Positions 1-36,141 of a stretch of 36,141 bases of DNA are shown here, piece after piece; positions within the stretch are counted from its first letter, which is position 1; each line of letters opens with the position of its first letter. Both the position numbers and the translations under genes were made by a program. Below the pieces are notes generated by a model, which saw only the letters and a program-made list of their open reading frames with translations, did not search any database and was not told the origin of the DNA. Origin of the DNA: Chloroflexota bacterium. GTDB taxonomy: Bacteria; Chloroflexota; Dehalococcoidia; DSGV01. The stretch spans positions 1-36,141 of the forward strand of contig JAJYLG010000027.1 of assembly GCA_021787985.1 (NCBI GenBank), in the 5' to 3' direction.

Positions 1-256
1 GCGGTGCGGCGCCGCGCCCGGCCGCGTGCGTGGCGCTGCCGGGGCGGGCGCGCCAGCGAACGTGGCCCCGAGGCCGCATGCTCTCCCCGACGCCCCTCGC
101 CGTTTCCCGTCGCCCCGCGGCCGACGCGCTGCACGCCCCGCGAAGGCGCGATCCCCGCTCGCGGCCTCGTCCACCCCTCCTTGCTCGCCGCACGGCCGCC
201 AGACCGGCTCCGGGTGCGCCCAGGCTGGTGACGCGCCGGTGACGGGCGGCGGGCAA
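1..256. other. GC-rich stretch without a supported gene
   Basis: Very GC-rich sequence. Open frames exist on both strands, but their translations are arginine/proline/alanine-rich, match no family I recognise and lack convincing ribosome binding sites. I see no RNA gene here. It reads as the intergenic region or decayed edge upstream of the regulator that starts near 348. Confidence 0.5.
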
Positions 257-270
257 GTTCGTATGCGAAC
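257..270. promoter_or_regulatory. Operator-like inverted repeat, copy 1
   Basis: The 14-mer GTTCGTATGCGAAC is built from the half-sites GTTCG and CGAAC around a TATG centre. Its exact reverse complement occurs again at 334-347, 77 bp away centre to centre, directly before the regulator gene. Two symmetric sites upstream of a MarR-like gene are the usual layout for autoregulation (inference). Confidence 0.55.
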
Positions 271-333
271 TCGGCCGTCCCGCGGACCGCCCCGGTGGCA
301 GGACCGCGCCGGGCCGACTCATCGCTCGGCAAA

Positions 334-347
334 GTTCGCATACGAAC
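334..347. promoter_or_regulatory. Operator-like inverted repeat, copy 2, abutting a start codon
   Basis: GTTCGCATACGAAC is the exact reverse complement of the site at 257-270. It ends at the base before the ATG at 348, so a protein bound here would cover the start region of the regulator gene. With the operator in that place there is no room for a Shine-Dalgarno sequence. The gene may therefore be leaderless, or it may start at the in-frame ATG at 435. Confidence 0.55.
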
Positions 348-918
348 ATGAACGCGCCCTCACGCCTCCTGGAAGGCTCCTGGAACGGGCTGCTCCCGCC
401 CGCCCTGGCGCTCGCGCGCCTCCTTGAGCTGGAGATGGACCGGGCGCTGGCGATCGTGCCGCTGAGCCCGCGGCTTCGTCACGCTGCTCGAGATCGCCCG
501 GGCCCCCGCGGCCACCCAGGGGCGCCTGGCCCGCCGGCTGTCTCTTACGCCCTACGGGGTCAGCGAGCTGCTGGCCCGCCTCGCCCGCCGGGGCCTGGTC
601 AGCCGGAACCCACGCCGCCGTGGCGGCGCACGGCCCCGGCGGGCCGATGGGCACGGGCCGGCTCGGGATGGCCGGAGCGGCGCCGTGCGGCGGGCCGTGG
701 TCGTGCTGACGCCGAAGGGCCGGGAGCATCTGGCCCGCGCCGTGGTGATCGCCACCAGGATCGAGGACGCGTGGGCGGAGCGGCTCGGAGGCGAGGCCCC
801 GGGAGGAACCACGAGGTTCCGGGCCTATGGCCTGGCGCGCTGGCTGCGCGACGGCGTGACCGCCCTGGCGCGCCGGCGTAAAGCCTGCCCCCGCCCCTCG
901 GACTCCGGCGATCGGTGA
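348..918 (+). pseudogene. MarR-like winged-helix regulator, frameshifted
   Basis: The N-terminal part reads in one frame from ATG 348 (alternative ATG 435) through MDRALAIVPLSPRL. From about 475 the frame beginning FVTLLEIARAPAATQGRLAR continues to the TGA at 916-918. Joined by a one-base shift near 470-476, the two parts give a helix-turn-helix (GRLARRLSLTPYGVSELLARL) followed by a wing and LTPKGREHLARA, the arrangement of MarR/PadR-type repressors. The second frame has a stop at 463-465, so neither frame alone encodes the whole domain. It is either a real frameshift or an assembly error. The two symmetric sites just upstream suggest it once regulated its own transcription. Confidence 0.6.
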
Positions 919-1080
919 ACTGGTTCAACGCGGTGGACGCCACTTACCGGACCGACCTGCGGGAGTTGAACGAGCTGAACTTCGCGCGGTTCGACGCCAA
1001 GTTCGAGCAGCGCATGGCCGAGCTGAGGGCGGAGTTGCGCCAGGCCATCGCGGCGCTCAGGAGCGAGCTGCGGGGAGTTC
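912..1080 (+). pseudogene. Truncated copy of the coiled-coil gene at 1769
   Basis: Positions about 912-1075 encode NWFNAVDATYRTDLRELNEL and a following FARFDAKFEQRMAELRAELR stretch. This is nearly identical, at DNA and protein level, to residues about 26-75 of the intact gene at 1769-2185. The N-terminal about 25 residues are missing, replaced by the tail of the regulator reading frame. Similarity stops near 1075 before the distal coiled coil and membrane helix. An open frame continues to 1145, but its tail is unrelated. This is a decayed partial duplicate. Confidence 0.7.
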
Positions 1081-1111
1081 CGCGAACAGGGGCGCCATCC
1101 CGGCCGCCGCC

Positions 1112-1276
1112 ATTGCGCGGAATCCCCTGCCCGCTCGATACTTAGCCGCGGCACCGAGGCAGCCCAACGGTCACCCGTCCGGCGCGCCCTTCGAGCACTA
1201 CGGGCCGCTGCAGAGCGAGGAGGCGATCGGCCATGCCCGTGAGATCGTTGGGCACTGCCGTGCTCACGTGGCCTGA
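1112..1276 (+). pseudogene. HEPN-domain toxin, C-terminal remnant
   Basis: The frame ending at TGA 1274-1276 reads PNGHPSGAPFEHYGPLQSEE followed by AIGHAREIVGHCRAHVA. This is the typical C-terminal stretch of HEPN-domain proteins: a (Y)PNGxPxGAPxEHY loop and a last helix of the xxAxxxAxEI type. The N-terminal helices with the catalytic RxxxxH motif are absent, and the frame upstream runs into unrelated sequence. It overlaps the start of the nucleotidyltransferase at 1233 by 44 bases, as in HEPN-MNT toxin-antitoxin pairs. Part of the same DNA resembles the promoter block at 2233, so the left boundary is uncertain. Confidence 0.55.
1113..1142 (+). promoter_or_regulatory. Promoter-like block, copy 1
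   Basis: TTGCGC (1113-1118), an 18-base spacer and GATACT (1137-1142) followed by TAG. About 40 bases around it align closely with 2230-2267, where the same elements occur with a 17-base spacer. Both copies lie downstream of a copy of the coiled-coil gene. It could transcribe the MNT gene at 1233, or be a passive leftover of the duplication. Confidence 0.4.
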
Positions 1277-1595
1277 CGCGGGCGCGGTGACGGCGGCCGC
1301 GCGCCGCTGGGCCGTGGAGCTGCGGCGCGCCGACGCCGCGGTCGAGGCGGTCGGCTGCTTCGGCTCCTATGCCCGGGGCGACTGGGGGGTGGGCAGTGAT
1401 CTCGACCTGGTGGTGATCGTCGCCGCGTCGGCGCTCCCATTCGAGCGCCGTGCCGCACGGTGGGACGCGACCGGTCTTCCGGTGCCGGCCGACCTCCTCG
1501 TCTATACTCGCGCGGAATGGGAAAGGCTGCGCGCGCCTCCCGCCGAGGTCGTGTGGCTGGCGGGCAAGGGCGCGACGCCCGCGCCGGCTCGATGA
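1233..1595 (+). CDS. MNT-type nucleotidyltransferase (antitoxin-like)
   Basis: A 120-residue minimal nucleotidyltransferase of the polymerase-beta superfamily. Around residues 44-63 the signature GSYARGDWGVGSDLDLVVIV carries the GS motif and the DxD metal ligands. A third acidic position follows in PADLLVY. In HEPN-MNT toxin-antitoxin systems the MNT protein is the antitoxin and can AMPylate or otherwise neutralise the HEPN RNase (family knowledge). Here the overlapping HEPN gene keeps only its C-terminus, so the gene is an orphan antitoxin. The ATG at 1233 follows a GAGGCG sequence at modest distance. The C-terminus is short and GC-rich but no interruption is seen. Confidence 0.75.
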   Translation: MPVRSLGTAVLTWPDAGAVTAAARRWAVELRRADAAVEAVGCFGSYARGDWGVGSDLDLVVIVAASALPFERRAARWDATGLPVPADLLVYTRAEWERLRAPPAEVVWLAGKGATPAPAR

Positions 1596-1706
1596 ATGTG
1601 GATGTCCGCCCGCCGTTACACCGTCGAGGGGGCCTACAACAGCCCCGCCGACGGCGACCGTTACCGCAGAGCGGCCGGCGGAGGGAGGCTCCCAGACCGC
1701 GGCGAA

Positions 1707-1735
1707 TTGGTTATCGGGCCGGCCGAGCGTATGCT
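1707..1735 (+). promoter_or_regulatory. Sigma70-like promoter of the coiled-coil gene
   Basis: TTGGTT (1707-1712), a 17-base spacer and TATGCT (1730-1735), with the start codon at 1769. The spacing is ideal, and a GAGGAC ribosome-binding sequence lies between the predicted transcript start (about 1742) and the ATG. Confidence 0.5.
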
Positions 1736-1768
1736 TAGGCTGGCGTCGGACTCGACCCGAGGACACCG

Positions 1769-2185
1769 ATGCCGGTCACAGCCAAGCTCTCGAAGGCCTT
1801 CTACGACAGGATGGGCGATGACGTCGCCAATGAGCTGGTGAACTGGTTCAACAGCGTGGACACCGCGTACCGCACGGACCTGCGCGAGCTGAATGAGCTG
1901 AACTTCGCCCGGTTCGATGCCAAACTCGAGCAGCGCATCGCCGAGCTCAGGGCCGAATTGCGGGAAGAGATCGCGGCCCTCGGGGCGGAGCTGCGCGGGG
2001 AGATCGGCAACCTGCGTCAGGAGATCGGCAACCTGCGGACCGAGTCGCGCACGGACCTGGCCGGGCTCCGGGCCGATCTCAGCAAGGAGATCGCTGCGTC
2101 GAAGGCCAGCCTCATGAAGTGGATGTTCGTCTATTGGGCCGGCACCGCGCTGGCGGTGATCGGAGTGCTGAAATACTGGCGGTGA
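1769..2185 (+). CDS. Coiled-coil protein with C-terminal membrane helix
   Basis: A 138-residue protein. The N-terminal globular part (about 1-45; SKAFYDRMGDDVANELVNWF) is followed by a long heptad-like coiled coil (about 50-115) rich in AELRAEL, EEIAAL and IGNLR repeats. It ends with one hydrophobic helix (about 118-133; MFVYWAGTALAVIGVL). The architecture resembles small tail-anchored coiled-coil proteins labelled LA_3696-like or DUF1640-like in some genomes. No biochemical role is established. The start follows GAGGACACCG. A truncated second copy lies at 912-1080, and both copies are followed by the same promoter-like block. A scaffold or oligomerisation role is only a guess. Confidence 0.75.
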   Translation: MPVTAKLSKAFYDRMGDDVANELVNWFNSVDTAYRTDLRELNELNFARFDAKLEQRIAELRAELREEIAALGAELRGEIGNLRQEIGNLRTESRTDLAGLRADLSKEIAASKASLMKWMFVYWAGTALAVIGVLKYWR

Positions 2186-2232
2186 CCACGATCCGCCCCG
2201 GTTCGCGTGGGCCCGCGGCCTGCGCGATGCCG

Positions 2233-2261
2233 TTGCGCAAAGCCCCTGCCCCTTCGATACT
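2233..2261 (+). promoter_or_regulatory. Promoter-like block, copy 2, upstream of the export gene
   Basis: TTGCGC (2233-2238), a 17-base spacer and GATACT (2256-2261) followed by TAG. The conserved twin at 1113-1142 supports functional elements. It would give the export gene an untranslated leader of about 125 bases. A second candidate, TTGACG at 2275-2280 with CATGTT at 2298-2303, has a good -35 but a weak -10. Confidence 0.5.
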
Positions 2262-2391
2262 TAGCGCCTATCTCTTGACGGAATCACCGTCCAGCCCCAT
2301 GTTTGCTTTGCTTCACAGAGTACTTTGCCTGACACCGATCGAAACCTGAGCCCCGAGCCTGTCGCGTGACCCGAAGGGTGGCCCTACCCCG

Positions 2392-4950
2392 ATGAGCCAG
2401 GTGTCCCGTCCGCTGCCCACGCTGGTCAACGCGCGCCGCTCGGCCCTCCAGAGCGCCTGGAAGCCCCTGTGGCGGCCTTTCGTGGCTCTGGCGGGGCTCG
2501 CCCTGGCCTCGACGCTCCTGGGGGCGGCGGTGGGGCCGCTGGTCCCTGGCCCCTACCCCCTGGCGCCAGCGGTCTTGCAGGCCCAGCAGATCCCGACCCG
2601 ACCAGCGGGCGTGAGCAACGAACAGCTTCAAGCGGCGCTTCAAGGCTACGCGACGCCGGACCAGATCAGGCAGCGGATCGCCCAGTCAGGCCTCACCCCG
2701 GATCAGATTCGAGCCCAGCTCCAGGCGGCAGGCTACCCGGCCAGCCTGCTCGACCCGTACTTGTCCTCGGCGTCCGGGGCGCCCGCGCCCGCCCCAAGCT
2801 CGGACGTCACGGCCGCCATGGCCGTCCTGGGCATGGGGCCGGCCGTCGCCGGCGCCACGGCGCCGCCCCAGCCCACGCCGGCCGCGCCCGCGCCGACGCC
2901 CGCTGCGCTCCAGCCCTTCGGCGCGTCGCTCTTCGCCCGCGCCACGAGCCAGTTCCAGCCGCTGCTCACGGGTCCGGTGGACCCCAACTACCAGCTCGGG
3001 CCGGGCGACCAGCTCGTGCTGATCCTGACGGGCGACGTGGAGCTGGCGCATCAGCTCGAGGTCACGCGCGAGGGGTTCGTCGTCATACCGCAGGTAGGCC
3101 AGATCTGGGTGAACGGCCTCACCATGGCGCAGCTCCGGGACGTGCTCTACACGCGGCTGGGCAAGGTCTATTCAGGGGTCAAGCGCGGCCCGACGGCTAC
3201 GACCCATTTCCAGGTGAGCATCAGCCGCCTCCGGATGAACCAGGTGTTCGTGATCGGCGAGGTGAACCGTCCGGGGGCGTACGAGGTCCCGTCGGTCGCC
3301 ACGGCCTTCTACGCGCTCTACCTGGCGGGCGGGCCAAGCGGCGACGGGAGCTATCGCGACATCACCGTCCGGCGCGCCGACCGGGTGGTGAGCACGCTCG
3401 ACATCTACCGGTACCTGCTGAGCGGCGACGACTCCAACGACGTCCGGCTCGAGTCGGGGGACATCGTCTTCGTGCCTGTGCACCGGCGCCAGGTGGCTAT
3501 CCAGGGGAACATCGTGCGGCCGGCCATCTACGAGCTGGATCCGAACGACAGCCTGCGGCAGCTGATACGGCTGGCCGGCGGCGTCACGCCGGACGCGTAT
3601 CTGAGGCGGGTACAGATTGACCGCGTGTTGCCGCCGGGGCAGCGCACCACGCCGGGCGTGGACCGCGTCGTCCTGGATGTGAACGTGGAGGCGGTGCTCG
3701 ACTCCACGAAGCCCAACGTGGCGCTCCAGCCGAACGATCAGGTCAGCGTGTTCGCCGTCCTGGCCGCGCGGCAGAACTACGTGACGGTGGTGGGGAACGT
3801 GTACCGGCCCGGCACGTACCAGTTCACGCCGGGGATGAGGTTCTGGGACCTGATCAGGGAGACGCGAGGGCTCAGGACCGACACCTACCTCGGCCGGGCG
3901 CAGTTGTACCGGCTGATGCCCGACTCGACGCGCGAGTTGATCCCTGTGTCGCTCGAGACCGGCCCCGGGGGCGATCCCGCGGCGAATCCGGACCTTCTCA
4001 ACCGCGACTCGATCGTGATCTACTCGCGGACCGAGTTCCGGCCGGCGCGCACGGTGACCATCTCGGGCGCTGTGCGGAAGCCGGGCAGCTATCCGTTCGT
4101 GGACGGGATGACGCTGAGGGACCTGGTCATCGCGGGGGGTGGTCTCAGGGACGACGCGTACCTGAGGGATGCCGAGGTGGCCCGGCTCCCTGCCGACCGG
4201 ACCGGCGGTGTGCTGGCCGACACCATCCACGTGCCCCTCGACAGCACGTACATCGTGGACCGGGACTCGAGCAGGTATCTCGGCCCGCCTGGGTTACCGG
4301 CGCCGGCCGCCGGCGCGCCCAGCTTCAGGCTCGAGCCGTTCGACAACGCGCTCATCCTGGCGCAGCCCGACTGGGAGCTACAGCGCTCCGTCGTTGTGGC
4401 GGGCCAGGTGCGCTACCCCGGCACCTATGCGCTGCTCAACCGGGACGAGCGCCTGGACGACATCATCCAGCGGGCTGGGGGGCTCACGGCGGTTGCGTAC
4501 GCGCCGGGCGCGCAGTTCGTACGGACCCAGGGGGGATTGGGAAGAGTCGGCATTGATCTCAAGAAGGCGCTCAAGGACCCGCGCTCGCGGGACAATCTGG
4601 TCCTGTTCAACGGAGATCAGATCACGGTGCCGGAGTACCAGCCCACGGTCAAGGTGGAGGGGGCCGTGAACAGCCCGGTGACCGTGGCGTACGCGCCGCA
4701 TCATGGGGTGCTGTACTACATTGACCATGCCGGAGGATTCGCCCGGGTGGCGGACCGGAACCGGACGTACATCGTGCAGCCGAATGGGTCCGTGGATACG
4801 TACAACAACACGATCCAGCCAGGAGCGCGGGTTGTAGTGCCGGCGGTGCCGGCAGGCGAGGCCAAGACGGATTGGGGGGCGATCCTCACCAGTGTGGCCG
4901 GCATCCTCTCGAGCGCGCTAACGATCGTGCTCGTGGTGCAGCGCTTGTGA
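2392..4950 (+). CDS. SLBB-repeat polysaccharide export protein (Wza-like)
   Basis: An 852-residue secreted export protein. The N-terminus has a basic region and a hydrophobic segment (about 31-62) ending near AQQ, like a long signal peptide. A proline/alanine-rich linker follows, then a Poly_export domain (about 195-280) with the hallmark LGPGDQLVLILTG. Six SLBB-type repeats start near residues 285, 367, 463, 554, 666 and 752, each opening with a GxVxxPG-like turn such as VIGEVNRPG or VTVVGNVYRPG. A C-terminal hydrophobic helix (about 828-848) would anchor the protein. Proteins of this family form the outer-membrane or periplasmic channel for polysaccharides. Wza has far fewer SLBB units, so this one predicts a longer periplasmic shaft. 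It likely exports the polymer made by the leftward operon. Confidence 0.9.
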   Translation: MSQVSRPLPTLVNARRSALQSAWKPLWRPFVALAGLALASTLLGAAVGPLVPGPYPLAPAVLQAQQIPTRPAGVSNEQLQAALQGYATPDQIRQRIAQSGLTPDQIRAQLQAAGYPASLLDPYLSSASGAPAPAPSSDVTAAMAVLGMGPAVAGATAPPQPTPAAPAPTPAALQPFGASLFARATSQFQPLLTGPVDPNYQLGPGDQLVLILTGDVELAHQLEVTREGFVVIPQVGQIWVNGLTMAQLRDVLYTRLGKVYSGVKRGPTATTHFQVSISRLRMNQVFVIGEVNRPGAYEVPSVATAFYALYLAGGPSGDGSYRDITVRRADRVVSTLDIYRYLLSGDDSNDVRLESGDIVFVPVHRRQVAIQGNIVRPAIYELDPNDSLRQLIRLAGGVTPDAYLRRVQIDRVLPPGQRTTPGVDRVVLDVNVEAVLDSTKPNVALQPNDQVSVFAVLAARQNYVTVVGNVYRPGTYQFTPGMRFWDLIRETRGLRTDTYLGRAQLYRLMPDSTRELIPVSLETGPGGDPAANPDLLNRDSIVIYSRTEFRPARTVTISGAVRKPGSYPFVDGMTLRDLVIAGGGLRDDAYLRDAEVARLPADRTGGVLADTIHVPLDSTYIVDRDSSRYLGPPGLPAPAAGAPSFRLEPFDNALILAQPDWELQRSVVVAGQVRYPGTYALLNRDERLDDIIQRAGGLTAVAYAPGAQFVRTQGGLGRVGIDLKKALKDPRSRDNLVLFNGDQITVPEYQPTVKVEGAVNSPVTVAYAPHHGVLYYIDHAGGFARVADRNRTYIVQPNGSVDTYNNTIQPGARVVVPAVPAGEAKTDWGAILTSVAGILSSALTIVLVVQRL

Positions 4951-5517
4951 GCGCAGCGCGCGTGGCGCTGCGGCGGCTGGCCTCGCGGTGGCGGCCGAAG
5001 TACCGCCGGGTGGCAATTGCAGGGTCCGTTGAGCCCGACGACGGCATCACGCTCTTCGGCGTGATGGCGCAGGTGCAGAACCAAGTCGTGATCAGGGAAG
5101 GACGTCTGGCGGCCGGGGACCTATCAGCTCGATCCCCGGGAGAAGCTGACGCAGCTCATCGCGGGCGCCGGGGGTTTGAGGCCGGACGCCTATCTGGACA
5201 GGGCGCACATCGTGCGGCTCAGCCCGGACTCGACGCAGGTGATGATTCCGGTGAGCCTCGTGCGCATCCCACCCGTGGGGGCGCCCGACTCGGGGATCGT
5301 AGTCCCCGACACCCGCGGCGCGCGGACAAGGGGCGGACCTACGTCGTGCAGCCCAACGGCGCAGTGCAGCGGCGCCACGCCGCAGCCTGGGGCGCGGGTC
5401 GTGGTGCCCGAGGTGCCGCCGGGTACGAAGGGAAGCAACTGGCTTGCAATATTCTCTACAGTCACGGGCATTCTCACGAGGACGCTGACGGCCATTCTGG
5501 TGGCGCAGCGGCTTTGA
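4951..5517 (+). pseudogene. Decayed second SLBB export gene, C-terminal part
   Basis: Directly after the export gene, short frames in different phases spell another SLBB protein end. One piece reads DDGITLFGVMAQVQNQVVIR. A second, in another phase, reads VWRPGTYQLDPREKLTQLIA and continues GAGGLRPDAYLDRAHIVRL. Later come RTYVVQPNGAV, QPGARVVVPEVPPG and a terminal hydrophobic helix ending ILVAQRL before TGA 5515-5517. These match the intact neighbour (RTYIVQPNGSV, QPGARVVVPAVPAG, IVLVVQRL). Frame changes occur near 5100 and between about 5290 and 5380. It is a relic of a tandem duplication or recombination of the export gene. Confidence 0.8.
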
Positions 5518-5625
5518 CGCGCAGCGGCCTCACCGAGTTGCCGGCCGGGCTGCCAGGGTAAGCGCCCCTACCGCGTAGACAGTTGAGAGTGGACTTTCGG
5601 ATGCCCGGACGGAGAGGAGCGGGGG

Positions 5626-5892
5626 ATGCGGAAGAACGGATTCACGGAGGGGCAGATTGTCGCGTTGTTGACGGAGGGGGAGACGGGCGTACCGGCGGCG
5701 GAGGTGATTCGGAAGCACGGGATCAGCCGGAACACGTACTTCAATTGGAAGTCCCGGTACGGGGGAGCGACGATCAGCGAGCCGCGGCGGCTGCGGGAGT
5801 TGGAGGCGGAGAACGCGAAGCTGAAGCGGATGTACGCCGACCTGGCGCTGGAGAACGCAGCGATCAAGGATGTGCTGAGCCGAAAGTCATGA
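5626..5892 (+). CDS. IS3-family transposase OrfA
   Basis: An 88-residue protein with an N-terminal helix-turn-helix of the IS3/IS911 OrfA type (FTEGQIVALLTEGETGVPAA, then VIRKHGISRNTYFNWKSRYGG) and a leucine-zipper-like helix (LRELEAENAKLKRMYADLAL). OrfA binds the element ends and, through frameshifting, joins OrfB to form the active transposase. A purine-rich GGAGCGGGGG precedes the ATG. The last codons overlap the orfB start (ATGA at 5889-5892). The sequence is closest in style to the IS407 subgroup. The protein is probably not functional in transposition because orfB is broken. Confidence 0.85.
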   Translation: MRKNGFTEGQIVALLTEGETGVPAAEVIRKHGISRNTYFNWKSRYGGATISEPRRLRELEAENAKLKRMYADLALENAAIKDVLSRKS

Positions 5893-6321
5893 CGCCGTCC
5901 ACGAAGCGGCAGGCGATCGCCCAGATGGTGAGCCAGCACCGGCTGCCGGTGGAGTGGGCGTGCCAGGTGGTGCGGTTGGCGCGGGCGGCCTGGGACCGGC
6001 CGCCGCGCCCCGCGCTGGAGCGCGATGCTGAGGTGATCGAGGCCCTGACGGCCGTGGTGGCCGCGCAGGGGGCGCTGGGGCTTCTGGAAGTGCTATGACC
6101 GGCTGCGGAACCTGGGTCGGCCCTGGAACCACAAGCACGTGCACCGGGTCTACTGCGCCCTCCGGCTCAATCGGGCGCGCCGGACGAAGCGCCGGGTGGC
6201 GCGGCGGCCGCGCGTGCCGCTGGTGGCCCTGCCGGGACTCAACGGGACTTGGGCGCTGGACTTCATGCGGGACAGCCTGTACGACGGTCGCGTGTTTCGG
6301 AGTCTCAACGTGCTGGACTAG
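5889..6321 (+). pseudogene. IS3-family transposase OrfB, frameshifted and truncated
   Basis: Begins at ATG 5889 (MTPSTKRQAIAQMV) and runs to a stop at 6096-6098. The continuation is in another phase: GFWKCYDRLRNLGRPWNHKH followed by VHRVYCALRLNRARRTKRR and GTWALDFMRDSLYDGRVF, ending at TAG 6319-6321. A one-base shift near a G-run at about 6068-6075 joins them. DFMRDSLYDG contains the first Asp of the DDE triad. The second Asp and the Glu are missing, so about half of the usual OrfB of roughly 280 residues is gone. Confidence 0.8.
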
Positions 6322-6398
6322 TGGACTGTGACCGCGTGAGCGTTAGCACAAATGCGGTGCTTCACGTTGCGACATCTCCAGACGAAGGGGTGGCACGT

Positions 6399-6470
6399 CT
6401 AGTTCTCGGCCCGGATGTACTGCATCAGCTTGCGGCGCAGATCGGGCACGGAGGTGAAGATCCGCTGGGG
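6399..6470 (-). pseudogene. IS630-like transposase, C-terminal scrap
   Basis: On the minus strand the frame ending at TAG 6399-6401 reads QRIFTSVPDLRRKLMQYIRA followed by EN. This closely resembles the C-terminal tail of IS630-family transposases (FTSVxDLxxKIMxYIRxYN). Only about two dozen residues remain. It lies in the 250-base stretch between the broken IS3 element and the RmlD-like gene, where I see nothing else that codes. Confidence 0.5.
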
Positions 6471-6571
6471 TCTACCTGACGGGAGAGCTTACCGGTGGTA
6501 TCGGCCGTGTGTGTGCCGCTTCTCCAGCGGCGAACCGGAAACTCCGGGCAGAAGGTACGGAGGGAGGTTCT

Positions 6572-7486
6572 GTGAGTTGGGGACCAGATCGCAGAGTCTA
6601 CATCGCGGGTTGTGGCGGAATGCTCGGTGAGGCGGTGTATGACCACTTCTCGACCCGAGCAGTTGTTAAGGCTACCGACATCGATTTGAACGCCCCCTGG
6701 CTCGAGTATGCCGATGTTCGGGATTACCGTCAGCTGTGGGGGTCCATCGAAGCATTCAAACCCGACCTCATAATCAACCTCGCAGCGCTCACGGATCTGG
6801 AGTACTGTGAGAGAAACGCGGATCACGCGTGGCTGACCAATGCCCTGGGAGCGGAGAACCTGGCGCTCATCGCGGAGAAGATGCAGGCGATCTACGTCTA
6901 CGTCAGCACGGCTGGGATCTTCGATGGCGCACAGGACGTCTACAACGATTTCGACCGCCCGAATCCCCTGAGCATCTACGCAAAATCCAAGTATCACGGG
7001 GAACAGTTCGCCCAAGCATACTTGCGACGGTTCTTCGTCTTTCGCGCCGGCTGGATGATGGGGGGCGGCCCGGGCAAGGACAAGAAGTTCGTGAACAAGA
7101 TCTACCGGCAGATCGCTGGCGGGGCCAGGGAACTTTCAGTTGTCGATGATAAGCTTGGAACTCCGACTTATACAAAGAGCTTTGCAGAAGCGATGTACAA
7201 AGTCATCGGCACGGAACTCTGGGGCGTCTACAATCAGGTCTGTGGCGGTACCTGTAGCCGGTATGACGTGGCCGTCGAACTCGTGCGACTGCTGGATCTC
7301 CAGGATGCCGTACGTGTGACCAAGGTTGGCTCCGATCACTTCGCCGGGGAGTACTTCGCCCCGAGGCCACGGTCTGAGATGCTAGTGAACATGAAGCTCG
7401 ACAGCCGGCGCATCAACTTCATGCCGCACTGGAAAGCGGCTCTTAAGGAATACGCGACGATATTCAAGAAGGATCTCGCGAGATGA
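6572..7486 (+). CDS. RmlD-like dTDP-4-dehydrorhamnose reductase family protein
   Basis: A 304-residue extended SDR of the RmlD_sub_bind type. The N-terminal Rossmann motif is VYIAGCGGMLGEAVYDHF. INLAALTDLEYCERN follows, then the catalytic YAKSK (Tyr near residue 136) and FRAGWMMGGGPGKDKKF, typical of this family. RmlD reduces dTDP-4-keto-L-rhamnose; relatives act on other NDP-4-keto sugars. The GTG at 6572 is chosen because GGAGGGAGG (6559-6567) sits 4 bases upstream; an earlier in-frame GTG (6509) lacks one. The gene is convergent with wzz and has visibly lower GC than its surroundings. A broken relative lies at 8822-9315. No rmlA, B or C is present, so the substrate is open. Confidence 0.85.
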   Translation: MSWGPDRRVYIAGCGGMLGEAVYDHFSTRAVVKATDIDLNAPWLEYADVRDYRQLWGSIEAFKPDLIINLAALTDLEYCERNADHAWLTNALGAENLALIAEKMQAIYVYVSTAGIFDGAQDVYNDFDRPNPLSIYAKSKYHGEQFAQAYLRRFFVFRAGWMMGGGPGKDKKFVNKIYRQIAGGARELSVVDDKLGTPTYTKSFAEAMYKVIGTELWGVYNQVCGGTCSRYDVAVELVRLLDLQDAVRVTKVGSDHFAGEYFAPRPRSEMLVNMKLDSRRINFMPHWKAALKEYATIFKKDLAR

Positions 7487-7766
7487 AAGGCCGGCCCAAG
7501 CGCGGCGGCCGCCGGTCGCGCCGGGTGACACCCGACTTTGACGCATTCCGGGGGTGTGAGGCAAACGAATCATTGATTCTCAAGGACTCATTACGGGGAA
7601 CAGAAATGTTTGGCACTTCTGAGGCGGCGCAGCGGACGTGAGACACGGAAATAGCTTCGGACCTTGTGAGGCCGCCGCTGGGTGCTCCAGAGAAGACGCC
7701 CGAACCCGCGCTCCGCGAGGCGGTCGCACACCTGAGCGCAGACGCAATAGACACTGCGCTGTCATG
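7487..7766. other. Spacer between convergent genes
   Basis: Between the RmlD-like gene and wzz. A 52-codon frame (7483-7641, plus) overlaps the preceding stop codon (ATGA), but its translation is unlike any family I know and it has no separate support. A hairpin near the wzz end is listed separately. Nothing else is recognised. Confidence 0.4.
7735..7760 (-). terminator. Hairpin downstream of wzz
   Basis: AGCGCAG (7735-7741) and CTGCGCT (7754-7760) form a perfect 7-bp stem with a 12-base loop, starting 6 bases past the wzz stop codon. There is no T-rich run after it on the minus strand, so it is a weak terminator candidate or an mRNA 3'-end stabiliser. Confidence 0.35.
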
Positions 7767-8825
7767 TCACGGCCTGCGGCGACGGAATCGGCTTCGGAGC
7801 TGCATGAGGGCTCCGTCCAGACTCGCTTTGAACTCCGCGTACTCGCGCACGTCGTCGGACTGTAGCCGTCGCACGTGCTCGCTGCCGAGCGCGATCAGGG
7901 CGCCAGCCACCCCCCCCATCAGAAGCGCCACGACCGCTTTGAGAGGAGTTCCACGCCGCTTCGGCTCCACAAATCCGCTCGGATGCTGAATGACCGTGAT
8001 CACCGGCGTATTGCGCACTTCCTCAAGCTTCGCCAACTCATAGTACTGATTGAGAGACAGGTAGAGCTGTTGGCGCAGCGTCAGCTGGCGTTCAAGACGG
8101 CCCACCTCGGCCCTCAACTCCGGGGAATCCTCCCAGCGACGGTTGCGCATCAGGAAGGCGGCGTACGCATCCTCGGCTGTCCCAAGCCGGTGCTGGGCTG
8201 AATCGAGACGCTGTTGGAGAAACTCCCGCTCTTCCTTGGCCTGGGACTGCTGCCGCCGCACGTTGAAATCATTCACAAGGGCCAGCAACCGCGCCGCTAT
8301 CTGCTCCGAGAGCTGAGGGTTGTCGGTCGTCACGTCGAAACCGACGATGCCTGTGCTCCGGTCGGTGTGCACGTCCACAATGCTAAGCATCCGGCGCAGG
8401 GCCAGCGCCGTAACCCGATCGGGGGTCGGTGCCTCGATCTTGAAATACCGGACCAGGTCACCTTGGAACGGTGGCTTTGTGGACAGCTGATACTGGGCCA
8501 TGACCACGTCGCGGAGGAGTTCCTTCGACTGGAGGAGGCTCGCGTAGAACTCCGGTGAGCTGGCGCTCGCGACTCCTGTCGCCAACCCAAACTGAGGAGC
8601 CAGCTGATTAATAAGGGACTGCGGAGTCTTCGGCTCCTGCGGGATGAAGGCGGCGCTCGCAACATACATGCGATGAGATAGGACGGAAAGCGAGCCCGCG
8701 AACACGCCGCTCGCGAGGGCAAGAGTCCCTATCAGAAGGCGCCGCTCAAGCAGCACACGAGCAAGAAACCACAGCGACACACTCTGATCCCTTCGCGGCC
8801 CTCCGAGCGCTGACGGCATACTCAT
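7767..8825 (-). CDS. wzz: Wzz/GNVR chain-length determinant protein
   Basis: A 352-residue inner-membrane polysaccharide co-polymerase without a kinase domain. The first transmembrane helix (about 27-50; LLIGTLALASGVFAGSLSVL) precedes the Wzz domain (YVASAAFIPQEPKTPQSLI). The middle is a long periplasmic coiled coil (about 180-270), followed by a proline-containing PSGFVEPKRRGTPLK motif and the second helix (about 300-322). Such proteins set polymer length together with Wzy. The ATG at 8825 has a GGAGGG sequence upstream, and its ATGA overlaps the end of the broken RmlD frame. That indicates the gene was once the last in an operon with it. IS256 DNA now separates it from the wzx end, so its present promoter is unclear. 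Confidence 0.85.
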   Translation of the reverse strand: MSMPSALGGPRRDQSVSLWFLARVLLERRLLIGTLALASGVFAGSLSVLSHRMYVASAAFIPQEPKTPQSLINQLAPQFGLATGVASASSPEFYASLLQSKELLRDVVMAQYQLSTKPPFQGDLVRYFKIEAPTPDRVTALALRRMLSIVDVHTDRSTGIVGFDVTTDNPQLSEQIAARLLALVNDFNVRRQQSQAKEEREFLQQRLDSAQHRLGTAEDAYAAFLMRNRRWEDSPELRAEVGRLERQLTLRQQLYLSLNQYYELAKLEEVRNTPVITVIQHPSGFVEPKRRGTPLKAVVALLMGGVAGALIALGSEHVRRLQSDDVREYAEFKASLDGALMQLRSRFRRRRP

Positions 8826-9315
8826 TCCCACCCTCCGGCCAAGTGTTCCCACTTCATCCGACGCGCGCCATACTCGAGGATGCCCGCCCTCCGACGTCGC
8901 ACCCAGCGCCAGGCCCGGAGATCCACCTAGCCGTTCCTGCCCGCCCCCATGCGCGGTCGCGGAGCCGGTAGCGGGAACTCGTCCGAAGAAATTGGCACCA
9001 GCTTACGGGTGGTCAGGTTCGCCCGGGCCAGGAATTCGCGCGCGACGTCGTAGCGATTGACGGATGCCCCAGTATTCAACATGTGATAGGTACCATAGAG
9101 GCCACTGTTGAAAAGCTGCGTGGGCACGCGGGAAATGTCCACGGTGTAGCTGGGCCGGCCGAACTTGTCATTCACGACCTCGAGCTGCGGCCCCTCGCGT
9201 CCCAGCGCATTGATCTTCCCGATGAGCGTCTTGTCTTTCGCGGCGCCCCTGAACCTCCGCCGGCGCGCACAACATAGTAGCGAAATACGAGCCTCGACAG
9301 GAAGAGCTCCCCCAG
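8822..9315 (-). pseudogene. RmlD-like reductase, C-terminal relic
   Basis: Reading leftward: FRYYVVRAG near 9290, then a frameshift, then KDKTLIGKINALGREGPQLE and VVNDKFGRPSYTVDISRVP, ending PLPAPRPRM before an in-frame TAG at 8927-8929. The same phase continues GILEYGARRMKWEHLAGGWE to a TGA at 8822-8824, inside the wzz start codon. This is the C-terminal half of a dTDP-4-dehydrorhamnose reductase family protein. It has lost its N-terminus to the IS256 insertion and also carries a frameshift and a nonsense codon. It is similar to, but clearly diverged from, the intact gene at 6572. Confidence 0.75.
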
Positions 9316-10451
9316 TCCCTTCGATCCACTTGTGGCGGCCGCGGGGATCGGGCTCGGCGAACTCCGTATGTGCGCCCCCCTTCTCTCCGCTGAACCGCGG
9401 CAGCGTCTTCGAGCGCCGCCGCTCCTCGACGAAGCTCCGCTCGCACAGGTTCGTCGTCCGCACAAACTTCCGCAGCCGCCACGGCAGCCGCAGGTGATTC
9501 AGCAGCGCCGGCAGGTCCTCGCTCAGGCACTTGCACGCCGCCGGAAACTCGGCGCCGTAGCGCTCTAAGAACGGCGCCGCGGCCTGCTCGCCCACCTCCA
9601 GCGTCGGCGCATCCCGGATGCCGATCAGGGCTGCCTTGCCCTCCGGCCATCGCTCGCCCGGGACCTTGGTCTCCAGGTTGCGCATGCGATGCACCCAGCA
9701 GCGCAGCCGCAGGCTCAGCGGCCAGACCTCGTCAATCGCCTGCAGCAGGCCCGGCGCGCCGTCCCTGGTCACCGTCAGCCCCCGCGCCGCCAGGTCCGCG
9801 CAGGAATTGGCGCCACCCCTCGTGGCTCTCCCGATTGCCGAGGGCCACCGAGAGCAGCACCTTCCGGCCCTCGAGGGTGATCGCCCATGCCACCAGCACC
9901 GCCTGGCGCGCCACGCCATGGACCCGCAGGGGCTCATAGACCCCGTCCCAAAACACCGGCAGCACCGGGATGTCCACCAGAGACCGCTGCCGGAACGCCT
10001 CGTACTCCGCCCACAGCCGCTCGGTCAGTTCGCTCACCGCGCACCGGGAGAGCAGGCACCTCCTCACCTCATCGGTGAAGGCGGCCTTCACGTCCCGCGT
10101 CGAGCGCCGCCGGGCGTACATCTCCGCGGCGAGCCGCTCGACCACGTCTGAGTGGCCGCGCAGGAAGTCGTACAGCGCCGAGCGGTAAGGCCCGCCAGCG
10201 TCCCGCACCTGAAAAATCGCCAGCGCCACCCGGCCCTGGGCCGTGTCCACATGCCCCGGCACATAGCCACTGCGCTGGCCACGGCCGCCGGTGCGCGCGT
10301 AGCGCTCGCGCCCCACGAAATGCGTCTGCTCCCGCTCCACCGCCTCCTGGACCAGCCGGGCCGTGGCCAGCTGCACCAATCCGCTCAGCGCGCTGGCCCC
10401 AAACTCGCTGCCCTCCGTTTGCTTGAGGAACCGCGCGATCTCTTCCCGCAA
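9316..10451 (-). pseudogene. IS256-family (mutator-type) transposase, frameshifted
   Basis: The first part (10451 to about 9808) encodes EEIARFLKQTEGSEFGASAL, AIFQVRDAGGPYRSALYD, LSELTERL-like helices and VDIPVLPVFWDGVYEPLRVHG, with the first catalytic Asp region, then LSVALGNRESHEGWRQFL. After a one-base shift near 9808 the next phase continues ADLAARGLTVTRDGAPGLLQ, RLRCWVHRMRNLETKVP and TTNLCERSFVEERRRSKTLP, a classic IS256 signature. A further phase change near 9380 precedes an LIxAAA-like tail. A TTG at 10451 is the only obvious start; the frame is open to about 10520. Not functional. Confidence 0.85.
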
Positions 10452-10520
10452 CCAGGCACTCGGACTATCTTCGCCATGCGGCGTGACTGCTTCTGCCCAT
10501 TCCGGGCGTCAAGGTTCGGC
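9316..10520 (-). mobile_element. IS256-family element, decayed
   Basis: Defined by the frameshifted transposase it carries. Terminal inverted repeats and target duplications could not be identified, so both boundaries are approximate. It separates the wzx end (10649) from the rmlD relic and wzz, all on the same strand. The 10452-10648 stretch between it and wzx shows nothing else recognisable. Confidence 0.6.
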
Positions 10521-10648
10521 AAGACCCCGAGAAGGTATCACGCCGCATTCACTCTTACAGAGAACTTAGGGCATCACCGCGCTCAGCTGCCTTCCGGGTC
10601 ACGTCTGATGGCCCAGAGTCTGTGCCCGGATCGCGCAACGGGTCACCA

Positions 10649-12226
10649 TCAACGAGCGACCATTTGCCGTAGACCCCGCCGCCCCCTCGACCAGTACGCT
10701 CGCATCTCGCTCGGCGTAAGCCCTAGCAACCCCGGGAACCGGTAGAGCACGGCCCCGAGCAGCGCCGCCTGCACGAGGCCCATGCAGGCGAATCGAGCCC
10801 AGACATTGGCGGGTCCGAGTACGGTCACGGCGAAGAATACCGCCGTGGTGCCAGCCCCGACCACCGTCGCAGTGGCAAGCTGATGACCGAGCTGGCGTAT
10901 GATCCGGAGCCCAAGATACCGAGCGTTGAACGCGTGCAAGACCCAGACGGACACAAGGTTAATGGCCACCTGTTTGATTGCCAAGCCCATGGCGCCGAGT
11001 TGCAGCCCCGGCACTAGCCAGCCGGTTGGGGCAACCAGGACGTACGATAGGGCTACTCCGACTCCCAGCGCGCCGATCGTCAGGTTCCGGTACAGCGTCA
11101 CGCGCTCGGTGGCGTAGAAGAACACACCGTTGAGCTGTCCGAGCGTTTGGTACACTGGATAGAATGCCATGAGTGTAGTCACGGGCTGCGCGCTCGCGTA
11201 GCGCGCCCCGGCCAACCCGTGCACAAAGGACCCGGCGTTGAATGCCAGGAGAAACCCCATGACGCACGAGACCAAGAACAGCCACCGCGTAGTCTTCTCG
11301 AACACCGACCGCAGCCGCTGCCGGTCGTTGGCGGCGTTCGCGGCGGAGAACTCACGCCACACAATGTTCAGCGCCGACGTCGTGAACAGCAGCACGATCC
11401 CGCTCCACTGGGCCCCGAGGGCGAAATAGCCCTGCTGCTCCGAGCCGGATGCGGTCTGCAGCAGCCAGCGATCGAAAAAGTCGTGCGCAAACACCGCCAC
11501 GCTCAGCACTGCCAGCGGGCGCGCGTACGCAAGAAAGAACGCACGGCACTGGCGCTGCTCGGCGGACGAGGCCGCTGGCTGGAAGTACTGGCGACGCTTC
11601 GGCAGCACAAAGCCGCCGATCACTCCCACGACTGTAATGGCGGCGGCCACGTAGCTGGCGACGACGAAGGTACCCAACGCCAGCGCCCCCAGCGCGTACA
11701 ACCCCAGGAACAGCGCGAGCCGTACCAGCTGCGTGACGAGCATGATCTTCTGGACGCGTACGGTCTCGGCCTTGGCATCGCCGAGCTGCAGCAGGAAGGT
11801 CCCTAGGAACGTCAGCCATTCCAGGCCTGTGATGATCCAGACGTAGAACACGCGCTGTTCCGGCCAGATCTGGGGCGCCAACCCCAGACGGTCCGCAAGG
11901 AGGATGACCAGGAGGAGGATCGCGATCTGAATGAGCAGCCAGCGCGCGTACAACACGGCGGCCGCGCCGCTAGCTCTGTGCTTGGCGTTATGCGTGTAGG
12001 CAGCGGTCGAGGCGCCGAAGTCGAGGAACGACCGTGAGGTCCTAGCCGCAGCGGTGAGGAATTGGAAGCCACCGTAGTCCCGTGGGCCCAAGGCACGGGG
12101 CACGACGCTTGCCGTCGTGACCCCGATGGCCAGCTTGACGACATTCGCAAAGAGCGTAACCGCAAAGCGCCGCGGAACAGAGTCCGTGGCCTGAGGGCCT
12201 CCGCTGGTCAGGTCCCCACCACTCAT
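10649..12226 (-). CDS. wzx: Wzx-type flippase (oligosaccharide flippase family)
   Basis: A 525-residue polytopic membrane protein with about 12-14 hydrophobic helices. It has the N-terminal pattern of the polysaccharide synthesis/MATE-like flippase family (FANVVKLAIGVTTASVVPRA, then LGPRDYGGFQFL). It would flip lipid-linked repeat units across the inner membrane. The true start is ATG 12226, whose ATGA overlaps the stop of the upstream glycosyltransferase. The open frame extends further upstream only as an antisense-like, glycine/arginine-rich artefact. It is the last intact gene of its operon segment; IS256 DNA follows. Confidence 0.85.
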   Translation of the reverse strand: MSGGDLTSGGPQATDSVPRRFAVTLFANVVKLAIGVTTASVVPRALGPRDYGGFQFLTAAARTSRSFLDFGASTAAYTHNAKHRASGAAAVLYARWLLIQIAILLLVILLADRLGLAPQIWPEQRVFYVWIITGLEWLTFLGTFLLQLGDAKAETVRVQKIMLVTQLVRLALFLGLYALGALALGTFVVASYVAAAITVVGVIGGFVLPKRRQYFQPAASSAEQRQCRAFFLAYARPLAVLSVAVFAHDFFDRWLLQTASGSEQQGYFALGAQWSGIVLLFTTSALNIVWREFSAANAANDRQRLRSVFEKTTRWLFLVSCVMGFLLAFNAGSFVHGLAGARYASAQPVTTLMAFYPVYQTLGQLNGVFFYATERVTLYRNLTIGALGVGVALSYVLVAPTGWLVPGLQLGAMGLAIKQVAINLVSVWVLHAFNARYLGLRIIRQLGHQLATATVVGAGTTAVFFAVTVLGPANVWARFACMGLVQAALLGAVLYRFPGLLGLTPSEMRAYWSRGRRGLRQMVAR

Positions 12227-13155
12227 GACAGGGGAGCGTCCTGGCGGCCCACTCCTCTGTACAGGTCCCCGAACCCCCCCGCCATTCCCTCCAGCGCCGC
12301 GGTGCCGCGGCCCGTTAGAAACCGCATCAGCGCGAGCAACCAGAGCCCGGCCTCCGCCCAAGCCCACGGCAGCCACCCCTGCCCCGCGGAGCGCAACAGC
12401 TTGCGGTACAGGTAGTGATGGTTGACCACCATCATGCGCCAGGTGCGGCGCACGCTGTCCCGGCCGGCCTCCGCCTGCTCGTGCGCCAGGCGCGCGTCCG
12501 GCAGCTGCACCAGTCGCGCCGCGCGCGAGACACGGTACGAGAGGTCCCAGTCGTCCCCCCACCAGCGATCCCGGAGCGCCATATCGAACTGGTGGATCTC
12601 CAGGACCCGCCGCCGGTAGCTCATCATGCAACCGGAGAACACCTCGACGTCCGTCCGCTTCGACACGGACAGGGAGTGGCAGGGGAACCCCGACCGCTGC
12701 AAGTACCCGCGCTTGCCCATGCGAGCGAGCATGAACACGCGTCGCAGCAGGGGCGAGCCTCGAACCAGGGGCGGCACGTAGGTGATGGATCCCTGAACGC
12801 CCCCGATCTCGCCCGCCGCATCGGCCGCGTACACTGCGAGGATCCGCTCACAGTAGGCGGGCTCCAGCACCACGTCGTCGTCCAGGAAGAACACCACTTC
12901 GCCCGTGCCGTTCGCGATGCCCAGCATCCGCTGCCGGACCAGGGACGGCTGGGTGCGCACGTACTTCAGCGCGAAGGGGGCCGCGGCGTACTCCCGCTGC
13001 AGCTCCGCGCCCAGCTGCTCGTCCGTGCCCGCATGCACGACGACCACCTCGCCGGGCACGACGGTCTGCGCCGCCAGAGAGCCGAGACACTTCCTCAAGG
13101 TGACAGGACGGTTCATCGTGCAGATGACGACTGACGCCGACGGGAGCTTCGACAC
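12223..13155 (-). CDS. Glycosyltransferase family 2
   Basis: A 310-residue GT-A enzyme. The N-terminal nucleotide-binding strand is ASVVICTMNRPVTLRKCLGS, and the DxD-type metal motif appears as FFLDDDVVL (about residues 88-97). WWGDDWDLSYRVSRAARLVQ provides the downstream ED-like acceptor/catalytic region. The C-terminal part has a hydrophobic helix (WAEAGLWLLALMRFLTG) suggesting membrane association. The GTG start at 13155 lies 12 bases after the preceding gene without a clear ribosome binding site, so coupling is likely. It adds one sugar of the repeat unit; donor and linkage cannot be read from sequence. Confidence 0.85.
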   Translation of the reverse strand: MSKLPSASVVICTMNRPVTLRKCLGSLAAQTVVPGEVVVVHAGTDEQLGAELQREYAAAPFALKYVRTQPSLVRQRMLGIANGTGEVVFFLDDDVVLEPAYCERILAVYAADAAGEIGGVQGSITYVPPLVRGSPLLRRVFMLARMGKRGYLQRSGFPCHSLSVSKRTDVEVFSGCMMSYRRRVLEIHQFDMALRDRWWGDDWDLSYRVSRAARLVQLPDARLAHEQAEAGRDSVRRTWRMMVVNHHYLYRKLLRSAGQGWLPWAWAEAGLWLLALMRFLTGRGTAALEGMAGGFGDLYRGVGRQDAPLS

Positions 13156-13167
13156 GGGGTGCGACGC

Positions 13168-14436
13168 CTAGGCCGGCGGAATGGCGGGCAGATCCGAGCT
13201 GTACAGCCTCTCCAGGCGCGCGAGCATCCGGGAGAGTGTGAATTCGGCAAGGTACCGTGCCCGCCCCCGGCGGCCCATCTCCTCCGCTCCACTCTTGTCC
13301 GCGAGGACGGCAACCAGCGCTTCAGCCAACGCGTCGGAGTCCGCGGGGGGCACCAACTTCCCGGTCACCCCGTCCACGATCTCCTCGGGAACGCCGGCGA
13401 CGCGGGTTCCCACGACCGGCTTGCCCAGGGCCATCGCCTCGATCACCACGTACGGCAGACTTTCGTAGCCGGTGGACGGCAACGCGACCGCATCGAGCAG
13501 GTACACGATATCGAGCACGTCGCTGCGGTAGCCCGTGAACACGATGGCGTCCCCGACACCCAGCTGGCGCGCCAGGGCCTGCACGGCGCTGCGCCGTTCC
13601 CCTTCTCCGACCAGGAGGACCTTCACCGTGGGGAAGCGCGAGCGGAGCGTGGGGACTGCGCGGACCAGCCACTCCTGCCCCTTCCGCGGCTCGAAGCTCC
13701 CCACGGCGCCTATCGCCACGGTGGCGCTATCGAAGCCGAGCTCCGCCCTCAGGGCCGCTTGGCGCGCGGCAGAAGGGGGCGGAGGGTCGGGGATTCCGTA
13801 CGGGATGACGCCAAGGGACGCGCCGTCGAAACCCCGCACCTCTCGCAGCGACTGCGCCGACGCCTGGGACGCGGCGACGATGGCACGAAGCGAAGCGAAC
13901 ACGCGCCGATCGAGCGAGCGCTCCACTGTCCGGGGGAACGCCAGGGGTTCCGCGAGGTTGTGATACGTCATCACGCACATGGGCAGGCCGACCGCTCGCG
14001 CGGCGATCGCGGCCAGCCGGCAACTCTCTCCTCCAGGGTAGCCACCGTTGTTGATGTGCAGGATGTCTATCCGGCGGTCACGAAGCGCTCGCACGACGAC
14101 CCGCCAGTTCCGGAGGTTCCTCGCCTGTCTGAGCAGGCCCTTCGGTACCGCGCGCCACCGATAGAGGAGCGGGTAGCGCCTGAGCGGCCGCGCCCTCGCG
14201 AGCACACGGCTGGTGGCGGACGAACCCACGCGGAGTTCGGTGACCTCGAACGGTCGGGGCTCCGGGTACTCGTGGAGGTACCTCACGAACGATGGATTCT
14301 CGGCACACAGCACCTGGACATCATAGCGGTCGCGATCGAGGCCGTGGACGACGTCGCGCAGAAAGCGTTCGGCGCCGCCGACCACCCCGACTTCCGTGAA
14401 GAAGGCAAGCCGCGTCCTGGCAGGGTGGGCGCTCAC
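13168..14436 (-). CDS. Glycosyltransferase family 4 (GT-B)
   Basis: A 422-residue retaining glycosyltransferase. The N-terminal Rossmann half opens with RLAFFTEVGVVGGAERFLRD (the GGAE loop is typical). The C-terminal half carries VAIGAVGSFEPRKGQEWLV, VLLVGEGERRSAVQALARQL and the EX7E donor-binding region PSTGYESLPYVVIEAMALGK followed by PVVGTRVAGVPEEIVDG. It acts on the cytosolic face in repeat-unit assembly. GTG 14436 overlaps the previous stop by 4 bases (GTGA), so it is translationally coupled to the 635-residue transferase gene. Confidence 0.87.
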   Translation of the reverse strand: MSAHPARTRLAFFTEVGVVGGAERFLRDVVHGLDRDRYDVQVLCAENPSFVRYLHEYPEPRPFEVTELRVGSSATSRVLARARPLRRYPLLYRWRAVPKGLLRQARNLRNWRVVVRALRDRRIDILHINNGGYPGGESCRLAAIAARAVGLPMCVMTYHNLAEPLAFPRTVERSLDRRVFASLRAIVAASQASAQSLREVRGFDGASLGVIPYGIPDPPPPSAARQAALRAELGFDSATVAIGAVGSFEPRKGQEWLVRAVPTLRSRFPTVKVLLVGEGERRSAVQALARQLGVGDAIVFTGYRSDVLDIVYLLDAVALPSTGYESLPYVVIEAMALGKPVVGTRVAGVPEEIVDGVTGKLVPPADSDALAEALVAVLADKSGAEEMGRRGRARYLAEFTLSRMLARLERLYSSDLPAIPPA

Positions 14437-16340
14437 ACTGCGCCCAAGGCGCGGGAGCGGCCTGCCAGATGATCTTGTCGAAGACCATCGATGAAATCGA
14501 CCACTCGCTCGGCCGATCGGCCATCCGATGGGCCACAGTACGCCGCCACGCGCGAGGCCCGCGGGTCAGGCCCCGACACCGTGAGCGCCCGTACGATGGC
14601 CTCCGCCAGCGACTCGGGGGCGGACACCGTGGGGATCTCGGCGCGGCCGTCCAAGGGGTAGTCCACACCCCACCGGCAGTCGCTGACGACAATCACGCGC
14701 TTTCCCGCCAGCCAGGCCTCCAGCGCCGCGGTACTCACCGGGCTGATGACCAGATCGGACTCCTCGAGGCAACGCTCGAACGGGACGTCCGCCGCAAGCT
14801 CATCCACGCGGTCACCCCACGACGCGAGCAGCTCACGGTAGTAATCCGTCCGCTCCGAGGGGTGGGGGCGCAGAACGCAGCGCAATCGACCAGGCAGCCG
14901 GCGAAGTCCGTCCAGCACGAGCCGGAGATAGCGCTCGGAGATCGTCGAGTCCTTGGCGGCGTTGAAGTTGATGTGCGTCGCCGTGAGCACAAGAGCCGTG
15001 GGGGGCTCGGAGCGGCGACGAGGACGTGGCGTGGCGCCCGATCCGGCGTAGCGATCGAACACCGGGTTTCCTACGACGCGCAGCCGCTGCCTGTCGACCC
15101 CCCACGACGCCAATTGGTCACGCACCGGTTCGCTCCACACGAGCACGTGGTCCGCGGACCGCTTGTCGTCGTCCAACTGGGCGGACACACTCAGACCGTG
15201 CTGCACGACGACTGACGGTATTCCGAGGCTTCTCGCGGCGCAGACCTGCAACCGCGGTCGTTCCGGAGCGTCGAACGGCACGACAACGCAGCTCACGCCG
15301 CCGCGGGTGTACGCCGCCCGGAGGCCGGCCAGCTGCGTCGCCAGACCCGGTATCCGCCCGGCGACATAGGCGTCGAGCACGGGTTCGAGCGCCGGCCGAA
15401 TGTCGGTCCCCCGCAGCATACGGCTGCGCCACCACGCGGCATCCGCGCGCGCCCGCTCCCAGCGGAGCCGTATCGACCGAGCCGCGCCGAGAGCGTCCTC
15501 GCCGCCGTCCGCGGACGTCACGTCCAGCACGCGCGCGCCGGCGCGGAAGTACCTCAGTGCCCTGCCGGGCGATGGTGCGGCTGCAGGGTCGAACCGGATC
15601 GCGTCGCCCAGGCCCCGCGCGCCCCACGCATCGATCACCGGCCCCAGGGCCGGATAGTAGTTGAACAGCACCGTGCCTTGCCGCCGGCCCAGCGCCCACT
15701 CGCTGCGCGATTCGGTCAGGAAGCGCCCGAGGAGTCGGCGCCCCAGTGCCGCAACCTTGCCGCCTCGACGTCCGGCTCGCCGAGCCGACTCCAGCCAGTA
15801 GTGCGCCTCCTTCTGAGACTGCCCGCTCGACGCCACGATCCTCTCGACCGGAACGTCCGCTCCCCGGCTGACGGCCGCCAACCCGTGCCACACCGGCGCG
15901 TCCGGCGCCGCATCGCACAGCACCAGGTCGGGCCGCTCCTCCTGGAGCAGCCGCCGGGAGGCACCCAGTGTCCGCACCAGCGGAAACAGTACCGCGTAGC
16001 TGAGCTCAAACTCCAGGAGGCTGCCCAGCGAGACACCGCAGAGCAGCGTGAAGTCGCCGTCTTCGTCCGCGTGCCAGCTCTGACGCACCGCCTGAACGGC
16101 AGCGTTGGCTTCCGCCACGGCCAGCGCATCCAGCAGGTCATCCAGGAGCACCGCCGGCAACCCGGCGGCGGCCGCCGTCTCGCGGACGAGCCAGCTGTCG
16201 GTGGCTACGGTGCAGGAAGCGGCCGGACCGTAGCGCCGCCGCACTGCCTCCACCGACGCGGCATGCTCGAGTAATGCCACCAGGACACGCCGCGGCCCCG
16301 AGCTCATGCGCGGCGCACCGGGGCGACGCCGGAAAGGCAT
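14433..16340 (-). CDS. Large GT-B-like surface-polysaccharide transferase
   Basis: A 635-residue protein without membrane helices. The C-terminal half (about 360-620) looks like the CDP-glycerol glycerophosphotransferase / UDP-GlcNAc 2-epimerase-like GT-B fold: VVVQHGLSVSAQLDDDKRSA, LVWSEPVRDQLASWGV, LRVVGNPVFDRYAGS, CVLRPHPSERTDYYRELL and ESDLVISPVSTAALEAWLAG. The N-terminal half (about 18-300) is a second nucleotide-fold-like region with no confident match. Such proteins transfer sugars or polyol phosphates in capsule synthesis, and its position next to the CMP-nonulosonate genes makes it a candidate nonulosonate transferase (inference). The ATG at 16340 has GGCGGTGAG just upstream; MSSGPRR at 16307 is an alternative. 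Confidence 0.65.
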   Translation of the reverse strand: MPFRRRPGAPRMSSGPRRVLVALLEHAASVEAVRRRYGPAASCTVATDSWLVRETAAAAGLPAVLLDDLLDALAVAEANAAVQAVRQSWHADEDGDFTLLCGVSLGSLLEFELSYAVLFPLVRTLGASRRLLQEERPDLVLCDAAPDAPVWHGLAAVSRGADVPVERIVASSGQSQKEAHYWLESARRAGRRGGKVAALGRRLLGRFLTESRSEWALGRRQGTVLFNYYPALGPVIDAWGARGLGDAIRFDPAAAPSPGRALRYFRAGARVLDVTSADGGEDALGAARSIRLRWERARADAAWWRSRMLRGTDIRPALEPVLDAYVAGRIPGLATQLAGLRAAYTRGGVSCVVVPFDAPERPRLQVCAARSLGIPSVVVQHGLSVSAQLDDDKRSADHVLVWSEPVRDQLASWGVDRQRLRVVGNPVFDRYAGSGATPRPRRRSEPPTALVLTATHINFNAAKDSTISERYLRLVLDGLRRLPGRLRCVLRPHPSERTDYYRELLASWGDRVDELAADVPFERCLEESDLVISPVSTAALEAWLAGKRVIVVSDCRWGVDYPLDGRAEIPTVSAPESLAEAIVRALTVSGPDPRASRVAAYCGPSDGRSAERVVDFIDGLRQDHLAGRSRALGAV

Positions 16341-16352
16341 CTCACCGCCGCC

Positions 16353-17099
16353 TCAGACCTGAAGCGGGCGTTCGCCAACGATCAGGATGTTGATCGTGCC
16401 GATGTACGAGCCGCCTCCGATGATCACCCGGGCAAGGAGGGCGAGGATGGGACGCACCAGCACCGCCCACGTCAAGAGCCGGGCCCAGGCGGCCACGGTG
16501 CGCGGAGGCGCGGGATTGACGGGAAGCACGCCCACGACCCCGAAGCCTGTCGCAAGCAGCACTTGTCTGGCGCTCTCCGCCGTGAAGATCACTTCGTGCG
16601 TGAAGTCCACGTAGCGGTCACGCGCCCCAAAGATGGACGCCCCGTTCGGCGTCTTCATGATCAAACGACCACCCGGCTTGAGCGCCGCTCGGGCACTGGC
16701 GAGGAAAACGAGCACCTCCGGCTTGGTGAGGTGTTCCACGAAATCGTTCGCCACGATCGCGTCGAGCTCGCCGTGATACACGCCGAGCTGCGCGAGGCCG
16801 TCGCCCAGCCGGACGTTGGTCACACCCATGCGCCGCGACACTTCGAGCATCTGCGGGCTCGAGTCGAATCCCTCGACCCGGCGGTACCCTTCCCTCTCCA
16901 GGAAGTAACAGAACTGGCCGCTGCCGCACCCGACCTCTACGATATGGGCGTCGCGGTCCGCGGGCAGCCACGGCCCGTGCGTCGCCCGATAGAAAGCGCG
17001 CAGGTCCTCGAAGGCGGCCGGGTCCGCCAACCCCTGGTAGTAGTGCGGTGACGCCTCGACGTACGCATCGTAGATGCGCTGACGATAGTCTGCCGTCAC
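16353..17099 (-). CDS. Class I SAM-dependent methyltransferase
   Basis: A 248-residue protein. Motif I is HIVEVGCGSGQFCYFLE (about 52-68). The acidic motif after strand 2 is VEGFDSSPQML, and DAIVANDFVEHL represents motif II. A post-motif LKPGGRLIMKTPNG completes the Methyltransf_11/23 pattern. A hydrophobic C-terminal segment (WARLLTWAVLVRPILALLAR) suggests membrane contact. It would O- or N-methylate a sugar or lipid-linked intermediate; the target is unknown. The GTG at 17099 follows GGAGCGGACG. About 39 bases separate it from the preceding cytidylyltransferase. Confidence 0.8.
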   Translation of the reverse strand: MTADYRQRIYDAYVEASPHYYQGLADPAAFEDLRAFYRATHGPWLPADRDAHIVEVGCGSGQFCYFLEREGYRRVEGFDSSPQMLEVSRRMGVTNVRLGDGLAQLGVYHGELDAIVANDFVEHLTKPEVLVFLASARAALKPGGRLIMKTPNGASIFGARDRYVDFTHEVIFTAESARQVLLATGFGVVGVLPVNPAPPRTVAAWARLLTWAVLVRPILALLARVIIGGGSYIGTINILIVGERPLQV

Positions 17100-17138
17100 C
17101 GTCCGCTCCTCGCGGGCAAGGCGGCCGCTGACACGACG

Positions 17139-17912
17139 CTAACCCCCACGCTGCGCGCGCGCAGCCACCAGCTGCACGTACCATTCGTTTCGCACCAGCC
17201 CGCCGTTGATCGAGGCCATCGCAGGTTGCCGCTCCAGCAGCTCGAGCACGTCCTCCATCCCGAACCCGGGCTTGGTCGCGTACAGCGCCTCATAGACCCC
17301 GCGCACGAACTCCAGGTCGGCCGGATAGTCCACGGTCCAACGCAGGCTGGACAGGTCCACGTCACAGCGCAGCACACCGATACGGAATCGGTCCGGCTGC
17401 TCCCAGAGAAACGGCGTCACGTGTTCCCGATGCGCCGGCTCCACCGCCTCCCGCCAGGCCGTCGCAAGAGCTTCGGCGGAGAACACCTCCGTATCGAGTC
17501 CGTCCGGGAACGAAGGAGGCACGGCGTTGCTGACGTACGCGTACGGCTCGGGGCCGTCGAGGAAGAGCCGCACCGTGCGGTCAGTGACCTGCGGATCGAG
17601 CAGCGGGCAGTCCGCCGTGAAGCGCACCACGGTTTCAGCGCGCGCAAAGAGGGCGGCCTGGTAGTACCGGTCGAGGACGTCCTGCTCACTCCCGCGGAAC
17701 ACCGGTACGCCAAGGCGGCGGCAGAGATCCGCCACCGGCGTATCCCGCTCGGACGTGGTCGTCGCAACGACGACCTCGCCGATCGCGGTGCAGCGGGCGA
17801 TCCGTTCCAGCTGAAGGTCCAGCAGCGGTCGCCCAAGGACAGGCATGAGCACCTTGTTCGGCAGGCGCGTGGAGCCGGTTCGCGCTTGTACGATGGCAAC
17901 GACCCTACTCAC
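17139..17912 (-). CDS. CMP-nonulosonate synthetase-like cytidylyltransferase (SpsF family)
   Basis: A 257-residue nucleotidyltransferase. The N-terminus VVAIVQARTGSTRLPNKVLM contains the RxGSxRLPxK signature of acylneuraminate/KDO cytidylyltransferases, followed by GEVVVATTTSERDTPVADLC, RFTADCPLLDPQVTD (metal-binding Asp) and RWTVDYPADLEFV. SpsF-like and PseF/NeuA enzymes charge an acidic sugar with CMP, fitting the adjacent synthase. I take GTG 17912, which overlaps the upstream stop (GTGAGTAG) and has AAGGGG about 10 bases upstream; ATG 17933 is an alternative adding seven residues. Confidence 0.82.
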   Translation of the reverse strand: MSRVVAIVQARTGSTRLPNKVLMPVLGRPLLDLQLERIARCTAIGEVVVATTTSERDTPVADLCRRLGVPVFRGSEQDVLDRYYQAALFARAETVVRFTADCPLLDPQVTDRTVRLFLDGPEPYAYVSNAVPPSFPDGLDTEVFSAEALATAWREAVEPAHREHVTPFLWEQPDRFRIGVLRCDVDLSSLRWTVDYPADLEFVRGVYEALYATKPGFGMEDVLELLERQPAMASINGGLVRNEWYVQLVAARAQRGG

Positions 17913-19179
17913 TTCGCCGCGGCCCCTTCGCATAGTGGACGAGGACGCGCCGGACCGCTCGGGCCACCTGCGCCACATCCGCCTCGGTCATCCGCGGCTG
18001 CAGGGGGAGCGAGAAGGTCCGGTCCGAGATGAACTCCGCCCGGGGGAACTGGCCGCGGCGGAAGCCGTACTTCTCGCGGTAGTACTTGTGCATCGGCACC
18101 GCGCGGTAGTGCACCCCGATGCCGATGTTCTCCCTGGTGACGGCCTCCATCACCTCGTCACGGCCGACGGTCAGCGCTTCGGGCCTGACCATCACCGGGT
18201 ACAGGTGCCAGGCATGGCGATCGTCCTGTTCCTCCACCTCCGGCAGCAACAGCGTATCGAGGTCGCCAAGGAGGTCGTGCATCATCCGCGCGTACCGCGT
18301 GCGGATCTCGATGAACTCGTCGAGGCGCTTGAGTTGATGAATCCCGATGGCCGACGCGAGGTCGGTCAGGTTGTATTTGTAGCCGGGGTAGACGACCTCG
18401 TAGTGCTTGTTCCCGTGCTTGGAGTAGCGCTGCCACGCGCCCAGATCCATGCCGTGCAGGCTCATGATCCGCGCCCGCTCGTCCGCGTCGGCCTGCCGGC
18501 ACACCAGGGCTCCGCCCTCGCCGGTGGCCACGTTCTTCGTGACGTAGAAACTGAAGCACGTGAAGTCGCTCAACGTGCCGATCTTGCGCCGGTGGTACTC
18601 CGTGCCGAGCGCGTGGGCGGCATCCTCGATGAGGACGACCCCGTGCCGCTCGGCGAGCGGCGCGATCACGTCCATGCGACACGGCAGACCGGCGAAGTGC
18701 ACGACGATGATCGCCTTCGTGCGCGGCGTCAGGCACGCCTCGATCGCCGCGGGATCGACGTTGTACGAATCCGCGGCCGCGTCGGCGAACACCGGCCGCG
18801 CGCCGACGTGCTCCACGACGTTCACGGTGGCCGCAAACGTCATCGCGGGGACGATCACCTCGTCCCCAGGGCCGACGCCGGCCGACAGCAGGGCCAGATG
18901 GAGCGCCGCGGTGCACGAATTGAGGCCGAGCACGTGCTCGACGCCCAGATAGCGGCCAAGGTCCTGCTCGAACTGCCTGGTGCGGGGGCCGGTGCTGAGC
19001 CAGCCGGAGCGGAGCGTCGCGACCACCTCCGCGATCTCCTCGTCTCCGATGAGGGGCTGCCCGAAAATGAGGAACTCGTCCCGAACCGGTTTGCCGCCCG
19101 CGACCGCCGGGCGATCCACGTCGGCGTGTCGCGGCTCGCCCGCCCGCTCACCCCTCACCTTCTTGTCCGTTTTCATCAT
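17905..19179 (-). CDS. pseC: DegT/DnrJ/EryC1 sugar aminotransferase (PseC-like)
   Basis: A 424-residue PLP enzyme of the DegT/AHBA-synthase class. Conserved segments are STGPRTRQFEQDLGRYLGV, LNSCTAALHLALLSAGVGPG, IEDAAHALGTEYHRRKIGTL and FSFYVTKNVATGEGG, whose Lys (about residue 214) forms the Schiff base. YKYNLTDLASAIGIHQL and GIGVHYRAVPMHKYYREKYG complete the family pattern. In pseudaminic-acid synthesis PseC aminates UDP-4-keto-6-deoxy-AltNAc at C4. The PseC assignment rests on its neighbours (PseG/PseH fusion, NeuB); related enzymes (WecE, ArnB, LegC) look similar. ATG 19179 overlaps the previous stop; a second ATG follows immediately. The about 30-residue N-terminal extension is poorly conserved. 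Confidence 0.8.
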   Translation of the reverse strand: MMKTDKKVRGERAGEPRHADVDRPAVAGGKPVRDEFLIFGQPLIGDEEIAEVVATLRSGWLSTGPRTRQFEQDLGRYLGVEHVLGLNSCTAALHLALLSAGVGPGDEVIVPAMTFAATVNVVEHVGARPVFADAAADSYNVDPAAIEACLTPRTKAIIVVHFAGLPCRMDVIAPLAERHGVVLIEDAAHALGTEYHRRKIGTLSDFTCFSFYVTKNVATGEGGALVCRQADADERARIMSLHGMDLGAWQRYSKHGNKHYEVVYPGYKYNLTDLASAIGIHQLKRLDEFIEIRTRYARMMHDLLGDLDTLLLPEVEEQDDRHAWHLYPVMVRPEALTVGRDEVMEAVTRENIGIGVHYRAVPMHKYYREKYGFRRGQFPRAEFISDRTFSLPLQPRMTEADVAQVARAVRRVLVHYAKGPRRSE

Positions 19180-20909
19180 CCCCTGTCGTCCGTGTCCAGG
19201 CGTCCGGAAGCTGGTTCGTCAAACCATTTATGATACCACAGACGCACCGACTCCGTCCGAAAACCGCACTTCTGGTACAGGCGCTGCGCGCCCGCATTGC
19301 GACCCTGCGTGACCACCTGTGCGACCGGGAGGTCCTGCTCCGCGAACCACTTCAGCGCCCGCCCCACGAGCGCGGACCCGACCCGTCGGCCCTGGTACCC
19401 CTCGCGCACCGCGATCAGGCCGATCACGCCTCGGGAGACCCCCACCCGGTCGCAGGCGATGAAGCCCGCCACGCGGCCGTCCAGCTCCACGACGAACACG
19501 CGCCCCGACGGCCCCCGATGCAGGCCCTCCACCCACTGCGCGTAGAGCTCCCGCGATCGCTCCCGGGGGAACCGATCATCGAAGAAGAACCGGCTGTCGG
19601 TGAATGCGGTAGCCGCCAGCGCCCTCAGCTCCGGCAGGTCCTCACCGCGACTCGGACGCGTGGGCGGGTCACCCGGCGCCGGCTCCGCAGCGGCCGGGAC
19701 GAGCCGCGACAGCGTGACACGGGCGTCCGCCAGACGGTAGCCGTGCTCCTCCGCCAGACGGATGGAGCGGGGTGAGCCGAAGTCGGCCAAGTAGTACAGG
19801 CACCGGATGCCCTCCTCCCTCGCCCACCGGTCCGCCAACGCCAGGAGGTCCTCGGTGACACTGTACGGTGTCACCCGCCCCACGCGGATGCCGAAGAACT
19901 GCGAGTCCCACGGCAGGGGGCGCACCACACTCAACAGCTCCGCCGTGCGGCGCAGCCCTTCCCCATCCACTGCGGCGCGACCGGCAGCGCTCAGCTCCCT
20001 GCGGGCGGCGGCGGAGCCCAAGAGCCGGCCCACTTCCACGCGCACGGCACCCCGCGGCAGCTTCGCGCCCAACCCGAGCGACACCACCGCCCCCCCACGT
20101 GCCAGTCCTCCGGCCGCCGCGACCTGGTGCTCGTACTGAGCCACCACCACGGTCGGGAGTCCGCCCGCCGCGCACTCGAACATGGTCAGGCCGCCCGCGA
20201 CAACCGCCAAGTCGGCCTCGCGCAGCAGGGGGCGCACGTCGGGGACGTCAACATGCAACCGGACCCGCCCATCGCTCGCGCCGGCAATGCGCTCCAGCTC
20301 CGCCTGCTCGGGGTGGCCCGCGCCGGCAACCACGTCCACGTCCAGTGGAGGCTCGAGGCCTTCGAGCTCCTTGAGACACCGCACCAGGAGGCGAGCGTCG
20401 TCGTGCCCGCCGACCGACAGGAACACCCGCCGGGCGCGCTCCGCGATCACCCGGGCAGGGGCCGGCGCGGGCCGGAACACGGCGTAGTCGGCCCCGCCGT
20501 GAATGGAGCGGTCCGCGTCTATGACGGGATTGATGCAGAGATCCGCGGGCCCCGCATCGTCCAGGGAATTGTCGACCAGGGCGACCAGCACTCCCGTCGC
20601 CTTCACTCGCTCCACGTACTCGCGGCCCACCCCCAAACGATCGACGACCACGAGATCCGGGCGGACCGCGGCGACGGCAGCGCAGGTGGGCCGCGCATCG
20701 CCGTCGTCCTCCGCTATGGGGATGATCTCGAATCCGCGCGCGGTGGCGCGCGCGATGGTCGCGGCGTCTCCCCTGACCGCAAACGCGCAACGGCCACCGA
20801 GTGTGTCCCGAAGGTACTCCGCCAGCAGCAGGTCACGGACGAGGTGCCCGGTGCCGACTTCGGGCTCCGCTCCGGCGTCACAGCGGAACAGGACGACGCG
20901 CTGCCCCAC
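19176..20909 (-). CDS. PseG-PseH fusion: UDP-sugar hydrolase plus GNAT N-acetyltransferase
   Basis: A 577-residue two-domain protein. Residues about 1-320 are PseG/MurG-like: VVLFRCDAGAEPEVGTGHLV, LVVVDRLGVGREYV, VFLSVGGHDDARLLVRCL and LAVVAGGLTMFECAAGGLPT. PseG removes UDP from the 2,4-diacetamido sugar. Residues about 328-577 are WecD/PseH-type GNAT: PLPWDSQFFGIRVGRV, then an acetyl-CoA loop REGYQGRRVGSALV (near 505) and RNAGAQRLYQKCGFRTES. The GNAT N-acetylates the 4-amino group. In characterised bacteria these are usually separate genes, or fused in other arrangements. There is one continuous frame with no internal stop. GTG 20909 follows the neuB stop by five bases. The C-terminus overlaps pseC by four. 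Confidence 0.82.
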   Translation of the reverse strand: MGQRVVLFRCDAGAEPEVGTGHLVRDLLLAEYLRDTLGGRCAFAVRGDAATIARATARGFEIIPIAEDDGDARPTCAAVAAVRPDLVVVDRLGVGREYVERVKATGVLVALVDNSLDDAGPADLCINPVIDADRSIHGGADYAVFRPAPAPARVIAERARRVFLSVGGHDDARLLVRCLKELEGLEPPLDVDVVAGAGHPEQAELERIAGASDGRVRLHVDVPDVRPLLREADLAVVAGGLTMFECAAGGLPTVVVAQYEHQVAAAGGLARGGAVVSLGLGAKLPRGAVRVEVGRLLGSAAARRELSAAGRAAVDGEGLRRTAELLSVVRPLPWDSQFFGIRVGRVTPYSVTEDLLALADRWAREEGIRCLYYLADFGSPRSIRLAEEHGYRLADARVTLSRLVPAAAEPAPGDPPTRPSRGEDLPELRALAATAFTDSRFFFDDRFPRERSRELYAQWVEGLHRGPSGRVFVVELDGRVAGFIACDRVGVSRGVIGLIAVREGYQGRRVGSALVGRALKWFAEQDLPVAQVVTQGRNAGAQRLYQKCGFRTESVRLWYHKWFDEPASGRLDTDDRG

Positions 20910-20914
20910 CGGCG

Positions 20915-21760
20915 CTAGCGAGTTGCGCGGCGATACTGCAGGGTCGAGCGCTCCGCCTCAAAGGTCTGGAACCGGCCGGATCCGAGCATCTTCTCCACCT
21001 GCCGGACCCGTGCGACGAGCTCTCGCAGGTCCGCCGGGTCGGCCGACAGCGCATGGTCGGGACCCGGCGCACTCTTGTCGAGCGTGAAGTGCTTCTCCAG
21101 AGCCACCGCCCCCATGGCGACCGCGGCAGGAGCGGCCTGTACGCCGATGGTGTGATCCGAATACCCGATCGGCCACTGATACCGCGCCCTCAGTGCTTCG
21201 ATGACCCTCAGGTTCGCCTGCTCCGGAGGCGTGGGATACGCCGATACGCAGTGGAGGATGACGCACGGGCACCCCTGCGCCTCCAGGATCTCCAGCGCCG
21301 CATCCAACTCCTCCTGGCTCGCCATGCCCCGGGACATGATCACCGGCAGCCGGTGAGCCGCGACCGTCCGCAACAGCCGGTGGTTGACGACATCGAACGA
21401 GGCGATCTTGAAGGCCGGCACCCCCAGCTTCGCCAATTCCTCCACGCTGGTGTCGTCGAACGGGGTCGAGAACGCGGCGATCCCCAGGTGCCGCGCCTCC
21501 GCGATCACCTCGCCTTGCTGGCTCGCCGACAGCTCCGCCGCCTTCAGGACCCCATAGATGGGACTGTCCTTTGCGACCCTTGCCTCCGTGCGGTATGTCT
21601 GCAGCTTGATGGCACTCGCCCCCGCGCGCGCCGCCTCGGACGCCAGCGTGCACGCGGTGCGCAGGTCGCCGCCGTGATTGATGCCGAGCTCGGCAACGAC
21701 GTAGGTGCGCTGTCCGTCACCGACGACCGTCCGGTCGACGGTCACGCTTCTCCGGTTCAC
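20915..21760 (-). CDS. NeuB/PseI-family nonulosonate synthase lacking the SAF domain
   Basis: A 281-residue TIM-barrel enzyme condensing a 6-carbon amino sugar with phosphoenolpyruvate. Family motifs: VVAELGINHGGDLRTACTLA, GASAIKLQTYRTEA, FSTPFDDTSVEELAKLGVPA, FKIASFDVVNHRLL, LHCVSAYPTPPEQANLRVIE, IGYSDHTIG and EKHFTLDKSAPGPDHALSAD. The usual STGMAT is SRGMAS here. Ordinary NeuB/PseI/LegI have about 330-350 residues, ending in an antifreeze-like SAF domain that contributes an arginine to the partner active site. This protein stops after FEAERSTLQYRRATR, where SAF would begin, and no SAF sequence follows in any frame before the next gene. GTG 21760 has GGAGG upstream and overlaps the preceding stop (GTGA). 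Confidence 0.85.
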   Translation of the reverse strand: MNRRSVTVDRTVVGDGQRTYVVAELGINHGGDLRTACTLASEAARAGASAIKLQTYRTEARVAKDSPIYGVLKAAELSASQQGEVIAEARHLGIAAFSTPFDDTSVEELAKLGVPAFKIASFDVVNHRLLRTVAAHRLPVIMSRGMASQEELDAALEILEAQGCPCVILHCVSAYPTPPEQANLRVIEALRARYQWPIGYSDHTIGVQAAPAAVAMGAVALEKHFTLDKSAPGPDHALSADPADLRELVARVRQVEKMLGSGRFQTFEAERSTLQYRRATR

Positions 21761-22761
21761 AACACCCTCCACAGCCGTGTTTGGAATCCCCTTGCAGGCT
21801 CGATCAAGACTGAGCAACGCGCACCTCCTTCTCTCCAAATCAGGAGGTCTGCAAGCGTCACGCGCTCCCCCGTTAGGACATCAACAACTTGGAGCCCTCG
21901 GATCATACGAAGACGGTCTTGCCCCGATAGGCGCGTCGGACGACCCGCCGCGTCCATTGATTCGCGAACGCGACTCAAGACATACCCACTCTCTGCGCTC
22001 GGCTTCGGAAGGCCATCCGAGAGGTCCTTGCGCACGAAGAAGGCGTTGACTCCCGCACTGTTCGATCCCACGAAATCGTACCCCTTCTTCGCGCCGAGTG
22101 TCCACAGCGCAGACAGCGAGGCGCCAAAGTAGAGGTTGGAGTGGTGGGCTCTCGTCCTCTCGAAGCGAGGGTCGTAGCGGATAGTGACCGCTCGCTGCGC
22201 GCCGAATACGCTGTTGTATTCGCAGATGACGATGCGCGGGCTGATGACATCGATGGCTTCCCAGACCCAGTAGTCATTGCCGTCGATGTCAATGCTGAGC
22301 ACGCCAATGTCGCCGCTGATCCCAGCGCTGGCGATGATGGCATTGATATTCTCCCTTGTCACGAACTGGCAGACCGATGTCAGGTCGTACTTCACCGACA
22401 TCTCGTCACGATTGATCACATCGAAGTTGCTCTGACTCGAATCAATTATCAAGCCGCGCCAATTGTCGTTAAGCAAGAGCAACTTGGTATTCGACTCCCG
22501 GTACTTCTCGACCCCGAACTCGACGAATACATCATTGGCGATTGGGATTCGACTGATGAGATACTGGATGATGCCGTCCTCCCCCCACTGCGAGAACACC
22601 CTGAACTCCATCTCGGTGATCGATGTGACGTCTCTGCGCTCAAGGTTGCGCTCGATGAGAAGGCGCGCCAAGAGAAGCGAGTTGACCTCCACTCGGTCTG
22701 CCAAGTGACCGACTGCGAAGCTTCGCAGTCGCCTTAGTGCCCACCTTGCGAGGGATGTCAT
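21757..22761 (-). CDS. FkbM-like (putative methyltransferase) protein
   Basis: A 334-residue protein of a family often met in polysaccharide clusters. Its core begins FRVFSQWGEDGIIQYLISRI and has FVEFGVEKYRESNTKLLLLN (a degenerate SAM-binding motif I), then WRGLIIDSSQSNFDVI, GVLSIDIDGNDYWVWEAIDV, IVICEYNSVFGAQRAV and GSNSAGVNAFFVRKDL. The IDIDGND segment resembles the FkbM methyltransferase signature. Its substrate is unknown; O-methylation of a sugar is the obvious guess. ATG 22761 overlaps the previous stop (ATGA). The gene is visibly lower in GC than its neighbours, suggesting separate acquisition. Confidence 0.65.
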   Translation of the reverse strand: MTSLARWALRRLRSFAVGHLADRVEVNSLLLARLLIERNLERRDVTSITEMEFRVFSQWGEDGIIQYLISRIPIANDVFVEFGVEKYRESNTKLLLLNDNWRGLIIDSSQSNFDVINRDEMSVKYDLTSVCQFVTRENINAIIASAGISGDIGVLSIDIDGNDYWVWEAIDVISPRIVICEYNSVFGAQRAVTIRYDPRFERTRAHHSNLYFGASLSALWTLGAKKGYDFVGSNSAGVNAFFVRKDLSDGLPKPSAESGYVLSRVRESMDAAGRPTRLSGQDRLRMIRGLQVVDVLTGERVTLADLLIWREGGARCSVLIEPARGFQTRLWRVL

Positions 22762-23576
22762 GACCGCGCAGTTGACCCGCGTACTTGATGGACAAGTGAC
22801 CGCAATCGCGCCAGCATGTCCAGCAACACGCCCGGGTGATGATAGTACTCGATCGTGACGAACCCCAGACCGGGACACTCCCGCACGATCCGGCCGGCGG
22901 TCGTCCAGTCGCCGGGCGTCAATGCCTCATGAGCGTCCTCATAATCGAGCGTGCCGCGGTAGATCCCGCTCAGATGGATCTGCCCCACCCTCTCCAAAGG
23001 GAGCGCCCCCACGTAGTCGTGGAGGGACACCTTCGCGTACCACGCCGTGATCTCGGCGTGCCCGACGTCCAGCAGCAGCCCCACGCCGGCATTCTCCATG
23101 AGCCGGCTCAGGAAGCGCGGCTCTCCGACGATCTCGTAGGCGCCGGTCGGGAAGCAGTTGTTGTTCTCGATGAGATACGTTCGTTTGCCGGCCGCGGCCC
23201 GCACCCGCGCCATGTTGGCCGCGGCATTGGCGAGCATCGCCGGCTCGCTCATCGGGACGCCCGTGGGAACGAACCTCCGCCCTACAATTGCCGGCCTGAC
23301 GTACGGCGAATGCACATGGAATGAGACGACGCGCGGCTGGTGCGATGCGATCATCGCTGCGACCATGGCGACGTCGGCATCGCCCCACGGCTCCACGAGG
23401 CTCAGCTCGCAGTGATAGAGCCGTGGCAGCTTCGACGCGATCAAAGCGCAAGCGTGATCCCGCACCTCTAATGCGTCCGACAGCTCCAGTATCCGTTCCG
23501 CTTCCGCGCGCGTTGCCGCGTTGAACAGCGTTGACTGCGGCGTGGCGATTCCGACGTTCACGAGTGACGCCCGCAA
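22758..23576 (-). CDS. DUF692/MNIO-like TIM-barrel protein
   Basis: A 272-residue protein with the metal-ligand pattern of the DUF692 (multinuclear non-heme iron oxidase; MbnB, TglH) family and related xylose-isomerase-like barrels. Candidate ligands are FHVHSP (near 88), YLIENNN (near 134), GEPRFLSRLMENAGVGLLLD followed by VGHAEITAWY (150-180), VGQIHLSGIY (near 197), DYEDAHEAL and VTIEYYHH (near 240). MNIOs characterised so far modify cysteine-containing peptides; no precursor peptide is visible here. The sugar-operon setting suggests a small-molecule substrate (inference). TTG 23576 follows the previous stop directly; GTG 23561 is an equally possible start. A plain sugar-phosphate isomerase is the main alternative. 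Confidence 0.6.
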   Translation of the reverse strand: MRASLVNVGIATPQSTLFNAATRAEAERILELSDALEVRDHACALIASKLPRLYHCELSLVEPWGDADVAMVAAMIASHQPRVVSFHVHSPYVRPAIVGRRFVPTGVPMSEPAMLANAAANMARVRAAAGKRTYLIENNNCFPTGAYEIVGEPRFLSRLMENAGVGLLLDVGHAEITAWYAKVSLHDYVGALPLERVGQIHLSGIYRGTLDYEDAHEALTPGDWTTAGRIVRECPGLGFVTIEYYHHPGVLLDMLARLRSLVHQVRGSTARS

Positions 23577-24893
23577 TCAGTTGAGCCGGGTGAATCCCTG
23601 CATCGCCACCGGCCCCTTCAGCCGCTTACGGATGGTTTTCGTGCGAATGGCTTCGCGCAGCACCGCGAAGACCTGATCCAGTGCGCGGCCATACGTCCTG
23701 ACGTGCGCGTCGGTGTGCGCGCCGCTCGCGTAGAAGCCGTCGGTGGCGAGGATTCCCCGATCGAGCATCTCCTGGACGAACAGGGTCTTCAGCGCCTGGG
23801 GCTCGGGCCCGGGGAACGCGAAGGCGAGCAGCGGCGCCACCCCGTGGGCATGGATCTCGATGCCGTGCTTCTCCCCCGCGTCGAGCCACACCTTCTTGAC
23901 GCTCTCCCCGATGCGCGCGAGATGCCTATGCAGCTTCACGCGCTTCATCTTCGCGATGGTGGCGAGGGTGGCGACCGGTCCGATGCGGTCCGTCCAGTAG
24001 GTACTCGAGATGAAGGTCTGCTGCGCAGCATCCATCACGTCGCGGCGCCCGATTATGGCAGCCATGGGGTACCCGTTGCTCATGGCCTTGGCGAACACCG
24101 CCATGTCGGGCTGCATGCCGTACAGCAGATGCGCGCCGCCGAGCGTCAGGCGAAAGCCCATCGTGATCTCATCGAACACGAAGACCGCGCCGCTCTTCCT
24201 GGCGAGCGCCTGCACCGACTTCAGGAAGCCGCGCTTCGGCTCCTCGCCGTGGACCGGCTCCATGATGACGGCCGCGAGCCTGGGATGCTTCCTGACGATG
24301 GCCTCAAGCTCCTCGATGTGATTGTAGCGAAACGGCAGAATCGTGCCGCGAAGCCCCTTGGGCACGCCCCTGGGCTCGAGCCCCTTCAGCAGGTGCTCCG
24401 CCAGCGCGTCCTTCTTCTGCAAATTCGTGGCGAGATACCAGTCCGCCCAGCCGTGATACCCGCAGAACGCGATGACATCCCGTCCGGTGTGCGCGCGTGC
24501 GATGCGCGCCGCTATCGCCATGGCCTCCCCGCCCGTCCGGGCATAACGCACCATCTGGGCCCATGGATGCAGTCGGCACAGGACCTCCGCGAGCTCCACT
24601 TCCTCGGGGGCGTTGAGCGTCGCCATCGAGCCGCGATTGACCGCCTCGATCACCGCGCGGTTTACGTCGGGGTCCGCGTAGCCGAGAATGCAGGCACCCA
24701 CGCCCATGATGGACATATCGAGGTACCTCGTTCCGTCGAGGTCCCAGATGTACGCCCCCTGCGCCTTAGAGTAGTAGGACGGCCAATGGTCGGGCAGGAA
24801 CCGTTCGGCCCGCTTCGAAAGCAGCTGAGCGCCGCCAGGTATCACCTTCTTCGCCCTCTTCCACAGCTTCGGACCCGTATTGCTCATGGTCAC
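23577..24893 (-). CDS. Class III aminotransferase (glutamate-1-semialdehyde aminotransferase-like)
   Basis: A 438-residue PLP enzyme of the class III family. It has VIPGGAQLLSKRAERFLPDH at the N-terminus, YIWDLDGTRYLDMSIMGVGA, VRYARTGGEAMAIAARIARA, AFCGYHGWADWYLATN, VFVFDEITMGFRLTLGGAHL and VFAKAMSNGYPMAAI, with the Schiff-base Lys near residue 267. The real GSA aminomutase works in heme synthesis; this copy sits in a nonulosonate operon and ends with an unusual extension (KTIRKRLKGPVAMQGFTRLN), so it is more likely a sugar aminotransferase (inference). GTG 24893 has GAGGG eight bases upstream; ATG 24887 is the alternative. It lies 58 bases after the SDR gene. Confidence 0.8.
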   Translation of the reverse strand: MTMSNTGPKLWKRAKKVIPGGAQLLSKRAERFLPDHWPSYYSKAQGAYIWDLDGTRYLDMSIMGVGACILGYADPDVNRAVIEAVNRGSMATLNAPEEVELAEVLCRLHPWAQMVRYARTGGEAMAIAARIARAHTGRDVIAFCGYHGWADWYLATNLQKKDALAEHLLKGLEPRGVPKGLRGTILPFRYNHIEELEAIVRKHPRLAAVIMEPVHGEEPKRGFLKSVQALARKSGAVFVFDEITMGFRLTLGGAHLLYGMQPDMAVFAKAMSNGYPMAAIIGRRDVMDAAQQTFISSTYWTDRIGPVATLATIAKMKRVKLHRHLARIGESVKKVWLDAGEKHGIEIHAHGVAPLLAFAFPGPEPQALKTLFVQEMLDRGILATDGFYASGAHTDAHVRTYGRALDQVFAVLREAIRTKTIRKRLKGPVAMQGFTRLN

Positions 24894-24951
24894 AATATAA
24901 CCCTCGTTCGCACTCGTTTCTCCTCGAGGCCCCGGGATAGTGGTTGTCTGC

Positions 24952-25737
24952 CTACCAACTGGTGAAGCCGCCGTCCACGATCAGGTTCTGGCCGGTGACG
25001 TAGCGTGCGGCATCCGAGGCCAAAAACATCAGTGCTCCAGCCAGGTCGGACTCGCGCGCCATGCGCCCCATAGGCGTGCGCCAGGCGTAGTTCTCAACGA
25101 AGGCGGGAGCCTGTGCGTTGAAGACACCTCCCGGACTGATGCAGTTGACTCGAATCTGGTGTGGCGCCAGGTAGGCGGCGAGATACCTCGTGAAGGCGAT
25201 CACCCCCCCCTTGGTGAACGCATAGACCTCCGAGCTGTTGCGCCCCGAGTCCGCATAGATCCGCTGGTCCGCCGCAACGACACCATAGATCGAGCCGATG
25301 TTCACGATCACGCCGGAGTGCTGCCGCACCATCGGCCGCGCCGCCGACTGGGCACAGTGAAGCACGCCGAGCATGTTCACGTTCACCACCCGGCCAAACT
25401 CCTCGTCGGTCCGGCGCTCGAAGGGAGTGAAGACCGCGATCCCGGCGTTGTTCACCAGAATGTCCACCCGCCCTTCGCGACGAGTTACGTCCGCGAACAG
25501 ACGGTCAACCGACCGTCGACTGGTGACGTTGACCTTGGCTCCTCTCGCGCGACGACCGAGAGCGCCGGCGGTCCGAACCGCTGCCCGTCCGTCGAGGTCC
25601 GCCGCGACAACCCTGGCACCAGCGTCGATCAGGGCACGGCAGAACTCACGACCGAGCTGACCAGCCGCACCGGTCACGACCGCGACCCGGCCATCGAGAT
25701 CGAAGAGGCTCAGACTACCACGCTTGCGCTTTCGCAT
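24952..25737 (-). CDS. Classical SDR oxidoreductase, PtmA-like
   Basis: A 261-residue short-chain dehydrogenase. The cofactor motif is VAVVTGAAGQLGREFCRALI (about 17-36). ILVNNAGIAV lies near 95. The catalytic NIGSIYGV with YAFTKGGVIAFTRYLA gives Ser, Tyr (near 170) and Lys (near 174). VNCISPGGVF and YVTGQNLIVDGGFTSW end the protein. SDRs of this look (PtmA in Campylobacter legionaminate clusters) accompany NeuB-type genes; their exact step is not certain to me. ATG 25737 begins just before the conserved fold. Longer in-frame extension is possible but would start near the promoter at 25802-25829. It is the first gene of this operon segment. Confidence 0.82.
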   Translation of the reverse strand: MRKRKRGSLSLFDLDGRVAVVTGAAGQLGREFCRALIDAGARVVAADLDGRAAVRTAGALGRRARGAKVNVTSRRSVDRLFADVTRREGRVDILVNNAGIAVFTPFERRTDEEFGRVVNVNMLGVLHCAQSAARPMVRQHSGVIVNIGSIYGVVAADQRIYADSGRNSSEVYAFTKGGVIAFTRYLAAYLAPHQIRVNCISPGGVFNAQAPAFVENYAWRTPMGRMARESDLAGALMFLASDAARYVTGQNLIVDGGFTSW

Positions 25738-25801
25738 GTGGGTTGCCCGCCGCTCACCGATTGGCCAAGGTGAACTAATGGTCGCCGCCATGGTGCTCCC
25801 G

Positions 25802-25829
25802 AACCTACGCCGCCGCACGGCTCGGTCAA
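25802..25829 (-). promoter_or_regulatory. Sigma70-like promoter of the nonulosonate operon
   Basis: On the minus strand TTGACC (25829-25824), a 16-base spacer and TAGGTT (25807-25802) lie 65 bases before the SDR start. The strong -35 and the GC-tolerant TAGGTT -10 resemble housekeeping promoters of GC-rich bacteria. It would let the segment from 25.7 kb leftward be expressed despite the IS3 insertion farther upstream. Confidence 0.55.
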
Positions 25830-25968
25830 GCCCCGGGGCAGGTCAGGCGGCCCTCGCCGCAGGATCACGCACAATGCCCCGCGGCATCTGTTCGGCTCTT
25901 CGTCACCCCCGATTCCGCTGACAGGGGTCGCTGCCAGCAGGTGGTCACTTCGACGTCCGAAAGCACCT

Positions 25969-26020
25969 CTTGCCAGGTTTCCATCCTCGAGCCCGGGGAC
26001 TGGAAACCTCACTCGGCAAG
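25969..26020. repeat. Long bulged hairpin
   Basis: CTTGCC plus AGGTTTCC (25969-25982) pairs with GGAAACCT (26002-26009) and, after a 5-base bulge, GGCAAG (26015-26020): 14 pairs with a 19-base loop containing CTCGAG. It lies between the IS3 element and the nonulosonate promoter. It could be a regulator site, a remnant of another element end or an old terminator. The rest of 25830-26126 shows no gene. Confidence 0.45.
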
Positions 26021-26179
26021 AAGATCCGAAGCGCTTCCCACCGGAGTCAAGCCACCCCTCCACCGCACGCCCATGGGCAGCGCTTCCCGATCCTTGTCCG
26101 CCCAAATCACGATCGGCGAGCGCGAGTGGAGTTGGCCCGCTTCCGTGGACACCTCACCCTTTGGGGGAAGGAGTCCACG

Positions 26180-26494
26180 ATGGGGCGAACACAGAAGCCG
26201 TACCGGGCTGAGTTTCGGGAGCAGATGGTGGCCTTGGTCCGGGCTGGTCGGACGCCGGAAGAACTGGCTCGGGAGTTTGAGCCTTCGGGGCAGACGATTC
26301 GGAACTGGGTGGAGCAGGCTGCAGCTGACCGTGGGGAGCGTCCGGGGCAGCTGACGAGCGCCGAGCTGGAGGAACTGACGCGGCTGCGGCGGGAGCTCCA
26401 CCAGGTGAAGCTGGAGCGGGAGATTCTCTCAAAAGCGGCGGCCTGGTTCGCACGGGAGACCGGCACGATTCCCAGCAGGTCTAGGGGTTCGTGA
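26180..26494 (+). CDS. IS3-family transposase OrfA
   Basis: A 104-residue protein with the helix-turn-helix of IS3 OrfA (YRAEFREQMVALVRAGRTPE followed by ELAREFEPSGQTIRNWVEQA) and a coiled-coil tail (LTRLRRELHQVKLEREILSK, then AAAWFARETG). GGGGGAAGGAG precedes ATG 26180. Its stop overlaps the GTG of orfB (GTGA). An active OrfAB fusion is usually made by -1 frameshifting; I see no perfect A6G-type slippery site, only CAAAAGC near 26431, so coupled translation is also possible. Confidence 0.88.
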   Translation: MGRTQKPYRAEFREQMVALVRAGRTPEELAREFEPSGQTIRNWVEQAAADRGERPGQLTSAELEELTRLRRELHQVKLEREILSKAAAWFARETGTIPSRSRGS

Positions 26495-27342
26495 GGGATC
26501 ACCAGGCCGTGTACCCGGTCGCGACCGTGTGTCGCGTGCTTCGGGTCTCTCCGAGTGGGTTCTACGCGTGGCGGAAGCGGACCACGGCTTCGCCCCGCGC
26601 GCAGCGGGACGCTGTCTTGGCGGTGCAGGTCCGGGCCTTCCACGCGCGCTCGCAGGGGACGTACGGGGCGCCGCGGATTCACGAGGATCTGCGGGAGGCC
26701 GGTGAGCGGGTGAGCCGCAAGCGGGTGGCGCGGCCGATGCACCAAGCCGGGCCGGTGGGGGTGAGCCGTCGCAAGGGCGTGCGCACCACGCGCCGGGCCG
26801 TCGACGGCCAGAGTGCGCCCCATCTGGTGCAGCGAGACTTCACCGCGACCGCGCCCAATCGGCTCTGGATGGCCGACATCACCTACGTGCCCACCTGGGC
26901 CAGGTTCCTGTACCTGGCCATCGTCTTGGACGCCTTCAGCCGGCGGATCGTCGGCTGGGCGATGGGGCCGGACCTGCGGACGCAGCTCGCCCTGAACGCC
27001 CTCGAAATGGCGCTCACGCAGCGGCGGCTGGCAAGCGTGATTCATCACTCCGATCACGGCTGCCCGTACACGGCGCTGGCCTTCGGGCACCGGTGCCGGG
27101 AGATGGGCTTCCGCCCCTCGATGGGCACCGTCGGGGACGCCTACGACAACGCGCTGGCCGAGAGCTTCTTCGCGACACTGGAATGCGAACTCCTTGACCG
27201 CCGCAGCTTCCCGTCGCAGACCGAGGTCCGGCTGGCCATCTTCCAGTTCATCGAGGGCCGGTACAACCCGCACCGCCGGCACTCGGCGCTCGGCCAACGG
27301 TCCCCGATCAACTACGAACGCCTGATGTCAGAGGCGGCTTGA
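26491..27342 (+). CDS. IS3-family transposase OrfB
   Basis: A 283-residue DDE integrase-type transposase. The N-terminal HTH_21-like part has YPVATVCRVLRVSPSGFYAW and HARSQGTYGAPRIHEDLRE. The rve core carries the DDE triad: MADITYVPT (Asp near 129), IHHSDHGCPYT (Asp near 187) and DAYDNALAESFFATLE (Glu near 224), followed by FIEGRYNPHRRHSALGQRSP. All catalytic residues and the normal C-terminus are present, so with OrfA the element may still be active. It is translated from GTG 26491 or as an OrfAB fusion. Confidence 0.9.
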   Translation: MRDHQAVYPVATVCRVLRVSPSGFYAWRKRTTASPRAQRDAVLAVQVRAFHARSQGTYGAPRIHEDLREAGERVSRKRVARPMHQAGPVGVSRRKGVRTTRRAVDGQSAPHLVQRDFTATAPNRLWMADITYVPTWARFLYLAIVLDAFSRRIVGWAMGPDLRTQLALNALEMALTQRRLASVIHHSDHGCPYTALAFGHRCREMGFRPSMGTVGDAYDNALAESFFATLECELLDRRSFPSQTEVRLAIFQFIEGRYNPHRRHSALGQRSPINYERLMSEAA

Positions 27343-27383
27343 AACCCCAGCCGCCAACCGTCCACGAAACCGGGGCAACTCCA

Positions 27384-27544
27384 AGCCGGAGCTTGAGTTC
27401 GGTGGTGTCCCGTCGCATCCAACGCACACCCATAAGGACCTCCGGGCCCGCTGCCTCAAATGTCAAGCCCAACCGTCTCAACTGCCCAGCTTCAGTGGCT
27501 CACTCCGGGAAGTGTGCACGTTCCCCCGGTGTTGACACCCGACG
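27384..27544. other. Spacer right of the IS, possible old element end
   Basis: No gene is seen between the right IS3 repeat and the wzy stop. On the minus strand, starting at about 27537, TGTCAACACCGGGGGAAC followed by GTGCACACTTCCC has the look of an IS21-type terminal region, but no second end or transposase accompanies it. GGTGTTGACACC near 27526-27537 is a short palindrome 8-10 bases after the wzy stop. Confidence 0.3.
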
Positions 27545-28939
27545 CTAACCGTCGCCAGGTGCGGCGGTGACCCCGGGTCCCGCCGCCACCGAGCTACGGG
27601 TCGGGGTTTGGAGCTTTGCGACGCCAAGCCCTGAGCCGAGCAGAGCGAAGAACACCACCGACAACCGCGGTTCCTGAAAGACCGAGTTGGAAATCGAGAA
27701 GATGGCCACTTGAATCATCAGACAGTAGAGTGTCGCCCTTGCCAGCAGCGATGCGACAGTCTCCGGACCGCCGCTCCCCACGATAAGGAACCGCGCAGAT
27801 TTCCACAGTAACCAGAGAAAAAGCCCCGTTCCGATCAGACCGACTGAGAATAGCATGATCGCGAGGGAATTGTCTGTGGGAATTCGCTGGAGCGACCTAG
27901 TCGCGAGCAGGAGTGCTTCTCGCGTCCCGTAGGCATCGGCGAGATACTCAGGACTGCCGATGCCAAAGCCGACCAACACGCGTTTCCCTTCCAGGTTTTG
28001 CACCGCAGCGACCAACAGGTCCCAGCGGCCGCGTGCTGACAGTGCGGTGGGGTCCACGTAGGCAACCTTGCGGAAGCTCCTGGTCAGGAACGGCAGACCC
28101 AGCAGGACAAGCGCTAACGACGCCAACACGAACAGGCCTCGGCTCTTCTTGCCCGCAAGAAAGGCGGCAGCCACGACGCTGAACCAGGCGGTGCGGGCGA
28201 CAGTGAACACCGATGCAAAGAGCACCAACAGCAGAGTGAGGTCCCAGAGCCGGCTGCGCACCCTCCCACGTAGCATCAGCAGGAACGGCAGGAGGATTGT
28301 CAACGCAAGCCCGAGGTAGATGCTGTGTTCGTAGGTAGACTCTACGCGAAGAATCCCGCCTCGCCTCGCCAACCCCACTCCTCCTGCCGTCGCCGTAAAG
28401 GCCTGCACGTCCAGTCGCGACGCTTCGCGAATGATGGCGAGGTTGTTGAACCGTGTTCCGGTCGCCGCTTCCCAGAGGGCGATCGCTGCGACCAAGAGAG
28501 CTCCAACGCACAAGCCACGTAGGACGAACACGAAGTCCTCCTCGGTTCGAACCAGCGTGTAGGCGATCCACAGTAGAATGGCGCCGCCGACAATTCTCTC
28601 GGAGAAGATGATCTTCAAGTTGTACTGGGGACTCACGGCCAATGGAGTCGTTACGAGCAGATAGAGGATGAAGAGCAAGAAGTACCAAGCCGCGGGCGGT
28701 ACTCCCCGGCGAGCGACTGCGGCGAACAGCCGATTGACGCCGTAGCCCAATAGGAAGCCGGCGAGTACGGCTCGCGGGACCGTGAGGATCGGGAGCGGCA
28801 AATCCGACGGAGCGCGGAAACCCACAGTTGTTGGAATCACAAAGTAGCTGACCACGACAACCCGAAGGGCTCCCAGAGGCGACGCGGCGGCATACGCGGC
28901 GGATAGAGCGAAGACTATGACGATGACGGCGAAGAACAT
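27545..28939 (-). CDS. wzy: Wzy-like polysaccharide polymerase / O-antigen ligase family protein
   Basis: A 464-residue polytopic inner-membrane protein with about 11-12 hydrophobic helices and a large loop around 160-215 and 290-345, the usual Wzy_C/O-antigen ligase plan. The loop includes GGILRVESTYEHSIYLGLAL, and later come GRWDLLVAAVQNLEGKRVLV with GFGIGSPEYLADAYGTREAL and TDNSLAIMLFSVGLIGTGLF. Wzy polymerises lipid-linked repeats in the periplasm with Wzz. Polymerase versus ligase cannot be separated by sequence alone; its place in the cluster favours Wzy. Its GC content looks lower than the flanking genes, as is common for Wzy. ATG 28939 is 18 bases past the previous stop, without a strong ribosome binding site. 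Confidence 0.8.
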   Translation of the reverse strand: MFFAVIVIVFALSAAYAAASPLGALRVVVVSYFVIPTTVGFRAPSDLPLPILTVPRAVLAGFLLGYGVNRLFAAVARRGVPPAAWYFLLFILYLLVTTPLAVSPQYNLKIIFSERIVGGAILLWIAYTLVRTEEDFVFVLRGLCVGALLVAAIALWEAATGTRFNNLAIIREASRLDVQAFTATAGGVGLARRGGILRVESTYEHSIYLGLALTILLPFLLMLRGRVRSRLWDLTLLLVLFASVFTVARTAWFSVVAAAFLAGKKSRGLFVLASLALVLLGLPFLTRSFRKVAYVDPTALSARGRWDLLVAAVQNLEGKRVLVGFGIGSPEYLADAYGTREALLLATRSLQRIPTDNSLAIMLFSVGLIGTGLFLWLLWKSARFLIVGSGGPETVASLLARATLYCLMIQVAIFSISNSVFQEPRLSVVFFALLGSGLGVAKLQTPTRSSVAAGPGVTAAPGDG

Positions 28940-28957
28940 GGCCGCAGCGCCCGGCGA

Positions 28958-29776
28958 CTAGGTGGGCGCGTCGCGCCGACGCAGGCGCGCGAGCAGCACG
29001 AGCCCCACGAACCGCAAGCCGTCCACCAGATACCGGCGCCACAGGCGCCGGGGCTCCTGCGCTAGGCGCCACAACCATTCCAGACCCACTCGCGACACCC
29101 ACCGCGGTGGCTCACGGAGGGTGCCGGCCAGGTAGTCGAGTGCGGCTCCCACGCCGATACTCACGGGCACGGCAAGGCGATCCAAGTTCGCGGCAATCCA
29201 CTTCTCCTGCTTCGGCGCTCCGAGGCATACCAGCAGAACGTCCGGTCTCGCCGCGTTGACCGCGCCAACGATCCTCGAGGACTCGGCAGCGTCGAAGCGA
29301 TCCGCGAACGGAGGGGTATACGAGCCACACACCACCAGCCCGGGACACCTGGCCATGAGCCGCTGGGCCGCCCGGTCGGCGTCGGTCCCCGACCGACCTC
29401 CCACGAAGAACACCCGCCGTCCCAACAGAGCCCACCGTGCTGCGAGTTCACCTACCAGCAGCCGCCCGGAGACATTCTGCCGGAGCGGCGTGCCCAACAC
29501 ACGCGACGCATACGTCACGCCCATCCCATCAGACACCACCAAGTCCGCGCGCCGAAGAATCGCGCGGAACTCGGCGTCTCGCCGGGCCAGCATCACATGC
29601 TCCGCATTGGGCGTGCACACCATCCGCGGTCGCCCTTCGGCGACGTAACGCTCCAAGGCGTCAATTGCTTCGGCGCGAGTGACGTTGTCGTAGGCGACAC
29701 CCAGAATGGTTACCGAGCCGATCCGCCGCAACCCTGGCGCGCCGTCACCGGGAGCCGCGCGCGTCGCGGTGCTCAC
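28958..29776 (-). CDS. WecG/TagA/CpsF family glycosyltransferase (GT26)
   Basis: A 272-residue transferase. Family hallmarks: TILGVAYDNVTRAEAIDALE, CTPNAEHVMLARRDAEFR, ADLVVSDGMGVTYASRVLG, RVFFVGGRSGTDADRAAQRL, LLVCLGAPKQEKWIAANLD, and GVGAALDYLAGTLREPPRWV with GLEWLWRLAQEPRRLWRRYL. GT26 enzymes add the second sugar (e.g. ManNAcA or ManNAc) onto an undecaprenyl-diphosphate-linked first sugar, and are peripheral membrane proteins with a membrane-binding C-terminus. GTG 29776 overlaps the previous stop (GTGA). Confidence 0.9.
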   Translation of the reverse strand: MSTATRAAPGDGAPGLRRIGSVTILGVAYDNVTRAEAIDALERYVAEGRPRMVCTPNAEHVMLARRDAEFRAILRRADLVVSDGMGVTYASRVLGTPLRQNVSGRLLVGELAARWALLGRRVFFVGGRSGTDADRAAQRLMARCPGLVVCGSYTPPFADRFDAAESSRIVGAVNAARPDVLLVCLGAPKQEKWIAANLDRLAVPVSIGVGAALDYLAGTLREPPRWVSRVGLEWLWRLAQEPRRLWRRYLVDGLRFVGLVLLARLRRRDAPT

Positions 29777-31008
29777 CGGACCGTGGCCGCAGTCAGCGCG
29801 CGACGATACATCGCGATGGTCCGTTCCACCATGCCGTCCAACGAGAAGACTTCCCCCACCCGCCGCCGGCCCGCCTCGCCGAGCCGGCCGCGGAGCGCCG
29901 GATCATCGAGGCACCGCGCGATCGCATCCGCCAGCGCCACGACGTCACCCGGCTGAACCAGAAGCCCCGTCTCCTCATCGGAGACGACTTCCGGAATTCC
30001 TCCCGTTCGGCTGGCAACCACGGGAAGCCGGAGACGCATCGCTTCGAGAACGACCAGTGGCAGGCCTTCGCGCAACGACGGCACCGCGACGAGGTCCATC
30101 TGCTCGTAATACGCATCGACATTGCTTCTGCTACCCTCGAACGTCGTCACGCTCCATACGCCAAGCGTCCGCGCCAACCCCTCAAGCGCGGCTCGCTCGG
30201 GGCCATCCCCCAGAATCAGCAGACGGAAAATGCGCCCTCGTTGGCGGACGAGCCGTGCCGCCGCCTGAATCAGCGCGGCGCAGTTCTTCTCGGAGCTCAG
30301 CCTGCCGACGAAGCCAATCACCGGCAGCCCGGCTGCAGTCTCGCTGCTCCGAACACCGCTGGCGCTGGAATCGGGTCGTAACGGGATGCCGTTCCGTACC
30401 ACCTCCAATTGGCGCACCCGCACTCCCCGTTTGCGAATCGCGCCGGCCAGATGCTCGCTGACGGCGGCAGTTGCCCGATTGCAGCCATACGTTGCCCAGT
30501 CGAGCCAATACACGAACTTCATCCCGAGTCGCGCATCGCCCACAATGATGTCGTGCAGGGTCGAGACAAGGCATGCGTTTCGCCCCGACAGGCGGACCGC
30601 AGCGCGCCCCACCAGGCCCGAGAAGTGAGCCTGAGTATGCAACACTGCCGGGCGTACGCGCGGGAGCTGGTGTGCCAGCCGCCAGGCCGCCAGGGGCAGT
30701 TGCTCACTCGTGCGGTGCCGAGCGAGCACCGTAAGCGGAATGTCGAGCTCGCGGCACCGGCCCGCGAGCCATTCATCCTCTTTGGGCCACACAACGGCGA
30801 CCGTTACGGGAATCCCGCGCTGTCGTAGCCCGTCCGCCAAGTTCACCAGGTACGAGTTGATGCCTCCCATCCCGGCATTCTCGCCCAACAGTAGCACGCC
30901 GTCGCGATCGAGGCGACCCTCGAGCGTCGCACCGCCCGCCCCTGGCGGCCGCACTTCGAGACGCGAACCAACCCCGGCTGCGTCCGCCGCGTGGCCCACT
31001 ACCGCCAC
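29773..31008 (-). CDS. Glycosyltransferase family 4 (GT-B)
   Basis: A 411-residue retaining transferase. The N-terminal half has VLLLGENAGMGGINSYLVNL and VLHTQAHFSGLVGRAAVRLS. The C-terminal half has GLPVIGFVGRLSSEKNCAAL, LLILGDGPERAALEGLARTL and the donor-binding PSLREGLPLVVLEAMRLRLP with TGGIPEVVSDEETGLLVQPG (EX7E). It acts in the cytoplasm on lipid-linked acceptors. GTG 31008 has GAGGGA five bases upstream, just after the SIS gene stop; the first about 35 residues are a poorly conserved extension. Its stop overlaps the start of the GT26 gene. Confidence 0.87.
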   Translation of the reverse strand: MAVVGHAADAAGVGSRLEVRPPGAGGATLEGRLDRDGVLLLGENAGMGGINSYLVNLADGLRQRGIPVTVAVVWPKEDEWLAGRCRELDIPLTVLARHRTSEQLPLAAWRLAHQLPRVRPAVLHTQAHFSGLVGRAAVRLSGRNACLVSTLHDIIVGDARLGMKFVYWLDWATYGCNRATAAVSEHLAGAIRKRGVRVRQLEVVRNGIPLRPDSSASGVRSSETAAGLPVIGFVGRLSSEKNCAALIQAAARLVRQRGRIFRLLILGDGPERAALEGLARTLGVWSVTTFEGSRSNVDAYYEQMDLVAVPSLREGLPLVVLEAMRLRLPVVASRTGGIPEVVSDEETGLLVQPGDVVALADAIARCLDDPALRGRLGEAGRRRVGEVFSLDGMVERTIAMYRRALTAATVR

Positions 31009-31015
31009 CGATCCC

Positions 31016-31627
31016 TCAACGGGACGGACCCGCGTCCAGCGACCCCCACTTCGTGGGCTTCACCGCCAGCATCGGGTGGGATACCAGCAAGTGCCACACG
31101 ATCGCCTGGAATGCTTCGGTGTGCGCGGTAGCCAGCTTGGCGTCGACCGTAGGCACCACCACCACAGCATCGCCATGACGAGCCGTGTGACCACCATCGC
31201 GCCCCACGACGCCGAGCACGGAGGCGCCTACGGAGCGAGCGAGATCCACAGCATTCACGATGTTCACGCTGACCTGCCTGTCGCGGCTCCCTCCACCGAC
31301 AGAGAAGACGAACACTCCATCGCGCGCGTCGAGGTGGCTCCCTTCGAGCCAAGCGCTGAAGCTGGTGTCCCAACCCTCATCGTTAATCCGCGCAGTCAAC
31401 TCCGAGACGTTGTCCGTCGGCGCGTAGCACTCCACGCCGGCGATCTTGCGAAAATCGTTCACGGCATGCGACGCGTGACCGGCGCCACCGCCCACGCCGA
31501 GAAAGAAGAGTCGCCCGCCGCGCTCTCGGATCCTGCCAATCTCAGTTGCCATCCGCTCGATGGCCGCTTCGTCAATCTGCCGCGCGATCGATGCGACCCC
31601 TTCGAGAAAGCCGTGGCTGAAGGTCAC
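31016..31627 (-). CDS. SIS-domain sugar-phosphate isomerase, GmhA-like
   Basis: A 203-residue SIS-domain protein: MATEIGRIRERGGRLFFLGV and GGGAGHASHAVNDFRKIAGV form the phosphosugar site. VFVFSVGGGSRDRQVSVNIV, VDLARSVGASVLGVVGRDGG and TAHTEAFQAIVWHLLVSHPM follow the GmhA pattern, with a late His-containing helix. GmhA converts sedoheptulose 7-phosphate to heptose 7-phosphate. That role is supported by the flanking phosphatase, GHMP kinase and transaldolase. GTG 31627 overlaps the preceding stop (GTGA) and is chosen over an upstream extension that would overlap the phosphatase by 250 bases. Confidence 0.8.
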   Translation of the reverse strand: MTFSHGFLEGVASIARQIDEAAIERMATEIGRIRERGGRLFFLGVGGGAGHASHAVNDFRKIAGVECYAPTDNVSELTARINDEGWDTSFSAWLEGSHLDARDGVFVFSVGGGSRDRQVSVNIVNAVDLARSVGASVLGVVGRDGGHTARHGDAVVVVPTVDAKLATAHTEAFQAIVWHLLVSHPMLAVKPTKWGSLDAGPSR

Positions 31628-32154
31628 AAGCTGCGCTCCACGTCCGATTGTGCCCGTCGAATCGTTCCCGGGACCGCCTCCAGATTCGGCACGGTGTAGT
31701 CCGCCGCCACGTCTGCCGGCGCCGGGCTCGCGAGGAGAATCGTGCGGCAGCCAGCGCGCCGTCCCGCTTCCACGTCCTTCCAGGAATCTCCCACGATGTA
31801 GGAGGTGCGAAGATCGATGTGCCACCGGGCGGCCAGGGCCAGGAGCATGCCCGGCCGCGGCTTGCGGCAGTCGCATGCGTCCCCGTCGTCATGCTCACAC
31901 ACGGCGATGTCGTCGAGCTCCACCTCGGCTGTGAGACGCTCATGCATCTGCTGCAGGACTGTCTCAGCAAGAAGTCCGCGCGCGACATCCGGCTGGTTGG
32001 AGACCAAGAAGGTCCGGTATCCCTCGCGCCGCACCAGATCAACGACCTGTCCTGCATCCGGAAGCACGCTAAAGTCCTCCAGCGTTCTCGGTGATGCCAG
32101 TACGCCGTCGCGCCGCACGAGCCGGCACAGCGTCCCATCCCGATCGAAGAACAC
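31624..32154 (-). CDS. HAD-family heptose-bisphosphate phosphatase, GmhB-like
   Basis: A 176-residue HAD phosphatase. The nucleophile motif is VFFDRDGTLCRL at the very N-terminus. FLVSNQPDVARGLL is motif II. CEHDDGDACDCRKPRPGMLL holds the Cys/His zinc site found in GmhB. VGDSWKDVEAGRRAGC is motif IV. GmhB removes the 7-phosphate from heptose 1,7-bisphosphate. The assigned GTG 32154 falls inside the conserved first strand (NAAVFFDRDG), so translation may really begin a few codons earlier, at a rare codon overlapping the previous stop. The end overlaps the SIS gene start by 4 bases. Confidence 0.85.
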   Translation of the reverse strand: MFFDRDGTLCRLVRRDGVLASPRTLEDFSVLPDAGQVVDLVRREGYRTFLVSNQPDVARGLLAETVLQQMHERLTAEVELDDIAVCEHDDGDACDCRKPRPGMLLALAARWHIDLRTSYIVGDSWKDVEAGRRAGCRTILLASPAPADVAADYTVPNLEAVPGTIRRAQSDVERSL

Positions 32155-32162
32155 CGCGGCGT

Positions 32163-33047
32163 TCAGAAACTCGCCCTTCGCGCGACCGCCAGCAAGGAAT
32201 AGCCGAACATGACTCGGCCCAGAGTAAGAACACGCAACGCCTCACCCATCGCGCGGATCCCACGCTTGGCAGCCTGCAGCACGGGGTCCCGGGAACGGAT
32301 AACCGGGGCCTGATCGAGTGCAAGCTCTCGAAGTCCTGACAGTTGCAGCGCCCGGCGCAGGTGGGCAGCGTCGAACGACGACAGATGGACGGGAGGATCA
32401 AACCCCTGCTGGGTGTATCGCGAGGAGTCGAGCATGTAGACGTCTCGAAAGCCGAGCGCACGTCTGACTCTACCGAGCGCCAACGTGAATGACACATCCG
32501 GCACGACCACAACCAACAACCCCCGCTCCGTCAGCATTCGCCCCACTGCTTGCAGCACCCCGACCGGGTCTGGCAGGTGCTCGAGGACATTGAGCATCGT
32601 CACACCCTCGAGGGGTTCCCTGCAATCGTGCAGAAACGCTTCGACACCCTGCTGTCGGAGCGCCACGCCGTAGCGCTCCACGGCGGCCCGGCAGTTCTGC
32701 GGGGACGCCTCGACACCCGAGGCACGCAGTCCAGCGTCGAGGGCCATACTCACGAACCGTCCCTGCCCGGCTCCCAGGTCCACCACTGACGCTATGCCGT
32801 GACGATGGAGGCGACGGATCACGGCCCGGTTGAGGTCATCCTCCAACCCATGCCATATCTGCGCGTGACCGTCGGAGTATCCGGCATCGTAGACGGCTGC
32901 AAGTTCGGCCGGATCGGGCTGCGGGTTCACGAAGTGGAAGCCACAGGCCGCACAGCGCACAGATCCGTACACCACTCCGCCACGGGTCTTGGAGCAGATT
33001 GGAGTATGGTCCCCGGCGCCGCAGAGCGGGCACGGGATGATTCTCAC
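32163..33047 (-). CDS. Methyltransferase with N-terminal zinc ribbon
   Basis: A 294-residue protein. Residues 1-40 form a zinc-ribbon-like region with two CxxC pairs (IPCPLCGAG and VRCAACGFHF), ending at the VNPQPDPAELAAVYDAGYSD motif typical of this group. The Methyltransf_23 core follows: SVVDLGAGQGRFVSMALDAG, GVEASPQNCRAAV and VTMLNVLEHLPDPVGVLQAV. Such enzymes (often misnamed C-methyltransferases) modify sugars in polysaccharide operons; the acceptor is unknown. GTG 33047 is chosen because conserved sequence starts there; longer frames overlap the sugar transferase. Confidence 0.8.
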   Translation of the reverse strand: MRIIPCPLCGAGDHTPICSKTRGGVVYGSVRCAACGFHFVNPQPDPAELAAVYDAGYSDGHAQIWHGLEDDLNRAVIRRLHRHGIASVVDLGAGQGRFVSMALDAGLRASGVEASPQNCRAAVERYGVALRQQGVEAFLHDCREPLEGVTMLNVLEHLPDPVGVLQAVGRMLTERGLLVVVVPDVSFTLALGRVRRALGFRDVYMLDSSRYTQQGFDPPVHLSSFDAAHLRRALQLSGLRELALDQAPVIRSRDPVLQAAKRGIRAMGEALRVLTLGRVMFGYSLLAVARRASF

Positions 33048-33075
33048 CGCGAGCGTGCCGGTAGGCGCGCCCGCA

Positions 33076-33783
33076 CTACTGCGCGCCCCGGCCTGTGACC
33101 ACGACCGGGATTGTCCGGGCAAGGATCTTGAGATCGAGCCATGGAGACCAGTTCCTAATGTACTCGAGATCAAGTCGAATCCACTGGTCAAATTCCCGAA
33201 TTGTCGACCGGCCGGAGATCTGCCATAGGCATGTCATCCCCGGGGCAACCGCCACCTTGAGCCGCTGGTAGGGCTCGAATTCCGCGTACTCGTGCGCGCC
33301 CGGCGGCCGCGGCCCGACCAGGCTCATGTCCCCCCGCAGCACCGACCACAGCTGAGGGAGCTCGTCTATACTCGCGCGACGCAGGAAGCGACCTACGCGA
33401 GTCACTCGCGGGTCGTCGCGCATCTTGAAGACCGGGCCTGTCATCTCATTGAATCGCTTCAGTCCTTCTCGTCGCTCTTCCGCGTCCGACACCATCGTTC
33501 TCAATTTGTATCCGACAAAGCGCCGCCCTCGGAATCCGACCCACTCCATCCGATGGAATACGGGACCCCTGGAATCCAACTTGATCAGGATGGCCGCGAC
33601 CGCAGCAACCGGCGCCAGCAGGACCACTCCGATCGACGCCAGGACGAGATCCATCGCGCGCTTCAGCCGCAGCGCCCACCTCCATCGCGGTGAGCTGGCC
33701 CAAGCGGGCAGCACGCTGTCCCAGGGCTCGCCGCCAGCACCGCCCCCTCTCTCCGCACCAGACATCAGGGGCCGCCGAACCAT
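33076..33783 (-). CDS. Undecaprenyl-phosphate sugar phosphotransferase (priming enzyme)
   Basis: A 235-residue bacterial sugar transferase of the WbaP/WcaJ catalytic-domain type. One membrane-dipping helix (about 40-62; MDLVLASIGVVLLAPVAAVA) is followed by GPVFHRMEWVGFRGRRFVGY, KLRTMVSDAEERREGLKRFN, RFLRRASIDELPQLWSVLRG with DMSLVGPRPPGAHEYAEF, and PGMTCLWQISGRSTIREFDQ. It starts repeat-unit synthesis by moving a sugar phosphate to undecaprenyl phosphate. It is the short monotopic form without the extra N-terminal helices. ATG 33783 has GAGGCGGAG upstream; GTG 33828, overlapping the kinase stop as GTGAGTAG, would add 15 residues. Confidence 0.88.
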   Translation of the reverse strand: MVRRPLMSGAERGGGAGGEPWDSVLPAWASSPRWRWALRLKRAMDLVLASIGVVLLAPVAAVAAILIKLDSRGPVFHRMEWVGFRGRRFVGYKLRTMVSDAEERREGLKRFNEMTGPVFKMRDDPRVTRVGRFLRRASIDELPQLWSVLRGDMSLVGPRPPGAHEYAEFEPYQRLKVAVAPGMTCLWQISGRSTIREFDQWIRLDLEYIRNWSPWLDLKILARTIPVVVTGRGAQ

Positions 33784-33820
33784 AGGCTCCGCCTCGTCCA
33801 GATCCACGATCCAGGCCGTC

Positions 33821-34888
33821 CTACTCACCAGCGGCTGCGCTGCGGCCCGCAGACGTCGCATTGGGATGAATGATCATCGATTGCGTGCTGCTGACATTGG
33901 CGACCGTCTTCGCACCCTCGCGCTCGAGATCGTAGTACAGCCGCGGCATGCCCCGCTCCCGCATGAAGTCCTCCAGCGCCCGCCCGTCCGCAGGGCAGTA
34001 CAGCATCAGGAACCCGCCGCCGCCGGCGCCCATGATCTTCCCGCCCAGCACGCCAAAGCGCTCGCGCGCCTCATCGTAAATCTGGTCCCACGCGGAGGCG
34101 CTGATCTTCCCGGACATCCTGCGCTTGTGCTCCCAGTGTCGGTGCAGCAGACGCCCCCAATCGTCGAAGTTCTCGTGCTCGATGGCGTCGAGAATCTCGT
34201 AGCCCAGCTGCTTGATGCCGTTGAGCGAGGTCTCCACCGGCATGCGGGCTGAGGCATTCCCTCTCATCGCAGCGTTCTGGTCCTCCAGCACGCTCACGGC
34301 GTTCCGGTTGAGGCCGGTGTAGTAGATGTGCGTGTGGTTCACCAGCTCGTTGATGGCGCTCTCCCGCATCGTCACCTGGCGGACCTCGACCTCACCGTTG
34401 TGCATGATCTCCAGCACCGTGAGGCCGCCGAACGCCGCCATGTACTGGTCCTGCTTGCCGATGGGCTTCTCTAGTAGGTTCAGCTCGATGTAGCACGCCT
34501 CCTCGGCCAGGCGCTCGAGCGACACGAAGTCCCTACGGTACTGGTGCAGCGCGAGCAGCAACCCCACTAGGTAACAACTCGAAGAGCCCACGCCAGTCCC
34601 TGCCGGCAGGTCGGCCATCGAGGAGATCTCCATCCCATCCTCGATGCCGTGGAATCGCAGCGCCTCCCGGGCCAACTCATGCCGCACCTCAGACACGTGG
34701 TCCACCACCTCGCTCTGCGTGTAGTGCAGGCGGATCTTGCGATCCACCCCCGGCGGGTTCGTCATCACGTACATGTACTTGTCTATGCCCATGGCGAAGA
34801 TGAACCCACCGTGCTTCTCGTAGTAGGACGGCAGGTCGGTGCCTCCGCCGCCGAGGGTCACCCGGAACGGCGTGCGCGTGATGATCAC
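33821..34888 (-). CDS. GHMP-family sugar kinase, HddA-like
   Basis: A 355-residue GHMP kinase. Motif 1 is VIITRTPFRVTLGGGGTDLP at the N-terminus, motif 2 the ATP loop LPAGTGVGSSSCYLVGLLLA (about 93-112), and motif 3 KIMGAGGGGFLMLYCP. KPIGKQDQYMAAFGGLTVLE is typical of D-glycero-D-manno-heptose 7-phosphate kinases (HddA), which make heptose 1,7-bisphosphate in the GDP-heptose pathway. Fucokinase-like GHMP proteins are the main alternative. GTG 34888 overlaps the epimerase stop (GTGA) and gives the expected N-terminus. Confidence 0.85.
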   Translation of the reverse strand: MIITRTPFRVTLGGGGTDLPSYYEKHGGFIFAMGIDKYMYVMTNPPGVDRKIRLHYTQSEVVDHVSEVRHELAREALRFHGIEDGMEISSMADLPAGTGVGSSSCYLVGLLLALHQYRRDFVSLERLAEEACYIELNLLEKPIGKQDQYMAAFGGLTVLEIMHNGEVEVRQVTMRESAINELVNHTHIYYTGLNRNAVSVLEDQNAAMRGNASARMPVETSLNGIKQLGYEILDAIEHENFDDWGRLLHRHWEHKRRMSGKISASAWDQIYDEARERFGVLGGKIMGAGGGGFLMLYCPADGRALEDFMRERGMPRLYYDLEREGAKTVANVSSTQSMIIHPNATSAGRSAAAGE

Positions 34889-35844
34889 TGGCGGGCCGTT
34901 GCCCGAGCTCGGTCGGGGACCACGTGCTCGCGGATGAAGCCGATCGAGCGCTGCAGCCCGGCGGTGAGGTCCACCTTGGGCTCCCATCCCAGCGCCCGCG
35001 CCGCCGAGGTATCGGCCAGCGTCTCCTCCGCCTCGCCGGGCAGGTCCGTGCGGTACTCCGGTTCGACCTTCGCGCCCAGCAACCCGGCGACCCGGTCAAG
35101 AATGTCCCGCACCGAGTAGTTGACGCCAGAGCCAAGGTTGTAGGTCCCGCCGTCGGTCCTCCGGTCTGTCGCGCACAGCAGGTGGAAGTCGTTCACGTCG
35201 TCCACGTAAATGAAGTCCCGCCGCTTGCGGCCGCTCCCGTAGATCACCGGCCGCTCGCCCGTCAGCAGCTTGATAATGAAGGCGCTCATCACCGGCGGGA
35301 TCGTACGCCGGTAGTCCTGGCGTGGGCCGTACACACAGAAATAGCGCAGCGCCGTCATCCGCAACCCCGACCAGCGCCGGTACGCGTCCGCGAACGCCAT
35401 TCCCGCAAACTTGCTCACGGCATAGAAACTCTGCGGCCGAACGTCTGACTCCGGTGTTGGCAAGCGCCCCACGCCTTCGTACAACGCCGAGGATTCGGCG
35501 TAAACCACCTTGGGCACCGCCGCTCGACGCGCCGCCTCGAAGACTCTCACGGTGCCAGTAACATTGACGTCCGCGGTTTCGACCGGATCCGCCTGGCAGT
35601 CGGCGATGCAATTCTTGGCTGCCAGGTGATAGACAACATCCGAGCCCCGGAAGAGGGGCTCGAGTCCCTCGCCGCGGATGTCGCCCTTGTGGAAGTCCAC
35701 TCCGGAGGGCACCTGCTCGATGACGCCGTAGGCGAGGTTGTCCACGCCCACAACCTCAAAGCCCTCGGCCAGCAGGCGATCCGCCAAGTTGCTGCCGATG
35801 AACCCGGCGACGCCGGTGATGACGGCGCGGCGTCTGCTAGGCAC
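34885..35844 (-). CDS. NAD-dependent epimerase/dehydratase (extended SDR)
   Basis: A 319-residue extended SDR. The NAD motif is VITGVAGFIGSNLADRLLAE, and FHKGDIRGEGLEPLF and VVYHLAAKNCIADCQADPVE follow. YAESSALYEGVG and FYAVSKFAGMAFADAYRRWS carry the catalytic Tyr (near 139) and Lys. RYFCVYGPRQDYRRTIPPVM and RRDFIYVDDVNDFHLL complete the UDP-glucose 4-epimerase-like pattern. Between heptose genes it may act on an NDP-heptose, as GDP-heptose 4,6-dehydratases or epimerases do, but a UDP-hexose is equally possible. GTG 35844 has GGGGG seven bases upstream, and lies 11 bases after the transaldolase stop. Confidence 0.85.
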   Translation of the reverse strand: MPSRRRAVITGVAGFIGSNLADRLLAEGFEVVGVDNLAYGVIEQVPSGVDFHKGDIRGEGLEPLFRGSDVVYHLAAKNCIADCQADPVETADVNVTGTVRVFEAARRAAVPKVVYAESSALYEGVGRLPTPESDVRPQSFYAVSKFAGMAFADAYRRWSGLRMTALRYFCVYGPRQDYRRTIPPVMSAFIIKLLTGERPVIYGSGRKRRDFIYVDDVNDFHLLCATDRRTDGGTYNLGSGVNYSVRDILDRVAGLLGAKVEPEYRTDLPGEAEETLADTSAARALGWEPKVDLTAGLQRSIGFIREHVVPDRARATARQ

Positions 35845-35855
35845 TGGAACGCCCC

Positions 35856-36141
35856 CTACAGCGTGTAGCCCGCGCGCCGCGCATCGTCGAAGAACATCTG
35901 CACGGTCTCGCGCGACAGTTCCACCAGATCCTTGTCCTTCATCGGCAGCTTGTCGAGCAGAGACTTCGTGGCCGTCACGATGTGGCAGCCGCACTCCTCG
36001 GCCTGGTAAACATTTAGCACCTCGCGGGGGCTCGCCCACAGCACCCTGGCGAGCGGCAGGCGCGCGACGAGACGGACAACCTCTTTCATCACGGGCACCG
36101 GGTCGCGCCCGGTGTCCGCGATGCGGCCCGCGAACACGGAG
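35856..36141 (-). CDS. Transaldolase-like protein, C-terminal part (cut by window edge)
   Basis: The last 94 or so residues of a transaldolase/fructose-6-phosphate aldolase-like protein: SVFAGRIADTGRDPVPVMKE, LARVLWASPREVLNVYQAEE and CGCHIVTATKSLLDKLPMKD. The end is DDARRAGYTL. The sequence matches the C-terminal region in which transaldolases bind the sugar phosphate. The catalytic Lys lies beyond the right edge, as does the start. It is the first visible gene of the operon. A transaldolase beside SIS isomerase, HAD phosphatase and GHMP kinase suggests local supply of sedoheptulose 7-phosphate (inference). Confidence 0.82.
   Translation of the reverse strand, partial: SVFAGRIADTGRDPVPVMKEVVRLVARLPLARVLWASPREVLNVYQAEECGCHIVTATKSLLDKLPMKDKDLVELSRETVQMFFDDARRAGYTL

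Follow-up and report, generated by a model that had tools for sequence, protein, structure and literature searches.

A distinct MNIO/DUF692 clade in nonulosonic-acid operons: a candidate sugar-acting enzyme with a predicted metal site of the endonuclease IV pattern

What does an enzyme of the MNIO/DUF692 superfamily do when its gene is part of an operon for a sialic-acid-like sugar? The gene that raises this question is on the minus strand of a stretch of 36,141 nucleotides from a Chloroflexota bacterium (hereafter the window, meaning the whole stretch analysed). In the literature covered, the characterised MNIOs all act on RiPP precursors (PMC12452194, PMC10214503, PMC13419390), and most of them need a partner protein (PMC13419390). 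A survey of the MNIO landscape treated every cluster as a RiPP cluster, mentioned no sugar, polysaccharide or glycosyl genes, and also contained some MNIOs without an evident precursor (PMC12452194). A preliminary description of the locus had suggested an iron-dependent sugar-modifying enzyme, a use of the fold that its author did not know to be described. Our literature searches that combined DUF692 or MNIO with terms for sugars gave nothing relevant either, and a non-RiPP use in sugar operons is likely, even if not proven, to be new within the literature covered, which did not include most subscription titles.

The open reading frame (22758-23576) has 272 codons (272 aa) when it is counted from a TTG at 23576. 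This start is doubtful and a GTG five codons later (23561-23559) appears the likelier one, because the N-termini of the homologues start there (MKPKIATP... versus MNVGIATP...). The six motifs listed in the preliminary description (ENNN, GEPRFL, LLLDVGHAE, IHLSG, DAHE and IEYYHH) are all present in the order given, and the translational coupling that it proposed is visible on both sides: the stop codon of the class III aminotransferase gene abuts the TTG, and the stop codon of the MNIO gene overlaps the next ATG as ATGA. No other PF05114 gene was found in the genome (3.5 Mb). The composition of the window fits that of its own genome, with a mean tetranucleotide r of about 0.83-0.85 (12 stretches compared) and 0.83 among stretches of the genome themselves, hence a binning error is unlikely. 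Single-protein scans of genome-contig and viral-contig collections gave no match to the window protein, nor did phage records, and plasmid records gave only weak, partial DUF692 matches.

The protein belongs to the DUF692/MNIO superfamily, as had been claimed. It matched PF05114, the profile named for the RiPP enzymes MbnB, TglH and ChrH, with 56.9 bits (E 2.5e-15, gathering cut-off 25), and all eight clade members scanned were above the gathering score, the seven others at 32-57 bits. The preliminary description had asked whether a sugar-isomerase profile would fit better; none did, since PF01261 (AP_endonuc_2) gave no match to the window protein at E values up to 1, and the best AP_endonuc_2 score among clade members was 23.9 bits (G692 copy), below the cut-off of 31.1. 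The clade also scores far below the cut-offs of the NCBIfam equivalogs for RiPP enzymes of the superfamily (BufB, HvfB, ApyH, ChrH and MbnB): the best score of the window protein was 51 bits against a cut-off of 310, and scores of other clade members were 16-72 bits against cut-offs of 310-600. For most clade members scanned, ApyH was the closest characterised model. An AlphaFold2 model obtained from a 60-sequence alignment (pLDDT 94.1, pTM 0.92) has the TIM-barrel fold of the superfamily and is nearest to solved MNIOs. Precisely, the top nine PDB chains in Foldseek were all MNIOs (MbnB, TglH and 3bww; E 6e-13 to 2e-10, TM-score 0.64-0.67), followed by endonuclease IV (E 4e-9) and then by D-allulose 3-epimerase (E 1e-8).

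The genes around it are listed in Table 1 in the order in which they are transcribed, with gaps of 58 bp or less. A nonulosonic-acid (NulO) setting had been proposed, and it is borne out by the presence of NeuB, a PseC-like DegT aminotransferase, a PseG-like protein fused to a GNAT domain and a cytidylyltransferase in a single operon. The description of the next gene as FkbM-like stands as a loose resemblance, its PF05050 score being below the cut-off; its plasmid homologues (48-51% identity) are in polysaccharide or unrelated loci with no listed MNIO.

Table 1. Predicted genes of the operon, with positions in the window and the evidence for each assignment
Predicted product	Position	Strand	Evidence
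SDR oxidoreductase, at the start of the conserved block	24952..25818	-	PF13561 176.6 bits
Class III aminotransferase, glutamate-1-semialdehyde aminomutase (GSA) type	23577..24893	-	PF00202 158 bits; NF004856 265 bits, under cut-off
MNIO/DUF692-superfamily protein	22758..23576	-	PF05114 56.9 bits; ligand columns; AF2 pLDDT 94; Foldseek to MNIOs
Surface-polysaccharide-associated protein, weakly FkbM-like	21757..22743	-	PF05050 12.9 bits, under cut-off 22.7
Short NeuB-family nonulosonic acid synthase lacking the SAF domain	20915..21838	-	PF03102 253 bits; no SAF match
PseG-like UDP-sugar hydrolase fused to GNAT (WecD-like) acetyltransferase	19176..20909	-	TIGR03590 113.7 bits, NF008212 87.8 bits, both under cut-off
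PseC-like DegT aminotransferase	17905..19179	-	PF01041 416.7 bits; TIGR03588 332 bits, under cut-off
Cytidylyltransferase, CMP-sugar synthetase type	17139..17978	-	PF02348 99.8 bits
SAM methyltransferase, downstream in the operon	16353..17099	-	PF13489 54 bits
Surface-carbohydrate glycosyltransferase-like (BFO_1060 / TIGR04396 type)	14433..16340	-	57 and 52 bits, under cut-offs

NeuB, the PseC-like aminotransferase, the PseG-like hydrolase, GNAT and the cytidylyltransferase are also those of the canonical pseudaminic, legionaminic and neuraminic acid clusters. Unlike these, the window has in addition the MNIO-superfamily enzyme and the GSA-type class III aminotransferase, and its NeuB lacks the SAF domain, as in G692 and G878. 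Two transposase-related regions were seen in the window. Between the SDR gene of the operon and an O-antigen-polymerase-like gene (27545-28939) there are two overlapping plus-strand frames (25970-27342) that by eye resemble an IS3-type transposase pair; elsewhere, a single minus-strand frame (8927-9937) has a match to a Mutator-family transposase followed by one to an RmlD domain, which looks like the remnant of a transposase adjoining a dTDP-rhamnose gene.

Relatives were sought in other genomes, a survey of neuB neighbourhoods having been suggested in the preliminary description. Among 400 Chloroflexota genomes the closer relatives were only partial matches with identity of 37% or less, and none adjoins NeuB. 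When genome contigs were scanned with a profile, 80 loci came out, two of which are in NeuB/PseC clusters. One is L064 (G400, Omnitrophota), with four-base overlaps between the MNIO gene and each of the genes for NeuB and the cytidylyltransferase; the other is L054 (G401), from a MAG labelled Parcubacteria. A profile made from the window, L064 and L054 proteins was then applied to the phyla of L064 and L054 (334 and 287 genomes). Profile searches in these two phyla, Omnitrophota and probably Patescibacteria, covered about 670 genomes. On score alone this three-protein profile recovered G478, G421, G692, G576 and G878. In G421, G478, G692 and G878 neuB is adjacent or one gene away, and G576, cut off where its contig ends, has a PseC-like gene directly beside the copy. 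A cluster profile later recovered G1026, of the same class as G878 and 39.6% identical to the window protein, with a cluster of SDR, NeuB, MNIO, cytidylyltransferase and aminotransferase genes.

Hence, there are eight relatives, seven in NeuB clusters and one (G576) beside a PseC-like gene, and six of them (G421, G478, G692, G878, G576, G1026) were found by score regardless of their neighbours. The probability that the copies of G421, G478, G692 and G878 all lie within 2 kb of neuB by chance is roughly 5e-9, by rough arithmetic from NeuB counts and genome sizes with the genomes treated as independent. The link with NulO operons is no one-off, then: it recurs in other phyla and within one monophyletic clade. 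Omnitrophota homologues in NeuB clusters are those of G400, G421, G478 and G692. The set of SDR, NeuB, MNIO and class III aminotransferase recurs in the genome of the window (G000), G692, G878 and G1026, the last three having SDRs 40-54% identical to that of the window together with homologues of its aminotransferase. NulO clusters with the aminotransferase and no MNIO occur in Pseudosulfitobacter and Methylomagnum, thus the enzyme is not required in every such pathway and is rather an addition to some. On the Methylomagnum plasmid (L185, 7059-12064) a class III aminotransferase, an SDR and a short NeuB stand beside a split transketolase, with no MNIO, and this looks like a related sugar-acid pathway.

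The 1.2 Mb MAG labelled Parcubacteria (G401; L054, L174) has 12 NeuB matches over many contigs. Two Omnitrophota contigs gave weak matches to the clade profile in giant frames of 21,496 (G450:C16, L145) and 2,768 codons (G606:C43, L142). About 8 kb from the MNIO of G878 there is an ordinary AP_endonuc_2 protein (L173, 1255-2085; 97 bits), so both barrel types are found in one polysaccharide region.

In a tree of 110 relatives, which included seven of the eight NulO-linked proteins (G1026 was found later), these and the window protein form one branch (SH-aLRT 99). The branch is nested in a larger group that is marked by the signature LDxAHA and separate from the canonical MNIOs. Within the branch, the window protein groups with G878, G692 and G576 (SH-aLRT 99), a subclade that has the SDR and the class III aminotransferase in common; in the other subclade, radical-SAM genes are present in G478, G421 and G401.

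The predicted metal-ligand positions were located in an alignment of 60 relatives. In the window protein these positions are H55, H87, E137, D170, H173, H201, D214, H216 and E243, a nine-residue set common to almost all LDxAHA proteins. As far as the alignment goes, the ligands of iron sites 1 and 2 of MNIOs (two His; Glu, Asp, His and Glu) correspond to H55, H87, E137, D170, H201 and E243. An early indication that a site-1 histidine had been lost (SLVE aligned to SLHG) was dropped, as in the 60-sequence alignment H55 is that residue. Site 3 is different: D214 and H216 are kept, but H173 stands in the column in which solved MNIOs have Asn (we equated HvfB N175 with this column through alignment order). 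In HvfB, a change of any of the site-3 residues N175, D242 and H244 abolishes activity, and mutation of the Asn also hinders the active mixed-valent state (PMC13419390).

With the ligands of E. coli Nfo, in contrast, the correspondence appears complete. We located these at H69, H109, E145, D179, H182, H216, D229, H231 and E261. An hhalign alignment over residues 70-233 (probability 91.5) pairs E137, D170, H173, H201, D214 and H216 with six of them, and the remaining three pairs were assigned by order and motif, outside this alignment. Judged in this way, His173 is the residue that completes the endonuclease IV set of nine residue types, D-x-x-H and D-x-H included. The likeness does not amount to membership: structural similarity to endonuclease IV is lower than to MNIOs, the AP_endonuc_2 profile is not matched, and the genes have no DNA-repair context. 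The set is also not uniform within the clade, as two or more site-1/site-2 positions are altered in L054 and L064 and one in each of L169 and L170; in this other subclade the site-1 histidines are replaced by Asp or Glu in L054 and L064 and partly so in L169 and L170, and L064 has Gln in place of H201. The chemistry may thus vary within the clade.

Two groups of more distant proteins deserve mention. LDxAHA relatives from Bacillota (L105, L108, L110 and L070; Halobacillus and kin) have Ser for the histidine of D-x-H. Relatives from Anaerolineaceae outside NulO loci (L052, L053 and L057) have the same nine ligands, adjoin by eye an aspartate-semialdehyde dehydrogenase gene and have no RiPP look, and their neighbourhoods could possibly represent another non-peptide use of the fold.

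Since MNIO-like proteins are encoded in sialic-acid-like sugar operons of three phyla, the family probably also acts on sugars, and we hold a sugar role for this enzyme to be highly probable. Precisely, we propose, with about an even chance of being right, that it is a dedicated enzyme of a non-canonical NulO pathway, from a distinct MNIO/DUF692 clade with a site of the endonuclease IV pattern and probably oxygen-independent sugar chemistry. As a stand-alone enzyme it would have a small sugar, and not a peptide, as its substrate, either the one that is joined to phosphoenolpyruvate by NeuB or the product of NeuB. The TIM barrel would hold three metals, with H55 and H87 at site 1, E137 as a bridge, D170, H201 and E243 at site 2, and H173, D214 and H216 at site 3. 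The chemistry would most likely be of the Lewis-acid type, e.g. isomerisation, epimerisation or hydrolysis of the sugar, the kind of reaction being a guess. In the window-type subclade the enzyme would share its pathway with the SDR, the class III aminotransferase, GNAT, NeuB and the cytidylyltransferase, a set of neighbours that suggests an extra amino group on the sugar. The oxygen-independent version of the sugar role could go either way. More tentatively, this branch of the MNIOs may have left peptide modification, or may predate it, to carry out with its endonuclease IV-like three-metal site an O2-independent step on a NulO sugar in mostly anaerobic bacteria. Against our reading we count that the solved structures nearest to the model are iron oxidases, closer than endonuclease IV or the epimerases.

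This last point leads to the idea of the preliminary description, i.e. a true MNIO that would use mixed-valent iron and O2 for an oxidative change of the NulO sugar or of its precursor, e.g. at the carbon that carries the additional amino group. In fact, the positions of the iron ligands of solved MNIOs are, by alignment, all occupied in the window protein, both site-1 histidines included, and its best structural matches are MbnB, TglH and 3bww. Haem-copper (COX1) and cytochrome bd oxidases, sought in eight host genomes, are both encoded in that of the window, hence oxygen would be available to this copy. The seven other hosts tested had neither; these are small, possibly incomplete MAGs, thus the absence is not firm. 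Together with the His for Asn exchange at site 3, at a position whose mutation kills the activity of HvfB (PMC13419390), this weakens the case for MNIO-type iron oxidation. Furthermore, no partner protein was seen nearby: the 25 most frequent Pfam families in 58 neighbour genes include no DUF2063/PME or RRE partner, although a rare family could escape such a count. We consider a true MNIO unlikely. The earlier view is then partly supported, as the family, the occupied ligand positions and the recurrent NulO link are upheld.

An ordinary xylose-isomerase-type sugar isomerase or epimerase with one metal, misfiled as DUF692, was also considered. D-tagatose and D-allulose 3-epimerases act on sugars, share the barrel fold and have a core site of Glu-Asp-His-Glu; we take E137, D170, H201 and E243 of the window protein to be equivalent to this single metal site. 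Ketose 3-epimerases follow in Foldseek at about 1e-8, compared with 1e-13 to 1e-10 for the MNIOs, and the G692 copy shows the AP_endonuc_2 score given above. The window protein, on the contrary, matches PF05114 and not AP_endonuc_2, its top nine structural matches are MNIOs, and the additional ligands of a multinuclear site (H55, H87, H173, D214 and H216), which do not belong to the mononuclear site of the epimerases, are in the alignment all kept, which makes this explanation very improbable.

Replacement of PseG, with the enzyme hydrolysing the UDP-sugar and giving NeuB the free sugar, would agree with the lack of a full-length PseG match in G400, G421, G576, G692 and G878, and sites of the endonuclease IV type do hydrolyse phosphodiesters. 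Four genomes nevertheless have both the enzyme and PseG-like matches (99-124 bits), namely G401, G478, G1026 (on one contig) and G000 (in one operon), so that a simple replacement is hardly to be expected.

The preliminary description had noted that no precursor peptide is visible, and we saw none: the operon of the window leaves no room for a small Cys-rich ORF, none was found in any of the NulO operons of the clade, and the Cys-rich frames of the window (26.8-28.6 kb) are not part of the operon but of the region with the transposase and polymerase genes. Even though characterised MNIOs act on RiPP precursors and the survey contained precursor-less ones (PMC12452194), a peptide- or protein-modifying MNIO that is in a sugar operon by chance, perhaps with a distant precursor, is the least credible explanation, given the monophyletic and recurrently NeuB-linked clade, the operons devoid of such ORFs and the low equivalog scores.

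In the literature searched, MNIOs are treated, and mined, as RiPP enzymes. With a monophyletic clade that is fixed in NulO operons in three phyla, the superfamily would extend to small-molecule sugar chemistry, and caution would be needed before any PF05114 gene is annotated as a RiPP maturase. The clade is also relevant to the relation between the MNIO centre and endonuclease IV, as these relatives keep the His of endonuclease IV where solved RiPP MNIOs have Asn. If the oxygen-independent sugar reading is true, this would be the first case in which the MNIO fold serves a substrate other than a peptide and does so without O2 chemistry. For the uncultured bacteria that carry it, the enzyme points to an undescribed step, and probably to an undescribed nonulosonic acid.
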